Shown in pieces: positions 1 to 64,000 of a stretch of 64,000 nucleotides of DNA. Under the pieces are notes generated by a model. That model saw only the letters and a list, made by a program, of their open reading frames with translations. It did not search any database and was not told where the DNA came from. The stretch comes from Anaerolineales bacterium (GTDB lineage: Bacteria; Chloroflexota; Anaerolineae; Anaerolineales; Villigracilaceae), in assembly GCA_016934715.1 (NCBI GenBank), contig JAFGSI010000004.1, positions 124,001 to 188,000 of the forward strand, read 5' to 3'. Position 1 is the first letter of the stretch, and each line of letters opens with the position of its first letter. A program made the translations under genes and the position numbers.

Positions 1-2
1 AG

Positions 3-1274
3 GCGGCCGAGGTGCGGGCCTTCGTCCAGGACATCCTGGCGCTCGACCCGAATGCCTATGTGATCGTGGCCGGCGACCTGAACGATTTTCCGTTCTCTCC
101 CCCGCTGACCCTGCTCGAGAGCGCGCCGCTGCACACCCTGATCGAGACCCTGCCGGCCGCGGAACAGTACACCTACGTATACGAGGGCAACTCGCAGGCG
201 CTCGATCACACCCTGTTGAGCGCTGCGCTCTTCGCCTTGCCTTTCGAATACGACGTGGTCCACGTCAATTCGGAGTTCGCCGTTCAGGCCAGTGACCACG
301 AACCACAGGTGACCCGCATCCGCCTGGATACGGCGCCCACCATTCTGTTCGGCGCCAATACCGTCCCGGCCAACGGTGCGGTCCTGACGGCCGGCCCGAC
401 CCAGATCACGGTCGAGTTCAGCAAGGATGTTCAGGCGGGGGGTGGGCCGGACGCGGCCGATGCGGTTGTCAATTACCTCCTGGTCGCCGAAGCCCCGCGG
501 GTCGGATTCCAGACCTCCTCCTGCGCGGTCGGCATGGGGGTGGGCGACAGCGGGATCGCGATCCAGAGCGCGAGCTACGCCGGCGGCGGGGCGGGTCCGT
601 TCATCGCCACCCTGAACATCAACAATGGCATCCCGCTCCCGGCCGGGAACTACCTCCTGCTGGTCTGCGGGACGACCTCGGTCCGTGACCTGTTCGGCAG
701 CCCGCTCAACGGCGGGGCCGACTCCGCCATACCCTTCCGAGTCTCGGCCGGCGCGGCAGGCGACGCCGGTGTTCTTCCGGCGACCGGCTTCGCCCCGGGG
801 GTGGTCACCACTTTGCCTGAGCAGTCCCTGGCCTACGCGACGAGCGACCTGCGGCTGGAGATCCCGCGCCTGGGGCTGGAGATGGACATCGTCGGGGTGC
901 CGCAGGTGAACGGTGGGTGGGACGTGACCTGGCTGAACCGGGATGCCGGCTGGCTGCAGGGGACGGCCTTCCCGACCTGGGCGGGCAACTCGGTGATCAC
1001 CGGGCACGTCTGGGACGCCTGGAACCAGCCGGGTCCGTTCGTGGACCTGCACACGCTGTGGTACGGCGACCGGGTGGTGATCCACGCCTGGGGCCAGGAG
1101 TACGTCTACGCGGTGCGCTCGGTGCGCCAGGTGCAGCCGGGCGACACGGCCGCCATCACCCGCCATGAAGACTATCCCTGGCTGACGCTGGTCACCTGCA
1201 AGGGGTTTGACCCGGCCAGCAATTCCTACCGCTACCGGGTGGTGGTCCGGGCGGTACAGGTGGAGATCCGCTGA
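3..1274 (+). CDS. Partial endonuclease/exonuclease/phosphatase-sortase fusion protein (5' end outside window)
   Basis: The reading frame is open to the window edge, so the N-terminus is missing. Counting from the GTG at 12, a GDLND motif (about residues 21-25) and an SDH motif (about 94-96) mark the C-terminal part of an endonuclease/exonuclease/phosphatase domain. An Ig-like stretch follows, then LPATGF near residue 255, and a sortase domain to the end with the expected His in ITGHVWD (about 332), Cys in TLVTC (about 396) and a late Arg in the RYRVVVRA stretch. It probably acts outside the membrane. An LPxTG-type motif lying just before a sortase domain, rather than at the C-terminus, is the unusual point. 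No hydrophobic C-terminal anchor is visible. Domain calls are by motif only. Confidence 0.85.
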   Translation, partial: AAEVRAFVQDILALDPNAYVIVAGDLNDFPFSPPLTLLESAPLHTLIETLPAAEQYTYVYEGNSQALDHTLLSAALFALPFEYDVVHVNSEFAVQASDHEPQVTRIRLDTAPTILFGANTVPANGAVLTAGPTQITVEFSKDVQAGGGPDAADAVVNYLLVAEAPRVGFQTSSCAVGMGVGDSGIAIQSASYAGGGAGPFIATLNINNGIPLPAGNYLLLVCGTTSVRDLFGSPLNGGADSAIPFRVSAGAAGDAGVLPATGFAPGVVTTLPEQSLAYATSDLRLEIPRLGLEMDIVGVPQVNGGWDVTWLNRDAGWLQGTAFPTWAGNSVITGHVWDAWNQPGPFVDLHTLWYGDRVVIHAWGQEYVYAVRSVRQVQPGDTAAITRHEDYPWLTLVTCKGFDPASNSYRYRVVVRAVQVEIR

Positions 1275-1275
1275 A

Positions 1276-1318
1276 ATCGACTTCTCCCGGAGACGGTCCG
1301 TCTCCGGGAGAAGTCGAT
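1276..1318. terminator. Perfect 20-bp hairpin between convergent genes
   Basis: Arms 1276-1295 and 1299-1318 are exact reverse complements around a 3-base loop. It begins one base after the upstream stop and abuts the stop of the minus-strand aminotransferase. No long T-run follows, so its role as a bidirectional terminator is inferred from position and stem strength. Confidence 0.75.
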
Positions 1319-2446
1319 CTACAGGCACTGCGCCAAGCGCTGCAAGCCCTCTTCGACTTGCTCTTCCTCGTAGAAGGCGAAGCTCAGGCGCATGTACTCG
1401 CCCAGCCCGCCGCGGCTCGAGAAGAGTTTCCCGGGACGGAGATCGACCCTCCGCGCCCGGGCCCGCTCCCGCAGGGCGGAGGTGTCGACGCCCGGCAGGC
1501 GGGCCCAGAAGAAGTAGCCGCCCTCGGGCAGGGCGTACTCGGCCCCGGGCAGGGCTCGGCGCAGGGTGGCATCCATGAACCTCAGGCGTTCCCGGTAGAT
1601 GGCCTGCAACTTGTTGATATGGGCCTCCAGCCCGCCGCTCGCGATGACCTCGCCCACGACCGCCGACGTGAACGGGCTCAGCCCGCCGCCGCTGTCGAGC
1701 AGGCCGCAGCCGGCCAGCTGCTGGATCAGACCCGGGTTTGCCTGGAGCCAGCCCAGGCGCAGCCCGGGGGCCAGGATCTTGGAGAAGGAGTTGAGGGCCA
1801 CGACGTTCGCCTCTTGCGCATAGGCAGAAAAGGAAGCCGGCGGCTGGCGGGTGGTGCCCAGGAAGTGATAGACCTCGTCGGCCACCAGCAGGAAGTCGTG
1901 GTCATGCGCCAGTTCGACCAGGCGCTCCCGCCGCACGGCGGGCAGTGTCCGCCCGGACGGGTTCTGGAAGCTGGGGATCGTGTAGACCAGCGCCGGGTGG
2001 ACCCGCTTCAACTGCGCTTCCAGCGCCTCGATCAGGAGCCCGTCGGCGTCGGTCTCGATCGAGACGACCTGCAGGCCGTGGTCGGCGAAGATGCGCAGGG
2101 CCAGGAAGTAGGACGGTTCCTCGACCAGGACCGTCTGGCCGGGGCGGGTGAAGAGCGTGCACAAGAGGTCCAGCCCGCCGGAGGCCCCGGGAGTGACGAA
2201 GAGACTTTCGGCGGAGATGGGGAAGCCGTAGCCGCGGGCCAGGAAGTCCGCCAGGTGCGCGCGGAAGGGCAGGCTCCCCTGTTCGAGGCCGTATTGCAGG
2301 AAGTGCGGGTCGCGGTGGGCGAAGGCGTCGGCCGCGGCCCGGCGCAGCAGGTCGAGCGGCAGCAGGTCGAAGGGCGGGTCGCCCAGGCCCAGGTCGATCG
2401 TCCCGGGCGGCGTGCGGATCTGGGTCACGAGGGAGGGATCGGTCAT
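1319..2446 (-). CDS. PLP-dependent aminotransferase, class I/II
   Basis: A 375-residue protein of usual length for a fold-type I aminotransferase of the aminoadipate/aromatic group. It would transfer amino groups using pyridoxal phosphate; the substrate cannot be told. Visible motifs are the PSFQNPSGRT segment, the VADEVYHFL segment carrying the cofactor Asp/Tyr, and SFSKILAPGLRLGW with the Schiff-base Lys. The ATG at 2446 is chosen because it lies 5 bases after the upstream methyltransferase stop; a longer open frame upstream only reads through that gene out of frame. The two genes appear to form one operon. Confidence 0.9.
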   Translation of the reverse strand: MTDPSLVTQIRTPPGTIDLGLGDPPFDLLPLDLLRRAAADAFAHRDPHFLQYGLEQGSLPFRAHLADFLARGYGFPISAESLFVTPGASGGLDLLCTLFTRPGQTVLVEEPSYFLALRIFADHGLQVVSIETDADGLLIEALEAQLKRVHPALVYTIPSFQNPSGRTLPAVRRERLVELAHDHDFLLVADEVYHFLGTTRQPPASFSAYAQEANVVALNSFSKILAPGLRLGWLQANPGLIQQLAGCGLLDSGGGLSPFTSAVVGEVIASGGLEAHINKLQAIYRERLRFMDATLRRALPGAEYALPEGGYFFWARLPGVDTSALRERARARRVDLRPGKLFSSRGGLGEYMRLSFAFYEEEQVEEGLQRLAQCL

Positions 2447-2451
2447 GGCGC

Positions 2452-3279
2452 TCACTCCCGGGGGCGTTCCCAGATCAGGCAGCCGCGCCGCAGCCAGGCG
2501 GGGCGGGTGTTGACCCGGTAGCCCATGCCGGCCAGCCGCAGGGCTGCAGCGGCGAACCACTGGCGCAGGCCCCAGGCCCGGGCCGGGCTGGTCTCGGCGA
2601 TGGCCGCCTTCCAGGCGGCGAAGAATTCGTGGACCGGCTCTCCAGGGACCATGCGGTGGATGTAGTTCTTGGGCAGCACGGCCTGGAAGGCGAGCGGGTC
2701 GAAGCCCAGCCGGAAGTTGGTCCCCAGCACCAGGGCCTCCTGCTCCCAGAGCGTCCCGCTCTCGACCCGCCGCAGCAGGTTGGCCGTCCAGACCGCCCCG
2801 GTCGGGGTGCAGGTGCCCTCGACCAGCAGCCCGCCGGGCAGGACGCCGCCCCCCATCTGCTTCCAGGCCGGGAGGACCTGCTGCTCGTCGTACTGGCGCA
2901 GGACATTGAAGGCCCGGATCAGGCGGACGCTCTCGCCGGGCCGCAGCGGCAGGTTGAAGCCGCCCAGCCGGAAGGCGGTCCCCGGCCCGGCGTAGGGGAC
3001 GGCTGCAGTCACCCGTTCGGGATCGATCTCGACTCCCAGCACGCCCAGGCCCGGGTTCAGGCGGCGGAAGCGCCCGGCCGATTCGAGGGTCGTGGTTGCC
3101 TCGGCCCCGTAGCCCAGGTCGACGAACAGGGCATTGGCGAAGTCCCCGTCGCGGCGGCGCAGCAGGCCGGGGTCGTAGCGCAGGACGAAGACGTCCAGCT
3201 GGCGCAGACGGTTGCGGGCGGTCTTGCCGCGCGTCACCTGGCCCTGCGGTTTTTGGGGGACGGCGTACGGGTGGGACAT
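2452..3279 (-). CDS. Class I SAM-dependent methyltransferase-like protein
   Basis: This 275-residue protein has a glycine-rich FVDLGYGAEATTTLE segment near residue 50 matching motif I of Rossmann-fold methyltransferases, followed by GVEIDPERV, the usual acidic ribose-binding position. The substrate is unknown. It lies 5 bases upstream of the aminotransferase and is probably co-transcribed with it. A TATAAT hexamer at 3286-3291 (minus strand) stands only 6 bases before the ATG, so the mRNA probably has no leader. It could be a divergent, non-catalytic member, because later motifs are less clear. Confidence 0.65.
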   Translation of the reverse strand: MSHPYAVPQKPQGQVTRGKTARNRLRQLDVFVLRYDPGLLRRRDGDFANALFVDLGYGAEATTTLESAGRFRRLNPGLGVLGVEIDPERVTAAVPYAGPGTAFRLGGFNLPLRPGESVRLIRAFNVLRQYDEQQVLPAWKQMGGGVLPGGLLVEGTCTPTGAVWTANLLRRVESGTLWEQEALVLGTNFRLGFDPLAFQAVLPKNYIHRMVPGEPVHEFFAAWKAAIAETSPARAWGLRQWFAAAALRLAGMGYRVNTRPAWLRRGCLIWERPRE

Positions 3280-3285
3280 GCACCG

Positions 3286-3291
3286 ATTATA
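3286..3291 (-). promoter_or_regulatory. -10 element of a probable leaderless promoter
   Basis: A perfect TATAAT on the minus strand ends 6 bases before the methyltransferase ATG, placing the expected transcription start at or next to the start codon. No convincing -35 hexamer is visible 17 bases upstream. Confidence 0.55.
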
Positions 3292-3399
3292 TCCTGACCC
3301 GATGGCACCCTGCCGCCCGGAACGTCCCGGCCGGGACAGATCTCGGTGCGGGCCGAGGGAACGATCTTTTTCTGCCCGGATGGATGAGCGGACGAGAAA

Positions 3400-3432
3400 A
3401 TCCTCCCGCAGGCCCGAAACCTGCGGGAGGAT
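3400..3432 (-). terminator. Rho-independent terminator of the GltD-like gene
   Basis: Arms 3400-3412 and 3420-3432 are perfect 13-base complements around a 7-base loop; read on the minus strand they are followed by TTTTC. A second, slightly imperfect hairpin at 3445-3473 lies between this one and the gene stop. Confidence 0.85.
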
Positions 3433-3479
3433 CCCCGGGAAAGAGTGACCGCCACCTTGCAGGTGACGGTCACGGCGTG

Positions 3480-4916
3480 TTATTGGGAGCGCAGGTATGC
3501 GTCGATCGACAGGGCTGCCTTGCGCCCGCCGACCATGGCGGTCACCACCAGGTCGGGCCCGGTGACGCAGTCGCCAGCCGAGAAGACACCCGGGCGGGTG
3601 GTCGTGCCGCTTTCTTTATCCTGCACGGAAATGAGGCCCCAGTCGTGGACTTCCAGGCCGGGAGTGGTCTCGCCGATCACCGGGTCGGGCCAGTAGCCGA
3701 GGGCCTTGATGGCGGTGTCCACGGCGATCGAGAAGTTGGAACCTTCGACCGGGACCGGCTTGCGGCGGCCCTTGGCGTCGGGCTCGCCGAGCTGCATCTC
3801 GATGCACTCGATGGCGGCCAGGCGGCCGTCTTCGCCAGCGATGAACCTGACCGGCTGGGTCAGGAAGCGGAACCGGGCGCCCTCTTCCCTGGCCATCTGG
3901 CGGTCCTTCCTGCCGCCGGGCATTTCCTTTTCGGTGCGGCGGTAGACGCAGGTGACTTCCTCGGCGCCCAGGCGCAGGGCCGAACGCAGGCAGTCGGAGG
4001 CCGTATCGCCGCCGCCGATGACGACCACCCGTTTGCCGATCTCCGGGCGCTGGCGCATGTGCTCGGGCAGCAGGGTGGGATCGGTGTTGGCCCGCATCAG
4101 GAAGTCGGTCGCCTCGTAGACGCCGGCCAGGTCCTCGCCGGGGGTCTCCATCTTGGCGTCGATCCCGACCCCCACGGCAACGAAGACCGCCGCGTAGCCC
4201 TCCTTGAAGAGCTCGTCGATCGTCTTGTCCTTGCCGATGGTCGTGTTGCCGGTAAAGGTGGCGCCGGCCTTTTCGAAATCGCTCCAGCGGCAGAAGATGA
4301 CTTCCTTGGAGAGTTTGAAGTTCGGGATGCCGTAGGTCAGCAGGCCGCCCGGGGCGGGCTTGGAGTCGAAGAAGGCGATCTCATGGCCCATTTTGAGCAG
4401 CTGCTCGGCGCAGCCCATGCTGGCCGGACCGGCCCCGATCAGGGCGACCTTCTTGCCGCTCGGCTCCCCGACCGGGATGGCCACGCCCTGGACCTTGCGT
4501 TCGTAGCAGGTGACGAAGGTTTCCAGCGGTCCGCACAGGACCGGTTCGTGGGTCTTGTTCAGGACGCAGGAACCCTGGCAGAGCTGTTCGTGCGGGCAGA
4601 CCCGCGAGCAGATCTCGGGCAGGGAGGAGGTTTCGCGGTAGAGATTGGCGGCTTCGATGTAGCGGCCCTGTTCGATCAGCCACATCGCCGAAGGAATGTC
4701 GTTGTGGCACGGGCAGGCCAGCATGCAGGGGGCCGGGTCGGGGCAGTGGATGCAGCGCGAGGCTTCCAGCATCGCCCGGTCAGAGTCGAGCGCGATGACC
4801 ACGTCACCGAAGTCGCAGACGCGCTCGGCAGGCGGGCGCCGCGCCAGGTCCTGGTAGGGCATGTAGACGCGTGCCTTGCGGTCGATCTCCAGATATTCGC
4901 TCGGGATGTTTTGCAT
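3480..4916 (-). CDS. GltD-like FAD/NAD(P)-dependent oxidoreductase
   Basis: A 478-residue protein of the glutamate synthase small-subunit family. It contains two cysteine clusters for [4Fe-4S] centres (CIHCPDPAPCMLACPC and ICSRVCPHEQLCQGSC), an FAD motif VALIGAGPASMG, an NAD(P) motif VVVIGGGDTASD and the C-terminal GVFSAGDCVTGPDL segment. Such proteins pass electrons from NADPH to a partner subunit. No large glutamate synthase subunit is in the window, so the partner is unknown. The ATG at 4916 is chosen over upstream starts because GCAGGAGACC, a good ribosome binding site, precedes it and the family alignment starts there. A double-hairpin terminator follows. Confidence 0.92.
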   Translation of the reverse strand: MQNIPSEYLEIDRKARVYMPYQDLARRPPAERVCDFGDVVIALDSDRAMLEASRCIHCPDPAPCMLACPCHNDIPSAMWLIEQGRYIEAANLYRETSSLPEICSRVCPHEQLCQGSCVLNKTHEPVLCGPLETFVTCYERKVQGVAIPVGEPSGKKVALIGAGPASMGCAEQLLKMGHEIAFFDSKPAPGGLLTYGIPNFKLSKEVIFCRWSDFEKAGATFTGNTTIGKDKTIDELFKEGYAAVFVAVGVGIDAKMETPGEDLAGVYEATDFLMRANTDPTLLPEHMRQRPEIGKRVVVIGGGDTASDCLRSALRLGAEEVTCVYRRTEKEMPGGRKDRQMAREEGARFRFLTQPVRFIAGEDGRLAAIECIEMQLGEPDAKGRRKPVPVEGSNFSIAVDTAIKALGYWPDPVIGETTPGLEVHDWGLISVQDKESGTTTRPGVFSAGDCVTGPDLVVTAMVGGRKAALSIDAYLRSQ

Positions 4917-5262
4917 GGTGGTCTCCTGCGCTAACATTAAGCGTGCTGATCTGATTGCTATCATAATACTCAAAGATGCCCCCTGCTTATAGGTTTTAAT
5001 GTCACCAATGGTTGCGACAATAATCACAATGTAATGGTGCAGAAAATCCACCCAAATTGGGGGAATATAGAATAAAGTCAGACCGGATCCCGTTAATGCT
5101 TACAGGGGTCCTGCCGGATTGTAAGAAGCCTGTAAATTCACCCCTCCTTCCACCGCGGTACACTTGGCAGGTCGGGTACAATCAGTCCGAAATGGGTGTG
5201 GAGACCTGCCTGGCCGCCTGGCCGGAGTTGTGAAACTTTTCCGCCCGCAGAACGTGCTCCGT
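4917..5262. other. Divergent intergenic region upstream of the oxidoreductase and sigma-factor genes
   Basis: No gene is supported here. It is more AT-rich than its surroundings and must hold promoters for both divergent genes. A TACAAT at 5178-5183 on the plus strand could be a -10 for the sigma operon with a leader of about 70 bases. On the minus strand TATTAT/TATGAT-like hexamers lie near 4965. None has a clear -35. Confidence 0.4.
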
Positions 5263-5826
5263 ATGGAAATATCCTTTGCCGTCGAGCAAGACCTGATCCG
5301 CCGGGCGCGCCTCGGTGATCAGGCCGCCTTCGAGCAACTCATCGCCGGGTTGACCCCGGACCTGTTCCGGGTGGCCCGGCGCATGACGGCCGATACGGAT
5401 CGGGCGGAGGCGGTGGTCCAGGAGACCTTCTGGCGGGCCTGGCAGGCCCTGCCGCGCTACAGCGAGACGCGGCGCTTCCTGCCCTACCTGATCACCATTG
5501 CCGCCAACCTGGTGCGGGACACCTGGCGCAGGGAGCGCCGCCTGCTCTCCGATGAACGGGACCAGGTCGCCGATCTTCCTGACGGCCGGCCGACACCGGA
5601 GCGGCAGGTCGAGGGCGCTGAACTTGCCCAGGCCCTGGCGCAGGCGGTCGAGGAACTGCCGCCGGCTTACCGGGCAGTCATCGCCCTGCGCTACGATGCG
5701 GGCCTGCCTTACGAACAGATCGCCGCAGCCCTGGACCTGCCCGTCAACACGGTCCGGACCCACCTGCACCGGGCCAAAGCGGCCCTGCGCGCAAGACTGG
5801 AGGCGCTGGATGGACAAGCTGGATGA
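5263..5826 (+). CDS. ECF-type RNA polymerase sigma factor
   Basis: A 187-residue sigma-70 family protein. Region 2 is visible as QETFWRAWQALPRY and the following PYLITIAANLVRDTWRR; region 4 as LPPAYRAVIALRY followed by YEQIAAALDLPVNTVRTHL, a helix-turn-helix for -35 recognition. It should direct transcription of an extracytoplasmic-stress type regulon, probably including its own operon. The ATG at 5263 is the first that fits the family; an in-frame GTG at 5230 and an upstream start at 5164 remain possible because no strong ribosome binding site decides it. It is the first gene of a six-gene chain. Confidence 0.9.
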   Translation: MEISFAVEQDLIRRARLGDQAAFEQLIAGLTPDLFRVARRMTADTDRAEAVVQETFWRAWQALPRYSETRRFLPYLITIAANLVRDTWRRERRLLSDERDQVADLPDGRPTPERQVEGAELAQALAQAVEELPPAYRAVIALRYDAGLPYEQIAAALDLPVNTVRTHLHRAKAALRARLEALDGQAG

Positions 5827-6253
5827 ACTGGATCGCATGCTGATCGGCCTGCCCTGCGGGCGCCTGCCGGACGGCCTGGTGGCCCGGGCCCAGGGCTACG
5901 TGCGCCGCAAGCGCCGGCGCCGGCAGGCCCTGCGGCTGGGGGGCAGCCTGCTGCTGGCCGCCGGCGGCCTGGGGCTGCTCTCGCCGCATGCGGCCTCCCT
6001 GCTGGCCTCGGCCAGCCTGTCCGATCCGGCGCTTGGCCTGCTGCTGGACGGGCTGCGGGTGGCGCTGGCCGGGCTGGATCCGTCCTTGCTCCAGCTCTGG
6101 AGCGGTTTCAGCGGGGCGCAGACCGATCTGGCCGGCCTCCTGACCGTCTCGACCTGGCTGGGCCTGGCAGCCCTGGCCCTGAGCGGCCTGCTCGGCCTGG
6201 GGCAGCTGCTGAGCCCCACCGGCGGCCCACTTCACGAAGGAGAAAGTGCATGA
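5810..6253 (+). CDS. Putative membrane-bound anti-sigma protein
   Basis: This 147-residue protein overlaps the sigma-factor gene by 17 bases. A short N-terminal cytoplasmic part, MDKLDELDRMLIGLP, is followed by a basic cluster (RRKRRRR near residue 33-40) and two or more hydrophobic segments, one near 45-65 and one near 110-135. Position directly after an ECF sigma gene and one-pass or two-pass topology suggest an anti-sigma factor, but no zinc-finger HxxxCxxC motif is present, so the role is inferred. Confidence 0.6.
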   Translation: MDKLDELDRMLIGLPCGRLPDGLVARAQGYVRRKRRRRQALRLGGSLLLAAGGLGLLSPHAASLLASASLSDPALGLLLDGLRVALAGLDPSLLQLWSGFSGAQTDLAGLLTVSTWLGLAALALSGLLGLGQLLSPTGGPLHEGESA

Positions 6254-6924
6254 AGCGCTGGCAATGGATCGTCTCCGTTCTGGGGATCGCGGCAGTCGCT
6301 TTGCTGCTCTGCTCGCCTTTCTTGAACGATCTTCTGACCGCCCGGATCCCCTGGCTGGATTTTGAGGAGACCGCGCGCCCGCAATCGAGGGCGACCTTCC
6401 TGCACGGATGGTCTGAGGACCTGGTCTCGACGGTCGGCGGCCTGTTCGTCCTGGGCATCACCGGGATCCTGATCCTGTATATCGTCCCCGGGCGCGTGCG
6501 CCGGGCGGCGGATACGCTCACCGCCGGGACCCGGCGCCTGCTGCGCATGACCCTGCAGGGCTTCCTGGTGCTGGTCCTGCTGGTCACGCTGGGGATCGGT
6601 TCGGCCGTGATGATCGGCACCTTCCCGCTGATGATCCTGCTGCTGGGGGCCCTGTTCGTGATCGGGCTGGCAGGCTTCGTCTCCCTGGCGTTCGCCCTTG
6701 GGCGCGGCCTGCTGCGCCGGGCCGGCTGGCGGACTCTCTCCCCGGTGTATGCCTTCCTGCTGGGACTGCTGCTGCTGGCCGCCCTGAGCGCGATCCCTCT
6801 CGCCGGCGCAATCTTCCTGATCGCCTTTATCAGCCTTGGACTGGGTGCGATGATCGCCTCGCGCTTCGGTTCTGGAGAATCCTGGAATTTAAATCCGCTA
6901 TTGGAGGAATCCGCAAATGAATGA
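6250..6924 (+). CDS. Multi-pass membrane protein of unknown function
   Basis: A 224-residue protein overlapping the previous gene by 4 bases (ATGA). It has hydrophobic segments near residues 5-25, 65-85, 103-125, 128-150, 160-180 and 183-205, so about six membrane helices. An extracytoplasmic loop of about 40 residues lies between the first two. I do not recognise a family with certainty. Sitting between a sigma/anti-sigma pair and an exporter, it may sense or transmit envelope signals. Confidence 0.7.
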   Translation: MKRWQWIVSVLGIAAVALLLCSPFLNDLLTARIPWLDFEETARPQSRATFLHGWSEDLVSTVGGLFVLGITGILILYIVPGRVRRAADTLTAGTRRLLRMTLQGFLVLVLLVTLGIGSAVMIGTFPLMILLLGALFVIGLAGFVSLAFALGRGLLRRAGWRTLSPVYAFLLGLLLLAALSAIPLAGAIFLIAFISLGLGAMIASRFGSGESWNLNPLLEESANE

Positions 6925-8146
6925 CAAGAAGAGCAAGAAGATCAGAAACTGGATCATCCTCGCCGTGGTCGTGGTGATCGTGATCCTGGCGGTCCTGTTC
7001 GTGCGCGGCCGCAGCGCTGCCCTGCAGAGCAGTTTCGAGACCGCCCCGGCTGAACGCGGGACCCTGACCGCCATCATCGGTGCCACCGGGACGGTGCGCG
7101 CCAACCAGAGCGCCATCCTGGTCTGGCAGGCCGGTGGGTCGGTCGCCACGGTGAACGTGGAGCCCGGTGAACGGGTCGCGGCCGACGAACTGCTGGCCAG
7201 CCTTGACCCGGCCTCCCTGTCGCAGAACCTGATCCTGGCCCGGGCCGATGTGGTCAGCGCCCGGCGGGCGCTGGACAGCGTCCTCGACTCGGCGGCGGCG
7301 ACCGCCCAGGCCGAACTGGCCCTCTACCAGGCCCAGGATGCCCTGGAGGCGGCCCAGACCCGCTACGACATCCTGGCCTCGACCTACGGCGAAGACTCTA
7401 CCTCCCGGCGCCTGCTCCAGGCGCGGGCCAATCTCGACCTGGCCCAGGCCACTCTTGCGCGGGCCCAGGGTGAGTACGACCGCCTGGCCGATGGGCCGGA
7501 CCCGGATGACGTGGCCGCCGCCCAGGCGCGCCTCGACGCTGCCGAAGCCACCCTGCGTCTGGCCGAGATCCATGCCCCCTTCGCCGGGACGGTCACGGTC
7601 GTCCAGCCGATCCCGGGCGACCTGGTCTCGCCCGGAGCGACCGCCTTCCGGGTCGATGACCTGTCCCGCCTGCTGATCGATGTGCAGGTCTCGGAGGTCG
7701 ACATCAACAACCTGGCCGTCGGCCAGGCCGTGGCGATCACCTTTGACGCCATATCCGATCAGGAGTACCAGGGCGAGGTGGCCGCAGTCGCCCTGGTCGG
7801 TACGGTCGTCCAGAATGTGGTCAACTTCAACGTCACGGTCGTCCTGCGCGACGCCGATGAACAGGTCAAGCCCGGCATGACCGCCGCGGTGACGATCGTC
7901 GTCCAGCAGCTGGAAGACGTTCTGCTGGTCCCCAACCGGGCCGTGCGGATCTTCGACGGCGAGCGGATCGTCTACGTCCAGCGTGACAGCGGCCTGATCG
8001 AACGGGTGGTCATCATCCTGGGCGCCTCATCGGACCTGGTCAGCGAAGTGATCGGCGGCGATCTGCGCGAAGGCGACCGGATCGTCCTGAACCCGTCGGC
8101 AGATTTCATGACGATGGATGGTCCACCCCCGTTCGTGGGGAGGTAG
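6917..8146 (+). CDS. Membrane-fusion/adaptor protein of a MacA/HlyD-type exporter
   Basis: The 409-residue protein starts with a short cytoplasmic tail and one membrane anchor (about residues 10-30). A split lipoyl/barrel-sandwich domain flanks a long helical hairpin (about 100-200), followed by beta-barrel domains; segments typical of the family are VEPGERVAADELLASLDP and IHAPFAGTVTVVQPIPGD. It would couple the downstream ABC permease to substrate passage outside the membrane. It overlaps the previous gene by 8 bases and ends one base before the ATPase start. Confidence 0.88.
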   Translation: MNDKKSKKIRNWIILAVVVVIVILAVLFVRGRSAALQSSFETAPAERGTLTAIIGATGTVRANQSAILVWQAGGSVATVNVEPGERVAADELLASLDPASLSQNLILARADVVSARRALDSVLDSAAATAQAELALYQAQDALEAAQTRYDILASTYGEDSTSRRLLQARANLDLAQATLARAQGEYDRLADGPDPDDVAAAQARLDAAEATLRLAEIHAPFAGTVTVVQPIPGDLVSPGATAFRVDDLSRLLIDVQVSEVDINNLAVGQAVAITFDAISDQEYQGEVAAVALVGTVVQNVVNFNVTVVLRDADEQVKPGMTAAVTIVVQQLEDVLLVPNRAVRIFDGERIVYVQRDSGLIERVVIILGASSDLVSEVIGGDLREGDRIVLNPSADFMTMDGPPPFVGR

Positions 8147-8147
8147 C

Positions 8148-8861
8148 ATGAGCGAAGATTATGTCATCCTGACCGAAGATATGACCAAGGTCTACAAGAT
8201 GGGCGCGGTCGAGGTGCATGCCCTGCGGGGTGTCTCGATCAAGATCGAGCGCGGCGAGGTGGTGGCCATCATGGGGCCCTCGGGATCGGGCAAGTCGACC
8301 CTGATGAACATGCTCGGCTGCCTCGACCGGCCGTCCGGCGGGCGCTACCTGTTGGACGGGGAGGTGGTCGAAAACCTCACCGACGACCAGCTGGCCGACA
8401 TCCGCAACCGCAAGGTCGGTTTCGTCTTCCAGTCCTTCAACCTGCTGCCGCGTGCCACGGCGCTTTCGAACGTCGAGCTGCCACTGCGCTACTCGGGCAT
8501 CCACGAAGGCCGCAAGGAACTTGCCCGCCAGGCGCTGGAGTCGGTCGGGCTGGGGGACCGGATGACCCACAGGCCAACCGAGCTCTCCGGCGGCCAGCAG
8601 CAGCGGGTGGCCATCGCCCGGGCGCTGGTCAACGACCCGGCCATTGTCATGGCTGACGAGCCGACCGGCAACCTGGATTCGAAGGTCGGCAAGGAGATCA
8701 TGGAACTGCTGCTGACCCTCAACCGCGAGCGCGGCACGACCCTGATCATCATCACCCACGACCCGGTCGTCGCCTCCCAGACCCGGCGGACCATCCAGCT
8801 CTACGACGGGTTGGTCACGAACGAAGTGCATAACGGGAATGGGAAGAAGGGCCAGGCATAA
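8148..8861 (+). CDS. ABC transporter ATP-binding protein (MacB/LolD type)
   Basis: A 237-residue ATPase of standard length with Walker A GPSGSGKST, signature LSGGQQQRVAIARAL, Walker B IVMADEPTGNLD and the switch His in ITHDP. It powers the permease encoded next. The ATG at 8148 is preferred over an in-frame upstream ATG at 8118 because GGGGAGG lies just before it and the upstream one sits inside the adaptor gene. Confidence 0.95.
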   Translation: MSEDYVILTEDMTKVYKMGAVEVHALRGVSIKIERGEVVAIMGPSGSGKSTLMNMLGCLDRPSGGRYLLDGEVVENLTDDQLADIRNRKVGFVFQSFNLLPRATALSNVELPLRYSGIHEGRKELARQALESVGLGDRMTHRPTELSGGQQQRVAIARALVNDPAIVMADEPTGNLDSKVGKEIMELLLTLNRERGTTLIIITHDPVVASQTRRTIQLYDGLVTNEVHNGNGKKGQA

Positions 8862-8862
8862 A

Positions 8863-10089
8863 ATGAATATTACCCAATCCATTCTCGAGGCTCTCGAGAG
8901 CCTGAACGCCAACAAGCTGCGCTCCGGCCTGACCATCCTGGGCATCATCATCGGCGTGGGGGCGGTGATCGCCATGCTGGCGGTCGGGCGGGGCGCCGAG
9001 GAGACCATCACCGGTTCGATCAGCGGCATCGGCACCAATCTGCTGTTCGTCTTTTCAGGCGGCAGCGAGGAGGTCCGCAACCCGCGCCCGCTGACCCTGG
9101 CCGATGCCCGGGCGATGGCCGATCTGCTGGCCGCCCCGCATGTTGAGGCGGTCGCCCCGACCATCCAGGGCAGCGTCGAAGCGAGCTACGGCGGTGAGAA
9201 GATCCAGACCTCGGTCACCGGGGCGACCCCCGAGTACCTGAGCATGCGCAACTACGAGCTGCTGGAGGGCGAATTCTTCACCCAGTACGACAATGCCGGC
9301 CAGTCCTCGGTCGTCCTGATCGGGCCGGAAGTGGCCGACGAGCTCTTCGGCCGCCGGGATGGGATCGTCGGCGAGACGATCCGCATCAACGGCCAGCCGT
9401 TCCGGATCATCGGCGTGCTGGCCTCCAAGGGCGGGGGAACCTTCGGCAGCGAGGACAACGTCATCATCATGCCGCTCGAGACCGCCCGCCTGCGGGTCAT
9501 CCGCCGCAGCGACCCGAACCGGGTCGGCCTGATCCTGGTCGAGGTGGTCGATTCCGAATCGATCGGCCAGGCCACCGAGGAGATCTCGCAGATCCTGCGC
9601 ACGCGCCACCGCACGGAGGTCGGCGCCGACGATTTCACGATCTTTTCCCAGCAGGATTTCATCAGCCTGGCTGCGACGATCACCGGCGTGCTGACCATCT
9701 TCCTGGGCGGGATCGCCGGCATCTCGCTGCTGGTTGGTGGGATCGGGATCATGAACATCATGCTGGTCTCGGTCACCGAGCGGACGCGTGAGATCGGCCT
9801 GCGCAAGGCGTTGGGAGCGCGCAAGCGCGACATCCTGATCCAGTTTCTGACCGAGTCGTCCCTGCTCAGCCTGCTGGGCGGGGTGGTCGGGATCGGCCTG
9901 GGCTGGCTGATCGGCTTCATCGTCGGGCAGATCGCGGCCCGTTCGGGCACGCCCTTCACGCCGGCGATCGGGATCGACGCCGTCCTGCTGGCGACCATCT
10001 TCTCGACCGCCATCGGCCTGTTCTTCGGCATCTACCCGGCCAGCCGGGCGGCCAATCTGGAGCCGGTCGAGGCGCTGCGGTACGAATGA
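8863..10089 (+). CDS. MacB-like ABC transporter permease (FtsX domain)
   Basis: This 408-residue protein has an N-terminal membrane helix (about residues 18-42), a large extracytoplasmic core domain (about 45-260) and three C-terminal helices forming the FtsX domain, including TERTREIGLRKALGARKRDI. It works with the preceding ATPase and adaptor as a mechanotransmission-type exporter of peptides, lipids or antibiotics; the substrate is unknown. The start at 8863 lies one base after the ATPase stop. A strong terminator follows, closing the six-gene operon. Confidence 0.93.
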   Translation: MNITQSILEALESLNANKLRSGLTILGIIIGVGAVIAMLAVGRGAEETITGSISGIGTNLLFVFSGGSEEVRNPRPLTLADARAMADLLAAPHVEAVAPTIQGSVEASYGGEKIQTSVTGATPEYLSMRNYELLEGEFFTQYDNAGQSSVVLIGPEVADELFGRRDGIVGETIRINGQPFRIIGVLASKGGGTFGSEDNVIIMPLETARLRVIRRSDPNRVGLILVEVVDSESIGQATEEISQILRTRHRTEVGADDFTIFSQQDFISLAATITGVLTIFLGGIAGISLLVGGIGIMNIMLVSVTERTREIGLRKALGARKRDILIQFLTESSLLSLLGGVVGIGLGWLIGFIVGQIAARSGTPFTPAIGIDAVLLATIFSTAIGLFFGIYPASRAANLEPVEALRYE

Positions 10090-10118
10090 GACGCGCCTGA
10101 AAAGTGGATCGAAATCGA

Positions 10119-10150
10119 GGAGCGGGCAGCCATCCCGCTCCTTCTTTTTC
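10119..10150 (+). terminator. Rho-independent terminator after the exporter operon
   Basis: Arms 10119-10126 and 10134-10141 pair perfectly over 8 GC-rich bases around a 7-base loop and are followed by TTCTTTTTC. Confidence 0.88.
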
Positions 10151-10191
10151 TGGTAGGATTGGGAAAATCATCCTGCGCAGAAAGGCAGCCC

Positions 10192-10782
10192 ATGTCTCTC
10201 GCGATCGTCGAAATTCCTGCCGAACGCCTGGGCGAATACGCCCGGGTGCCGAGCAACTTCCAGGTCACGTCCATCCTGCAGGTCGAGCTGGTCGACGGCG
10301 GCCTGGGCGGGCTGCGCCTGGTCGAGGTCCGTGTGGACGAGCCCTACCTCAAGGACTACGACATCGATGAGCTGCCGTCCGATTGGCCGGAGCAGTTCGA
10401 CGTCTCGAACTGGGGTTTCTTCCTGGCCCTGGATGGGGCGACCCCGGCCGGCGGGGCGGCGGTGGCCTTCGACACCCGCGGCGTGTTCATGCTTGAGGCC
10501 CGCCGCGACCTGGCCGTGCTGTGGGACATCCGCGTGCGGCCCGAGTACCGCGGGGCCGGCATCCCGCTCTTCCGCCGGGCGGCGGCCTGGGCAGGCGCGC
10601 GCGGCTGCCGCCAGCTCAAGGCAGAGACCCAGAATGTCAACGTCCCGGCCTGCCGCTTCTACCGCCGCATGGGCTGCGAACTGGGCGAGATCCGCCGCTT
10701 CGGCTATGCCGCCGTCCCGCACGTGGCCCACGAGGTGATGCTCAACTGGTACCTCGCCCTGGAGGGTGCCGAAAATCCCTAA
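10192..10782 (+). CDS. GNAT-family N-acetyltransferase
   Basis: A 196-residue protein whose middle and C-terminal part fit the GNAT fold: VLWDIRVRPEYRGAGIPLF contains the acetyl-CoA pyrophosphate-binding segment, and the later ETQNVNVPACRFYRRMGCE is the typical beta-5/alpha-5 region. Substrate unknown. The ATG at 10192 is chosen because AGAAAGG lies upstream and the family starts near here; an in-frame start at 10159 overlaps the preceding terminator region. It is a single-gene unit. Confidence 0.85.
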   Translation: MSLAIVEIPAERLGEYARVPSNFQVTSILQVELVDGGLGGLRLVEVRVDEPYLKDYDIDELPSDWPEQFDVSNWGFFLALDGATPAGGAAVAFDTRGVFMLEARRDLAVLWDIRVRPEYRGAGIPLFRRAAAWAGARGCRQLKAETQNVNVPACRFYRRMGCELGEIRRFGYAAVPHVAHEVMLNWYLALEGAENP

Positions 10783-10952
10783 AAAAGATGATGACAGGCG
10801 TCCACAGGGGTGATATTCTGTACTAGCCGGCAGGCCGCGGCTCTCATAGAATTAGCATGTCGCACCGGGGGCCTGAGGAACGGATCTGACCATCGGTCGA
10901 TGACCTTGTGATCATCTTCTGTTCACATTCCATTCCAAACCAGGAGATCTGC

Positions 10953-12452
10953 ATGCAGGAGAAACTCGAGCAACTCAAGAACACCCTCGCTGAACTGGCT
11001 GACATCGGCGGGGCGCTGGCCCTGCTCGGCTGGGACCAGCAGACCTATATGCCGCCCGGCGGCGCCGAAGCGCGCGGCCAGCAGAGCGGCACCCTGGGCA
11101 AGATCGCCCAGCAGATGGCCACCTCGCCCGAACTGGGCAAGCTGCTTGACGAACTCAAACCTTACGGCGAGAGCCTCGATCCCGACTCGGACGAGGCCCG
11201 CCTGATCAAGTTCGCCATTCGCGACTACGAGCAGGCCACGCGCGTGCCCGTCGCGTTCGTCGTCGAGCAGGCCCAGGTGACCGCCCTGGCCAACCAGGCC
11301 TGGGCCGAGGCGCGGGCCAGGTCGAATTTCGCCCACTTCCAGCCGCACCTGGAAAAGATCGTCGATCTGACCCACCGCTTCATCGGCTTCTTCCCGCCCG
11401 CCGACCATCCCTACGACACCCTGCTGGACAACTTCGAGCCGGAGATGAAGACCGCCGAGGTCAAGCAGATCTTCGAAGGCCTGCGCCCGCAGCAGGTGGC
11501 GATCATCAAGGCCATCGCCGAGAAACCCCAGGTGGACGACTCCTTCCTGCACCAGCCCTTTGACGAGCAGAAGCAGTGGGATTTCGGTGTGGAGGTGATC
11601 ACCAAGTTCGGCTACGACTGGAACCGCGGCCGCCAGGACAAGGCCCCGCACCCCTTCACCAATGGGGCCAGCATCAACGATGTGCGCATCACCACCCGCA
11701 TCAACCCGACCTTCCTCAACCCGATGCTTTTTGGCACCATGCACGAGTCCGGCCACGCCATGTACGGGCAGGGGCACGGGGCGAACCTCGAGCGCACCAA
11801 CCTGGCCAACGGTGCCTCGTTGGGCATCCACGAGTCGCAGAGCCGCATGTGGGAGAATCTGGTCGGGCGCTCGCTGCCCTTCTGGCAGCACTTCTACCCG
11901 CGCCTGCAGGAGGTCTTCCCGCAGCTCGGCAGCGTGGACCTGGACACCTTCTACAAGGGCATCAACAAGGTCCACCCGTCGCTGATCCGGGTCGAGGCCG
12001 ATGAGGCCACCTACAACCTGCACATCATGCTGCGCCTGGAGATCGAGATCGCCGTGATCGAGGGCAAGCTGGCGGTCAAGGACCTGCCGGAGTACTGGAA
12101 CGCCAAGATGGATGAGTACCTCGGCCTCACCCCACCCGACGACGCCCAGGGCGTGCTGCAGGACATCCACTGGTCGTGGGGCATGTTCGGTTATTTCTCG
12201 ACCTACGCCCTCGGCAATTTGATCTCGCTCCAGCTCTGGGAGAAGATCAATGCCGATATCCCCGACCTGGATGACCAGATGCGGGCCGGCGAGTTCGCCG
12301 CCCTGCTGGGCTGGCTGCGCGAGAAGATCCACGTCCACGGCCGCAAGTTCATGCCCCAGGAGCTGGTCCAGCGGGTCACCGGTTCGAAGATCGATCCGGG
12401 CCCTTACGTGCGCTATCTGCAGAAGAAGTACGGCGAGATCTACGGCCTGTAA
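10953..12452 (+). CDS. M32-family metallocarboxypeptidase
   Basis: The 499-residue protein matches the thermostable carboxypeptidase family in length and motifs. HESGH (in MHESGHAMYGQG) supplies two zinc ligands and the catalytic Glu, and HESQSRMWENLVGRS supplies the third ligand. It removes C-terminal residues from peptides in the cytoplasm; no signal peptide is seen. The ATG at 10953 follows CAGGAGATCTGC, a good ribosome binding site, and replaces an upstream in-frame start at 10908. A clear terminator follows, so it is probably transcribed alone. Confidence 0.95.
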   Translation: MQEKLEQLKNTLAELADIGGALALLGWDQQTYMPPGGAEARGQQSGTLGKIAQQMATSPELGKLLDELKPYGESLDPDSDEARLIKFAIRDYEQATRVPVAFVVEQAQVTALANQAWAEARARSNFAHFQPHLEKIVDLTHRFIGFFPPADHPYDTLLDNFEPEMKTAEVKQIFEGLRPQQVAIIKAIAEKPQVDDSFLHQPFDEQKQWDFGVEVITKFGYDWNRGRQDKAPHPFTNGASINDVRITTRINPTFLNPMLFGTMHESGHAMYGQGHGANLERTNLANGASLGIHESQSRMWENLVGRSLPFWQHFYPRLQEVFPQLGSVDLDTFYKGINKVHPSLIRVEADEATYNLHIMLRLEIEIAVIEGKLAVKDLPEYWNAKMDEYLGLTPPDDAQGVLQDIHWSWGMFGYFSTYALGNLISLQLWEKINADIPDLDDQMRAGEFAALLGWLREKIHVHGRKFMPQELVQRVTGSKIDPGPYVRYLQKKYGEIYGL

Positions 12453-12482
12453 GGCCGGCAGGAATCCTGCCAGACACGACGA

Positions 12483-12514
12483 CGGTGACCGCCAACCAGG
12501 GCGGTCACCGTTTT
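12483..12514 (+). terminator. Rho-independent terminator of the carboxypeptidase gene
   Basis: Perfect 11-base arms 12483-12493 and 12500-12510 with a 6-base loop, followed by TTTT. Confidence 0.92.
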
Positions 12515-12628
12515 GCTGCTTCTTGCAGAAAGAGCTGCACGGAAGCTGCCGTAAAGTGGGTGTGAGCAGCGATTTCGGTTCGGATAGTGAGGCGGTACTC
12601 TGGCCGTCCTCGGGATGCCCGCTTCGTT

Positions 12629-12634
12629 TATAAT
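12629..12634 (+). promoter_or_regulatory. -10 element of a probable leaderless promoter
   Basis: A perfect TATAAT ends 7 bases before the ATG at 12642. Transcription would be expected to start at or next to the start codon. No clear -35 hexamer is seen. Confidence 0.55.
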
Positions 12635-12641
12635 GGCAGGC

Positions 12642-13523
12642 ATGACCCGACGCCTGCTCCTGATCCTGTCCCTGCTGCTGGCCGGATGCGGCGGCGTGCC
12701 CGGGCCGGAGGCGGCCACACGCACCCCGGATCTCGCGGCACCCGGCTCCGGGCTGCCCCTGTCCGAGCCGAGCCCGACTCCGACGGTGACCGAGACGCCC
12801 ACCCCGCGCCCGGCCATCATCTATGCCCCGACCGAGACCTCCACACCCTACCCGACACCGGCCACCTCCCCGGGGGTGATCCAGATCACCTCCCCGGGCC
12901 CGCTGTCGAAGATCACCTCGCCGCTCATGGTGCGCGGCTACGTGGTCCCGGGTGCCAACAACCGGGTGCGGATCGAGCTGTTCGGCGAGGACGGGCGCCT
13001 GCTGGTCCGCCAGGTGACCGGCGTCTACACCTCGGCCACCTGGGGCTATCTCTCGGAGGACCTGCGCTTCGAGATCGGGGCCGTGTCCGAGCTGGGCCGC
13101 CTGACGATCAGCGTCGAGGACCAGTACGGACGGGTGATGGCGCTCAACTCGGTCCACGTTCTGCTGCTGTCGCAGGGCGAAACGCTGACCTACCCGGCCG
13201 GCAACACCGATGAGCGCTGCATCGTGGCCTGGCCGCGGCCCGAGGGCCAGGTCAGCGGCGGCCTGCTGCTGGTCGACGCCGAGTGCCGCCCGTTCAGCAG
13301 CCAGAACCTGGTCATCGAGCTGGTCGACCGGAGCGGGGGGGTGCTCACCACCCGGCTGGTGGCGCTTGAGCCGATCCCCGGCGACGACTATCTGGCCTTC
13401 ACCGTCGACCTGCCGTATCGCGTCGACAGCCCGCAGTGGGTCCGGCTGGTGATCCGCCAGTCCGACAACCGCATCCCCGGGATGATGTATCTCTACTCCC
13501 ACGAGATCGTGATCTATCCTTGA
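12642..13523 (+). CDS. Lipoprotein with a Gmad2-like Ig domain
   Basis: A 293-residue exported lipoprotein. MTRRLLLILSLLLAGC is a type II signal peptide with lipobox LLAGC (Cys near residue 16). A low-complexity Pro/Thr linker (about 25-75) leads to a domain starting VIQITSPGPLSKITSPLMV, which resembles Gmad2-type immunoglobulin-like domains. The C-terminal part, about 170-293, is beta-rich and unassigned. The ATG at 12642 is preferred because the signal peptide begins there and a TATAAT sits just upstream. The stop overlaps the -35 box of the tRNA promoter. Confidence 0.8.
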   Translation: MTRRLLLILSLLLAGCGGVPGPEAATRTPDLAAPGSGLPLSEPSPTPTVTETPTPRPAIIYAPTETSTPYPTPATSPGVIQITSPGPLSKITSPLMVRGYVVPGANNRVRIELFGEDGRLLVRQVTGVYTSATWGYLSEDLRFEIGAVSELGRLTISVEDQYGRVMALNSVHVLLLSQGETLTYPAGNTDERCIVAWPRPEGQVSGGLLLVDAECRPFSSQNLVIELVDRSGGVLTTRLVALEPIPGDDYLAFTVDLPYRVDSPQWVRLVIRQSDNRIPGMMYLYSHEIVIYP

Positions 13524-13548
13524 CGCCAGGCCCCCAGGGTGATAAAAT
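13520..13548 (+). promoter_or_regulatory. Promoter of tRNA-fMet
   Basis: TTGACG at 13520-13525 and TAAAAT at 13543-13548 are separated by 17 bases, close to the sigma-70 consensus. The -35 box overlaps the stop codon of the lipoprotein gene. Transcription should start near 13555, about 35 bases before the tRNA. Confidence 0.8.
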
Positions 13549-13589
13549 ACCCGTCCGCCAGCCAAGGGTTGGCGGGAAAAGTTAACCGG

Positions 13590-13661
13590 CGCGGGGTAGA
13601 GCAGTGGCAGCTCGTCGGGCTCATAACCCGGAGGTCGCAGGTTCGAGTCCTGCCCCCGCTA
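13590..13661 (+). tRNA. tRNA-fMet (CAT), initiator
   Basis: A complete cloverleaf: acceptor strand from C13590, D stem GAGC/GCTC, anticodon stem with three G-C pairs around CTCATAA (anticodon CAT), T arm GCAGG-TTCGAGT-CCTGC and discriminator A at 13661. The first base pair is mismatched (C1 against U72) and the anticodon stem carries GGG/CCC, both hallmarks of initiator rather than elongator tRNA-Met. The CCA end is not encoded. Confidence 0.95.
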
Positions 13662-13678
13662 CTGAACGGCAATCGAAG

Positions 13679-13718
13679 ACCGCAAGGCACCCTGAAATTG
13701 GGCAGCCTGGCGGTTTTT
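13679..13718 (+). terminator. Terminator downstream of tRNA-fMet
   Basis: Arms 13679-13688 and 13705-13714 pair with one mismatch around a loop that itself contains CCC/GGG; a run of five T ends at 13718. It separates the tRNA from the recombinase gene. Confidence 0.65.
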
Positions 13719-13752
13719 GGTTCGGGAGTCTCCCACAAAGGAGGCTTTTTTC

Positions 13753-14751
13753 ATGAACCAACGACCGCGCGGCTTGGATCTCTCGAAAGCGATCCCCGGC
13801 TTCCTGCAGTACCGGCTGGCCGAGGGATTATCGCCGAACACCGTCTCCGGCTACGAGCGCGACCTCAAGTTCTGGCTGGAACGCCTGGGGGACAGGGACG
13901 TCGGGCAGATCACGCCTGCCCAGCTGCTGGACGTCCTGAATTCCCTGCGCAACGGCTACGTGCCGCGGCACATCACGGGGGACAACGACCGCCCGTTGTC
14001 GGACAAAACGGTCTACAACTTCTACGTCAGCATCTCGGCCTTCTTCACCTGGGCCAGCCGCGAGTTCGAGATCCCCAATCCGATGAAGAAGGTTCCCCGC
14101 CCGCGGGTGCCCGAAGATCCACCGGTTGAACCCTTCAAGCGCGAGGACGTGGAGGCGCTGATCAAGGCCTGCGACTATTGCACTGAGGCCGACACGCACG
14201 ACCGGCGCAAGTTCGTCATGCGGCGCTCGACGGGAAGACGCGACAAGGCGATCCTGCTGATGCTCCTGGATACCGGCCTGCGCGCCAGCGAGCTGTGTGC
14301 GTTGCGGGTGGCGGACGTGGACCAGAAGACCGGGCGGGTCCGCGTCCGCGCCGGCGAGGAAGGCAAGGCCAAGGGCCGCAAGGGGCGGACGGTGTACGCC
14401 GGCAAAGCGGCCCGCCGCTTCCTGTGGCGTTCCCTGGCCGACCGGGAGGAGGGGGAGGACCCCGAGACGCCGCTCTTCATCGGCAAGTTCGGCCGGCCGC
14501 TGACGCGTGACGCCCTGCGCAGGGTTATCGCCGCGCTGGGGGAGAAGGCCGGGGTCAAGAAAGCCCATCCTCATCGTTTTCGTCACACCTTCGCGATCAC
14601 CTACCTGCGCTCCGGCGGGGACCTGTTCACCCTGCAGCGCCTGCTCGGGCACTCAACCCTGGAAATGGTCCAGCACTATGCCAATGTGGCCGAGATCGAC
14701 ATCGAACAGGCCCACCGCCGGGCCAGCCCGGCGGATAACTGGAGGTTGTGA
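13753..14751 (+). CDS. Tyrosine recombinase/integrase
   Basis: A 332-residue XerC/D-like recombinase. An N-terminal SAM-like DNA-binding domain (about 10-105) precedes the catalytic domain with Arg in DTGLRASELCAL, HPHRFRHTF (His-x-x-Arg), LLGHSTLEMVQHY with the second His and the nucleophilic Tyr. It catalyses site-specific strand exchange. A strong AAAGGAGG stands before the ATG at 13753, which decides the start over 13717. It lies 92 bases after tRNA-fMet and points away from it, the usual place for an integrase of an element inserted at a tRNA gene. A degraded copy of its 3' end lies 540 bases downstream. Confidence 0.93.
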   Translation: MNQRPRGLDLSKAIPGFLQYRLAEGLSPNTVSGYERDLKFWLERLGDRDVGQITPAQLLDVLNSLRNGYVPRHITGDNDRPLSDKTVYNFYVSISAFFTWASREFEIPNPMKKVPRPRVPEDPPVEPFKREDVEALIKACDYCTEADTHDRRKFVMRRSTGRRDKAILLMLLDTGLRASELCALRVADVDQKTGRVRVRAGEEGKAKGRKGRTVYAGKAARRFLWRSLADREEGEDPETPLFIGKFGRPLTRDALRRVIAALGEKAGVKKAHPHRFRHTFAITYLRSGGDLFTLQRLLGHSTLEMVQHYANVAEIDIEQAHRRASPADNWRL

Positions 14752-14767
14752 GAACAGGAGAATCACC

Positions 14768-14992
14768 ATGATCCCGAAAACATGTTCAATGATCATATCT
14801 GCTCTTGCCAGGGGGCTGTGTGCTCTTCTGCTGGCTGCCCTGCTCGCGCCCTTTGTCTTCTTTGCCTGGCAGATCACCCGGCCGATGGGCATGCCGGAAT
14901 TCCATGGCCTCAGCTACCTCCAGTTTCTCGCCGACACCGGGAGGGGTATGATCAGCTTGCAGATACCTACCAGGCCAGCTATACGGATGTAG
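14768..14992 (+). CDS. Small membrane protein, hypothetical
   Basis: A 74-residue frame beginning 16 bases after the recombinase stop, with AGGAG before the ATG. It has one strong membrane segment (about residues 15-40) and then a polar tail. The ending does not look like a natural protein C-terminus, and the DNA that follows contains scraps of a duplicated recombinase gene, so it may be truncated. No family recognised. Confidence 0.45.
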   Translation: MIPKTCSMIISALARGLCALLLAALLAPFVFFAWQITRPMGMPEFHGLSYLQFLADTGRGMISLQIPTRPAIRM

Positions 14993-15261
14993 AGGTCAAA
15001 ACTGGCATCTGTTTCGGCGCGGAGCTTGCCGTGGAGAACACATTTTCCTGACCGGTCTCTGGCCTGTATCTGGCAGCCCTATCCCCATCCGTTGAAAGAC
15101 ATCTGAATCCTTGGGTGATCCGCCTGAGGTTGATACCAGAGCATGTCACCGTTTTCTCCTTTATGCCAGCCTGGTGGGCCATCTTTGAAAAGCCCGTCTG
15201 GGGTTTGTCCGAACACGCCCAGCATGGACCGGTGGCGTATTGCCGGCTGGCGACACCATAA

Positions 15262-15292
15262 GGCCAGCCCGGCGGATCATTGGAGGATGTGA
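15262..15292 (+). repeat. Duplicated 3' end of the recombinase gene
   Basis: These 31 bases match 14721-14751, the last codons of the recombinase, with three mismatches, including a 16-base exact core. Translated, the piece gives ASPADHWRM against ASPADNWRL. It is a remnant of a second recombinase copy or a partial duplication. Upstream to 14993 no intact gene is visible. Confidence 0.7.
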
Positions 15293-15798
15293 TTGCTATC
15301 GTATCGATTGAGAAATGTTGGATGAAGAAATATCTGCGAATAGGAGTTCGCGGGCGTTTGCATGTTAGGAGACGATAGAGTAAGATTCGTATGAGGCTCA
15401 GCCATATGCTTGGTATAAACGCCCATCAGGCGCTTAATCTCATCGACCTGGGTAGCCAGAACAGCCAGAGCGTCATCAACGGAGCGGATCAATTTGGCGA
15501 ATTCTTCGAAATAGCGGTTATGGGTTGCTTTGGTCTTTACTTTCTTCCAGAGGTATTCGATCGGATTATAGTCAGGAGAGTAAGACGGTAATTGGTAAAC
15601 GATCAGGCGGTCTGTGTGCTGTTCGAAGAACTCACGAGTAGCCTGGCTGGTATGATACTTGGCCCCATCCTGGATCAAGAGGATCGGCCCAGAGAACTGA
15701 GCCAGCAGAGATAGGAGAAAGGCCTGATAACTGGCGCTATTGAAGCGTTCTTCCAGACCTTCGCCTGGTTGCATGATCGTACCCGCTTTTGGGCACAT
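15277..15798 (-). pseudogene. IS630-family transposase fragment
   Basis: The frame contains the C-terminal half of an IS630/Tc1-mariner DDE transposase: LLIQDGAKYHTS with the second catalytic Asp, and LPSYSPDYNPIEYLWKKVK with the terminal Glu region. The N-terminal DNA-binding part and first Asp are absent, and the segment before FNSASYQAFL looks shortened. It therefore cannot be an active transposase. No inverted repeats could be assigned. Its first codon overlaps the stop of the neighbouring gene, which is probably the truncation point. Confidence 0.85.
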
Positions 15799-16583
15799 TA
15801 GACCTTCTGAATGGCTGTCCTTATTGTGTCAAGACTGGCCTTGCGAAATCGCTTATATTCCTTGTGGTATAGCCAACCCGTTGGGAAAGTCAAGAAAATG
15901 GGAATGGATCTATCCATGTCTTTTACCTGGCTCTGGATTAATTCCCCTTCCGAGAGGCGTTCTACGTAACGTTCAATTGGGTCTTTCGACACGAGATTGA
16001 ATACCCCTTTGTTGAACGTTACCACTGCCTCCACCGAGGTCTCTTGAACTGTCTTCCTAAATTCATCCATTGCTTCTGGTTCAATGAATTGGCCGAAATG
16101 CTCTCTTCCAAATATTCTCCGGATATCTTCCGGGTAATTCGTTGGAAAAGCATAGTAACAGTAGAAGATCAGCTCAAAGGGTCCCTGGTAGTTTGCATTG
16201 ATACAAATGTCTGCTAGTTTCTTTGGAGTACGCTTTGCTTTAGCGATAGGTAGCCAATCCGCAGCTTCCATTGTAGGCCAGAAAAGGTTCTCCCGCCCTC
16301 TGGAATTTGCTGAAAGGAACATGCCTTGATGTACGGAGCTTGGATGAGGATTCGAGAACAAAAGCATGATCCGGGGTCGATTTTTTGAGACAGCAGGAAT
16401 CAGCCTCTCGGTGGAAAAAGTGATGCTTCTGTCTAAATCATTGAACGTGATTAGATCTGGATATCCCAGATACTTGTCCAATACTTGAATGGCACGCTCC
16501 TTAATGCTTTCATATCCTTCGCTTAATGGATACGTCCTCTGGAAAATGATGCTAGGCAATTGAGCCCTCTCGATGAGAATCAT
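15798..16583 (-). CDS. Hypothetical protein, possibly uracil-DNA-glycosylase-like
   Basis: A 261-residue protein with no confident family. The segment IMLLFSNPHPSSVHQGMFLS recalls motif A of the uracil-DNA glycosylase superfamily (a loop followed by a G-x-F-S end), and the C-terminal IPIFLTFPTGWLYH could stand in for the second active-site loop. That link is my inference from pattern only. It lies 57 bases downstream of the ADP-ribosylglycohydrolase on the same strand and may be the last gene of that run. GC content is lower than in the backbone, suggesting transfer. Confidence 0.6.
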   Translation of the reverse strand: MILIERAQLPSIIFQRTYPLSEGYESIKERAIQVLDKYLGYPDLITFNDLDRSITFSTERLIPAVSKNRPRIMLLFSNPHPSSVHQGMFLSANSRGRENLFWPTMEAADWLPIAKAKRTPKKLADICINANYQGPFELIFYCYYAFPTNYPEDIRRIFGREHFGQFIEPEAMDEFRKTVQETSVEAVVTFNKGVFNLVSKDPIERYVERLSEGELIQSQVKDMDRSIPIFLTFPTGWLYHKEYKRFRKASLDTIRTAIQKV

Positions 16584-16640
16584 CCTGTTGGATGATAATG
16601 ATTTTTGCTTTGGATATTGTGTTTCTTACTGTAGGTCATC

Positions 16641-17591
16641 TCAAGTTGCGGTTTGACCATTTCGTTCGAAATATGCTGCACTCAACTGCTCAGCCAATCG
16701 GGCGATCTCCCCTCGCATCACAAGTCTCTCCAGCCACGGGCTGGGGATCCCACTCGCGCCATAGTGCGCCCCGGCGATCTGTCCGCAAATGGCAGCCGTG
16801 GTGTCAGCATCATCGCCCAGATTGGCAGCAGTGAGAATAGCCTGTTCGAAGTTCTCGCTGGCCCAGAAGCTCCACAGTGCCGCTTCCAGACTTTTTACGA
16901 CATAGCCTGTGCCGTGGATATTGCTCGCGGCCTTGTTCAGGTAACTACCCTGCGCAATGGATTGGAGCGCTGCCGACCTGACCAGATCCGGGGGCGAGCC
17001 CAGAAGGATATCCTGTTTTCCTGCTCCGCCCAGGGCACGCAAGAGCATATCGCCGAAGAGCAGGCAGGCATCCAGACATTCGGGGGCTGCATGCGTGGTG
17101 CGCGAGCTTTCAGAGAAGTACTGCTGGATGCGAGCTTGATCCGGATAGTAGAACAGCACCACCGGCGCCAAGCGCATCAGGGAACCGTTTCCGGCCGAGT
17201 TCGGGTCGCTGGAACCGCTGAAGGGGTCACCGCTCTCTTTATATCGGTGTAGGGCTGTGCGTATTGTGTTTCCGATGTCGAAACAAACCCCGTTGCTGCT
17301 CAAATACCCGTTCTCGTACCAGTTCAGATAACGTTCCATCTGGTCGTGGGCGTCGAATCCCGCGCACTCGACCAGGCTCGTGGCCAGGCACAGTGCCATG
17401 GATGTGTCGTCGGTCCATTCGCCCGGCTCGAGCTGGAACGGGCCTCCGCCGAGCATGTCGGTCAGGGGAGGAAAAGAGCCGCGCGGTTGGAATTCTAGCG
17501 TTGTGCCGACCGCATCCCCCGTAGCCAGCCCGAGCAGGCAGCCCCTGAACCGATCCAGTTCATTCTTGGATGCGGATTGGTGCACCGTCAT
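16641..17591 (-). CDS. ADP-ribosylglycohydrolase family protein (DraG-like)
   Basis: A 316-residue protein of the usual family length. RGCLLGLATGDAVG near the N-terminus, WTDDTSM (about residue 60) and GDDADTTAAICGQIAGA near residue 260 carry the paired acidic metal ligands of the dinuclear Mg/Mn site. Such enzymes remove ADP-ribose from modified proteins or nucleic acids, or hydrolyse related compounds. It lies 28 bases after the MazG-like gene on the same strand, so it probably belongs to the nuclease-containing operon. Confidence 0.92.
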   Translation of the reverse strand: MTVHQSASKNELDRFRGCLLGLATGDAVGTTLEFQPRGSFPPLTDMLGGGPFQLEPGEWTDDTSMALCLATSLVECAGFDAHDQMERYLNWYENGYLSSNGVCFDIGNTIRTALHRYKESGDPFSGSSDPNSAGNGSLMRLAPVVLFYYPDQARIQQYFSESSRTTHAAPECLDACLLFGDMLLRALGGAGKQDILLGSPPDLVRSAALQSIAQGSYLNKAASNIHGTGYVVKSLEAALWSFWASENFEQAILTAANLGDDADTTAAICGQIAGAHYGASGIPSPWLERLVMRGEIARLAEQLSAAYFERNGQTAT

Positions 17592-17619
17592 TGATGACCT
17601 TCCATTTGAGCAAATCCGC

Positions 17620-17943
17620 CTATTCGGTCCACAGCAACTTCAGCCGCTTTTCGAACCCGCCGCGCTCGCTTCTCCGTTGGCGCTGGAGGCCTCGCACTGC
17701 CTGGCGGGAGATGCCCTTCTGGATCAGCAGCGCGTCGACCACTTCCAGGATGTCGGCCAACTCGGTCTTGAGGTGCAGCTCGTCCGCTTGCTGAGCTTCT
17801 TGCGCCTCCTCGACCAGTTTGTCGAGCAGGGCCTTTTCATACTCCCCTGGAGGCATGGTCTCCACCGCATAGCGTTTCCCGTCTTTCTCAATGATTTCCG
17901 GGATCCGATCTCGGATCAGTTTATTGTATGTGATCTTGGCCAT
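17620..17943 (-). CDS. MazG-like nucleotide pyrophosphohydrolase
   Basis: A 107-residue all-alpha NTP pyrophosphatase relative, beginning with the common YNKLIRDRIPEII segment and carrying EEAQE and ELADILEVVDAL, the acidic metal-binding helices of the MazG/HisE fold. It probably hydrolyses a nucleoside triphosphate or phosphoribosyl compound. It stands 10 bases after the upstream HNH gene and 28 before the DraG-like gene. The C-terminus is basic (RQRRSERGG) and less conserved. Confidence 0.85.
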   Translation of the reverse strand: MAKITYNKLIRDRIPEIIEKDGKRYAVETMPPGEYEKALLDKLVEEAQEAQQADELHLKTELADILEVVDALLIQKGISRQAVRGLQRQRRSERGGFEKRLKLLWTE

Positions 17944-17953
17944 GGTTTCTCCC

Positions 17954-19087
17954 TTAAAAGACCTGCAGGTTGCGCGCAGAAGCGATCACCTGCAGGTAGT
18001 CAGTGATCGAGTGGGTGAGCAGGGCAGGAAGTTCATCCCCGGAGACCTGACCCCCAAAACGCAGCCGGCTGTCCTGGATCAGGGCGGCCGATAACCCCGG
18101 CGACAACATGTATTGCACATAGGTGTGCTGCAAACGTGGTGTGGCCGCCGACAACCGCTCCGCTCCGGGCAGGCGATCACGCTTGACATGCTGGTTGAAC
18201 TGCCGGTCCGCGGGGACCAGGTTCCAGATCTCGTTGATCGGGTACACGCTCAAAGGAAGGATATGATCCAGATCATAACTGGTGGCGGAAAGTTTCTTAC
18301 CGGTCCAGGGACAGGTGAAGAGATGGCCTTCCATTATCAGGATGTCGACCTGGTTGCGTTCCCAGCTCAACGGCCGGCGGTTGTCGGGGCGGTCGGTCAA
18401 GAGGCCATAGACCAGTCCGCGCTCGACTCCGGCCAGGCTCTCAGTGAACAGGCACCATTGGTGGATACAGAGTGCTTCGATCCAGAGCGAGAGCTCGCAG
18501 AAGCTGGTCCACAATTCGGCGTCCACCAACACGCACATATCTTCCGGACGGGTTTCAGGCAGACAGGCTGCGGCCGGCTCGGTCTGCTGGATCTGGTCCC
18601 ACTTGCGGGGAGGGGCGAAGACTCCGTATTGATCGGGGCCGGCATAGCGGATGGGCTTTTGGATGGCAACGGTGATCGCCCGGATCGCCTGGTGGAAGGC
18701 GTCCACGAGCGGCCCCGGATAGGCACGCATGTGGATTGCGGAAAGAAACTCCCCGACTAGAAAGTACCCATCGGAAGGGTGGGAGACGCCAACGAGTTTC
18801 TCCCATTCCTGGCGCAGGTTGGTCAGAGCGGGGCGGAAGGATATATCTTCCCTGCCCCTGGCTTGCTGACCCTGGAGGATTGCCTGCTGTGGATCGACGA
18901 ACGGCCAGTAGTAGGCCACCCAGAAGCGCGCCAGGATGCGCAGGGGGATGGCAATCGCGGCCGCTCCCTGGCCGACGTGCGGAAAGCCCAGGACCACATC
19001 ATTGATGCTGCGAATCAGGGCGATCTTATAGCTGGCAACCTTGCGGTCGTGGCGCAGGATGGTGGCGATCAGGCTACCGGCATTCAT
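17954..19087 (-). CDS. HNH endonuclease domain protein
   Basis: A 377-residue protein. The first 230 residues are helical and unassigned; the C-terminal third has CPWTGKKLSATSYDLDHILP, then IWNLVPADRQFNQHVKRDRLP, which fits an HNH nuclease (His in DLDHI, Asn in WNLV, His in NQHVKRD). Only one Cys is seen, so the usual structural zinc site is incomplete. It begins 21 bases after the stop of another HNH gene and 10 bases before the MazG-like gene. Likely a restriction or defence nuclease. Confidence 0.8.
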   Translation of the reverse strand: MNAGSLIATILRHDRKVASYKIALIRSINDVVLGFPHVGQGAAAIAIPLRILARFWVAYYWPFVDPQQAILQGQQARGREDISFRPALTNLRQEWEKLVGVSHPSDGYFLVGEFLSAIHMRAYPGPLVDAFHQAIRAITVAIQKPIRYAGPDQYGVFAPPRKWDQIQQTEPAAACLPETRPEDMCVLVDAELWTSFCELSLWIEALCIHQWCLFTESLAGVERGLVYGLLTDRPDNRRPLSWERNQVDILIMEGHLFTCPWTGKKLSATSYDLDHILPLSVYPINEIWNLVPADRQFNQHVKRDRLPGAERLSAATPRLQHTYVQYMLSPGLSAALIQDSRLRFGGQVSGDELPALLTHSITDYLQVIASARNLQVF

Positions 19088-19108
19088 GGGGGCAGACCAA
19101 AAGTCGCT

Positions 19109-20014
19109 TTATCCATTGATACTCTGGAACTTGGCGTAACGCCATTCCAGGGCTTCCTGGTTGGGCCAATCGGCCTGGTTGCGGGGCAACAAAATCCTAG
19201 AGCGCTCCAATCCCTTGAGCGCATGCTGCAGGACTGGGCCGTCCTCTTCTTGCAAGATGTCCTCCCGAATATGGATCAGATAATCCGGCGTGACGGTCAA
19301 TAGGAAACTATCGAAGGCTGCATGATGTAGCTTGCAGAGCGCCAGGCCATTGCGGACGATCGGCCAGCCCTCCGGGTGAGGATCCGGGAGGATATGGGCC
19401 GCATCCAGCAGCTCGCGATGGCGCAAGCGGCAGAGGGCGCACTGGGATTGATACGCCTGGAGCACCCGCTCCCGAAAAGAACGTTGATGGAGGCGGACGC
19501 GCACCTCGGCAGTCAGGTACTGGCGACGGGCGTCTTCGGGGGCCGTATGCAGGAACTGCTCCGGCTGCAGGACAACCCTGTCCATATCTTCTGCTACAAC
19601 CTGGAAGGTCAGCGCCGCGGGATTATCCCCGACAATGTAGACTGGCCAGACTGCCAGGTACTGGCTTTTCACAAGGCCGAAGAAGTACACCAGTGGTCGG
19701 TTCTCTTGCATGGCACGGCGAAGGCCCACATTATCACGATGCTGGGGATCCTCTCCCCGGTAGCGGTAATGGAGGATCTCGCCCTGTTCAAAGGCATCGT
19801 CGTATGGACTTTCAGGAGTGGTTGTAATGGATAGGGGCAGCTCCATGATTCGAGGCTTGAAAATCCCCTGCGGACCCATGAAAGGCACACGTTCCCCTTT
19901 GTATTGAAATCCCTGCTGGAGCAGGGGGCGAGGCAGAACGTCCTCCCCGTGGATGTTTTTCTGCTCGGCCAGCCATTGGAAGGCTGCTATGCGTATGCTT
20001 AGATCATTGTCCAT
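19109..20014 (-). CDS. HNH endonuclease, restriction-type
   Basis: A 301-residue protein. The N-terminal half includes GEILHYRYRGEDPQHRDN and RPLVYFFGLVKSQYLAVWPV, a pattern I associate with predicted HNH restriction endonucleases. The C-terminal part has CALCRLRHRELLDAAHILPD, then IVRNGLALCKLHHAAFD with zinc Cys residues and the H-N-H catalytic triad. It is the first gene of the minus-strand run ending at 15798. Target DNA and modification dependence cannot be read from sequence. Confidence 0.85.
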   Translation of the reverse strand: MDNDLSIRIAAFQWLAEQKNIHGEDVLPRPLLQQGFQYKGERVPFMGPQGIFKPRIMELPLSITTTPESPYDDAFEQGEILHYRYRGEDPQHRDNVGLRRAMQENRPLVYFFGLVKSQYLAVWPVYIVGDNPAALTFQVVAEDMDRVVLQPEQFLHTAPEDARRQYLTAEVRVRLHQRSFRERVLQAYQSQCALCRLRHRELLDAAHILPDPHPEGWPIVRNGLALCKLHHAAFDSFLLTVTPDYLIHIREDILQEEDGPVLQHALKGLERSRILLPRNQADWPNQEALEWRYAKFQSING

Positions 20015-20368
20015 TGATTCCCTTGGGTTGAGCGCAGAGTGAAGACTGCATATTGGGGTTCACCGGCTCGTATATCCATTGTACATCTGTTATGCGAATC
20101 AAATACGGGTTCACAGGACAGTCGGTTTATCTTCCCTGGAAGAGAGTATTACGCCCATCTCCATATGGAATAACCAGAAAAATGGCCGCGAGGCCTTTCT
20201 CTGCCAAACATTGCCGAAAGGGAGTTGACAAGAGATATCCCCTATCAGCCTGCGCTGCCGGTTTCATCTCCAGTCACGAAAGTCATTTTGTATTGTGATT
20301 TATGCTACAATCATCCTCGTCGAGAGGAAATGTCGTTATCCGGCACTGATCAGGGAGAAGAATAAGCC
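20015..20368. other. Divergent intergenic region between HNH and DUF2726 genes
   Basis: No gene is supported. A TGCTACAAT at 20303-20311 on the plus strand fits an extended -10 promoter for the DUF2726 gene. The rest is AT-rich sequence in which I see no further structure. Confidence 0.4.
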
Positions 20369-21031
20369 ATGGCCGCCAGCACTAATCAGAAACAAGGATG
20401 TGCAAGTATCTTATTGCCATTCCTGCGCCGTGCAAAAGATAAAACGCCCGCAGAAGTCCTGCCTTATCGTCTGCGAGACGATTTTTTATCCCCTGCTGAG
20501 CTTTCATTTTACAAAGTGCTGTCATCGTTGATGACAGGTTCGAGACTTGTCATTCAGGTCAAGGTGGGGTTGGGGGATCTCTTCTATGTCATCCGGCCGA
20601 ACGAGAATCATGCCTATATGAACAAAATCCGCCAGAAGCATGTCGATTTCCTGATCTGTGACTCGGCCACGATGAGACCTTTGTTGGCGATCGAGTTAGA
20701 CGATTCCAGTCACGATCAGCCCCGTCGCCAAGCTCGGGACGAGTTTGTTGATCAGGCTTTCCAGTCAGCAAATTTCCCGTTGTTGCATATTCCAGCCCAG
20801 CGCGAATACAATACGCAGGAAATCACTGCTCGCATCGCGCCTTTGCTCAAGGCCAGCATGAACGCGCCGATTAAGAAGTCAGAGCCGTCGTCGCTAGAAG
20901 CGGCCCCGGTGTGTCCCAAGTGTGGCATTCCGATGGTGGTCAGGACTGCAGCACAAGGCGCGCACAAAGGGGAACAATTCTATGGCTGTCCCAATTATCC
21001 GCGTTGCCGCGAGACAAGAATGATTTCTTGA
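20369..21031 (+). CDS. DUF2726 (PD-(D/E)xK-like) protein with zinc ribbon
   Basis: A 220-residue protein. Residues about 30-165 fit DUF2726, a restriction-endonuclease-like fold: YRLRDDFLSPAELSFYKVL, then KHVDFLICD and LAIELDDSSHD with the acidic residues of the nuclease core. The C-terminus, VCPKCGIPMVVRT to FYGCPNYPRCRET, is a four-Cys topoisomerase-type zinc ribbon that should bind DNA. The ATG at 20369 is the first in frame. Possibly a nuclease in DNA repair or defence; activity not shown. Confidence 0.85.
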   Translation: MAASTNQKQGCASILLPFLRRAKDKTPAEVLPYRLRDDFLSPAELSFYKVLSSLMTGSRLVIQVKVGLGDLFYVIRPNENHAYMNKIRQKHVDFLICDSATMRPLLAIELDDSSHDQPRRQARDEFVDQAFQSANFPLLHIPAQREYNTQEITARIAPLLKASMNAPIKKSEPSSLEAAPVCPKCGIPMVVRTAAQGAHKGEQFYGCPNYPRCRETRMIS

Positions 21032-21232
21032 GATCAGTCGTTATTTTTATTGGCTCTCTCCAGAACATATGCCTCTCCCTTTTCAAGCGGCGCAAGGTGT
21101 AATTCGATGTAAAATAAAGTTACTCCTCTTTGGGGCATCATTGATGACCATGGAAGAACGGGGAGCCCTGGGGAAAAGAAAATTCGGGTCGATTAGTTCA
21201 GAAATTTGGTTTCGGGAAAGCCGAGAAAAACC

Positions 21233-21961
21233 ATGAAATCCAACCCGACCGAAATCACGCAAGCCCTTCTTGCTTACGGAGAAACCCTCCCGCCGACGGA
21301 TATCTTCCCCGTCATGGTCCCGGAGGCGGCAGAATTGATCGTCCGCGATCCTTATGCCTTCTGTATCGGCACCTGCCTTGACCGCGGTGCCAGGGCCGAG
21401 GTCATCTGGACCATCCCCTATGACATGAAGAATGCACTTGGCCATCTGGACCCGTATCGGATTTATGGCATCTCCCTGGATGCATTGGCAGGTTTATTTG
21501 CCTGCCTACCGCGCAAGCCCCGCTATCCGAATGCCGCACCCCGCACGATCCGCGAATTGACTAATATCGTGGTGGAAAGATGCGGCGGTGATGCCTCCCG
21601 GATCTGGGTAGGGAAAAGCGCTGTCGAAGTCCAAAATACCTTCTGTTCCATCCATGGTGTAGGGCCGGGCATTGCCAGCATGGCGGTGTTGTTGATCGAG
21701 AAAGCTTTCGCGGTCCGCTTTGAAGATCACTGGAATATGGACATCAAGCCGGATATTCACACTGTACGCGTTCTTTACCGGCTGGGGGCCAGCCAGGCCG
21801 AGACCGTCGAGGCCGCCCTGGCAGCCTCCCGGCAAATGAACCCGGCATTTCCTGGCATCGTGGATTGGGCGTTGTGGAATATCGGCCGCAATTGGTGCCG
21901 GTCCGCAGATCCGGATTGTGAGATCTGCCCTGTCTCTGAGGTTTGCGAGAAGCGCTATTGA
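21233..21961 (+). CDS. HhH-GPD / endonuclease III-like DNA repair protein
   Basis: A 242-residue protein. IHGVGPGIASMAVLLI is a helix-hairpin-helix, and DIKPDIHTVRVLYRLG follows with the catalytic-type Asp. The end, WCRSADPDCEICPVSEVC, has C-x6-C-x2-C-x5-C, the [4Fe-4S] loop of endonuclease III relatives. It would be a base-excision glycosylase or structural variant. The ATG at 21233 is chosen over a TTG at 21206. Its stop overlaps the start of the next gene (TTGA), so the two are coupled. Confidence 0.85.
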   Translation: MKSNPTEITQALLAYGETLPPTDIFPVMVPEAAELIVRDPYAFCIGTCLDRGARAEVIWTIPYDMKNALGHLDPYRIYGISLDALAGLFACLPRKPRYPNAAPRTIRELTNIVVERCGGDASRIWVGKSAVEVQNTFCSIHGVGPGIASMAVLLIEKAFAVRFEDHWNMDIKPDIHTVRVLYRLGASQAETVEAALAASRQMNPAFPGIVDWALWNIGRNWCRSADPDCEICPVSEVCEKRY

Positions 21962-22365
21962 AAAGAATTATCCTGATTTCCTGTGTCAGTAAGAAACGCC
22001 CGTACCGGGCGAAGGCGAAAGATCTGTATATTAGCGCCCTGTTCAGAAAGAACCTCGCCTATGCCCAGCGGTTGAATCCGGATGCGATTTATATTCTGTC
22101 GGCGAAGTATGGCCTGGTGGATCTGGAGACAGAGATCGATCCATATGATCTGACCCTGAATACGATCTCGGCTGAACTGATCAAGAAATGGGCGGTCTAT
22201 GTATTACATCAGTTGTCGGCGGTGGCCGATCTCCGGCAGGATCATTTTATCTTCCTGGCCGGCATGAAGTACCGTAAATATTTACTGCCCCATCTGGCAT
22301 CTTATGTAATTCCGCTGGAGGGATTGCCGATCGGAAAGCAGTTGCAATACTTGTCCAAACCATAG
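21958..22365 (+). CDS. DUF6884-like protein
   Basis: A 135-residue protein beginning KRIILISCVSKKRPYRAKA, with YILSAKYGLVDLETEIDPYD in the middle, which I recognise from memory as the DUF6884 pattern. Function unknown; the family is often near DNA-processing or phage-related genes. The TTG at 21958 is favoured because the family starts with this segment and the codon overlaps the upstream stop; a TTG at 21943 is also possible. Confidence 0.65.
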   Translation: MKRIILISCVSKKRPYRAKAKDLYISALFRKNLAYAQRLNPDAIYILSAKYGLVDLETEIDPYDLTLNTISAELIKKWAVYVLHQLSAVADLRQDHFIFLAGMKYRKYLLPHLASYVIPLEGLPIGKQLQYLSKP

Positions 22366-22386
22366 AATCTTATTTACGGTAACGGT

Positions 22387-23076
22387 ATGGGAAAAATCTA
22401 CATTCCTGCAGCATCCCCTGAAGATTAGAGAAAACTCCTCGCCGCGCCCGAGAAGCACTGGAAAGAGGGGTATTCTGCGTGGGCCCTCGCTTATTGCTGG
22501 CAGAATGGAAAAGGGTTTCCTCCTGAAGTCGCTTTGCTTTTCGAAGCCTCCGGGCATCCTGCATTCCGTCAACTGGAATTCTTGTTGGCGACCCCCGAAT
22601 ACCAGGTGCGCATTCCTCCTACGCGTGGTCATCCATCCCAGAACGACCTGTTCGTTCTGGCGAAGGCAGCGGATGGTGGTTTGGTATCTATCATGGTGGA
22701 AGGCAAAGTGTCTGAGAGCTTTGGTCCATCCCTGGGGGCGTGGATGGTGGATTTCACTCCTGGGAAGAAAACCCGCCTCGCTTTCTTGCGGTCGAAACTG
22801 GGATTGGACCAGGAACTGCCAACGAGTTTGCGTTACCAGCTTCTGCATCGACTGGCTTCAGCGGTGATCGAGGCGGAGCGATTCGGAGCCAGGTACGCAG
22901 TCATGATGATTCATTCCTTCAGCCCGGCGGATGCCTGGTTCGATGATTATGTCTCGTTCCTGTCATTATTTAATGTCAGGGGAGAGACTGGAACACTTGT
23001 CAGACTGGCGGAATTGAATGGGGTCAGTGTCTTTGCGGGGTGGGTTCGGGGCGACCCGAAATATTTACAGGCTTGA
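22387..23076 (+). pseudogene. DUF6946-like protein interrupted by an amber codon
   Basis: From the ATG at 22387 the frame reads 13 residues (MGKIYIPAASPED), then TAG at 22426-22428, then continues open to 23076 with the conserved body (KHWKEGYSAWALAYCW, LVSIMVEGKVSESFG, RYQLLHRLASAVIEAERF). The stop sits where related proteins, as I remember them, have Trp, so a TGG-to-TAG change is likely. A downstream start giving 180 residues (from about 22534) would lack the N-terminal third. Annotated as DUF6946 from memory; the EGK segment suggests a nuclease-like fold. Confidence 0.65.
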
Positions 23077-23197
23077 CCAACTTATCTACCCTGAGCGATA
23101 CCACGATCGAGATATCCTCTGTCTGCACGAAGACGGATCAAACGGGTTTACAAGCGTCTGTAGCCTGTGCGAGGAAGTGCCCGGTCGACGCGGGGGA

Positions 23198-24856
23198 CTA
23201 GAACAAGATCTCCTCATCCGACAGATCGTCTTCCCTGTCATAAACTTCCTGGAACCAGTTGTACATATCTTTGTCCAGTTCCTCCAGGGCGAGCAATTGC
23301 ATTCCCGTTGACTCCCAATTCTTCCCGTGAACAGGATGCCTGTTGATCTCATCCTGATATTCCAGCGCCTCGGCCGGCCATGCTTCCCGGGAGAACCCCA
23401 GGTAAGATACTTTCCAGCGGTGAAATTTCGGAACGTATCTGCAGGTCTTGACCTGGACAAGCTCTTCCATGACCCGGCGGCCGTTCTCCACCGAACCCCA
23501 CAGGCATTCTCCCAGGAACAGGGTCTTCTCTGCCCGGTTGAGCCCGACGATGGGCCCCTCATCCTTCGATTTCCAAGCACTCCCGATCTCGAAGACCTCA
23601 TGCGGCAGCTTGCCTCTCGCGCAAGCCCACAGGACCCACTGCCGGCACAGGTCCGGCCAGACATTCGAAGCAATGAATTTGGGCATTTGCTCCTCAACCT
23701 CCTCAAAGACCTGGTCCCCCTGACCGGAGGCGATCTCTTCTTCCCGGCCGGCCAGGAAGGTGGCATGAAATCTCAGGAATGGATCGTTGATGCAATACCG
23801 GCTCCGCCGGGACCGCAGTGATGTGTCGATTACGGGCCGCTCTGCCTCGATGATCCGGGCCCTGGTCAGCAGGTCAAGCTGCGCTGGCACATCCACCCCT
23901 TTCAGCTCGGGGAAGGCCGCGATCTTTTTGGCCGTGTTCTTACCCCGGGTGATCGCCTTCAGGATCGCCAGGGGAATGGCCGGCTCGGCGCTGTAGTCTT
24001 GCAGCAGCCGGCGCGGTTCGGACAGGAGCGGGCCGGCTGGGGAGAACAGCAGGTCCCTGAGATTGTCTGTTACCGATCGCGCTGGGTCCAATCTCGCCCA
24101 GTAGGCCGGGATGCCCCCGAAAACAGAGTAGAGGGTGACCCGCTCGATGGCCGAATAGTGGGGGAAAAAACTGCGGGTGGTGTTGAACACGAAGGGCCGC
24201 AGCTGGATCTGCGACCTTGCGCGCATGTAAAGCGGAGCGTGATGGTACGAGAAGATGTCCCGGAACATCACATCCAGGTTGGAGCCGGCCAGGCACAGGA
24301 AGAGATCCAGCTCGTCGGAGTGAAGGTCCCACAACTTTTGAAACTTGCTGGCCATCCCCGGCGTGGCTTGTGCCAGGTAGGGGTATTTATCGATGAACAA
24401 TGCCAGGCGCTCTTCTTGCGCCAGCCGTCCAACCATCTCGAATGCCTCTTCCCAGCTGGCGCAGGCGCAGCCTTCCAGGGTTGGCTTACCGGCGGCGCTG
24501 TAGTCCCGCAGCGCCTGGCAGAAGGAATGCAGCTGCTCGGCCGGCGAGACCTGGGGGACTTCCCAATGCAGAACCCGGACGCCGGTCCGGCGAGCCCACT
24601 CTTTGAGCAGGGTGGTCTTGCCGACTCTCCTCGGGCCGTGCAGAATGAGCAATTCTGCCCTGTCAGATTCCCAACACCGGCTGAGCGTTTCGAGTTCGAC
24701 CTCCCGGTCGAAGAAATGATCATTCATGCTGATCCCGTGAGGTTCCAGGAGTGGGAAAGTGTCATAGGAATATTCTGCGATCGCATTTTGGAGCAATCTG
24801 TCCAATTCTTCCGGATCGATCTTGGCGAGCATCTCCCACAGCCCAGCAAGGTCCAC
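23198..24856 (-). CDS. Archaeal-type ATPase with DUF234 C-terminal domain
   Basis: A 552-residue protein counted from the GTG at 24856; an ATG at 24727 would give the more usual N-terminus MNDHFFDRE. Walker A is LILHGPRRVGKTT. The expected Walker B region reads LALFIDKYPYL, with Lys where the family normally has an acidic residue after Asp. The C-terminal SRRSRYCINDPFLRFHATFL segment fits DUF234. These STAND-like ATPases are of poorly known role and often lie in mobile or defence regions. Confidence 0.8.
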   Translation of the reverse strand: MDLAGLWEMLAKIDPEELDRLLQNAIAEYSYDTFPLLEPHGISMNDHFFDREVELETLSRCWESDRAELLILHGPRRVGKTTLLKEWARRTGVRVLHWEVPQVSPAEQLHSFCQALRDYSAAGKPTLEGCACASWEEAFEMVGRLAQEERLALFIDKYPYLAQATPGMASKFQKLWDLHSDELDLFLCLAGSNLDVMFRDIFSYHHAPLYMRARSQIQLRPFVFNTTRSFFPHYSAIERVTLYSVFGGIPAYWARLDPARSVTDNLRDLLFSPAGPLLSEPRRLLQDYSAEPAIPLAILKAITRGKNTAKKIAAFPELKGVDVPAQLDLLTRARIIEAERPVIDTSLRSRRSRYCINDPFLRFHATFLAGREEEIASGQGDQVFEEVEEQMPKFIASNVWPDLCRQWVLWACARGKLPHEVFEIGSAWKSKDEGPIVGLNRAEKTLFLGECLWGSVENGRRVMEELVQVKTCRYVPKFHRWKVSYLGFSREAWPAEALEYQDEINRHPVHGKNWESTGMQLLALEELDKDMYNWFQEVYDREDDLSDEEILF

Positions 24857-25083
24857 CTGCCGTGATCGTTTTTTGGGGGGGCTGCAATTGCAGCCCGGAT
24901 GACGCTGTCTCTGACGCTGGGATCGATCATGGGGTTACTTCCTGCCCGGGGTCACTCTGATGGTTTCACTCAAGGAACAAACCGCATTGGGGAGAAGCAG
25001 TGCACCACATTCGAAAGAGGAATGATCTGGGTTGACACCGGATTTGAATCCTGGACGACTGGCTGTTGCCGCGAAAGGTATCT

Positions 25084-25494
25084 TCAGGCTTGCGGATAAT
25101 TCTCCAGGAATTCTGGCGGCAGGACACGGTCGCGGTTGATCTGCCAGGCGAGGTCGGCGAGTTCTTCTTTGATCGAAATGATGGCATCGCGGTGTTCCTC
25201 TTTGACGTGCCCGGCGTTTGTGTTCATGAGCCAGAAGGGGAGGGCTTTCATATCCAGGAAGAGTTTCCTGCGTTTGCGGAGGGTATCTTTGTAGGGTGAT
25301 TCCGTGGAGCAGAGGAACAGGTGATCCGCGTAGACCATGTTTGCGCGAATCTGACGGTGCTGGTACCCAGGGTTCAAGCCCAGGGTCTGGCAGAGTTCGT
25401 CGAAACAGACCAGGACCAGGTGCTCTTCTGTGAAGCAGGCGGTCAGTTGGATCCCGCGAATGTTGCAGGGGACTTTCCGGGCGATCTGTGGCAT
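25084..25494 (-). CDS. Phage antirepressor N-terminal-like protein
   Basis: A 136-residue protein whose first half (VPCNIRGIQLTACFTEEHLV, then FDELCQTLGLNPGYQHRQI) fits the P22 antirepressor N-terminal domain. The remainder is helical and charged. GGAGGTGACC precedes the ATG. It is a lone phage-derived regulator here; no other phage structural gene is visible nearby. Confidence 0.7.
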   Translation of the reverse strand: MPQIARKVPCNIRGIQLTACFTEEHLVLVCFDELCQTLGLNPGYQHRQIRANMVYADHLFLCSTESPYKDTLRKRRKLFLDMKALPFWLMNTNAGHVKEEHRDAIISIKEELADLAWQINRDRVLPPEFLENYPQA

Positions 25495-25556
25495 TGGTCA
25501 CCTCCATTTCGATATTAGCACAAAAGTTCTAATTGGGCAAGCGGAACGGGTGCATG

Positions 25557-25757
25557 TCAGTTTGGGGGCGAGTTATAGGCAGTTTTCCAGCGTTCATCAA
25601 ACCGGTGGCCCATAATTGCTCCTCGGATCGGGAGCAAATGTTCTGCACCAACACGACTCCAACGCATTCCCGAGCCGCAGAAACGATCCTTGAAACGCTT
25701 TCCGCCACTCTCTACCATGCCACTACCGATCAGCCAGCCTTCCGAACGCATCGCCAC
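25557..25757 (-). pseudogene. Transposase C-terminal fragment (ISKra4-like)
   Basis: The translated piece contains GSGMVESGGKRFKDRFCGS and GMRWSRVGAEHLLPIRGA, the end segment of a transposase family I associate with ISKra4. Everything upstream of this is missing. The rest of 25495-25871 holds no other recognisable gene. Confidence 0.6.
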
Positions 25758-25871
25758 ATTGACCTAGAGAAATCCCCCTACCTTTTTTACTCGTTCTTGA
25801 TATTTCCAACACTTCCCTCTAGCCTATTTGCCGTATGACATTCCCTGTGGCTGATCCGGGAATGTCACACG

Positions 25872-26054
25872 TTATAAATCGATCCCGACCGCTTCCAGAT
25901 CGTTTTGGTTGAGATCCTGCTCCGTAAACGTCTCCTTGAGCACCCTGCTGCGCATTGCCTCCCGGATGGCCGGGGCGAGTTTCTTTGCCGTCAAGACGAG
26001 GGCGATCGGGTCGTCGTCCTGGCCCGGGCTTAGGTGATACATCGCATATTTCAT
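25872..26054 (-). CDS. Conserved 60-residue protein, paralogue of the parM-adjacent gene
   Basis: Starting at the ATG at 26054, this 60-residue protein is clearly related to the one at 27016-27198: both contain IALVLT-KKLAPAIREAMRS and end with a D-L-E-x-x-G-I-x-L tail. Function unknown. It lacks an actin-like gene beside it and is divergent from the nucleotidyltransferase pair. Confidence 0.6.
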   Translation of the reverse strand: MKYAMYHLSPGQDDDPIALVLTAKKLAPAIREAMRSRVLKETFTEQDLNQNDLEAVGIDL

Positions 26055-26088
26055 CCCTGGAAGGCGCGTACTGTGCACCTGGGACGAG

Positions 26089-26094
26089 TATAAT
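26089..26094 (+). promoter_or_regulatory. -10 element of a probable leaderless promoter
   Basis: A perfect TATAAT is followed after 6 bases by the ATG at 26101. Confidence 0.6.
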
Positions 26095-26100
26095 CATGTT

Positions 26101-26355
26101 ATGAGCGCTTTATTCTCCGATACCCATCCGAAAATGGAGGCCCTGCAGATCCAGTTGTGGCGGCAGGCGAGCCCCACCCGGAAGATGCAGATGCTGGCGC
26201 AGCTGAATGCATCGGCGCGGATGTTGGCGCTGGCGGGCCTGCGTGCACAGTATCCGCATAGCAGCGAAGGAGAATTGCGTCGCCGGCTGGCGGGTCTATT
26301 GCTCGGGGAGGAGCTGGCCCGCAGGGTTTATGGGGAGCTGCTTGATGCAAAATGA
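26101..26355 (+). CDS. Small helical partner of a nucleotidyltransferase
   Basis: An 84-residue mostly helical protein overlapping the next gene by 11 bases. No named domain recognised; ALAGLRAQYPHSSEGELRRR resembles short proteins often found upstream of AbiEii-like nucleotidyltransferases. Likely the partner in a two-gene module. Confidence 0.65.
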   Translation: MSALFSDTHPKMEALQIQLWRQASPTRKMQMLAQLNASARMLALAGLRAQYPHSSEGELRRRLAGLLLGEELARRVYGELLDAK

Positions 26356-26920
26356 GCCCATTGAAGTAACGTTCCTTGTGACCAAAGTTTTCGAGAAGCT
26401 GGGCGTTCCCTATCTCATCGGCGGCTCGCTGGCCAGTACTTTGTATGGAATGGTGCGCACTACGCAGGATTCAGATATCATTGCACAAATGCGCCCGGAG
26501 CATATCCAGCCCTTTGTATCTGCACTGGATTCTGAATTCTATGTTGACCAGGAGATGATCGCTGAATCCGTCCAGCGTCATTCCAGCTTCAATATCATCC
26601 ACCGCGAGACCATGTTCAAGGTGGATGTTTTCATTCCCGCTCCTCGTCCGTTCCTTCGCTCCCAACTTTCCCGAGCCCAGGTGCAGACCTTCACATTCGA
26701 ATCGCAAATGAGCGCCCGGTTCGCCAGCCCCGAAGATACCATCCTTTCCAAGCTGGAATGGTATCGCATGGGCGGCGAAGTGTCCGACCGCCAGTGGCGC
26801 GATGTTCTCGGGGTGTTGAAGACCCGTTCTGGCGGGCTTGATCTGGATTATTTGCGGGAATGGGCTGCAGACCTCAAGGTGTCCGATCTTCTCGAACGCG
26901 CCTTGAAGGAAGCGGGATGA
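26345..26920 (+). CDS. Nucleotidyltransferase-like protein (AbiEii/NTase fold)
   Basis: A 191-residue protein with GVPYLIGGSLASTLYG and TTQDSDIIAQM, the G-G-S and D-x-D type pattern of the NTase fold, then KVDVFIPAP as the third acidic strand and FASPEDTILSKLEWYRMG, common in this family. Possible toxin or nucleotide-modifying enzyme. The ATG at 26345 overlaps the upstream gene, so they are translationally coupled. An 18-bp hairpin terminator follows. Confidence 0.8.
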   Translation: MQNEPIEVTFLVTKVFEKLGVPYLIGGSLASTLYGMVRTTQDSDIIAQMRPEHIQPFVSALDSEFYVDQEMIAESVQRHSSFNIIHRETMFKVDVFIPAPRPFLRSQLSRAQVQTFTFESQMSARFASPEDTILSKLEWYRMGGEVSDRQWRDVLGVLKTRSGGLDLDYLREWAADLKVSDLLERALKEAG

Positions 26921-26951
26921 TCAATCCGGCCGGCAGGTCATTTTCTCCAAA

Positions 26952-26996
26952 AAAATCATACGGGAAGGCGTCCAAAAAGCCTTCCCGTATGATTTT
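26952..26996. terminator. Bidirectional terminator
   Basis: Perfect 18-base arms 26952-26969 and 26979-26996 around a 9-base loop, with A-run on one side and T-run on the other. It lies between the convergent nucleotidyltransferase and parM-associated genes. Confidence 0.92.
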
Positions 26997-27015
26997 ATCA
27001 AACCGACTTCCCGAT

Positions 27016-27198
27016 TCACAATTCGATCCCTGCGCCTTCCAGGTCCTCCAGTCCAAGATCCATCTGGATATACATCCCTTTTACCACCCCGCTGCGCATC
27101 GCCTCCCGGATGGCCGGGGCGAGCTTCTTTGTCGTCAAGACGAGGGCAATCAGGTCATCGTCCCGGCCGGGCTTGAGGGTGATGTGCACCCCGACCAC
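27016..27198 (-). CDS. Conserved 60-residue parM-associated protein
   Basis: A 60-residue protein from the GTG at 27198, paralogous to 25872-26054. It overlaps the end of the ParM-like frame by 49 bases in another frame, which is unusual and may mean the ParM frame has shifted near its end. Small proteins after plasmid actin genes often act in segregation, but no DNA-binding motif is seen. Confidence 0.6.
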   Translation of the reverse strand: MVGVHITLKPGRDDDLIALVLTTKKLAPAIREAMRSGVVKGMYIQMDLGLEDLEGAGIEL

Positions 27199-28235
27199 CA
27201 GCGTTCCGTCCGGCTTCCTGCTGCTTCTTGCCCATATTTCAAAACCGAAGCGATCGTGAGGCGGGAAAAAAGACGATTCGGGTTCGGATATTTACGCAGT
27301 ACTTCGTTACGATGGACACGCCGGCCCCACTTGTAAAAACCGAGCCCGTTGGCCGTGACCGGGTCCGCCGGCCAGTGGACCGCCGCGCTCTTGGGTGCCA
27401 GTGTCGAACGCAGCAGCTCGCCCAGCACGACCGCGCCCCCGCCGGTCGGGATGACCACGTCGAAGCGGCGCAGGCTGGACCAGGTCCGCTCGACGCTGCC
27501 CAGGATGGCCCCCAGCCAGGCGGTTTTCTGTTCGACCGACGGCTGCAGATTACCGGCACGCAGGGCCGAGTCCAGCTCTTCCAGGTCACGCCCGGAGGGG
27601 TTCATGTTCTCGAGCAGCCGGCGGATGCCGAGCTTGCCGCCGCCGACGAAACGCGGCGCCACCTTCCAGTTCTGGATGGCGTACAGGTCGAGCGTGTTCA
27701 TGCCGATGTCCAGGATGGCGACCTCGGCCTCACCCCCGCCCTGGCGGATATGGCCTTCTTCGTTCAGCATCCAGTCTGCATACGCCCCGACCGGCTGGGG
27801 GAAGGCCCGCAGGCCTTTGATCTCGATGGAATAGCCCTTGTTGTCCACCGCGAACTCGTGCACTTTCTTGTACTGTGCAAGGCCGGCCATCACCGCCTTG
27901 GCCTGCAGCTCATCCTGCAGCAGCGGGACTGGCAGCCCGACGACCAGCAGGTCAACGGTGTGATACCCCGGGGGCAGCAACTGTGAAAGGGTGGCGTAGA
28001 AGAGCGCCAGGCGCTGCGGGCTGGTCAGGTCGTTGAAATCCAGGGTTGAGAGCGGTTCGCCCCAGGCCCAGGCGCCGGCGCCGGCCACGAAGGACAAACC
28101 GCTGGCCAGGGTCACCGTCTGCGGGCGGGCCTGGGTCTCCAGGTCCCTGGCGGCCAGTCCGATCTCGTGCGGCCGGGCGACGGCGGACGGCAGGACTGCA
28201 CACCCTGTTCAGAGGCGACCTTGGTATTCCCGAAA
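27150..28235 (-). pseudogene. Damaged ParM/StbA-like actin ATPase gene
   Basis: The open part (from about 28115) shows the actin-like fold: LDIGMNTLDLY (phosphate 2 loop), VVIPTGGGAVVLGELL (adenosine loop) and ANGLGFYKWG. Compared with the second copy at 34645-34990, this copy lacks the first codons (MSPILAYDP), has lost one base near 28195 causing a frameshift, and contains an extra six bases (Gly-Ala). The start region beyond 28235 is unrelated sequence. It probably no longer makes a full protein. An intact gene would segregate DNA by filament formation. Confidence 0.75.
27914..28235. repeat. Direct repeat A of the parM-derived pair
   Basis: This 322-base stretch matches 34645-34961 (317 bases) in the same orientation, with scattered substitutions, a 6-base insertion and a 1-base deletion. 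The pair brackets the sugar cassette. Confidence 0.85.
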
Positions 28236-28346
28236 GGCGGGCTGAATTGCTCATGAGTCTATTGCCCATCTCGGCCGGCCGCGATCCCGGCCGGATTTCC
28301 GTTTCAACGAAAGCGTGCTTTTGAAAAAAGCCGCATCAAGATCGAG

Positions 28347-28389
28347 TTGACAGCTTGAGTATCGAATGATAGACTGAAAGTGCTTTCAG
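28347..28389 (+). promoter_or_regulatory. lacI promoter with LacI-type operator
   Basis: TTGACA at 28347-28352 and TAGACT at 28370-28375 are 17 bases apart. The inverted repeat CTGAAAG-TG-CTTTCAG at 28374-28389 covers the expected transcription start. It matches the operator before the transporter operon, so the regulator probably represses its own gene. Confidence 0.8.
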
Positions 28390-28409
28390 GCAACCCTTTG
28401 CGGAGTATT

Positions 28410-29417
28410 ATGGATAAGAAGAAGAAAAAACCAACCATCTATGATGTCGCCAAACATGCCGGGGTAAGCATTACCACCGTCTCACGAATACTGAACGCCC
28501 CCAATAAGGTCAATTCCGGGACCTGGGAGAGAGTAATTGCTTCCATCGATGCTTTAGGTTATGTACCGAAAGCAGAAGCGCGCGCCCGGGCCATGCAAAA
28601 GAACGGACGCATCGGTGTAATCACCCCCTTCTTCACGGCTCCATCTTTCGTACAGCGGCTGCGCGGAATTGCGGGCGCCTTATCCCCCATGAATTTTGAG
28701 CTGGTCATTTATACGGTTGATTCAACCAATCATCTGCAAAGATATCTTTCCACCTTGCCATTGACAGGCAATCTCGATGGACTCATCATCATTTCTTTGC
28801 CGGTCGGTGATCTGGATGCAAGCCGCTTGATCGACCATGGATTACCAACCGTGCTGATCGAGTATCCGCATCCCAACCTTAACTGTGTAGAGATTGACGA
28901 TGTACAGGGCGGGCGCATGGCAGCCACCTATTTGCTCAAGAAAGGCCACCGCAGGATCGCCTTTTTGGGTGATACCGATTTGCCAGAATATTCCATTCAC
29001 CCGGTAAGTTTACGTTTGAGCGGGTTTCGGCAGGTGTTGAAGGAATCCGGGATCGATCTCCCCCATACGCTTGTGCGTCTTGCCCCTTATTCCCAGGAAC
29101 AGACCCGCCAGGCGGCCAGAGAATTACTCAGTCTGGCCGAACCACCGACAGCCATCTTCGCGGCGACCGATTTCCAGGCGCTGAGTGTACTCAAGGCTGC
29201 CCATCAGTTGAATGTGAGGGTGCCAGAACAATTGGCAGTCATCGGTTTCGACGATCTCGATATGGCCGAGTATGCTGACCTGACCACCATTGGCCAGCAC
29301 CTGGACGAGTCGGGAAAGCTGGCGGTGGAGATATTGCTGACGCAAATGGAATCGTCCTCGCCGCTGCCGAGGCATGTCCAGATTCCCCTGAACATCATCG
29401 AACGCAAGACCGCATAG
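28410..29417 (+). CDS. LacI-family transcriptional regulator
   Basis: A 335-residue repressor. The N-terminal helix-turn-helix IYDVAKHAGVSITTVSRILN is followed by a periplasmic-binding-protein-like effector domain (RIGVITPFF, VEIDDVQGGRMAA, HRRIAFLGD, LAVIGFDDLDMAEY). It should sense a sugar and control the adjacent transporter and phosphorylase genes. The ATG at 28410 follows CGGAG; an earlier in-frame start at 28380 lies within the operator. Confidence 0.93.
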   Translation: MDKKKKKPTIYDVAKHAGVSITTVSRILNAPNKVNSGTWERVIASIDALGYVPKAEARARAMQKNGRIGVITPFFTAPSFVQRLRGIAGALSPMNFELVIYTVDSTNHLQRYLSTLPLTGNLDGLIIISLPVGDLDASRLIDHGLPTVLIEYPHPNLNCVEIDDVQGGRMAATYLLKKGHRRIAFLGDTDLPEYSIHPVSLRLSGFRQVLKESGIDLPHTLVRLAPYSQEQTRQAARELLSLAEPPTAIFAATDFQALSVLKAAHQLNVRVPEQLAVIGFDDLDMAEYADLTTIGQHLDESGKLAVEILLTQMESSSPLPRHVQIPLNIIERKTA

Positions 29418-29427
29418 GAATTGGTTA

Positions 29428-29472
29428 TTGACTATTGGGGGGATTTGTCGTACCATATGAAAGTACTTTCAT
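29428..29472 (+). promoter_or_regulatory. Sugar-operon promoter with perfect 16-bp operator
   Basis: TTGACT (29428-29433), 17 bases, TACCAT (29451-29456), then the perfect palindrome ATGAAAGTACTTTCAT at 29457-29472. The core TGAAAG-N2-CTTTCA is shared with the lacI operator, and the placement over the transcription start indicates repression. Confidence 0.85.
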
Positions 29473-29593
29473 GTTAACACTTGCATTCGCAGCCTTGCCT
29501 TGTGAAATAGAGGAGGCGCCTATTGCTGATGACCCCAATCCCTTGCCTTAAACTGTGAAAACCATCAAAATAGGAAAATCAGGAGGAAGAGAA

Positions 29594-30964
29594 ATGAGCA
29601 AGCAAAGATTGTCGATCTTGTTAATTAGCCTGCTGGTACTGGCCTCCCTGCTTCTTTCCGCCTGCGGCGGGAATACTGCAACCCCGGTCGCAACGGTTCC
29701 AGCGGAAGCGAATACCGAGGCCCCGACGGTGATTCCTGAAGCCGCGGTCCCGAACTGTGGGACGGAACCTGTCGTGATGAATGCCTACTTCGAGACAGGT
29801 TTCGATACCATCATAAGGCTTACCGAAGAGTTCACGAATCAGTTCCCGAACGTCACCTGGGATATCAGGCAGGACCAGTTCGCGAATCTCGTCAGCTCGA
29901 CCCCGCTCCTGCTCTCGAGTGACAACCCACCGGACATCATCCGGCTGCCGACTTTTGTCACGTTCGCCCAGGATGGGCTGCTCATGAACCTTGACGACTA
30001 CGCGACGGCATTCGGCTGGAACGATTGGCCAGTACCGCTCCAATTTGCCCGGCTCGATGCGGACGGCATCCGCGGCTCCGGCACGCTCTATGCCATGGGT
30101 CTCAACTACCAATTGACCGGTGTCTTCTACAACAAGGAACTGGCGGCCCAGATCGGCATGACCGAGCCGCCCCAGACGGTTGCCGAGTTCGACGACCTGC
30201 TCGCGAGGGCAGAGGCCGCCGGACTCCTCCCGATCATGCAGTGGGGCAGTGCTCGGAGCGGTATGGGGCTCGCTTTCCCGCTTCAGCAGCTGATGGCAGC
30301 CTATGGCCCGGTCGGTCCGATCAACGACTGGATCTTCAATAAACCCGGCGCCACGATCGATACGCCGACGAACCTCATCGCCGCCCAGCACCTGGAGCAG
30401 TGGATCGAGGCAGGCTACTTCCCGCCCGACATCAACGCCATCGAGTACACCGACGCCGCCACCCGCTTCGGCCAGGGTGAAGGGGTCTTCACCTTCAATG
30501 GCGATTGGCAGAACGCCGCCTACGATGCTGCCATGCCCGGCAACGTCGGGTTCTTCGTGATGCCGCCCGCCGTGGCCGGCGAACAGCCTGCCGCCATGTC
30601 CGGTCCTCTGACATACGGCATCGCTGCCAACGCCGTGCACGGGGACTGCGCCGCATTCTTCTTTAACTGGCTCGCCACGAACGACGCGGCCCGCCAGATC
30701 AACGTGACTGTTGGCGGCTCCAATCCCGGCGGGCCGGCGGGTGCTGTGATACCTTCCGTCGCTGCCGGCTCGGTTACAGCCGAGACACTCGCAGCTGGAC
30801 CGGTGGTGGGCAGCAACGCGATGGACTTCATCGCCAACGCCACGAGCGCGATCTTCGCCCAGGGCTGGACACCCGAACTCCAGAAACTGGTCGCCGGTGA
30901 GCAAGACGCGGCTGGTCTGCTCAGGGCTGTCCAAGAAGAATACGAAAGGGAACTCTCACAATAA
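29594..30964 (+). CDS. Sugar ABC transporter substrate-binding lipoprotein
   Basis: A 456-residue family 1 solute-binding protein. A type II signal peptide with lipobox LLSAC (Cys near residue 24) is followed by an Ala/Thr/Glu-rich linker and a two-lobed domain (MNAYFETGFDTIIRL, LPTFVTFAQDGLLMNLDDY). It captures a sugar, probably an oligosaccharide or sucrose given the phosphorylase downstream. AGGAGGAAGA precedes the ATG at 29594. No ATPase gene is present in the operon, so one must be supplied from elsewhere. Confidence 0.92.
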   Translation: MSKQRLSILLISLLVLASLLLSACGGNTATPVATVPAEANTEAPTVIPEAAVPNCGTEPVVMNAYFETGFDTIIRLTEEFTNQFPNVTWDIRQDQFANLVSSTPLLLSSDNPPDIIRLPTFVTFAQDGLLMNLDDYATAFGWNDWPVPLQFARLDADGIRGSGTLYAMGLNYQLTGVFYNKELAAQIGMTEPPQTVAEFDDLLARAEAAGLLPIMQWGSARSGMGLAFPLQQLMAAYGPVGPINDWIFNKPGATIDTPTNLIAAQHLEQWIEAGYFPPDINAIEYTDAATRFGQGEGVFTFNGDWQNAAYDAAMPGNVGFFVMPPAVAGEQPAAMSGPLTYGIAANAVHGDCAAFFFNWLATNDAARQINVTVGGSNPGGPAGAVIPSVAAGSVTAETLAAGPVVGSNAMDFIANATSAIFAQGWTPELQKLVAGEQDAAGLLRAVQEEYERELSQ

Positions 30965-31016
30965 TGGTGATGGCCGCGGGGTGATCCCTGCGCATACCAG
31001 GTCGAAAAAGACATCG

Positions 31017-31952
31017 ATGATGACGTCAAACAATCACCCCGCATCTCTTACGGTCTCCCGGAGGACTTCCCTCAGCAAACGATTCCTCCGGGAGACCTTT
31101 GTTGGCTGGCTGTTCGTTCTACCCGCGTTGCTCATGTATGCGGTCTTCGTGCTCGTGCCCATCCTGTTGACCATCCTGTACTCGTTCTATCACTGGAACG
31201 GTGTCGGTCCGATGACTTGGGTGGGGTTGAAGAACTACGTGTCTGTCTTCCAGAATCCCAACCTGATCGAGACGGTCTTCAACGCATTCTGGCTGGTCGT
31301 GTGGTTCAGCTTCATTCCGGTGGGCCTTGGTCTTGTCGTCGCGAGCGTGATGCACCGCGTGGCGACCGGCCGGTTCGGGGCGATAGCCCGGACCGTTCTG
31401 TTTTTGCCCCAGGTCATCGCGCTCGTCGCGGCCGGCATCATCTGGGGCTGGCTGCTGGCCCTCCCGGGCCTGATCAACCAGATCCTCGAGGCCATCGGTC
31501 TCGGCGCGATCACCCGTGCTTGGCTCGGCGACTTCGACTGGGCGCTTCCATCCGTCGGCGTCATCGGTATCTGGATCTTGCTGGGATTCTGTACTGTCCT
31601 ATTGTCGACGGCCATGGCGAAGATCGACCCGGCCCTTTATGAGTCGGCAAGGCTCGACGGCTCAAGCTGGCTCCAGGAGTTCCTTGCAATCACCGTCCCG
31701 CTTCTCCGATACGAGATCGGCGTATGCCTGACCGTCACAGTGATCAACGCAATCGCCGCATTCGACATCGTCTACGTCACGACGGCCGGCGGGCCCGGCA
31801 ACTCGACGGCCGTCCCCGGGCTCCAGATCTACATCCTTGCGTTCACCCAGCGAGCGGTGGGCCTGGCTTCCGCCCTGGCCGTCATGCTCATGGCCTTGGT
31901 CATCGTGATAATCCTCCCGATCCAGCGCCTGAACCGGGAGGTCTCGCTATGA
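31017..31952 (+). CDS. Sugar ABC transporter permease (first subunit)
   Basis: A 311-residue membrane protein with six helices, starting with VGWLFVLPALLMYAVFVLVP, and the EAA-type loop ESARLDGSSWLQEFLAITVP that contacts the ATPase. It pairs with the next gene. The ATG at 31017 (or 31020) gives the normal N-terminus; an in-frame start at 30897 lies inside the binding-protein gene. Confidence 0.92.
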   Translation: MMTSNNHPASLTVSRRTSLSKRFLRETFVGWLFVLPALLMYAVFVLVPILLTILYSFYHWNGVGPMTWVGLKNYVSVFQNPNLIETVFNAFWLVVWFSFIPVGLGLVVASVMHRVATGRFGAIARTVLFLPQVIALVAAGIIWGWLLALPGLINQILEAIGLGAITRAWLGDFDWALPSVGVIGIWILLGFCTVLLSTAMAKIDPALYESARLDGSSWLQEFLAITVPLLRYEIGVCLTVTVINAIAAFDIVYVTTAGGPGNSTAVPGLQIYILAFTQRAVGLASALAVMLMALVIVIILPIQRLNREVSL

Positions 31953-32773
31953 AGGTTGGACGTTTCGAACTCTTTGCGGGGCGAACGCTCCTCTTGGCGC
32001 TGATGGCGTTCACAATCCTGCCCTTCAGCAGCATCTTCTTGACCGCGCTGGCTCCATCGAACACGCTGCCCAGAGGGTTCGAGTGGCCCGCGGAGCCGCA
32101 GTGGGGTAACTTCGTCTTGGCTTTCAAGCAGGCGCACATGCCCGCGCTCCTCGTCTCGAGCACGTTCCTCGTCCTCGCCATCGTGCCAGTGTCTCTTGTC
32201 ATCTCGACGATGGCCGGGTTCGCCATCGGCCTACTGCGTATCCCTGGCGCGAACGTACTCCTTTTCTTGTTCGTGTTCGGGCTGACGATCCCATTCTCCG
32301 GAATCGTCATCCCGATCTACATTTTGGAACGGGCGGTGCACCTCTACAACACCCGGCTCGCCCTCGTGCTGCCGCTGATCGCCTTGTACATGCCCTTTGC
32401 CGTCTTCTGGATGCGCGCTCACTTTGTCAATATGCCGGCTGAGATCACGGATGCGGCCCGCGTCGATGGCGCGACAACATGGGACCTATTCTGGCGCATC
32501 CACATCCCGCTCGCGCGGGCGCCGGTCTCGTCGCTCGGGATCCTTATGTCCATCTGGACCTGGAACCATCTACTCCTTGCGCTGGTGCTCGTCGAGGACC
32601 CGACGATGCGAACGATGGCCGGTGCACTGGGAGCGTTTCAGGGCCACTACGCGACCGATATTCCTCTGCTGTGCGCCGGAACAATCCTGATCCTGGTACC
32701 TACCCTCGTCGTCTTCGTCCTGTTCCAGCGCCAGATCATCTTGGCATTGCTCCAGGGCGCGGTCAAGGGCTGA
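31949..32773 (+). CDS. Sugar ABC transporter permease (second subunit)
   Basis: A 274-residue MalG-like permease overlapping the first permease by 4 bases (ATGA). It has six membrane helices and the EAA-type loop ITDAARVDGATTWDLFWRIHIP. Together the two form the transmembrane channel for the captured sugar. Confidence 0.92.
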   Translation: MKVGRFELFAGRTLLLALMAFTILPFSSIFLTALAPSNTLPRGFEWPAEPQWGNFVLAFKQAHMPALLVSSTFLVLAIVPVSLVISTMAGFAIGLLRIPGANVLLFLFVFGLTIPFSGIVIPIYILERAVHLYNTRLALVLPLIALYMPFAVFWMRAHFVNMPAEITDAARVDGATTWDLFWRIHIPLARAPVSSLGILMSIWTWNHLLLALVLVEDPTMRTMAGALGAFQGHYATDIPLLCAGTILILVPTLVVFVLFQRQIILALLQGAVKG

Positions 32774-33189
32774 GCAAGGAGGCCCGGAGCAGCGGTGTGC
32801 TGAGTGTGCGGATCGAGCTCGCGGGGGTCGGCGCATCCAGGGTTTCGTCGATGAAGTGTCCGGTCCGGTCGTAGACACGTTCCGTGCAAACTTCCCGGAG
32901 CGTCTTGTTCTGGGGGCTGCCTGTTCCATATATTTCGTTGGTCGGCGGGTCGTCGACCTCCGGGGAGGGCAGGCCGATCGGATCCCGATCTCGACAGGAG
33001 GGCGCAAGATTTCCCATTCCCCCGATCATCCTTTTTGGAAGAGGACGTCGACTTCAAAGGTATAGATATCAAGGCATATCGCGACCATCATAAGAAGCAA
33101 ATCGATGATTTGACAGATGTATCAGCGATGCATCCTTGAACGCAGCCCTATCCGGCTGCCGAAAGCACAGTGCAGCAGACATAAACACC
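32774..33189. other. Intergenic region with a possible gene remnant
   Basis: No intact gene is seen. On the minus strand a frame from 33029 to 32763 ends with a protein-like C-terminus (RVYDRTGHFIDETLDAPTP), overlapping the permease end, and may be the tail of a lost gene; I cannot name it. No clear promoter for the phosphorylase is visible. Confidence 0.35.
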
Positions 33190-34767
33190 ATGAAAGATAA
33201 AGTTCAGCTCATAACTTATGCAGATCGCCTGGGAGGGGGCGATATACAGGCTTTACATCGATTGCTAAAAGGACCGCTCGCCGGGCTATTTGGTGGCGTT
33301 CACATTCTTCCATTTTATTATCCCATTCACGGCGCCGATGCCGGCTTTGACCCGATCGATCACACCAAGATCGATCCCTGCCTGGGAAGTTGGGCGGATA
33401 TCAAGGCACTGGGGCAGGATGTGGATCTGATGGCAGATCTGATTGTCAACCATGTATCCTCTTCCTCCCCCCAATTTCAAGATTATTCCGAAAAAGGCGA
33501 TGCGTCCATCTACAAAGATATGTTCCTGACCATGGGCAGCATCTTTCCGAATGGCGCTACCGAAGCCGACTTGTTAACCATCTATCGCCCACGCCCGGGC
33601 TTACCCTTTTCGTATATTACGCTAAAGAACAATCAGAAACGCCTTTTATGGACGACCTTTTCGAAACAACAGATTGACATAGATGTAACGCGTTCGCAAG
33701 GGAGAGACTACCTGCAATCTGTATTGCGAACGCTGCATGAAAATGGGATCCGTATGGTGCGACTGGACGCCATTGGATATGCCGTCAAAAAACCTGGAAC
33801 CAGTTGTTTCATGATCCCCGAAACGTTCGCTTTTATCAAATACCTTACCAGCCAGGCAGCGACCCTGGACATTGAAGTGCTCGTTGAGATCCACTCCCAC
33901 TTCCTCAGGCAGATCGAAATCGCCCGTCAGGTGGACCGTGTCTATGATTTTGCACTGCCTCCCCTGGTATTACATGCCATATTCAACCATACTGCTCGGT
34001 ACCTGAAACAGTGGCTGGAAATCAGCCCGCGCAATGCCGTCACCGTGCTGGACACGCACGATGGCATCGGCGTGATTGATATCGGCGCTGACGGCTCCGA
34101 ACATCAAGACTGTCCTGGTATCATTCCATCAGAAGAACTGGTTGCCCTGGTGGAGAAAATTCACTCCAACAGCAACGGGCAGAGCCGCCTGGCGACTGGC
34201 GCGGCGGCATCCAATCTGGATCTGTACCAGGTAAATTGTACATTCTACGATGCCCTTGGGCGAAATGATCGTGACTATTTGTTGGCACGCGCAATCCAAT
34301 TCTTTGCTCCCGGCGTGCCACAGGTCTATTATGTGGGCTTGCTGGCAGGTGAGAACGATATGCCCTTGCTCGCCAAGAGCGGCGTTGGACGCGATATCAA
34401 CCGACATTATTACACCCCTGAGGAGATTGACCGAGCCATTGAACGCCCGGTTGTTCAATCGCTATTCGAACTGATCCGCTTTCGTAATCACCATCCCGCT
34501 TTTAATGGATCGTTCAATATGCCAGAGACCTGTTCCTCCGGAATTACCTTGCGCTGGGACAATGGAGGTGATTGGGCAATGCTGGAGGCGGACTTTGCTT
34601 CCGGTTCGTATTCCATATCCAACAGTCCATTTGAAAAACGGGAGCCTGCAACAGCGGGACCGGCAGCCCGACGACCAGCATGTCAACAGTGTGATAACCC
34701 GGGGGCAGCAACTGTGAAAGGGCAGCGTAGAACAACGCCAGGCGCTGCGGGCTGGTCAGGTCGTTGA
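33190..34767 (+). CDS. gtfA: Sucrose phosphorylase (GH13), 3' end replaced
   Basis: The frame encodes 525 residues, of which about the first 485 are sucrose phosphorylase: MKDKVQLITYADRLGGGD, HILPFYYPIHGADAGFDP, DLIVNHVS, RMVRLDAIGYAVKKPGT (nucleophile Asp), EVLVEIHSH (acid/base Glu) and VLDTHDGIGVIDI. It converts sucrose and phosphate to glucose-1-phosphate and fructose in the cytoplasm. From about 34645 the DNA is the antisense strand of a parM-like fragment, so the last 40 residues are foreign. The catalytic core is intact; whether the lost C-terminus matters is unknown. The ATG at 33190 fits the family. Confidence 0.88.
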   Translation: MKDKVQLITYADRLGGGDIQALHRLLKGPLAGLFGGVHILPFYYPIHGADAGFDPIDHTKIDPCLGSWADIKALGQDVDLMADLIVNHVSSSSPQFQDYSEKGDASIYKDMFLTMGSIFPNGATEADLLTIYRPRPGLPFSYITLKNNQKRLLWTTFSKQQIDIDVTRSQGRDYLQSVLRTLHENGIRMVRLDAIGYAVKKPGTSCFMIPETFAFIKYLTSQAATLDIEVLVEIHSHFLRQIEIARQVDRVYDFALPPLVLHAIFNHTARYLKQWLEISPRNAVTVLDTHDGIGVIDIGADGSEHQDCPGIIPSEELVALVEKIHSNSNGQSRLATGAAASNLDLYQVNCTFYDALGRNDRDYLLARAIQFFAPGVPQVYYVGLLAGENDMPLLAKSGVGRDINRHYYTPEEIDRAIERPVVQSLFELIRFRNHHPAFNGSFNMPETCSSGITLRWDNGGDWAMLEADFASGSYSISNSPFEKREPATAGPAARRPACQQCDNPGAATVKGQRRTTPGAAGWSGR

Positions 34768-34961
34768 AATCGAGGGTCGAGAGCGGCTCGCCCCAGGCCC
34801 AGGCGCCGGCCACGAAGGACAAACCGCCGGCCAGGGTCACCGTCTGCGGGCGGGCGTGGGTCTCCAATCCCCTGGCGGCCAGTCCGATCTCGTGCGGCCG
34901 GGCGACCGCGGATTGCAGGACCTGCACACCCTGCTCGGAGGCGACCTTGGTATTCCCGAAA
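34645..34961. repeat. Direct repeat B of the parM-derived pair
   Basis: 317 bases matching 27914-28235 in the same orientation. The left edge coincides with the point where sucrose phosphorylase similarity ends. Confidence 0.85.
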
Positions 34962-34990
34962 CCGGGATCGTAAGCGAGGATCGGGCTCAT
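34645..34990 (-). pseudogene. N-terminal fragment of a ParM/StbA-like gene
   Basis: Translation from the ATG at 34990 gives MSPILAYDPGFGNTKVASEQ, the actin phosphate 1 loop, and continues about 115 residues to GLPVPLLQ, then runs into the antisense of the phosphorylase gene. The rest of the actin fold is missing. Confidence 0.8.
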
Positions 34991-35353
34991 TTATTCCTCG
35001 AAGTAAAAGGCGAAAGACCTTTGGTTAAAACATAAGAATTTCCCCAATTTCATTGACTGTAATGATTGTGATTCAGTCTGATGTAATATTAAAAATCGTG
35101 GTCTTGTTGCCATCTTGGGGAGGCTGGATGTGAAATGGCGCCCTGGATTTTTCGAAAATCAATGACTCCTGACGCTACAAAAGCTTGTATAATATTTACA
35201 CGGGTATTGTGGATAAAATGGTAAGCAGCCGCACAAAGCTACATTTTTTATAAGTCAATACGGATCACAGCGGGGATTTTTTATGGGGATCATGATCCAA
35301 AAACGCTGAGAGAAAAGCATCATTCTAGGGTTCCATTTTCATAGGGAGGAAGC
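34991..35353. other. Upstream region of the giant-protein operon
   Basis: AT-rich, no gene seen. TATAAT at 35188-35193 on the plus strand is the best -10 candidate, about 160 bases before the first gene, without a good -35. A strong ribosome binding site GGGAGGAA lies just before the ATG at 35354. A long leader would leave room for regulation, but I see no known riboswitch. Confidence 0.45.
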
Positions 35354-38300
35354 ATGCCCTCAGAACGCGAGAACGAGATTTTACAATTCCTGAATGACGT
35401 AACCGATCCTCTCCTGCTCATGGAGAAACTTCTGCAGGAAGCGGATGTGCGTATCTCGTTCGAACAAGCAGAGCGTATTCTTAAGGTTCGCGGCCAACTC
35501 TCCGGCAAGGAGTTCCTTTCTCTACAGCAGTTCAAGGATCATTGTGGTTTACCCGATGATCATGTCGAAGATCTTGAACGATTGCTGGTTCCCGACCCCT
35601 ATACGCCAATGAAGAATTGGCCTGTTCTCCTGTTCCCGGTTCGCCTTGAAACCCGCTTTATCAAAAATGACCTGTGCATACGGATATACCCGGACAAAGT
35701 TTCCATTGAAACGCATGAGCAAAAGCTGACCGAACGTGAATTCGAGATGGGGATGTATTATCGCGAGATTCACGAGACAGGTTCGAAAGAGGCAAAGCAT
35801 GAAGCCTGGCGAAGACTCGCAAAACTGTTCGGACCTCAGCGCGCAGCCTGGGTCCGAAGGGTTGCGCTTGACCTTCCTCGTGGCGCCGAACCTGTATTGA
35901 AGGGGAAAAGTTGGACGAAAGCGCCACGGTTGCGGTCGTTTCCAGACAGGTTTGCCATCTATTTGTACCGGGACGCAAATCTGGTGAGAAAGCAGGCTTG
36001 CGAGAATCGAATTCCGCGAACCCTGCCAATCTTTTCCTCCCCTGAAGTGTCTCTGCCCAGCCTGTTCGCTGAATCGTCGGATTGGGTCGTCGATTTCGAT
36101 AAGGCTGTTGAATACGGTATGGCCCTGCGTATCCCATTTACCGATGATGAAATGGTCGTGAACCGAAAACTGGGGTTTTCAAGAGTGATTGCTGTGGGAA
36201 TCCGCGCCGTTGAACCCGAAACCGGGCTGCAGGAGCTTGAGGGTCTCATCGACAACCATCATTACACGTCTGGAGGGCTTGCCTTTCTGGAGCCTGGAAC
36301 GCCAACCAATAATACCCAGGAGGCCAAGGCCGGCAGCCCGACGAGCGATCCATTGCTGGAAGCCAGTTATAGAACTGAAGTTAAGGGACCTGTGCTGTGG
36401 GATTCGCCGCCTCAACTTCCTGAGACGAATGCACAGCGCCTTGGATTCGCGCTGGGGCTCGGGATGCAGCCGGAGGCGCTGCGCTATATTGATGGGGCAG
36501 GGGATAAGAAGGATTCCTATTCAAAAGACATGCGGGCTGCGCTTTGGCCGGCGACTGGAGGGTATTTTCTCCAGACCATGTTGCCAGGTCTGATTGCTCC
36601 CCCCAGATTGGAAGAACTAGCAGGGCATTTCATATCACATGTCGATGCGGGAGGGCCTCTCCCTACGATCCGCGTCGGGGACCAGCCTTACGGCATCCTG
36701 CCGGCGTCGACGATATTCTCTCGGGAAAAAACCGCGGCTGTGCTTTTGGAAGGGCTAGACCCTGGCGGGGAGAGATTTCCCGTTGATCGAAGTCTTGATG
36801 ATCAACTCGCGTTCCTCCTGCGAAGATTTGCCCTGAAATGGCTGGATTACGCGCGGAATCCCGAACTGGTTCCGAGAATCAACACGACGGATGACCCGGA
36901 CAAAGAGCTGCTGCAAGTGCTTGCCATGCAACCGGTCTCGATTTCCTACCAGGCGCGGCCATTTGTGAATGAGGGCTTTCTCTCATTTTTGTTGATTGCT
37001 CTTCGTAAATACGTGTTCGGGTCGTTTACCCTCTTCGGGAGCGAGGTGCCGTCCCCATTGTTCTGGGTACAGCAGTGGGCGGAGATCTATAATGAAAAAC
37101 GGCGTGAGACGGCCGCTGTTCTACAGGGATTGTCCGGGCACGCGGGCGAAAGATTTTTGGATATGCCGCTGTTGAGGGTGATTGGATGGTGGGAGGGCGT
37201 TTCGCGCCCGCTGCCCTATACGGTGGGCGCGGATCCCGGGGATGAGCCCCGGGCATATCTGCGCAGTCTATGTGATCAACTGCCCACGACATCGGGGACA
37301 CTCCTTTTTAATCTGCTGCGGCGCTCCCTTAAATCCAAGTCAAGTGCCGAGTCCGTCAGGGCGGCCATTTGCCGTCTGGCAAACTCCGACTTCACGTCTG
37401 CCGTGCTGGAATTTTTCAACCGTGTAACAAGCCCTGAACAGATCACGGGCTGGGTCGAGGACGATCCCGAATTTCCGCGGGCGTCTTCGGGGGCATACGG
37501 CATTGGCGAGACTGTCGCCAAACGGATCCTTGAGACCCGCGCGGCGCTGCCCGCCGAGCGATTTACCAACCTGCAGCAGATCGACGAGATCGCCGGGATC
37601 GGCGAGGATAAGCTCCAGGATATTTTTTATTCGATGACTGCCGAGGAACAGTATCCGGATTATGACCGCCTGATGCGCGAGACGCTGGATCTGTGTACGC
37701 ATCGCCTTGACGCATGGATCACCTCCATCGCCTCGAAACGGCTGGCGGCGATGCGGGAAAGCAAACCGACCGGAATATACCTGGGTGCTTACGGGTGGGT
37801 GGAAGATCTTATACCATCCGGGGCGAAGAATAGCGCCGGGTTCATTCATGCCCCGTCGGCCGCGCAGGCTGCGACGGCAGCCGTATTGTATAACGCCTAT
37901 CTTACCCACGATGATCCTGAAGATGCTACTGAAGATACCGGCGTCTTGAGTCCGAATCCATTCAGGTTGGATCTCAATTCGGCGCGGGTGCAGAATGGGC
38001 TGAACTTGCTGGATGGCATCAGGCAGGGACAGACGTTGGGGGCACTTCTTGGTTACCAGTTCGAACGGGCGCTCTTTGATGCACCGGACATGAACCTGGC
38101 CGAGTATGTGGACGACTTTCGGTATCGCTTTCCCATGGTCGCGAATAAAGAAACGAAACCAGTTGGGGATGAGAGTATTGAAGCGCTCGCGGCCAGAAAT
38201 GTTGTCGATGGGCTGGCGCTTGCGCGCGCATGGCGGGATGACGCCCACGGTGACATCGGATTTCTCGTCGAGAAATTGAAAGGGATCGCTGCTTCTGAGA

Positions 38301-40648
38301 AAGGGACCTTCAAGTCCATACTCACTGATCTGCTGGAATCCCTCGATTGCGTGAGCGACCTGCTTGTCCATGAGAGTGTTTACCAGGCGGTCCAGGGCAA
38401 CTATGACCGGGGCGGAGCCGCTTTGGAAGCCGCCGCGGGGAGCCTTACGCCGCCGGAGATTCGCTCGATCGCGACGCCGGTTTCCGGCAGGACTTTCAGC
38501 CAGCGAGTGTGCCTGTTGTTCAATGAACCGCCGGCCGGTCCGTCAAGCGATCCCTCTCCGCGGGAGCTTGCCGAGCCGCGCATTGCGGCCTGGTTCGCGC
38601 GTATCCTGGGGAACATGGACAGCATCCGGTGCGCCATTTCGTTCAAACCCGCAGTGGATTCGGAGCAAGCCAGTTGCACCATATGCCTTTCCGAGCTTGG
38701 AATGACGCCGATCGATTTCCTGTACCTCTCGGCAGTGCTTCCGGAGGGGGGCGAAACCGAACTGGACCGCAGGATCAAGTTTCACGCGCGGAACAATTAC
38801 AACCTGTCTTACACGGAGCCCATCGCGATCGATTACACCGCTGACGAAGGGGCCAGCAGCATTGCGGACGCCCTTGAGGTGGGCCGCCATGCCCTGCATG
38901 TGCTCAATGCGGCGGGATATCTCAAACCCGAAGCTCTTGCCCGGCCATCCGTTGAAGAAGCGAGCTCGTTTGCAGATGCAGATATCGAAGAACTGGAAAC
39001 GCGCGTCAAAGACACCATGGTTCTGGTGGATAAGGCAGTAAGTGATTTACAGAGTTTCGTACTGACCAATTCGACTGTCGTGGATGACACCTTCCGTCTC
39101 GGCCTGCTTGCATCGATCAAGAACGCGGCACGATTCTCGGTCCCGGCAGCGGTCCCGGCCGGCGGATCCGGTGAACCTGCCGAGGAACTTGAGAAAAGAC
39201 GTTGGGCGGTATGCGCAGAATTGGAGAAGAGGCAAAAAACTTGTATTGGCATTCTGGATGCGTATCGCGAAATTGGCAGTGTCTCTTCCTCGAACGAAGA
39301 GGATACGGATGAATTCGTCACGAAAAAGATCAATTCCTATAAAGCTGTTTCCCTGCTCATCGAAGCCACCCAGGCGCTCATGGGAAAATCTTTTATCATC
39401 CTTCCCGCATTTACGGTCAATCCGGGCAGCGAATTCCATGATGCGCTGGTACGGGGCACTTTATTGCCAGATGATGAAACGATGCGACTCTGGATCCAGC
39501 AGGCGGCGAGCACCCACGAACCGCTTCGTGACGTGGACACCTTCATGATGATGGCCGAAACCTGGACGCAGGCAGTGCGGGATGGTGGCGACCCGGAATT
39601 CTCGTTCCACGTGGCGCAGCTGCCTGCGGAAGCAGGCGCGAGCTGGCTTGGCGTCGAACACGACTTCGATGCGACCACGATGGAATACCAGGGAGAGACG
39701 CTTTCTCTGGTGACGGGTTGGTCAAGACCTCCCGAAACAGGCGAGGGGGCGAAGGAACTAAGGATCGCCGGCCTCCTCTTTGACCAGTGGGAGGAGTTCC
39801 TCCCCTCGGACAAGGTGCACACCAGCGTTGCCATTCAATACAATTCCCCCAACACGCAGGCGCCGCAGTCCCTGCTCCTGGCAGTGCCGGAAAGCAGTGG
39901 TTCGGAGCCGTGGAGCGAGGATGACCTGGCGGCGATCGTTTCGGACACCCTGGATCTGGCCAAGATCAGGACGGTCGACCTCGACGCGCTGAGAGATCTC
40001 CCGGGCGGGGATCATCCCGGGCCGGACCTGGGCATGATCCTGCCGGCTGTTCTGCTTCCCGTAGACCCCGATCATCCCGAATGGGAGCGGGATACGGCGT
40101 TCGGCACATTCCAAAACTGGATTGATGCGCTTACCGGAAAAGTCACCTGTATGGATTTCTCCGAATTTGATCCCCTCGAGAACCCCTGGCTGTTATTGCC
40201 GATCGGAATAAACAATTTCACAATCGATGCGGTTGATGGGGAGACAACAAGTATCCCGTTCGGTTTCATCGAGGACGGTAAAGTGGGAATGCTCTACACG
40301 CGGTCCAAGAGCCTGACCGTTGAACTGCCTCACGAGACCGAATTGGTGCGGCTCAGAATGGGGTGGACCCCGGAGGTCGATCCCAGGAAATGTATCCAGG
40401 CCTTCGATGCCGCGGGAGTACCGCTCAAGACGGGCATCACTGCCGACCATCCCGAAGAGATCGCCTTGGTGCTCGATCATGTTCGTGGTGAGATCGAAAA
40501 ACTGGTCATTCGGAAGGTGAGTGTATATGGTGTCGGCATCAAGAAGCTGAAAATTTCTGCCGTCGCGCAGGACGAAGATATTGGGACGAAGCGGATTATG
40601 GCGATCGAGCAGATTTGCGTTCGTGACGGCGAGGAGGTTGCGCCATGA
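35354..40648 (+). CDS. Giant operon gene A: 1,764-residue uncharacterised protein
   Basis: No confident function. No signal peptide or membrane segment is visible, so it is probably cytoplasmic. The N-terminal region holds NWPVLLFPVRLETRFI (about residue 88) and IRIYPDKVSIETHE, then RVGDQPYGILPAS (about 440). Near residues 715-760 AYGIGETVAKRILETRA and EIAGIGEDKLQDIFYSM form a helix-hairpin-helix-like pair, a DNA- or protein-binding motif. LLGYQFERALFDAP lies near 900. Similar large hypothetical proteins exist in other bacteria, as I recall, but none with known role. The next gene overlaps by 4 bases. Confidence 0.85.
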   Translation: MPSERENEILQFLNDVTDPLLLMEKLLQEADVRISFEQAERILKVRGQLSGKEFLSLQQFKDHCGLPDDHVEDLERLLVPDPYTPMKNWPVLLFPVRLETRFIKNDLCIRIYPDKVSIETHEQKLTEREFEMGMYYREIHETGSKEAKHEAWRRLAKLFGPQRAAWVRRVALDLPRGAEPVLKGKSWTKAPRLRSFPDRFAIYLYRDANLVRKQACENRIPRTLPIFSSPEVSLPSLFAESSDWVVDFDKAVEYGMALRIPFTDDEMVVNRKLGFSRVIAVGIRAVEPETGLQELEGLIDNHHYTSGGLAFLEPGTPTNNTQEAKAGSPTSDPLLEASYRTEVKGPVLWDSPPQLPETNAQRLGFALGLGMQPEALRYIDGAGDKKDSYSKDMRAALWPATGGYFLQTMLPGLIAPPRLEELAGHFISHVDAGGPLPTIRVGDQPYGILPASTIFSREKTAAVLLEGLDPGGERFPVDRSLDDQLAFLLRRFALKWLDYARNPELVPRINTTDDPDKELLQVLAMQPVSISYQARPFVNEGFLSFLLIALRKYVFGSFTLFGSEVPSPLFWVQQWAEIYNEKRRETAAVLQGLSGHAGERFLDMPLLRVIGWWEGVSRPLPYTVGADPGDEPRAYLRSLCDQLPTTSGTLLFNLLRRSLKSKSSAESVRAAICRLANSDFTSAVLEFFNRVTSPEQITGWVEDDPEFPRASSGAYGIGETVAKRILETRAALPAERFTNLQQIDEIAGIGEDKLQDIFYSMTAEEQYPDYDRLMRETLDLCTHRLDAWITSIASKRLAAMRESKPTGIYLGAYGWVEDLIPSGAKNSAGFIHAPSAAQAATAAVLYNAYLTHDDPEDATEDTGVLSPNPFRLDLNSARVQNGLNLLDGIRQGQTLGALLGYQFERALFDAPDMNLAEYVDDFRYRFPMVANKETKPVGDESIEALAARNVVDGLALARAWRDDAHGDIGFLVEKLKGIAASEKGTFKSILTDLLESLDCVSDLLVHESVYQAVQGNYDRGGAALEAAAGSLTPPEIRSIATPVSGRTFSQRVCLLFNEPPAGPSSDPSPRELAEPRIAAWFARILGNMDSIRCAISFKPAVDSEQASCTICLSELGMTPIDFLYLSAVLPEGGETELDRRIKFHARNNYNLSYTEPIAIDYTADEGASSIADALEVGRHALHVLNAAGYLKPEALARPSVEEASSFADADIEELETRVKDTMVLVDKAVSDLQSFVLTNSTVVDDTFRLGLLASIKNAARFSVPAAVPAGGSGEPAEELEKRRWAVCAELEKRQKTCIGILDAYREIGSVSSSNEEDTDEFVTKKINSYKAVSLLIEATQALMGKSFIILPAFTVNPGSEFHDALVRGTLLPDDETMRLWIQQAASTHEPLRDVDTFMMMAETWTQAVRDGGDPEFSFHVAQLPAEAGASWLGVEHDFDATTMEYQGETLSLVTGWSRPPETGEGAKELRIAGLLFDQWEEFLPSDKVHTSVAIQYNSPNTQAPQSLLLAVPESSGSEPWSEDDLAAIVSDTLDLAKIRTVDLDALRDLPGGDHPGPDLGMILPAVLLPVDPDHPEWERDTAFGTFQNWIDALTGKVTCMDFSEFDPLENPWLLLPIGINNFTIDAVDGETTSIPFGFIEDGKVGMLYTRSKSLTVELPHETELVRLRMGWTPEVDPRKCIQAFDAAGVPLKTGITADHPEEIALVLDHVRGEIEKLVIRKVSVYGVGIKKLKISAVAQDEDIGTKRIMAIEQICVRDGEEVAP

Positions 40649-42885
40649 GTTTGGTCCATGAACTGTCATCGGAATTCATCCGTCGATTCGCCGCCTTTAC
40701 CCGAGTCGAGTCCCGCTGCCGCAGCGATGACCTCTCGCAGGGCATCCAGGCAAAGACGGCCGATCCGCTCTGGCTGCTCGCCCGCCAGTGGCAGTTTGGC
40801 GAATTCCAGGGGGAGGATGCAGGATCTCCGATCAGGATCGAATTTTCCTATGCGACGCAGCCTGCCGATACCTATGCCGCGAACGGAAGCGTTCGGGATT
40901 TCGACCCTTCAACGATCCCTCTCGAGGTGCTGGTCGAGATGGAAAAACCGACACTCGACTGGCGCAGCCGCGCCCGGATCGGACAGGAGTGGGAGCGCTC
41001 GCTCCGCGCCGCGCTCCCGGATGCAGCTGCCAGCATCATCGATGTTTATCGCAGCGCTTACTCGCTCGAGCCTCCTGGCGGGGCTGCGTGGGACGAACTC
41101 GATCATGCCACACGGCGATTCTTGTTATTCATGAAGGGCCGTGTCGTCGACGGGGAAAAACTGCTGCGAGAATCCATCAACCCCGTCGAGCTGCTCTCCA
41201 ATTTTGGCATCAAAGTCGGCGATCCCGCCATCAGTACCGTCGAGCAGATCACGAAAGGACTGGTGGAGCGTTATCAGGATCATTACCGGGATCCTGATGC
41301 GCAGGCACAATCCGCCTGGCACTCGCGAACGCTCGACTACTCTTTCAAGCTCAATCAATCCGGGTCGACCGAGAGTGATGACCCGAAGACCCGGTTGGTC
41401 GCCTCCTCGTATCGCAATGGCGACCTGGACTGGCATACCTTTTCCATCGACGGGCAGGTTTCGGGCCCCTGGATGACGCATTACGAGAGTATCTCTGGAG
41501 CCAGGTCGTCGGTCATTTCCAGGACGCCGACCCGGCTGGGCGTCGGCGGGCCCTCGCTGCGATGGTGGGCCTTCGAGGACGCGACGATCGACTTCGGCGA
41601 TCTCGATGTCGCCAGGACGGATTTGGCCAAGCTTGCCCTGATGGAGTTCGCGCTCATCTACGGAGACGATTGGTATACGGTTCCCATCACCGTGCCAATG
41701 TCCAGTTTTGTCAAGATCACCGCGCTGACCGCCCATAATGTGTTTGGCGAGTCGCAGTTGATCTGCCCCGCGCGAAAGGTCGATGAAAGGGAGGACAGGT
41801 CCTGGGACCTTTATTCGCTCAGTCTTACCCGGAATACTCCGGCCGAGTTCCTGTTTGGCTGGGACGATGTCCCGGGAAGTGACGATGATAAACTCATTGC
41901 ATTTCTCCAGCAAAGATACTGCCTCGGGTGGGTGGCCGACGCAAAGATTGAATCAAGCAAGGACAATAAGATCAGGAAGCTGTCGAACGGGGAAGACACG
42001 CTCTATCTCAAGCTTGTGAGTGAGGCAGGGTCGGTGGTCATCAGGATTAATGGTCAATATGCCGGGGGACTTCAAGCGAAAGCGGAAGACGGAAAGATCA
42101 ACATCTACTGGAGAATCGCGGGGAATGTTCCGAGCGAGCCGATCCTATTCATCCCGCCGGTGGCTGGCTTCCGCGAGGAATCGAAACCGCTGGAAGAAAT
42201 CCACGTTTTGCGCGACGAAGGCGCCAACATGGTCTGGGCCATCGAGAAGACCATCCTCGACCAGATGGGGGCTCCCTGCGACGGCTTCGACGCGCAGCGC
42301 GAAAGGATAGAGCGGCGCAACGCGGTGGAAATACGCGCCCTGCGTGGAGAGATCGACGACATTCGCCGCCAGATGGATACGGAGGCGCTGTCCGATGAAG
42401 TGCGCGCTGAACTGGAAGAACAAATTTCCCTGAAGCTGGCGAAGATCGAGAGGCTGGAACGCGGTCCCTATGCCCCGGAAAAACCGGCGAACGATGCGAC
42501 GCTGCGATACCGCTTCGCCACCACGGTGCCGGAGAACTGGTTCCCCTTTACCCCGGTGCGGGTCTCGAAGGATTTTGGGCAGCCGCCGCCCGTCGTCCGG
42601 CTGCAGCGGGCGCAGATGCTGAGGAACACCGAAGATGAGGAGCCGACCTCGATCCCCGCCCTGTCCCGTTTGCTCGACGACGCAGCCGACCCGCTGCTCT
42701 GGATCGAAGAGCACGCCATCGGCCGTGACGGCCTGCGCTTGCAGCTGACAAACCAGAGGCTGCGCTGGATCAGAGGAAAGACCTTCGTCTGGCTTGGACG
42801 GAAAGTGCTGATCGGGAAGGGCGAGGGGAGCAGCGGGTTGAGGTTTGATATTGTAAATATCAAGTTAACTGAAGAAAAGGAATAA
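40645..42885 (+). CDS. Giant operon gene B: 746-residue uncharacterised protein
   Basis: Starts by ATGA overlap with gene A. The N-terminus has a striking segment, DPLWLLARQWQFGEFQGED (about residues 32-50), followed by AGSPIRIEF. A central region is beta-rich. A charged helical, coiled-coil-like stretch spans about 550-605 (RERIERRNAVEIRALRGEID and following). The C-terminus includes FATTVPENWFPFTPVRV and ends with TFVWLGRKVLIGKGEGSSG. No signal peptide. I know no function. GC content matches gene A. Confidence 0.85.
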   Translation: MSLVHELSSEFIRRFAAFTRVESRCRSDDLSQGIQAKTADPLWLLARQWQFGEFQGEDAGSPIRIEFSYATQPADTYAANGSVRDFDPSTIPLEVLVEMEKPTLDWRSRARIGQEWERSLRAALPDAAASIIDVYRSAYSLEPPGGAAWDELDHATRRFLLFMKGRVVDGEKLLRESINPVELLSNFGIKVGDPAISTVEQITKGLVERYQDHYRDPDAQAQSAWHSRTLDYSFKLNQSGSTESDDPKTRLVASSYRNGDLDWHTFSIDGQVSGPWMTHYESISGARSSVISRTPTRLGVGGPSLRWWAFEDATIDFGDLDVARTDLAKLALMEFALIYGDDWYTVPITVPMSSFVKITALTAHNVFGESQLICPARKVDEREDRSWDLYSLSLTRNTPAEFLFGWDDVPGSDDDKLIAFLQQRYCLGWVADAKIESSKDNKIRKLSNGEDTLYLKLVSEAGSVVIRINGQYAGGLQAKAEDGKINIYWRIAGNVPSEPILFIPPVAGFREESKPLEEIHVLRDEGANMVWAIEKTILDQMGAPCDGFDAQRERIERRNAVEIRALRGEIDDIRRQMDTEALSDEVRAELEEQISLKLAKIERLERGPYAPEKPANDATLRYRFATTVPENWFPFTPVRVSKDFGQPPPVVRLQRAQMLRNTEDEEPTSIPALSRLLDDAADPLLWIEEHAIGRDGLRLQLTNQRLRWIRGKTFVWLGRKVLIGKGEGSSGLRFDIVNIKLTEEKE

Positions 42886-42889
42886 TAAC

Positions 42890-45800
42890 ATGGCATTGAG
42901 AAAAACAGAGAGTAGCATTCCTGGTGGTTTTACTCTTGAAAATGCCCAAAAATTAGGGCAAGCAGTCCTGGGCCAAAATTGCGTTCTTGTATCATACCTC
43001 CAGTCACCTCTGCGGTTCAGTATTAAAAAAGGTGAAGATTCTGTTAAGCACTTTGACAATACCTATGTTGTTTTTATTGACGAATCCCAAGCTGGAGTAC
43101 GAAGCCCGGTGACCTACAACTGGAATATTGGGTTTCACGGCCAAGACCAAGCTGATAATCCTGTCGTAATAGAGAAGACAAAGAAAACAGAAATCGGGGA
43201 ACTGCATCTAAACATGCTGGACTTGAACATTTACGATGATCTGGATGGAGTAATGGTGTCAAAACTGTTTGTGAGGGTGGACATAGATGGATTGGAAACT
43301 CCCCTATGTCTTGAGCAAAGTATAAATGATCTTGATGCTGACATTGAAGGGCTAGTGACTGAGGGTGGCGAAAATGGAGAAGCGTTGGCAGCTGCAGGAG
43401 ATCCGGAAATTACCAGATGGCTGGCGAATGATTTTAAATCTTATCTAATAGAACTAGATAAGAAAAAGTACCAAGCTGATGATAATAACGTTGTTGATAT
43501 TTCAATATTCCTTGTTGCATCTGTTCTATACGGAGCCCTGCAAGATAAAAGAAGATTGCTAAGCAGAATGGGCGACTCTTTGTTTGGCACTGACGAAGAA
43601 AAGTGGATAGACTATATTGAAGCCGGAGCAGGCGAGGATATTGACAGTCTGATTGATACTCGGATTGGTATCACGAATGTCAAACCCCATATTCTGAACT
43701 TCTTTGTTTTCGGTCCAGGGGATGATGTTGTGAATAGCAAGAATGAAGACGTAGACGACTATGAAGAGAGGATTCTTGAAGGGAATTATTTTCAGACAGT
43801 GACGACCTATAACGAGAAAATAGATTTGTTTAACAAACTAAGGTTTCCAAAGAGTTGTCTTGAACTTACTTGGGAGTTTCTAAAAAAACTAAAAAACAGA
43901 AATGATACTTGGTCAGCAGTCAGTCTGGATAAAAACAGCCATATCCACAATCGCGACTGCATAACAACTATTGTTTCTGAATTTGAGACAGCACCGCAGA
44001 CCAATCTTGAAGAGCCAACTGACTATGCTAAGAAAGCTTACAACATCATGTATTCAAGGTGGATGCAGGCGATATTACAGACCTGCCATGCTCAGTTTGA
44101 AACGATCATGATTAAGATTCTTGATATAAGATCCGGCAAACCGATTAAAAATGGGTCGGTCAGAAGACTGACTATCACACGGACCGGCATTAATCCTGAT
44201 ACTGGTGAGACAGTTACCGATCTTATTGATACTGATTTTGAGAGTATTAATAATGCGATCAGTGATGCTGATGACAAGCATAATTGGAAGAAGCTTAACA
44301 TAGGTTCAATTAAGCTGCGGTCTCAATGGGCCCTGTGGTACCTCGGGTATGATCCCAATGGCCCAACCGCAGAATATAAAGAAACGGGCAGAAGAAGGTA
44401 CAAGGAGTATTGGGATGCGAGAGTGTTGGATGGTTCTGTCGAAGCAATTGATGAGGGCAAGCAACCACCGGAATATATGCTTTTGGAGATCATTGAGGAA
44501 TACAACAACCATAGAGCAACTGATGAGAACGGCATACTGAATGTACGAGTCCCGACAAATTATCTGGAGGTCGGTCAGGTGCAAATTGACGTTGGGTTTA
44601 TGGAGTTTCCTGTTGTCTGCGAAGCCTTGGCAGATGATGACAGGGATGAACCCATCTCACGAATTGAAAATACAGAGGGGGCTACTAATTTCAAAATATC
44701 GTTTATTGGGAATGATGCTTCCAATATTCAAAACCTGAATTGGGATGACAATGTGAGAGCACAGGGTCATTTTGGCTGGACAGTATCTGATGTAGATGGA
44801 GACAAAACGGGTGTACTGCGATTTGCGCAGAGATTGAACATAAAAACTGACTATGATAGTTTCGATGGATTTGACAGCGATATTTTGTCAAGGTTTTTTG
44901 ATCAAGATTTAAATCCAATTCATTTTGTCCTATTTGGAATGCAGTGGTGCCAACCGGTCTGGGATGAGTTTGATGACTCACTTACTATAACTGATTCGAC
45001 ATATGTTCAGAGAAATGAAAACGCCAACATACACATGCATTTAGTGACGCTTTGTAGAGATTTGGGTGGTTCAGATATTTATGGAGGAAAAGGATACGGA
45101 AAGAGAGACCATCAACCTGCTAATAGTGGCTATCAACCGAAATGGCGCGGAGATAATGGTCATAGCGGGTTAGACTTGTACGGAAAAATTGGAGATCCAG
45201 TATTTGCTATTCATGGAGGGAAAACAAATAGCCATGAGTTGGACTTTGTAGGAAAAATTGTAGATTTAGATTGGGATGGTGATGGTTTGACATTTACCCA
45301 ATATATGCATTTACGTGAAAATGATGTTGTAGAGTCGAATACGTACGTTCTTTCGGGAACAATTATCGGGAAGATAGGAAGAACTGGAAGTGCATTTGAA
45401 CCTGAACCATCTGAATGGCCGACCCATGTACATCTTTGGGTTACACCACAGAATGTCCCGGGAGAAACTGTTGAATTACGCAACACACCAGATGCGTTAA
45501 ACCAGATTTGTATACCCAACAATGATACTTCGTTAGTATTTCCTTGTAAGTGTCACGTACCAAAGCCTGAGAGAGATCCTGCCAATTGCAATTTCTCCAA
45601 TGTGGATTTTGTTCATAATCAATGGGTGACGAGAGGATGTTGGGCAGTTGCTGATCTGAAATGTCCGAAAATGTACGAAAAGGGTAGAAATGATGTGTTT
45701 AGGCTACAAGCACAGCTACGTTACTTGAATGAAAAGCCAACTGTAGCGGGAGATCCATTTAAGGAAAATAACAACCCCTATTACTTGCATCCAGGTCCTG

Positions 45801-46246
45801 TCGACGGAGATGACGGCGGTTTGGTTCAGGGCGGGCAAGTAAACCTTGTGATAGGCAATAGCATCAAGCCACATAGGTTGGACGCTGCTGATGATAGTTG
45901 GAAGGATAATTCCGATCCGAAATACCGACGGGTAATAGAAGGCGACAAGATTGGATGGGTGTTGTACAGTGACCTGGAAGGTACCTATGACAGCGCCTCA
46001 GATTCCTACATTCTGAATAAAAACATCCCGAGTTTTCTACATGGCGGCCTCAAAAGAAAGGAATTCTCACAAACACGAAAAGCCATCTTTCATTTTCGTG
46101 ATAAAGCAAGAAAACCTGATGGCACTAATTATCTAAAGAGCGGGGGTGAAAATAACTGGGAAAACTATCAGATCGGCGCTGACGAAAATGACGTTTGGGC
46201 TAGACTGGATGGGTTAGCGCCAATCACACAGCCAGTGATACCCTAA
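42890..46246 (+). CDS. Giant operon gene C: 1,118-residue protein with M23 peptidase domain
   Basis: Starts 4 bases after gene B, with AAGGAA upstream. Residues about 720-880 form an M23 (lysostaphin-type) peptidase: HSGLD gives zinc ligands His758 and Asp762, and PTHVHLWV gives His846 and His848. Known M23 enzymes cut peptidoglycan cross-bridges. The flanks are uncharacterised; a Cys-rich piece follows (CKCHVP, GCWAVADLKC). There is no Sec signal peptide, which is odd for a cell-wall enzyme. Base composition is much poorer in GC than in genes A and B (a sampled line at 43441-43500 is about 27% GC, against about 68% at 40741-40800), suggesting separate origin. Confidence 0.85.
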   Translation: MALRKTESSIPGGFTLENAQKLGQAVLGQNCVLVSYLQSPLRFSIKKGEDSVKHFDNTYVVFIDESQAGVRSPVTYNWNIGFHGQDQADNPVVIEKTKKTEIGELHLNMLDLNIYDDLDGVMVSKLFVRVDIDGLETPLCLEQSINDLDADIEGLVTEGGENGEALAAAGDPEITRWLANDFKSYLIELDKKKYQADDNNVVDISIFLVASVLYGALQDKRRLLSRMGDSLFGTDEEKWIDYIEAGAGEDIDSLIDTRIGITNVKPHILNFFVFGPGDDVVNSKNEDVDDYEERILEGNYFQTVTTYNEKIDLFNKLRFPKSCLELTWEFLKKLKNRNDTWSAVSLDKNSHIHNRDCITTIVSEFETAPQTNLEEPTDYAKKAYNIMYSRWMQAILQTCHAQFETIMIKILDIRSGKPIKNGSVRRLTITRTGINPDTGETVTDLIDTDFESINNAISDADDKHNWKKLNIGSIKLRSQWALWYLGYDPNGPTAEYKETGRRRYKEYWDARVLDGSVEAIDEGKQPPEYMLLEIIEEYNNHRATDENGILNVRVPTNYLEVGQVQIDVGFMEFPVVCEALADDDRDEPISRIENTEGATNFKISFIGNDASNIQNLNWDDNVRAQGHFGWTVSDVDGDKTGVLRFAQRLNIKTDYDSFDGFDSDILSRFFDQDLNPIHFVLFGMQWCQPVWDEFDDSLTITDSTYVQRNENANIHMHLVTLCRDLGGSDIYGGKGYGKRDHQPANSGYQPKWRGDNGHSGLDLYGKIGDPVFAIHGGKTNSHELDFVGKIVDLDWDGDGLTFTQYMHLRENDVVESNTYVLSGTIIGKIGRTGSAFEPEPSEWPTHVHLWVTPQNVPGETVELRNTPDALNQICIPNNDTSLVFPCKCHVPKPERDPANCNFSNVDFVHNQWVTRGCWAVADLKCPKMYEKGRNDVFRLQAQLRYLNEKPTVAGDPFKENNNPYYLHPGPVDGDDGGLVQGGQVNLVIGNSIKPHRLDAADDSWKDNSDPKYRRVIEGDKIGWVLYSDLEGTYDSASDSYILNKNIPSFLHGGLKRKEFSQTRKAIFHFRDKARKPDGTNYLKSGGENNWENYQIGADENDVWARLDGLAPITQPVIP

Positions 46247-49200
46247 TGATGGAGTCTGGCATGAAAGAGTCTTTTGCAGACACATTGGCCATTGAAGCAG
46301 CCAAACTTCTAATGCCAATAGAGCAACTCAACACAATCGAAAAGGTAACTGCCTTTCTGGGCGAGTTGGGCTGGAGTTTTACCGCGCCTGAAGGTGATTT
46401 TGACCTGGGAGACCTTCTCGGTATTGGTGATCTGATCGCTATCTTTGCCGAACTTGAGAGTGCTGGAAGCGATGAAGAGACCCAAGAAATTGTAATCCGG
46501 CTAATAGGAAAGATATCTGAGATTATTTCAGAAGTCTCTGCTAAAGCTCCCCAAATAATAGATATTATTGAAAATTCAGATTTTATCGGCAATACTGCGG
46601 ACATTTTGGATGATTTACCGATTCGAGTATTGGATTATTTGCTTTATCGCTATCTATACGTTCATCATCATAAGATTTTTGCAGGTTTGCATCTATTGGG
46701 AATAATGGAAACCGTTGATGTCCAGGAAGTCCCGATCAAGACCGTCCAATGGGAGCGAATCCCCACCCTATTATCCGATCCAATGGAGGTTGCTAATAAA
46801 GTCTATTTCTGGAACAATGATGATAATCCTCCTAAGGAATTTGATGGAAATAAATTCCTAGAACGGTTTGAGATTCTTTTGAGGGCGTTCTCTTTACCCG
46901 GGGGTATTTACCGTCAAGCTGATGATATTCAGGCGAAGTTCGGACGAACTCTGGATGACGACGATGAAGAAATCCGTATACCGCTATTCCAAACAGGAGT
47001 TTGGCCAGACAATTGGGTGGAGCTGGATGTTAACTTGTCGCCGATTCCAGCCATAACTGATGAGACCAGTGAGATAACAAAAAAATCAGGCTTGGCAATA
47101 TATCCTTTTTTAACCGCTAATTTAAACATTGAAGAGGAAATAGCAGATGAATGGGTTCTGAAAATTTCAGGCAACGCTGATTTAGAAGCAGGTCTCGGAA
47201 TTATGATCCGCGCTCCTCACAATCTAGAAGTTATGAAAGATCTTTTTGAAGACATTACCGATTCTGGTGATATGCGTCTTGAGGTGGAGCTAAGCAAGAC
47301 TTCTCCTGCGGATTCATTAAATTATATTTTCGAGACCTCAACAGGTTCCTATCTTGCCATAAAGGAAGCAGGGATTAAGGTATGGGTAGTATTTGAAAAT
47401 GGCGACGAAGAGTTCGGTGGTGAGGCAAGCATAGATGGCCTAACTCTAAAGATCGACGTTTCGAAAGGCGATGGTTTTATCCAGGAAATCCTCTCCGGAT
47501 TGAACTTGGAGTCTGTTACAGACCTGACCATTGGAATATCCAATAAAGAAGGGTTTTATTTCCAGGGAAGTTCTGCGCTATCGCTAGTTATACCGATCCA
47601 CAAAACCATTGGCCCTATCAAAATAGATACGATCTTGATCGAAGCCAGCTTTGGCGAAGAGATAATCATTCGCCTTGCTGCGGCGTTGGGTTTCGAACTT
47701 GGTCCCCTTATTGGTGCTATTGATAGAATTGGCCTGGAAATCCCATTTAGTATTTCGGAAAACACTTCTGGCAATTGGGGTCCCGTACAGTTTAATGGTG
47801 TTAATTTCCTCCCCCCAACTGGTGTCGGTTTCGCCATTGACACCGAAGGGCTCACAGGGGGTGGGTTTCTCAGTTTCGATTATGATAACCATCGATACAG
47901 CGGTTTCCTTGCCTTTGCCTTCGGGAAGATCAGCATCACCGCCGTCGGGCTGATCGAGACGAAGATGCCCGATGGGTCGGACGGTTTTTCGATGCTGATC
48001 AATATCTGCGTCGAGTTCAATCCGCCCATCGACCTGTCCTACGGCTTCACCCTCTCCGGTGTCGGAGGCCTGATCGGTGTCAATCGCACCATGAACGTCG
48101 AAGCGCTGCAGCGCGGGATCAAGAACCACACGCTGGATGCCATCCTGTTCCCGGATCCCGCCTGGGTCTTCCGCCACGCCGCGGAGATCATCGACGTGAT
48201 GAGCACGGCATTCCCGGCCTGCGAAGGCAGGTTTATCATCGGGCCGATGCTGAAAATAGGTTGGGGTTACCCCAACATCATCACCGGCGAACTTGGTGTG
48301 TTCTTGGAACTGCCCTTCGACCCGGTGCGCATCGCCCTCATGGGCCAGATGAATGCCGCTTTCCCCGACGGCGACTTCGGCCTGATGGTGATCAATCTCG
48401 ATATGCTCGGCGTGATCGACACGGCAAAGCAGGAATTGTCCCTGCAGGCGTCGCTTTACGAGTCAGGGCTCATATCCTTTCCCAATTCATTCACGATCAG
48501 CGGCGACGCGGCCATGCTGCTGAACTGGGGGAACAGTCCCGACTTTGCTCTTGCAGTGGGTGGGTTCCACCCCAGGTTCGATCCGCCGCCCCCGGACTAC
48601 ATCTTCAACGATTTGATGCGGATGCAGGTGGTCATCACCTATTATATGATTGTGAAAATCGATTGCCGGGGATATATTGCGCTTACTCCCAATACCCTGC
48701 AGTTCGGTGCCTGTGTTGAAATCTATATCAAAGAACTGGGCCTCGAGGTCGGTGGAGGCGTCAGCTTCGACGCGCTGATCTGTTATTCGCCATTTTCGTT
48801 CGAGTTTTCGATCAGCGGCTATATGTGGGTCAAGTTCGAGGGTGTCTCGCTGATGGACATCCACATTACGGCGGACCTCGAGGGACCGACGCCGTGGAGG
48901 GTGACGGGAGAGGCGAAATTCAAGATCCTGCTCTTCGACGTGAACGTGCCCTTCGATGTCAGTTGGGGCAGTGCGCGCAAGGCGTTCGTGGCGTCCATCG
49001 ATCCTCACCTCAAATTGATAGAAGCGCTAACGAACCCCGGCAACTGGAGCAGCAATCTCCCCGAAGGACGTACGGTCGTCGAGCAACTGCGGCCGATCGG
49101 CGAGGCAGAGGATACACCGGATATTGTCATCGTCCACCCCTCGGGCAGGCTTGAAGTGCGTCAGAACGTCGTGCCCTTCAATGTTACGCTCAGCCGATTT

Positions 49201-49815
49201 GGCAATGCGCCGGTCTCCGGTCATGATCGATTTAGGTTGACCCGCCTTGAAGCCGGGAAGAGCATACAACCGGATGGTACGGTGGCGCCCGAGTCCATCG
49301 ATTTCGAATACGTCCAGGGGTATCATGCGCGGAGCCAGTCCGAAGCGTTGAGCAAGGCCCAAAAGCTTTCCTTGCCATCGTTCGAATTAATGGACGACGG
49401 TATTACGACGGCAGCCTCCACGTCGATCCTGCCAAGCGGCACGGTTACTTCGAAAACGCTCAACTACGAGTCGGTTCTGGTCAACCCTGACCGGACATCC
49501 AAAAGAATGGACATGCTGGCAGGGATGGCCTGGAGACGCGCCCAGGCACAGATATCCGGGACGCTGGTTGAAAAGTTCGGCGGAGCGAGCGCCAGTTTTG
49601 GGAATGGCCAGGCAAAGGTAATTCTCGAAGAGCAGCGCTATTGTGTCGTCGACGCAGTCACGTTGCTGCCCGTGGAATTGCTCGATAGTGAAAGCGCCGG
49701 AAACCTGTTCGACAGCCGGATGGCGGCGGACCAGGCGCTCGAACGCGAGACATTCCTCCAGGCTGGGAACGAGGCCGAATACTTGGTCATGGCCGAATGT
49801 GAGGTCCCCGCATGA
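46246..49815 (+). CDS. Giant operon gene D: 1,189-residue DUF6603-like protein
   Basis: Overlaps gene C by one base (TAATG). The C-terminal two thirds carry GVGGLIGVNRTMNVEALQRG and ILFPDPAWVFRHAAEIID, which I recognise as the DUF6603 pattern, a repeated beta-strand architecture of unknown role. The N-terminal 540 residues are different, acidic and low in GC; the composition changes sharply near 47,870, inside the gene, without breaking the frame. The end (about 1,010-1,189) resembles a separate domain. No signal peptide is visible. Possibly a structural shell or carrier protein, but this is a guess. Confidence 0.85.
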   Translation: MMESGMKESFADTLAIEAAKLLMPIEQLNTIEKVTAFLGELGWSFTAPEGDFDLGDLLGIGDLIAIFAELESAGSDEETQEIVIRLIGKISEIISEVSAKAPQIIDIIENSDFIGNTADILDDLPIRVLDYLLYRYLYVHHHKIFAGLHLLGIMETVDVQEVPIKTVQWERIPTLLSDPMEVANKVYFWNNDDNPPKEFDGNKFLERFEILLRAFSLPGGIYRQADDIQAKFGRTLDDDDEEIRIPLFQTGVWPDNWVELDVNLSPIPAITDETSEITKKSGLAIYPFLTANLNIEEEIADEWVLKISGNADLEAGLGIMIRAPHNLEVMKDLFEDITDSGDMRLEVELSKTSPADSLNYIFETSTGSYLAIKEAGIKVWVVFENGDEEFGGEASIDGLTLKIDVSKGDGFIQEILSGLNLESVTDLTIGISNKEGFYFQGSSALSLVIPIHKTIGPIKIDTILIEASFGEEIIIRLAAALGFELGPLIGAIDRIGLEIPFSISENTSGNWGPVQFNGVNFLPPTGVGFAIDTEGLTGGGFLSFDYDNHRYSGFLAFAFGKISITAVGLIETKMPDGSDGFSMLINICVEFNPPIDLSYGFTLSGVGGLIGVNRTMNVEALQRGIKNHTLDAILFPDPAWVFRHAAEIIDVMSTAFPACEGRFIIGPMLKIGWGYPNIITGELGVFLELPFDPVRIALMGQMNAAFPDGDFGLMVINLDMLGVIDTAKQELSLQASLYESGLISFPNSFTISGDAAMLLNWGNSPDFALAVGGFHPRFDPPPPDYIFNDLMRMQVVITYYMIVKIDCRGYIALTPNTLQFGACVEIYIKELGLEVGGGVSFDALICYSPFSFEFSISGYMWVKFEGVSLMDIHITADLEGPTPWRVTGEAKFKILLFDVNVPFDVSWGSARKAFVASIDPHLKLIEALTNPGNWSSNLPEGRTVVEQLRPIGEAEDTPDIVIVHPSGRLEVRQNVVPFNVTLSRFGNAPVSGHDRFRLTRLEAGKSIQPDGTVAPESIDFEYVQGYHARSQSEALSKAQKLSLPSFELMDDGITTAASTSILPSGTVTSKTLNYESVLVNPDRTSKRMDMLAGMAWRRAQAQISGTLVEKFGGASASFGNGQAKVILEEQRYCVVDAVTLLPVELLDSESAGNLFDSRMAADQALERETFLQAGNEAEYLVMAECEVPA

Positions 49816-52800
49816 GCACTACTTATTCTTTCATACCATGTCTGCGCGAAGGCCTGACCGCGGCGATAGAAGGCGAAGCAACGGCCAGGCGCGTGGAAAT
49901 CGATGTTAAATTGGGCGGAGAAGCGCGGAACAAGAGTACTGCACAATATGAGCCTTTTGAGGTCGTCCAGAAAGTGCAGCTTTATGGTCCTGGGGACATA
50001 CTCGGATTCGACAGCCGCGTTGTCGCAAGAACCGAACCCCAGAACCACGCAGGCAACTTCGAACCGAATTACTTTCCCTTCATCGAATTTTCGGAGCCGG
50101 ATTTCCTGTGGCGATTCACGCCGAAGAAGGCAGACCCTGATCATGGCGGCAGTCTCGATCCGTGGATCACGCTGATCGTCTTGGTCGCTGAGCCGGATGG
50201 TCGTGAATTTACGGAAAAATCTGCGGCTGACCCGGCTAAAAATCCTGACGTAGAAGAGCCTCCGGTTGACCCAGCGAAAACGCCTTACATAACGGTATTC
50301 AACACGAATAATCTCCCCGATCTGGATTACGCCTGGCAGTGGGCACATGTGCAGGTGACGCACGAAGAAGCGGAGGATGCCGCGAGTCAAACAGAAAGCC
50401 CGGGCGATCAACTCGAGTGGGCGACCGGCAGGCTGATGTGCGCGCGCCGGCTGCGGCCGAAGACGCTCTATCATGCCTTTGTGGTACCAACCTTCCAATT
50501 AGGTCTTGTCGCAGCGGGCATCCCGATTGATTCGGATGAACCTATCAATGCCGTCGAAAAATCGTGGGACAGAAATGGCGGTGCCGTCGATCTCCCCTAT
50601 TATTACCGGTGGGAATTCCGCACAGGCCTACGGGGCGATTTCGAATACCTGGTCAGACTGCTTGAGCCGAGAGACCTTCCCGGCTTGGGCACGCGGCCCA
50701 TGGACTGCGGGACGCCGGGTTACGGCATCGCCGGCGTCGAGCGCAGTGATGCCGAACAGGTGGAAGAAATGCACGTCCTGAAACTGGAAGGAGCACTGCA
50801 GTCGCCTGGAACCGAGTATACGCCCTGGGGGAAGGATGCCGGTAAAGTGGAAACCTTTCAAGCGGCGATCGCCGAAAAGCTGCTGAATAAACCTGCCCGC
50901 GATCTTGGGACCTTGCCGGGGAACAGTGGTAGCCAAAGTTTCACTTATACGGTTACAGAAACAGGGACGATCTTTGATGTATCACTCAAATTGCAGAGCG
51001 GTGCCAGACAGGTGCGTTTCGAATGGCGTACTGCCAAGCAGGCAGGTTCGCGGATCGATTATGGTCGAACCAGCGAGTACGGCCTGGAGGCTGAGCGTCC
51101 GGTGCTCCGGGCTGCCCATGTGCTGACGCTCGTCGACCTGGTGCCCCATGAAACGTATTACTTCAAAATAACAGGAAGCGATCCATCCGACAGCGCAGAG
51201 GGGACATTCACCATGCCTGAATTTCCTTCGGTGGTCCCACCCATTTACGGGCAGTGGCACCGCGCACAAACATATGTGAACCCGGAAGAATCCGCTGAAT
51301 GGCTGAATGCGCTCAACCTGGACCCACGGCACCGGGCTGCAGCAGGGCTGGGCACGGAATTCATCAAGAAGCAGCAGGAAGCCCTCATGGCATCCGCCTG
51401 GGAACAGGTCGGGGATGTTCTCAAGGCCAACAAGATATTGAGTCAGGCCCAGGTGGGGCGTGACACGGGAAAACACGTCCACCTCCGCATGAGAGATTTG
51501 CCTTTGGAGCGGTTCCTTTTCTTTTCCGCATCTGTTCAGAAGCGGGTTACCATGGAAAACCCCTGGGCTGCAGGCGACAGTTCGCAGCCGCAGCGCATTT
51601 CAATTGATCAATTCATAAAAAAGAATACGGAAATTCCTGCAGGGATCATGGACCAGGCCTTTCGCCGCATCGGGCGGGCAAGAGGCCCTGTTCGCAAACG
51701 ACAAAATAGGGTACCTCGTCAGGATGATCTGCTGACGCGCCTGGCCTCGGGGACGCTGGAACCTGCGGGACCGCTTCCCAGATTGGGCGGCACATACACG
51801 CCCTGTAGGATCAGTCATATTTTGAGCGAACGGATGCCGGAACTTGTCTGTCCTGAGCAAGATATTCCTCCCGATCCAATGGCGTACACGCTGACCGTGA
51901 ATGCCGGTAAGGGAGGAACGGTGCAGGTAAGCCTGCCGGGCATCGATATAGAAACTATCGGGGAAGGCAGCGGAAAAAACTATTCCGTCCAGGCGAAGGC
52001 GAGCATCAAACTTGCTGCCGTGCCGTCACAAGAGGACCGCTTTGACCATTGGTCTGGCGTTCCCATCGATGGAGAAAAAGACCCGGGCGCTTCATTCGAA
52101 ATGAATGGCAGTTACACTGTCGCCGCTTGTTTTGAAGGTCAGGAACATGAAGAAGTGCCGCTTACCGATACTTCAACGCCGTCAATGCCTATACCAGATA
52201 ATATACAGGAAACCGCCACGTTGTTTTGCGAAGATGCAATCCAGAAATACATTCCCAACCTCGCCCAATTCATAGAACAGAACAGTCACCTCGAGGGTGT
52301 GGACGGCATCGATGAAAAAGATATCGAATCGATGGCAGCTGCGGTCGAGGATGCTCTTTCGAACTGGCTCAACGAGGAAGACCCACCGGGGCCCCATAAA
52401 GTTATTTCGAAGGAGACGCTAGAAATGATGCGGGAGACGCTCGACGCAGCCCTTGATCCTGAGAAGACCGTAGCTGAGCGAGTGAAAAACCGGTTTCGTC
52501 TTAGCCCATTCATAATGGCCCGATTTGAGTATGGGGCGAGGGGAGATCCACTCGGCCCAATCATGGCAGCCCCCCAGTTCCCGCAACCGATGTATAAACA
52601 GCTTTCCCAGGATCACTTGCTGCCCGGCGTGGAGACTGTGCCGCAGAATACTCTCAGCTTGCTGCAGACCAACCGGCGCTTTATAGAATCGTATATGGTG
52701 GGCCTCAATCACGAATTTGCCAGAGAACTGCTCTGGCGCAGGTATCCCACCGATCAACGGGGCAGTTATTTTCGTCAGTTCTGGGATGTGAGAGGTTACG

Positions 52801-53549
52801 TGCCGCAGCCAGAAGATCTGGATGAAAGCGGTAAGCTCACTGAAGATGTCCGTGAGCGACTGCGTGACATCAAGAAGGTTCACGAGTGGAATCGAAGTGA
52901 ACTGGGGGAGAATGTTACTTGCCCGGAGAATGCTTCAAGCAGTGCTCCCGGCCATGAAAGTGACAACATTGTTCTTCTCGTGCGGGGCGATCTCCTCAAG
53001 CGGTATCCAAACACGGTGATCTATGCGGTGGATGCCATCGAGGTCGAGGACGAGGAAGGGAAACTTGAACTCCGTCCCGCCATGGAGGAATTTCTTGATG
53101 GATTCCATCTGAAGGATAGCGGAGAAATTCCACAGCCGAAAGAACCCTATTCCTCTGTGTTCAAAGGAACGCTTCCGCCGGACCTCACCTTTCTTGGCTT
53201 TCCTTTCGGGGAGGATCATGCCCGGGGGAATGACGGTGGTCATGGCGTTTATTTCATTCTTGAAGAACGAGTCGGCGAAACCCGTTTCGGACTCGATTTA
53301 CCGAACGACAAAGAAATGCAAGGCTGGGATGATCTGTGTTGGGGGAAAGTCGGGCTTGGAACGGAGGATGACATTGGCAAGTACATAAGTGGAGATATAG
53401 AAGTAAAGCCCGAATCTCCTGGTTTTGTTGGTGACGGGAAAACCTGGACTTCATGTTCGAGTTCGGCAGAACGGGCATGGATCACCATGCAAAAGCCGGT
53501 TCGTGTCGCTATACATTCAGACCAGATGCTCCCGAAGAAGATTGCCTGA
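49812..53549 (+). CDS. Giant operon gene E: 1,245-residue uncharacterised multidomain protein
   Basis: Starts by ATGA overlap with gene D. N-terminal signatures are VQLYGPGDILGFDSRVV and FEPNYFPFIEFSEPDFLWRF, followed by DPWITLIVLVAEPDG; later PPIYGQWHRAQTYV and LNLDPRHRAAAGLGTEF. I recall such proteins as hypothetical in several phyla. Two inserted-looking domains are visible: a fibronectin/phosphatase N-terminal-like fold (about 410-470, ending HETYYFKITGSDPS) and an InlB-type bacterial repeat (about 693-775, GKGGTVQVSLPG, FDHWSGVP). No signal peptide. A strong terminator follows, ending the operon. Confidence 0.85.
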   Translation: MSTTYSFIPCLREGLTAAIEGEATARRVEIDVKLGGEARNKSTAQYEPFEVVQKVQLYGPGDILGFDSRVVARTEPQNHAGNFEPNYFPFIEFSEPDFLWRFTPKKADPDHGGSLDPWITLIVLVAEPDGREFTEKSAADPAKNPDVEEPPVDPAKTPYITVFNTNNLPDLDYAWQWAHVQVTHEEAEDAASQTESPGDQLEWATGRLMCARRLRPKTLYHAFVVPTFQLGLVAAGIPIDSDEPINAVEKSWDRNGGAVDLPYYYRWEFRTGLRGDFEYLVRLLEPRDLPGLGTRPMDCGTPGYGIAGVERSDAEQVEEMHVLKLEGALQSPGTEYTPWGKDAGKVETFQAAIAEKLLNKPARDLGTLPGNSGSQSFTYTVTETGTIFDVSLKLQSGARQVRFEWRTAKQAGSRIDYGRTSEYGLEAERPVLRAAHVLTLVDLVPHETYYFKITGSDPSDSAEGTFTMPEFPSVVPPIYGQWHRAQTYVNPEESAEWLNALNLDPRHRAAAGLGTEFIKKQQEALMASAWEQVGDVLKANKILSQAQVGRDTGKHVHLRMRDLPLERFLFFSASVQKRVTMENPWAAGDSSQPQRISIDQFIKKNTEIPAGIMDQAFRRIGRARGPVRKRQNRVPRQDDLLTRLASGTLEPAGPLPRLGGTYTPCRISHILSERMPELVCPEQDIPPDPMAYTLTVNAGKGGTVQVSLPGIDIETIGEGSGKNYSVQAKASIKLAAVPSQEDRFDHWSGVPIDGEKDPGASFEMNGSYTVAACFEGQEHEEVPLTDTSTPSMPIPDNIQETATLFCEDAIQKYIPNLAQFIEQNSHLEGVDGIDEKDIESMAAAVEDALSNWLNEEDPPGPHKVISKETLEMMRETLDAALDPEKTVAERVKNRFRLSPFIMARFEYGARGDPLGPIMAAPQFPQPMYKQLSQDHLLPGVETVPQNTLSLLQTNRRFIESYMVGLNHEFARELLWRRYPTDQRGSYFRQFWDVRGYVPQPEDLDESGKLTEDVRERLRDIKKVHEWNRSELGENVTCPENASSSAPGHESDNIVLLVRGDLLKRYPNTVIYAVDAIEVEDEEGKLELRPAMEEFLDGFHLKDSGEIPQPKEPYSSVFKGTLPPDLTFLGFPFGEDHARGNDGGHGVYFILEERVGETRFGLDLPNDKEMQGWDDLCWGKVGLGTEDDIGKYISGDIEVKPESPGFVGDGKTWTSCSSSAERAWITMQKPVRVAIHSDQMLPKKIA

Positions 53550-53582
53550 ATAATTGCAGAAGTCGGGCGCAGGGTAACTGCG

Positions 53583-53627
53583 AAAATCATCCCCTGGCGG
53601 GTTTGCTTTCCCAGGGGGATGATTTTT
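53583..53627 (+). terminator. Terminator of the giant-protein operon
   Basis: Arms 53583-53597 and 53611-53626 pair over 15 bases with one bulged G, followed by a T-run. Confidence 0.9.
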
Positions 53628-53758
53628 GTATTGGAGTAATCTCCGGGCCAACGCCGCTTGTAGACTCGGCCGCCAACCGACATCCAGAAGCCTTCATTCG
53701 AGGATGGCCTCCTTCTGCAGCGGCGCTTCGGGCCTCCTTGTCTGTTTCCCCTGCGTGA

Positions 53759-53764
53759 TATACT
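53759..53764 (+). promoter_or_regulatory. -10 element before the fic fragment
   Basis: TATACT ends 6 bases before the ATG at 53771, the same leaderless arrangement as elsewhere in the window. The 11-base string TGATATACTCA around it recurs at 55170-55180. Confidence 0.5.
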
Positions 53765-53770
53765 CAAAAC

Positions 53771-53935
53771 ATGCCGGATATGTTTACCTTTACCTCGGAG
53801 ATCGTGCGCTCATTGCAGATCATCGAACAGGCTCGGGCAGAGGTCAACCTGACCGCCCTGCCTCCGGCCATGGCCGAAAGCCTGCGCCTGCGGGCGCGGG
53901 TGCGATCCACGCATTTCTCAACGCGCGACGAGTAG
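53771..53935 (+). pseudogene. Fic N-terminal fragment
   Basis: A 54-residue frame, MPDMFTFTSEIVRSLQ to RVRSTHFSTRDE, equals the start of a Fic protein up to the STR of its STRIEGN segment, then meets a stop at 53933. The remaining domain is absent here. The sequence after it (to about 54012) carries an unrelated frame ending KGYKALGYEIAGFD, which I cannot name. Confidence 0.7.
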
Positions 53936-54048
53936 CTGTCTTGAAAGGGATGTTCGAGAAGCGAAAAAAAGGATATAAAGCCTTGGGGTACGAGATTGCA
54001 GGATTTGATTGAACCATGATTCGCTATTTATACTGAAGTGCAAAAGTG

Positions 54049-54054
54049 TATAAT
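54049..54054 (+). promoter_or_regulatory. -10 element of the VapBC module
   Basis: TATAAT 40 bases before the antitoxin ATG at 54095; GAAAGGAAG serves as ribosome binding site. The -35 is weak. Confidence 0.5.
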
Positions 54055-54094
54055 AGTTGTTAATTGTTGGAGAGAGAAATGAAAGGAAGATAGA

Positions 54095-54352
54095 ATGGCT
54101 ACTCGATCCATAGAAAATGTTCTAAAACAAGCCGCCCAACTTACTCCGGCAGAACGTTTGATCCTGGCATCGCGCCTGATTGATGGTGTAAGGCATGAGA
54201 TACCTGCCAAGAAAGGTAAACCTCTTAAATGGCGACACATGCTTGGGATGTTACCCTATCCTGCCTACGGCGAAGACGCACAGGCTTATATAACACGCAC
54301 ACGACACGAGGACACAGTCCAACGTAATCGCCATCTGAATCAGGATTTATGA
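54095..54352 (+). CDS. Putative VapB-type antitoxin
   Basis: An 85-residue protein with a helical N-terminus (ENVLKQAAQLTPAERLILAS) and a basic middle (PAKKGKPLKWRHML). It overlaps the PIN-domain gene by 4 bases. It should bind and neutralise the toxin and repress the operon; no classic ribbon-helix-helix or AbrB motif is clear, so the type is set by context. Confidence 0.75.
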   Translation: MATRSIENVLKQAAQLTPAERLILASRLIDGVRHEIPAKKGKPLKWRHMLGMLPYPAYGEDAQAYITRTRHEDTVQRNRHLNQDL

Positions 54353-54798
54353 AGATATCAGCTAAACTAAAGAATGTTCATCGTATTTTTCTCGATACTG
54401 CTCCAGTGATATATTTTATTGAGAAGAATCCGAACTACCTGCAAAAAGTAAAGGTAGTATTTGAGCATCTGGATGATGGGACTCTTGCAGGTGTGGCTTC
54501 TCCGGTGACGCTTTCAGAATGTCTGGTGCTGCCTTTCAGATTAGGGAGATCGGACCTTGCTCAATCTTTTATGCAAATTTTAAGCAATAGCAGTACCATG
54601 ACCTTTGTAGTCATTGATGATCAGATTGCCAGTCAAGCGGCGGATCTGCGTGCTCGCTATAATCTCACTTTATCGGATGCATTTCAAGTGGCCGCAGCAC
54701 TTGCAGCTGACTGTGATGCATTTCTAACCAACGACGATACTCTTAAACGGGTAACCGAATTGAACGCTATTGTGCTTGACGAAGTGGAAGCCGGTTGA
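54349..54798 (+). CDS. vapC: PIN-domain toxin (VapC-like)
   Basis: A 149-residue PIN-domain ribonuclease. The acidic active-site residues appear in order: FLDTAPVIYF (Asp), TLSECL (Glu), LSDAFQVAAAL (Asp) and CDAFLTNDD (Asp). VapC proteins cut specific RNAs, often tRNA, when freed from antitoxin. All catalytic positions are present, so it is probably active. The module lies between the two pieces of a fic gene. Confidence 0.9.
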   Translation: MKISAKLKNVHRIFLDTAPVIYFIEKNPNYLQKVKVVFEHLDDGTLAGVASPVTLSECLVLPFRLGRSDLAQSFMQILSNSSTMTFVVIDDQIASQAADLRARYNLTLSDAFQVAAALAADCDAFLTNDDTLKRVTELNAIVLDEVEAG

Positions 54799-55177
54799 TG
54801 GGAATTCGGGTTCTCCCTATTTGAAAAACAGAATATCTGATCTCATTCGGGCCGTATTTAGGTCTATAGTTCCAAGCCGAATCCCTGCAACCAACGACCT
54901 CAAGGCTTTTTGAGCATATCTTTTTGTTGTATAATCCCAGTTAAACAATGAGCTGATAGATCGTTTTCATTGTTATCTGATTTCGTCGTCGAGCCGGAAT
55001 CTGGTCTTTGATGGACGAACCAACCATCTACAGGCTCCTTGGAACCGAAGACCGCAAGGCTACCGATTTTCGGGTGGTTCGGAGGTCGCCAGTTTACGGT
55101 CTGAGATTGCCTCTCATAACCTGGGGGTTGTGGAGAATGCCTCGGCCTCATAGTCTATTCCCCCAGCATGATATACT
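54799..55177. other. Non-coding stretch with degenerate sequence
   Basis: No gene is supported. It contains short matches to the tRNA-fMet region (CGGAGGTCGC at 55080-55089, CTCATAACC at 55112-55120, and a 15-base match to 13674-13688 at 55046-55060) in different order, and TATACT at 55172-55177 before the fic body. These may be scraps of a former insertion site or chance. Confidence 0.35.
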
Positions 55178-56125
55178 CATTTCTCGACGCGCATCGAAGG
55201 CAATCGCCTGACTCTGGCAGAGGCAGAACGGGTCGTGCTCGATGGCCGGCAGTTCCCTGGCCGGGAGCGGGACACGCTCGAAGTCCAGCACTATTTCCAG
55301 GCCCTGGAACAGGTGGAGAACTGGGTGGAGCAGGGCATTCCAGTTACAGAAGAACGTATCCAGAAATTGCATGCCCTGATCTATACCGGTAAGCGTGCCC
55401 GACCGACTCCCTACCGTGACGGGCAGAATGCAGTCAGGGATGGCAGCGGAGGTCTTGTCTACCTCCCGCCAGAGGCGAAGGATGTTCCCAGCTTGATGGC
55501 GGAACTCGTGACATGGATCCGGCGAGCGGAGGATGGACAACCAGTGCCTGTCGTCGCCGGCCTGGCGCACTATCAGTTCGTTACGATCCATCCTTACTTT
55601 GACGGGAACGGCCGCACGGCGCGTGCCCTGGCAACCTGGATTCTGTACCGTGGGGGCTATGATCTGGGACGGTTCTATGCTCTGGAAGAGTTCTATGTGC
55701 AGGACCTGGCTGGCTATTATGCTGCCCTGGTGACCCATTCGCACCACAATTACTACGAAGGTAGGACGACTGCGGACATCACCCCCTGGCTGGCATATTT
55801 TCTCAAGGGTATGGCTTCTGTGTTCGAGTCGGTCGCTGCCGAAGTGCGCGGGCGAGCGGTGGAATCGGATCCGCGGGCCGAGGCGCTCCTGCGCCGGCTC
55901 GACCGCCGTGGACGGATGGTCCTGGGGCTTTTCGGACGGCAGAACGAAATCACTTCCAACGAAGTGGCTCGTATCCTTGGGCTTTCCCCCCGCCAGGTAC
56001 GCGACCTGCTGGCTGAGTGGGTGAATGCCGGCTGGTTGGAAATCGGTGATCCGGCGCGCAAATCCAGGCGGTACCGTTTATCGGTGGAATATCGGCGGTT
56101 TATCGGCGATTTGTCGGCGGAGTAA
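55178..56125 (+). pseudogene. Fic-family AMPylase lacking its 5' end
   Basis: The frame from 55178 reads HFSTRIEGNRLTL (the class II inhibitory S/T-x-x-x-E-G motif) through an intact catalytic HPYFDGNGRTAR (near 55592) to a C-terminal winged helix (EITSNEVARILGLSPRQVRD). No start codon precedes the inhibitory motif; the first in-frame one is GTG at 55235, giving 296 residues without that motif. Fic enzymes add AMP to target proteins. The promoter-like TGATATACTCA directly abuts this truncated body, consistent with an internal deletion of about 135 bases relative to the 53771 fragment. It may be dead or deregulated. Confidence 0.8.
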
Positions 56126-56265
56126 GTTCCATAATTCTACTGGTGAATTCCCTGTCCCACGAACAGGCATTTCGATGCGCGTTGTTGTCGACCACGACTA
56201 TGTAGATTTGCAGTACGATTGCAAATATGCATGGGGCAAGAATTTTCAGGCAGCGCGAGGTTGAT

Positions 56266-57072
56266 GTGATCCTTTCTCCTGCAGATGTACAACTATTCTA
56301 CAAGCTCATGTGGGGGCTGCAATTCTACGTAAACCAGCAGACTGGTACCATCAAAGGCATATCGACGGCGGATGATTACGCCCGCCTCTCCTCCGAGAAA
56401 AAGGTTAAGGTTCGTGATCTCTTATGGAAACGCCCTGGCTTGATGGATGACTATATCCAGGCAAATCCGGATGCATTTTCCGCTGATGAATTGGAGATCC
56501 TTCGCGGCTGGAGGAAGCAATTCCTCAAGGGTACATTTTACATATTCAGGCACTTGAAAAAAGGGACCTTATTCATCGGCGACAAGAATAAGGTCTACTC
56601 CGTGGTCGGGCTGATGACACCGTTCGATGAAATCGTTCCTGGCTATGCCCTGCCTCAACTTGTGGAAACTGTCCTGTTGCCTTTCAAGGGAATGATCGTG
56701 TACGATGGCCTGTTTTCCGGTTATAACGTCATCATCGGCGGAAATATCCGGGCCGATCTCAATCGTGTCTATCAAGTTGCCAAGCATAAAGAGCGTATCC
56801 TTACCAGCCTGGATCCGGCTTCGAAGCCGGCGATTACGCAAGCCCGTTCGCGCTCCTCGAATTTGCCCCAGAAACTGGCGGAACTTACCTCCCAACTCGC
56901 AGCCATCAAAGGGGACACGGCCACACAGAACGCGGCGCTTTCCCTTGCCCGTGCCAGCCTCGACCTGGCTGCGGCCGCCGCGAACGGGGAGGACATGGCT
57001 CAACACCGACGGAGGGTCCGCAAGGCATCCACGCGATTGGAGAATCTGCTGGAATTCGAGGAAGAAGAGTAG
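56266..57072 (+). CDS. Conserved hypothetical protein with helical C-terminus
   Basis: About 268 residues from the GTG at 56266, preceded by GCGAGG; an ATG at 56227 is also in frame. The N-terminus (ILSPADVQLFYKLMWGLQFY) and centre (FRHLKKGTLFIGDKNKVYSV, VYDGLFSGYNVIIGGNIRAD) look well folded, and the last 90 residues are helical and charged. I do not recognise the family with certainty. No membrane segments. It stands alone between the fic and AbiEii-type genes. Confidence 0.65.
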   Translation: MILSPADVQLFYKLMWGLQFYVNQQTGTIKGISTADDYARLSSEKKVKVRDLLWKRPGLMDDYIQANPDAFSADELEILRGWRKQFLKGTFYIFRHLKKGTLFIGDKNKVYSVVGLMTPFDEIVPGYALPQLVETVLLPFKGMIVYDGLFSGYNVIIGGNIRADLNRVYQVAKHKERILTSLDPASKPAITQARSRSSNLPQKLAELTSQLAAIKGDTATQNAALSLARASLDLAAAAANGEDMAQHRRRVRKASTRLENLLEFEEEE

Positions 57073-57145
57073 GTCTTGTGAAGCGTAGTGGGTTTTAGGG
57101 TGGAAGACTCGATCTGTGATGTTCGGACGCGAAGAAAAAGGTTGG

Positions 57146-57151
57146 TATAAT
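57146..57151 (+). promoter_or_regulatory. -10 element of the AbiEii-type module
   Basis: TATAAT followed by a short leader with AAGGAG at 57158-57163 and ATG at 57175. Confidence 0.55.
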
Positions 57152-57174
57152 CCTGTCAAGGAGATTGTTTTGCG

Positions 57175-57456
57175 ATGAAACCTCCTTATATTTGGGATTA
57201 TGATATCGAAGAAACCCAGTTCAAAGATATTTTGGCTGGGAAGAAAGTCGTGGGGAGATTCGATCAGGATTGGGCTGCCCGCAGATTGTTGGAATATGCC
57301 CCCTATCAGGACATCGTGCAGCAGATCGGTTATGCCCGGCTGGTGAAATACTGGCCGCGCTGGAGAAAAGGCATTCGTTCCGTCAGCCGCAAGCGCGGAT
57401 TGGATTTTCTGGTGCAGTGGCTACCGACGAAGCACCCGGATCTGTGCCATGAATAA
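57175..57456 (+). CDS. Putative antitoxin of an AbiEii-type module
   Basis: A 93-residue protein starting MKPPYIWDYDIEETQFKDIL, overlapping the nucleotidyltransferase gene by 8 bases. The order small gene first, NTase second and the length fit the antitoxin of type IV toxin-antitoxin pairs. Basic residues (WPRWRKGIRSVSRKRG) near the C-terminus may bind nucleic acid. Confidence 0.7.
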   Translation: MKPPYIWDYDIEETQFKDILAGKKVVGRFDQDWAARRLLEYAPYQDIVQQIGYARLVKYWPRWRKGIRSVSRKRGLDFLVQWLPTKHPDLCHE

Positions 57457-58111
57457 CCCTTCTTACTTCTACAATCGCCTCTACCCTTTGCAGGATCGGG
57501 TGTTGGCTTTGATCCATCAGCTGGAAACAGGCCTCTACCTATCTGGTGGTACGGCTGCATCGCGCGGCTATCTCAATCACCGTTTCTCCGACGATATCGA
57601 CCTGTTCGCGGATGATGATAAGAACTTCGTTTTATGGGCTGAACGAGTGATCCATGCGATCTCAAACGCAAAGAAGGGGGAGTTGATCGTCGGGCTGCGC
57701 GAAGAACGGTTTTTCCGGCTTACTCTTACCCATGAAGATGTTGTGCTGAAGATCGAAATGATCAATGATGTGCCCAGTCGGGTGGGTCAGGTCTATGATC
57801 ACCCCATTCTGGGCCGGTTGGACAGCGCCGAGAATATTCTGGCCAACAAGATCACTGCTCTGCTCGACCGGGAGGAGCCCAAAGATCTGGCCGATATTTG
57901 GGGCTTCTGCCAACAGAAGGGATTATCCTTGGAAGAGGCTATCTCGGGCGCGCAGGGGAAAGCCGCCGGGGTATTTCCTGCCGACCTGGCACGTGTGCTC
58001 TGTTCGGCGACGAAAGCCGATTGGGAAGCGGTACGATGGATTCGTCCTCCACAGGTGGATGAATACCTGGCAGATTTGAATGTTCTGGGGGAAAAACTTT
58101 TACTCGCCTAG
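57449..58111 (+). CDS. AbiEii-like nucleotidyltransferase toxin
   Basis: A 220-residue protein with LYLSGGTAASRGYLNHRFSD followed by DIDLF, the G-G-T-A and D-x-D nucleotidyltransferase motifs of the AbiEii/AbiGii family, then LKIEMINDVP and SAENILANKITALLDREEPKD, the usual later motifs. Such toxins transfer nucleotides to tRNA or other targets and give abortive infection. The key residues are present, so the protein is likely functional. Confidence 0.87.
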   Translation: MNNPSYFYNRLYPLQDRVLALIHQLETGLYLSGGTAASRGYLNHRFSDDIDLFADDDKNFVLWAERVIHAISNAKKGELIVGLREERFFRLTLTHEDVVLKIEMINDVPSRVGQVYDHPILGRLDSAENILANKITALLDREEPKDLADIWGFCQQKGLSLEEAISGAQGKAAGVFPADLARVLCSATKADWEAVRWIRPPQVDEYLADLNVLGEKLLLA

Positions 58112-58191
58112 TATTACAGCACAAAGCAGGGTGTCTGCCTGTGCTAACATGGATCGATCATCTTTCCTGCGCTGAAAGGTCACATGCGCCC

Positions 58192-60666
58192 ATGCCCCGC
58201 CACCGTCATCATTCTTCTTCGAGTTATCCTGTTTCAAAACCTGTGGCGAATGTAATTACGCCATCGCGACAAGAACAGGAAATGATTGAAAAAATCCAGG
58301 AGCTCCTCAAGGCAGGCCAAACGGAACAAGCCCTTCGACAACTGGCTCTTGTACCGAAATGGATAAAAAATAGTCCATCCCATACGCTGCTTCGAGCCAC
58401 TGCTTTGATGCAGTCCGGAGATATGGATGCAAGCGGGGAGATACTGCGCGATCTGGAGCGAAAAAATCCCAATTTCATCCCACTGTACCTGCCCCTGGCA
58501 AACTGGTATATGTCACGGGAATGGCCGGCGCATGCAATGCGCGCGGTAAAAAAGGTTCTGGGTTCTTCGAGTCCGGATGCCTCTTTCGTGGAAAGCGCTG
58601 AAACCCTGGCGGATAATGCCCAGGCCGCGATCCAGTTTCTTGCTGACCTTGTGGATATATCCTTTAGCATGGCGGAACAGGCCGAATGGCATAACGAACA
58701 GGCGCAGTTGGCTCTTTTGGATGACAATTTCGTTGAAGTGGAACACCAGGCCCGCCAGGCATTACAGATCGCCCCGCACTGGACTTCGCCTCGTAACAAC
58801 CTCGCTCAGGTTCTCTACATGCTGGGGAAATGCTCAGAAGCCATTGCTGAGGCGGAAGCCGTCTTGGCGGCAGACCCTGCGAATGTCCATGGCCTGGAGA
58901 ATTTGACGATTTTTCATGTTGGCCTTGGAAATCTTGAAAAAGGACAGGGATATGCAATCCGGCTGTTTGACCTTGCGAAGGCTGCAGATCAAGAATCGTT
59001 GGCGAACGATCTCGCCGTGATCGCACTCGCGGTTGTCGAGGACAACGGGCGCCTCTGGGAATTGGCGCAGCGATACCTGCATTGGCGCGTAGATGCGCTG
59101 GATTCAACCTGCTGGCATTGTCTCGCTGTTGCAACCTCCAGGCTGGGAAAATTCAAGGAAGCGGGTAAATTCTTGAAACGGGCCGAGAGCAGGAATGAAA
59201 ATGCCGCGCTCGAAGAACTACGGGATGATATTTCTGCCGCCGCGAAAAACGGGAAAGAGGAATTATCCTGGCTACCCATATACCCGGTACACAATCTGTT
59301 CTTTCCAAAACACCTGATGGGGGACTGGCTCGAAATTGTCAAGAAGATTAATGGTGACAAACCCTCGCCTGGTCATCAGCGCCAGATCGATGCCTTCTTC
59401 TCCAAGCATCCATATACTCTGCAGGCTTTCAAACGCTTCTTATGGACCAAAGAGGGTTGTCAGGCGGGTGCAAGTGCATTGATCCTGGCCAACAGGCCCG
59501 AACTGGATGCGGAGGTTTTGCGTTTTGCCTTGAGCAATTGTGGTGATAACCACAGCCGCATGGATGCGATCATGATGTTATCCAAGGCCGGCAGGTATTC
59601 CCCGGATGGCCCGGTCCATTTCTGGAATGCAGATAAAAACGAGTGGAATGATGTGCTGCTGTTTGCCCAACAGATCGGGGAGGTGGAATACCAGATCGAG
59701 CCTGACACGGCGGCTCTGATCGCGCGCGGGCGGCAGACAAAAAGCCCTGAGAAGGCCATCGCCCTGCTGCGGCGCGCTGTTGAGAGTGACCCTACATGTG
59801 CCATGGCGCTGCATAACCTCGGCACGCTTCTTCTCCAGAATGGTCAGCAAGAGGAGGGGGAGAAATGGGTGCGACAGGCTGTTGAAGTTGACCCGACATA
59901 CACCTTTGGGTTCGCCAATCTTGCTTTCCTGGAAGCGCAGCGTGAGAATGAAGAGGCTGCCTTAGATTTTCTTATGCAGGTCAATAGTGCCAAAGTGATC
60001 TCCCCTGCCACTTCCGTGATCGCCAACCTGGCGTATATGTTGCTTGCTGTTCAGAAACGGGATATTGAACAGGCGCGCCGCCACTTCGACCTGGCCCAGG
60101 AGATTGATCCGGGCCACCCCCTGCTGAAAAAGTACGAGGAGTGGCTGGATGATGTGGGATTGTTCTCAGGCGGCTTCAGCTTCCTGGTCGATTACCAAAA
60201 GCAAAGTGCCAACCGTTTTCACCGTAAGATGCTTAATGTGCGATTGGCAATCGATACAACCCTGGAAGCCTGTCTCGCTGCGATGACCACCGATACCCTG
60301 GGAGCCGTGTGCCAGTTCTGGAAAACCATTGGGTATGGCAAAAAACAGGAAAAGGTCGCCCGCCTGGCTGGGCGTATCCTGGATGCTGACATTTTCAAAG
60401 GGATTGTTAGCGATCTAGATGACGAAGAACGCTCTGCGCTGCGCTGGGTATTGGATGGCGGTGGTTTTCGCCCATGGGGGGATTTCACGCAAAGATTTGG
60501 CGATGATATAGATGAGTCGCCTCATTGGCAATGGCACGAACCGGAGAGCCTCCCGGGCCGGCTGAAACGGACGGGGTTGCTCCATGTCGGGGCGTTGCAT
60601 GGATCACCAGTGGCTTTTATCCCTGCAGATATACGGGAGCAGCTTGCGGGGATTTTGTCTGGGTAG
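58192..60666 (+). CDS. Large TPR-repeat protein
   Basis: About 824 residues from the ATG at 58192 (an in-frame GTG lies at 58141). Helical repeats fit tetratricopeptide units, for example near residues 60-120, 190-230 and 520-600 (CAMALHNLGTLLLQNGQQEE, GEKWVRQAVEVDPTYTFGFA). TPR arrays bind other proteins. The N-terminus is rich in His and Ser and the C-terminal 180 residues are unassigned. No signal peptide. The role is unknown; it lies among toxin-antitoxin genes. Confidence 0.85.
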   Translation: MPRHRHHSSSSYPVSKPVANVITPSRQEQEMIEKIQELLKAGQTEQALRQLALVPKWIKNSPSHTLLRATALMQSGDMDASGEILRDLERKNPNFIPLYLPLANWYMSREWPAHAMRAVKKVLGSSSPDASFVESAETLADNAQAAIQFLADLVDISFSMAEQAEWHNEQAQLALLDDNFVEVEHQARQALQIAPHWTSPRNNLAQVLYMLGKCSEAIAEAEAVLAADPANVHGLENLTIFHVGLGNLEKGQGYAIRLFDLAKAADQESLANDLAVIALAVVEDNGRLWELAQRYLHWRVDALDSTCWHCLAVATSRLGKFKEAGKFLKRAESRNENAALEELRDDISAAAKNGKEELSWLPIYPVHNLFFPKHLMGDWLEIVKKINGDKPSPGHQRQIDAFFSKHPYTLQAFKRFLWTKEGCQAGASALILANRPELDAEVLRFALSNCGDNHSRMDAIMMLSKAGRYSPDGPVHFWNADKNEWNDVLLFAQQIGEVEYQIEPDTAALIARGRQTKSPEKAIALLRRAVESDPTCAMALHNLGTLLLQNGQQEEGEKWVRQAVEVDPTYTFGFANLAFLEAQRENEEAALDFLMQVNSAKVISPATSVIANLAYMLLAVQKRDIEQARRHFDLAQEIDPGHPLLKKYEEWLDDVGLFSGGFSFLVDYQKQSANRFHRKMLNVRLAIDTTLEACLAAMTTDTLGAVCQFWKTIGYGKKQEKVARLAGRILDADIFKGIVSDLDDEERSALRWVLDGGGFRPWGDFTQRFGDDIDESPHWQWHEPESLPGRLKRTGLLHVGALHGSPVAFIPADIREQLAGILSG

Positions 60667-60798
60667 GGGATGCTCAACTTCTCCAATGCCGCAGGACCTA
60701 TCGGTTTTGGATCGTTCGATTGGACCGGAAAGAAGGGTTTCGCCAGTAGCAAGAGGGGTGATGGTCAGGTCGTCCAATCACTCGGACCAGCCACGACG

Positions 60799-61092
60799 AT
60801 GAATCTGAAAACAGTGTCTGCGTTAATGAGGCGCCATCAGGCCGACTTGCACCAGCGTGGAGTTAAATCGCTGGCTGTTTTCGGTTCCCTGGCGCGCGGC
60901 GAGGCAACCCCTGCCAGCGACTTCGATATGCTGGTGGAGTTTGACCATCCGGTGGGGCTGTTCGAGTTCTTCCGTTTGAAGTTGTACCTGGAAGAGTTGA
61001 CCGGCAGGCGCGTGGATCTGGTGACAGCGGATGCCCTGCGTCCGGCCATGCGGGCAAAGAAGATTCTAAGCGAGGCCGTCCATGTCGCCTGA
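60799..61092 (+). CDS. MNT-type minimal nucleotidyltransferase (antitoxin)
   Basis: A 97-residue protein with KSLAVFGSLARGEATPASDF and DMLVEF, the GS-x-ARG and D-x-D motif of MNT proteins, which AMPylate and silence HEPN ribonucleases. The ATG at 60799 fits the family length. Its HEPN partner overlaps by 11 bases and is a pseudogene, so this is an orphan antitoxin. Confidence 0.88.
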   Translation: MNLKTVSALMRRHQADLHQRGVKSLAVFGSLARGEATPASDFDMLVEFDHPVGLFEFFRLKLYLEELTGRRVDLVTADALRPAMRAKKILSEAVHVA

Positions 61093-61421
61093 ACGCAATT
61101 GAAGAATGCGAGTGGAAGATGTCCTGGCGTGATCCAGAAAATCAAGGAGTACACGCCGGGATGAGCTATGAGCAATTCTGTGGGGACGGGAAAACAGTGG
61201 ATGCGGTGATTCGCAACCTGGAAATCACCAGGGAAGCAGCAGGTTTCATCCCGTAGGAAATCCAGGAGGAGAATCCAGAGCTGGCCTGGCTGGAGATGCG
61301 CGGGATGAGAAAAATCATGGCGCATGCATATTTCGGCGTCAGCCCGCCGATCATCTGGCGGGCGATCGAGCAGGATCTGAATCTGCTGGAAGAGGGGCCG
61401 GGCAGACTGCTGAAGAGGTAG
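61082..61421 (+). pseudogene. Degenerate HEPN (DUF86) toxin
   Basis: Similarity to DUF86 HEPN toxins runs across several frames: MSPERN, a TGA at 61100 where Trp is expected, RMRVEDVLA, a TGA at 61130, then after a shift IQKIKEY and after another shift MSYEQFCGDGKTVDAVIRN, a TAG at 61254, and GMRKIMAHAYFGV with the RNase R-x4-H motif. At least two frameshifts and three stops show it cannot be made. Confidence 0.85.
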
Positions 61422-61537
61422 GTTTTATGTGGAAATCAGGGGTTTGATGTGTGTGTTCCACCTGAAGTCATTCTACTCTTTGTCCCCCACCTCATCAAAA
61501 AAAGCAGGTCTACATGGCGAGCCGCGGGGAGCCAGAA

Positions 61538-61573
61538 TCACAAGAGCCGGGTATGGAACCCCGGCTCTTGTGA
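61538..61573. terminator. Hairpin between pseudogene and helicase gene
   Basis: Perfect 14-base arms 61538-61551 and 61560-61573. No long T-run on either side. The stretch 61422-61712 otherwise holds no gene that I can support. Confidence 0.65.
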
Positions 61574-61712
61574 TAAGGAGGAGAAGAGAAACGCCTTACG
61601 ATCTCATCATACCATCCCGACCTGGAGAGTGCTGGACGCTTGCCTGACGACCACGCTACACCTGCCCTACGCCGGGAAGCTGGGACGAGCTGCACAGCGG
61701 ACAGGGATTCCA

Positions 61713-64000
61713 CTACTCCTGCGACCAGAAACGCGTCAATTTTTCCTTGATCTCGCTGGTGTTGTGAACAACTTCGAATCCCCGCCAATGTGTGGGGAAC
61801 AAATGGCGGTACCGCGCCTGGGCGAACCGTTCATCAATCAATACAATGCTCCCCCGATCTGTCTCCGTGCGAATGACCCGGCCGGTCGCCTGCAGCACCC
61901 GGTTGAAACCTGGATACTGGTAGGCATAGGCAAAACCATTGACGTTCTGGCGATCAAAATACTCCTTGATCAGATCATTTTCCAGGCACACTTGCGGTAC
62001 CCCCACACCGACCACCACCGCACCGATCAACCGTTCTCCCACCAGGTCGATCCCTTCCCCAAAGATCCCCCCCATGACCACCAATCCGACCAGCGTTTCC
62101 TGGTTGCCGGCTGAAAACTGGGCCAGGAAGGCCTCGCGGGCGGATTCCGTCATGCCTCGATCCTGCACAAGAAGCTGCTCTTCCGGGAGTCTCTCTTTGA
62201 GGTGTTCAAGAACCGCAGCCAGATAGGCATAGGACGGGAAGAAGACCAGGTAATTGCCCACATGCGCGCTGCAGGTGGATTCGACCGCAGAAGCGATCTC
62301 TGCATAGGAATCGGCCCGCCGGGCATACCGGGTGGAGATCCCGTTGTGGATCAGCAAGGACACATTCTCTGCGGGGAATGGGGATTGGAAGATCCGCCTG
62401 GGATGGTCCGCCGCGCCGGTCAGGAGCTTCGTGAAGTAATCCAGCGGCAGCAGCGTTGCCGAGAAAAAGATGGTCGCACGGCTGCGTTCCAGTGGACCGG
62501 CCAGCATGGGGGCTGGATCCAGGCAGAACAGTTTTGCTCTCAGGCCGCCCTGGCCCTGGCGCTCGAAGTAGGACACGTAGAACGTGTCGAAATATTCGGC
62601 CGTACGCAGATAGGTGCTGCACAAGAAATAGAATTCCAGCAGTTCCTGCCTGAACGCAGCGGGCTGATTCATGACCAGCCAGTCCTCTGCCTGCTGGTTG
62701 AATTCCCGGACCGCCTTGAGCAGCGCTTCGGGAGGCGCGTACTCGACCAGCGCCTGCCTGCCTTCCGCCTGGCAGGCTTTGCGCGTCTCCAGCAGGACCT
62801 TGTTGATCGCGTTCAGGTTCCTGGCCAGGGCGGGCAGATGCGGTTTCAGGGTGCGCTGGAGGGTCAGCACGGTCTTTTTCTCCAGTTCGGCCGAATACAT
62901 CGACCGGGCCCGGTCGGGAAGGTTGTGCGCTTCATCGACCAGGAAGATGTACGGTTCCGCGCGGAAGTCAAAAAAGCGGTGCAGATAGACGCGTGGATCG
63001 AAGGCATGGTTGTAATCACAGATGATGCAGTCGACCCACAAGGCCAGGTCCAGCGAAAACTCGAACGGGCAGAGCTCGTACTTGCGGGCGATCGCTTCGA
63101 TGACCGGACGGGTGAACGCTTGATGGCGGTCGATCTCCTCGAGCGCTCTTTTCGCCTTGCCAAAATAATCCCGGGCAAAGACGCAACCCTCCGGATCGCA
63201 GGCCACCGGCGGGCAAAAACAGATCTTTTCTTTGGCCGTCAGGGTCACGCTTTTAAATTGCAGGCCTGCCTGGCGCATATCCTCCAGCGCCTTTTCGGCC
63301 GCCGCGCGCCCGGACGTCTTGGCGGTCAGGTAAAAGATCTTCGTGGCCAGGCCCTGCCCCAGGGCCTTGACCGCCGGGAAAAGGGCTGCGATGGTCTTCC
63401 CAACTCCCGTGGGCGACTGGACATACAGGTGGTCGCTGGAGCGGATGGCCTTATAGACCGCAACCGCCATTTCCCGCTGGCCCGGGCGGTACTCCGCATA
63501 GGGGAAATCGAGTTGTTGGATCGATCGGTCGCGCTCGGCCTGGATTGCATGGACCTTGCGGAACCAGTCCCGGTAGGGAGTGATCAGGTTGAGGAAAAAG
63601 GTTTCCAGTTCGGCCATCGGATAATGGCGCCCGAAGGTTTTTTCCTGCCTGCTGTCCAGATGGTAATAGGTCAGGTGAATGGTGACCCCACTCAACTGCT
63701 GCTGGCGGGCGTACATATAGGCATAGCACTGCGCCTGCGCCCAATGCAGCGGGTTGTGCTGCTCACTGACCAGTTCCAGGTTCAAGGTGGTCGTTTTGAT
63801 CTCTTCCAGGATCACCGGCTCCCTGCTGGTGTACAGGCCATCGATCCGGCCCTGCACATCGATGGGCAGCTCAGCATCTTCAACCCGAAAGGTGATCTCC
63901 ACTTCGGAGTGATAGTCTTCGGGGCGGGAGCGCTGCACTTGCTTGTGACCTTGTGTCCCGAGCTGGGCGCGATCGCGTTTTTGAAACCCGCCGGCGGTGA
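61713..64000 (-). CDS. DinG/XPD-like ATP-dependent DNA helicase (5' end outside window)
   Basis: Over 740 residues are visible and the frame stays open to the window edge, so the start lies outside. The N-terminal part has VQGRIDGLYTSREPVILEEI with the D and E-x-K of a PD-(D/E)xK nuclease-like fold. The helicase follows: QSPTGVGKT (Walker A), a Cys set near CFCPPVACDPEGC for an iron-sulfur cluster, VDEAHNLPDRAR (DEAH box) and the C-terminal motif QATGRVIRTETDRG. It unwinds DNA, probably in repair. Long GC-rich gene like the backbone. Confidence 0.92.
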   Translation of the reverse strand, partial: TAGGFQKRDRAQLGTQGHKQVQRSRPEDYHSEVEITFRVEDAELPIDVQGRIDGLYTSREPVILEEIKTTTLNLELVSEQHNPLHWAQAQCYAYMYARQQQLSGVTIHLTYYHLDSRQEKTFGRHYPMAELETFFLNLITPYRDWFRKVHAIQAERDRSIQQLDFPYAEYRPGQREMAVAVYKAIRSSDHLYVQSPTGVGKTIAALFPAVKALGQGLATKIFYLTAKTSGRAAAEKALEDMRQAGLQFKSVTLTAKEKICFCPPVACDPEGCVFARDYFGKAKRALEEIDRHQAFTRPVIEAIARKYELCPFEFSLDLALWVDCIICDYNHAFDPRVYLHRFFDFRAEPYIFLVDEAHNLPDRARSMYSAELEKKTVLTLQRTLKPHLPALARNLNAINKVLLETRKACQAEGRQALVEYAPPEALLKAVREFNQQAEDWLVMNQPAAFRQELLEFYFLCSTYLRTAEYFDTFYVSYFERQGQGGLRAKLFCLDPAPMLAGPLERSRATIFFSATLLPLDYFTKLLTGAADHPRRIFQSPFPAENVSLLIHNGISTRYARRADSYAEIASAVESTCSAHVGNYLVFFPSYAYLAAVLEHLKERLPEEQLLVQDRGMTESAREAFLAQFSAGNQETLVGLVVMGGIFGEGIDLVGERLIGAVVVGVGVPQVCLENDLIKEYFDRQNVNGFAYAYQYPGFNRVLQATGRVIRTETDRGSIVLIDERFAQARYRHLFPTHWRGFEVVHNTSEIKEKLTRFWSQE

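Follow-up and report, generated by a model that had tools for sequence, protein, structure and literature searches.

Modification-dependent HNH endonucleases such as TagI (SRA-HNH) and VcaM4I (EVE-HNH), the HNH domain of Cas9 and nucleotide pyrophosphohydrolases of the MazG/PRA-PH type are the closest described counterparts of a gene string found in an Anaerolineales bacterium. DNA phosphorothioation systems with HNH nucleases are a further counterpart, with an arrangement of wHTH, SAD and HNH domains being given in PMC10853773. Within the 64,000-nt stretch analyzed (contig JAFGSI010000004.1, positions 124,001 to 188,000; hereafter the window), five ORFs follow each other on the minus strand with gaps of 21, 10, 28 and 57 bases, and both their coordinates and these distances were exactly reproduced on recounting. 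The original prediction had interpreted them as a single operon of anti-phage or DNA-modification type, encoding two HNH nucleases, a MazG-like enzyme, an ADP-ribosylglycohydrolase and a glycosylase-like protein. In 1000 Markov-simulated regions, ORFs of equal length were obtained 1, 0, 0 and 0 times for genes 1, 2, 4 and 5, respectively, whereas the 107 codons of gene 3 were equaled in 492, hence assignment of the latter rests on its homologues.

The first gene (19109..20014, minus strand) encodes a 301-aa restriction-like endonuclease of the HNH_2 type, termed HNH1 here, with the catalytic domain being recognized by PF13391 (40.7 bits, cut-off 21) and by a PADLOC HNH model at 4.9e-22. Residues H207, N222, H230 and H231 are invariant in 14 aligned rows. 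Like TagI and VcaM4I, HNH1 carries its HNH domain at the C-terminus, where it is preceded by a conserved N-terminal half; outside the HNH part, no Pfam family scored over its cut-off. In contrast to these enzymes, however, the best solved chains for the HNH1 profile, 6ghs (TagI) and 6yex (labeled merely 'HNH endonuclease' in the search and which we take to be VcaM4I), match in the HNH part alone at an E-value of about 0.005, and neither an SRA, EVE nor wHTH sensor was found by Pfam and solved-chain comparison. The model for phosphorothioate-dependent restriction, NF045808, reached 66.6 bits against a cut-off of 180 and covered residues 167-293 only. Full-length relatives of HNH1 are encoded in 13 of 301 Chloroflexota genomes, including the window's own, and none of the 12 other loci shows an HNH2 or MazG gene in the fetched flanks. 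Accordingly, the order HNH1–HNH2–MazG was not found beyond the window.

The second nuclease, HNH2 (17954..19087, minus strand, 377 aa), has a Cas9-like HNH domain at its C-terminus (residues about 238-377; HNH_4, PF13395, 32.8 bits at a cut-off of 22) attached to a helical N-terminal part. Hence, the predicted pair of HNH nucleases stands, both labels, HNH_2 and HNH_4, exceeding the Pfam cut-offs. Judged from sequence comparison, HNH2 is a nuclease family conserved over its full length, represented by 65 related loci, and H275, N289 and N298 are invariant in 39 aligned rows; for residues 1-237, the searches made did not identify any relative. An AlphaFold2 model (pLDDT 86.2) superposes with residues 238-372 on the HNH domain of Nme Cas9 at a modest VIA Z of 7.4, values below 8 possibly reflecting merely a common arrangement, and fold searches of PDB and BFVD with the model gave nothing below an E-value of 0.001. 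Unlike Cas9, HNH2 comprises just 377 residues, and a RuvC domain was not found. The family recurs in Hymenobacter, Nostocales and Trueperaceae and in 14 of 400 Chloroflexota genomes, again including the own one, the other 13 all being labeled 'same phylum' only. Relatives were located on plasmids in 25 records. A phage origin was rejected, as 50,697 phage records gave no match and IMG/VR a single relative.

Only 10 bp 3' of HNH2, gene 3 (17620..17943, minus strand) encodes a putative nucleotide pyrophosphohydrolase. It shares with MazG/PRA-PH enzymes the acidic residues of the EExxE...ExxD type (E46, E49, E61 and D64), invariant or nearly so in 14 aligned rows, but differs from them in scoring below both Pfam cut-offs (PRA-PH 19.1 versus 21.3 bits, MazG 14.3 versus 22 bits). 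The predicted label is thus maintained only as MazG-like. Besides the window, 18 of 61 named loci have such a gene immediately 3' of HNH2, with gaps of 2-14 bp in 15 of them, 88 bp in L041 and not resolved in L050 and L073, and the acidic motif was found in 16 of these 18 neighbors (not in L041 and L050). The remaining 43 loci have HNH2 without MazG, among them L024 with only 45 bp downstream. Not included in this count are a fusion (L008), L074-L078, some of which are plainly duplicates, and loci with broken or partial HNH2 (L006, L019, L038, L063, L064, L066, L069-L072). The pair is firmly established in Bacteroidota, Deinococcota, Chloroflexota and Cyanobacteriota, in addition to one doubtful actinomycete copy, and on a 62-row tree adjacency to MazG requires at least nine changes. 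Among the 301 Chloroflexota genomes, eight carry MazG relatives, two of which, in the window and in G161, are directly 3' of HNH2. Some pairs adjoin ordinary genes, FabF- or acyl-carrier-like in L026 and sulfatase-like in L048, as named from sequence. From these comparisons, the conserved unit of the string is the HNH2–MazG pair.

Besides MazG, other partners are found at the HNH2 family. All nine tested proteins fusing HNH2 with a methyltransferase match the HNH2 profile in the N-terminal as well as the HNH part, and the methyltransferase domain was confirmed by Pfam in the four fusions scanned. A NUDIX protein is the partner in L026, and a methyltransferase–HIT protein adjoins HNH2 in L062 and L027. 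Only these two cases of the latter type are firm, since the neighbor of methyltransferase–HIT in L084 and L085 is similar to the HNH2 profile solely within its HNH part. HNH_2-type nucleases, moreover, adjoin or lie near HNH2 in Deinococcus (L006), Hymenobacter (L055), 13 cyanobacterial loci and two Azospirillum plasmids, and restriction or CRISPR genes in the vicinity of relatives encode Cmr (L005), McrC (L095) and DUF262 (L002) proteins. To compare neighboring ORFs, a script drew 75 at offsets 1-2 (near) and 75 at offsets 6-8 (far) from HNH2 out of 154 and 161 candidates with a length of 100 aa or more, 15 loci having been dropped as near copies, duplicates, fragments or plasmid records. The near sample matched 53 PADLOC families versus 27 in the far one, a difference that is not used as evidence here: spurious ORFs are included, distinct proteins were not counted, and UvrD-helicase models make up several of the near families and probably go back to one small set of proteins.

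Some HNH2 loci share features with phosphorothioation systems. In Nostoc (L015), the model for restriction of phosphorothioated DNA covers most of the HNH protein adjoining HNH2 (124.6 bits, cut-off 180). DndC over cut-off is encoded in both of the searched Nostocales genomes with an HNH protein of this kind (L012 and L025). In L057, a DUF4007 start precedes HNH2 (27.2 bits, cut-off 27), and the methyltransferase–HIT protein of L062 reached 58.3 bits with a Dnd-associated model (cut-off 150). HNH1, in contrast, matches the phosphorothioate model in its HNH part only. DndC gave no match in the window's genome (97.8% complete) and exceeds the cut-off in just 3 of 28 other HNH2 genomes searched, while the matches in control genomes (5 of 14) all stayed below this cut-off. 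Phosphorothioate dependence as a general rule was consequently rejected, although it may apply in Nostocales, given the DndC of L012 and L025.

In PADLOC-DB 2.0.0, genes 3-5 remained unmatched at an E-value of 0.1, gene 1 corresponds to generic HNH models and HNH2 only weakly, in its HNH part, to PDC-M01B, so that there is no good model for HNH2–MazG and the five genes do not constitute a catalogued system. Likewise, neither the pair nor the five-gene set was found described in the parts of open PMC papers covered by our search, in agreement with the original prediction, which knew of no named system with this gene set. The suggested defense character of the set is retained as probable for HNH2–MazG, which recurs in other phyla and has relatives of its nuclease near restriction and CRISPR genes, but not for a five-gene system. 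The latter was rejected because its order is repeated at none of the loci examined; of the arrangement originally proposed, only HNH2–MazG is conserved, in contrast to ARH (gene 4) and gene 5.

Starting from the observed gene content, the conservation of the pair and of catalytic residues and the Cas9-like HNH domain in the model, we infer a DNA target, a role in defense, a division of labor and a single transcript. HNH2–MazG would represent a two-gene module consisting of an HNH nuclease and, no more than about ten bases further downstream, a small nucleotide pyrophosphohydrolase; in the window, this module stands behind the restriction-like HNH1, likely in a polycistron. HNH1 and HNH2 would cut foreign DNA, probably modified or damaged, whereas the MazG-like enzyme would destroy abnormal or signaling nucleotides supplying such DNA or regulating the nuclease, thereby sparing the host; ARH and gene 5 would be accessory or incidental. 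Of the explanations considered, this defense-type module behind HNH1 is the best one, and we give it roughly an even chance of being correct. HNH2–MazG itself is probably an undescribed nuclease/nucleotide-hydrolase module of defense type with a putative anti-phage function. Since several interchangeable partners destroy nucleotides, namely MazG (18 named loci), methyltransferase–HIT (L062 and L027, and in L084 and L085 next to HNH_4 proteins equal in length to HNH2) and NUDIX (L026), a bolder and rather doubtful interpretation is that HNH2 represents an undescribed family of defense nucleases whose activity is restrained or permitted by a small nucleotide. Such a nucleotide, made by the phage or arising from damage, would then arm the enzyme via its helical N-terminal part and be cleared by the partner, the system in the window being wired to a restriction-type HNH.

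Rather unlikely is a function in DNA repair or genome maintenance, with HNH2 processing damaged DNA and MazG cleaning up damaged nucleotides as a house-cleaning rather than an anti-phage activity. In line with this, 11 and 9 loci have UmuC- and UmuD-like clusters, respectively, as read from sequence, no more than eight ORFs away from HNH2. DprA precedes a MazG relative in L132 at a distance of 12 bp and in L005 is annotated some 6 kb away from HNH2, and several hosts are Deinococcota or Hymenobacter. In addition, the pair in L041 is followed by a relative (40%) of the HhH DNA-glycosylase-like gene encoded in the window outside the five-gene string (21206..21961, plus strand). However, the patchy distribution in Chloroflexota, the plasmid records and the restriction-type neighbors in several HNH2 loci argue against house-cleaning. 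It is also conceivable, albeit improbable in our view, that the genes of the string have accumulated by chance in a variable region, the conserved pair being flanked by a common gene of restriction type on one side and by two unrelated passengers on the other, with joint function limited to the pair. This would agree with the lack of a second locus showing the five-gene order, with HNH1 and ARH relatives living apart in other Chloroflexota and, in particular, with the properties of gene 5 (15798..16583, minus strand, 261 aa). This orphan has a G+C content of 44.5% (third positions 0.49) versus 58-61% (0.67-0.76) in genes 1-4, and its end is abutted by a truncated DDE_3 transposase ORF, presumably of IS630 type (15277..15798, minus strand; PF13358, 74.9 bits, from profile position 56), which is outside the HNH2–MazG module. 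Also, the gap preceding gene 5 contains the sole promoter-like match of the region, although such matches are fewer than in shuffles, and neither promoter nor terminator scans of the region gave signals above shuffles. On the other hand, location on one strand with gaps of 10 to 28 bp suggests co-transcription of genes 1-4, and HNH_2-type and HNH2 genes are neighbors in several other lineages. For gene 5, profile matches are absent from Pfam, NCBIfam, PHROGs and PDB sequences, relatives from plasmids, phages, viral contigs and the other 399 of 400 Chloroflexota genomes, and a single-sequence model is unusable (pLDDT 40.7). Without any relative in the genomes or libraries searched, its proposed role as base-excision glycosylase is not supported, and gene 5 is probably a separate arrival. 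An integrative element at tRNA-Met was discarded as well, since a second tRNA 3' end (up to two mismatches) is absent from the genome and the G+C content of the recombinase (0.656) is host-like.

A toxin equipped with a brake, finally, with ARH conferring immunity to an ADP-ribosylating toxin or the string forming a toxin–antitoxin set, appears very improbable. ARH (16641..17591, minus strand) is clearly an ADP-ribosylglycohydrolase of the DraG/ARH family, as predicted (PF03747, 267.8 bits, cut-off 26.2; ADP_ribosyl_GH E 1.9e-79), and its alignments with 6dre and 2cwc include the WTDDTS and DAD motifs, which are presumably metal-binding. Matches to the Tri1 ADP-ribosylarginine hydrolase model (349.3 bits) and to the solved structure 6dre (280 bits) would be compatible with immunity, yet the former score is below the NCBIfam equivalog cut-off of 490 and an ADP-ribosyltransferase was not found among the subset of window genes scanned. 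Moreover, 34 of 301 Chloroflexota genomes carry ARH genes at an E-value of 1e-60 or better. At 29 other ARH loci, the fetched flanks did not contain any gene related to MazG, HNH1 or HNH2 of the window, leaving the association of ARH with the pair restricted to this window among the loci examined.

In at least four phyla, a nuclease is maintained together with a nucleotide hydrolase, and the partner is swapped for other enzymes that process nucleotides. This suggests a common chemical principle not listed in PADLOC-DB 2.0.0. With about 1.5 kb, HNH2–MazG is a small and testable pair, combining a Cas9-like cutting domain with a sensor-like part. Even if its function were repair and not defense, a role would still be assigned to the hitherto unannotated HNH2 family.

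Re-reading of the ORFs in the window reproduced exactly the five minus-strand genes, separated by 21, 10, 28 and 57 bp, that the original prediction had taken as one anti-phage or DNA-modification operon. Genes 1 (HNH1, 19109-20014) and 2 (HNH2, 17954-19087) do have HNH nuclease domains, matching HNH_2 and HNH_4, respectively, above the Pfam cut-offs, and family searches identify gene 4 (ARH, 16641-17591) as a strong ADP-ribosylglycohydrolase. For gene 3 (17620-17943), the MazG label holds in that the protein is MazG/PRA-PH-like, albeit with scores below the cut-offs. Gene 5 (15798-16583) matched no family above cut-off in the family-library searches and is an orphan, having no relative in the searches made; its G+C content of 44.5% and its third-position G+C differ from those of genes 1 to 4 (58–61% G+C), and a truncated DDE_3 transposase ORF (Pfam) abuts it. 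A promoter scan of the region gave 1 promoter-like match, in the gap that precedes gene 5, fewer than the 3.4 obtained with shuffled sequences. Judging from the 21- and 28-bp gaps, co-transcription of genes 1 to 4 is plausible. As a single system, the five genes are unsupported; what the string contains is a conserved nuclease–nucleotide-hydrolase pair, HNH2-MazG.

Relatives of HNH2 were found at 65 loci of the species-genome collection, some of them partial, and in 14 of 400 Chloroflexota genomes, including its own, the other 13 bearing only the taxonomic label “same phylum”. Near full-length plasmid relatives of about 51% identity are present in Nostoc, Leptolyngbya, Tolypothrix and Hymenobacter. 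At 18 of the 61 named full-length loci (7 Hymenobacter, 5 Trueperaceae/Truepera, 3 Chloroflexota, 2 cyanobacteria and 1 actinomycete), a gene 3 homologue is located directly 3' of HNH2 on the same strand. The gap amounts to 2–14 bp in 15 of these 18 loci and to 88 bp in the actinomycete L041, and has no fixed value in L050 and L073, where the first-start ORFs of the script overlap; the rows include near-copies (L053/L054 and L003/L030). The acidic motif pattern of MazG is present in 16 of the 18. Because the L041 copy is divergent (33% identity), lacks this motif and derives from a 3.6-kb MAG contig whose HNH2 is, in the tree, nearly the same as that of the Chloroflexota MAG locus L068, the actinomycete is not counted and the pair is firm in four phyla. 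MazG adjacency requires at least 9 changes on a quick HNH2 tree of 62 rows (the window among them, MazG in 19) having poorly resolved deep branches and a very long L007 branch. Of 301 Chloroflexota genomes, 8 carry a MazG relative; of the seven outside the window, one (G161) follows HNH2.

HNH1 represents a widespread restriction-like family, with full-length relatives (>200 bits) in 13 of 301 Chloroflexota genomes, including its own. At the other 12 loci, relatives of HNH2, MazG or ARH were found in none within fetched flanks of up to about 1.5 kb. On an Allochromatium plasmid, an HNH1 relative resides beside a type I restriction system, and on a Methylibium plasmid about 6 kb from a phosphorothioation (PT)-associated gene. 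ARH relatives (E 1e-60 or better) are encoded in 34 of the 301 genomes, and at none of the 29 other loci fetched do they lie beside a relative of the MazG or HNH genes of the window. Since the HNH1 and ARH relatives at these fetched loci lack the pair genes beside them and gene 5 is an orphan in the searches made, HNH1, ARH and gene 5 are likely additions to the pair.

In HNH2, the HNH-domain residues H275, N289 and N298, as well as many N-terminal residues, are invariant in a 39-row alignment. AlphaFold2 yielded a good model (pLDDT 86.2, pTM 0.87), in which residues 238-372 can be superposed on HNH domains of Cas9 (best Z 7.4, rmsd 3.0, 96 residues), a modest score in line with the hits to HNH_4 and Cas9 models at the sequence level. 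The remainder is mostly helical, with no relative assigned to it; Foldseek searches returned no hit below 0.001.

The neighbours of HNH2 differ from locus to locus. An HNH_2-type nuclease is encoded adjacent or close to it in the window, in Deinococcus sp. NW-56 (L006, gene overlapping HNH2, which is directly behind), two genes before it in Hymenobacter L055, about 1 kb away on two Azospirillum plasmids, and in 13 cyanobacterial loci, comprising 12 Nostocales-type records, placed by similarity to L015 with its scanned HNH_2 domain, and L056, where it is on the opposite strand; in L024, it is a fragment at the contig end. The Deinococcus HNH2 is interrupted in frame (L006:6950-8323), two same-frame ORFs matching HNH2. 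Fusions with SAM methyltransferases match the HNH2 profile in the N-terminal and HNH parts in all nine proteins tested, and methyltransferase domains were found in all four scanned, with HNH_4 slightly below cut-off in two. A methyltransferase–HIT protein overlaps the HNH2 end in L062; in L027, one with 50% identity to it lies after MazG in convergent orientation. In L084 and L085, similar proteins (55% in L085) come after HNH_4 proteins (372 and 374 aa) whose HNH2-profile match is confined to the HNH part. Among 261 Chloroflexota genomes, only G166 has this protein, at the L084 locus, G323 with L085 presumably being outside the drawn set; none was found on plasmids at E 1e-15. Directly upstream of HNH2 are a PLD-like protein in L052 (26.3 bits, cut-off 27), a NUDIX protein in L026 and a DUF4007 start in L057, and a NucS-annotated gene is one small ORF away in L005; many loci have a spurious or unrelated ORF upstream. 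UmuC-like clusters, assigned by reading sequences, lie within 8 ORFs of HNH2 in 11 loci and UmuD-like ones in 9 (L035, L037, L038, L046, L052 and other Hymenobacter and Nodosilinea loci), making an SOS link possible.

DndC, the PT modification gene product, exceeded the cut-off in 3 of 28 other HNH2 genomes searched (L010, L012 and L025). L012 and L025 are the two searched Nostocales genomes with a PT-type HNH beside HNH2, and as both are DndC-positive, a PT link may hold in Nostocales. In the window's genome, the DndC search found none, and such a link would not hold there.

The window (124001-188000 of its contig in a 4.09-Mb, 88-contig assembly) has a G+C content of 65–70% up to 14 kb and 43–62% beyond, with tRNA-Met followed by a tyrosine recombinase (13590-14751) at the drop. 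A search for a duplicate of the tRNA 3' end found none, giving no support for an integrated element there. Divergent from HNH1, a plus-strand gene (20369-21031) encodes DUF2726 plus a topoisomerase-type zinc ribbon; a 51% relative adjoins an HNH1 relative in L106. The plus-strand region 21206-23076 starts with an HhH DNA-glycosylase-like gene (TIGR03252, 54.4 bits, cut-off 136.5), overlapped by a DUF6884 gene (PADLOC PDC-M57A, 4.2e-58) and followed by a DUF6946 gene; HNH2-MazG in L041 is followed by a relative (40%) of the HhH gene (2961-3605). Further on are a PDC-S27-like ATPase (23198-24856) and tightly packed large plus-strand ORFs (35354-53549; 1764, 746, 1118 [M23 peptidase], 1189 [DUF6603] and 1245 aa), none matching PADLOC and two of four scanned exceeding Pfam cut-offs. 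A SoFic-like Fic protein, an AbiEii-like gene and a long DinG-like helicase occupy 55235-63938.

The analysis establishes the gene content, the conservation of active-site residues and the conserved adjacency. In the proposed mechanism, HNH2 would cut DNA and MazG would clear abnormal or signalling nucleotides. By analogy with TagI, reached by the HNH1 profile in the HNH part only, HNH1 may add the restriction of modified DNA. The available excerpts of PMC9503650, PMC12839542, PMC10853773, PMC10910872 and PMC11037411 do not describe the pair. According to those of PMC10853773 and PMC12839542, wHTH/SAD(SRA)–HNH nucleases are restriction parts near PT and BREX loci, which is the nearest parallel found in these published excerpts. 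HNH2-MazG is a conserved nuclease–nucleotide-hydrolase pair for which we found no match among described systems, and for which a role in defence is more likely than one in repair, the main rival.
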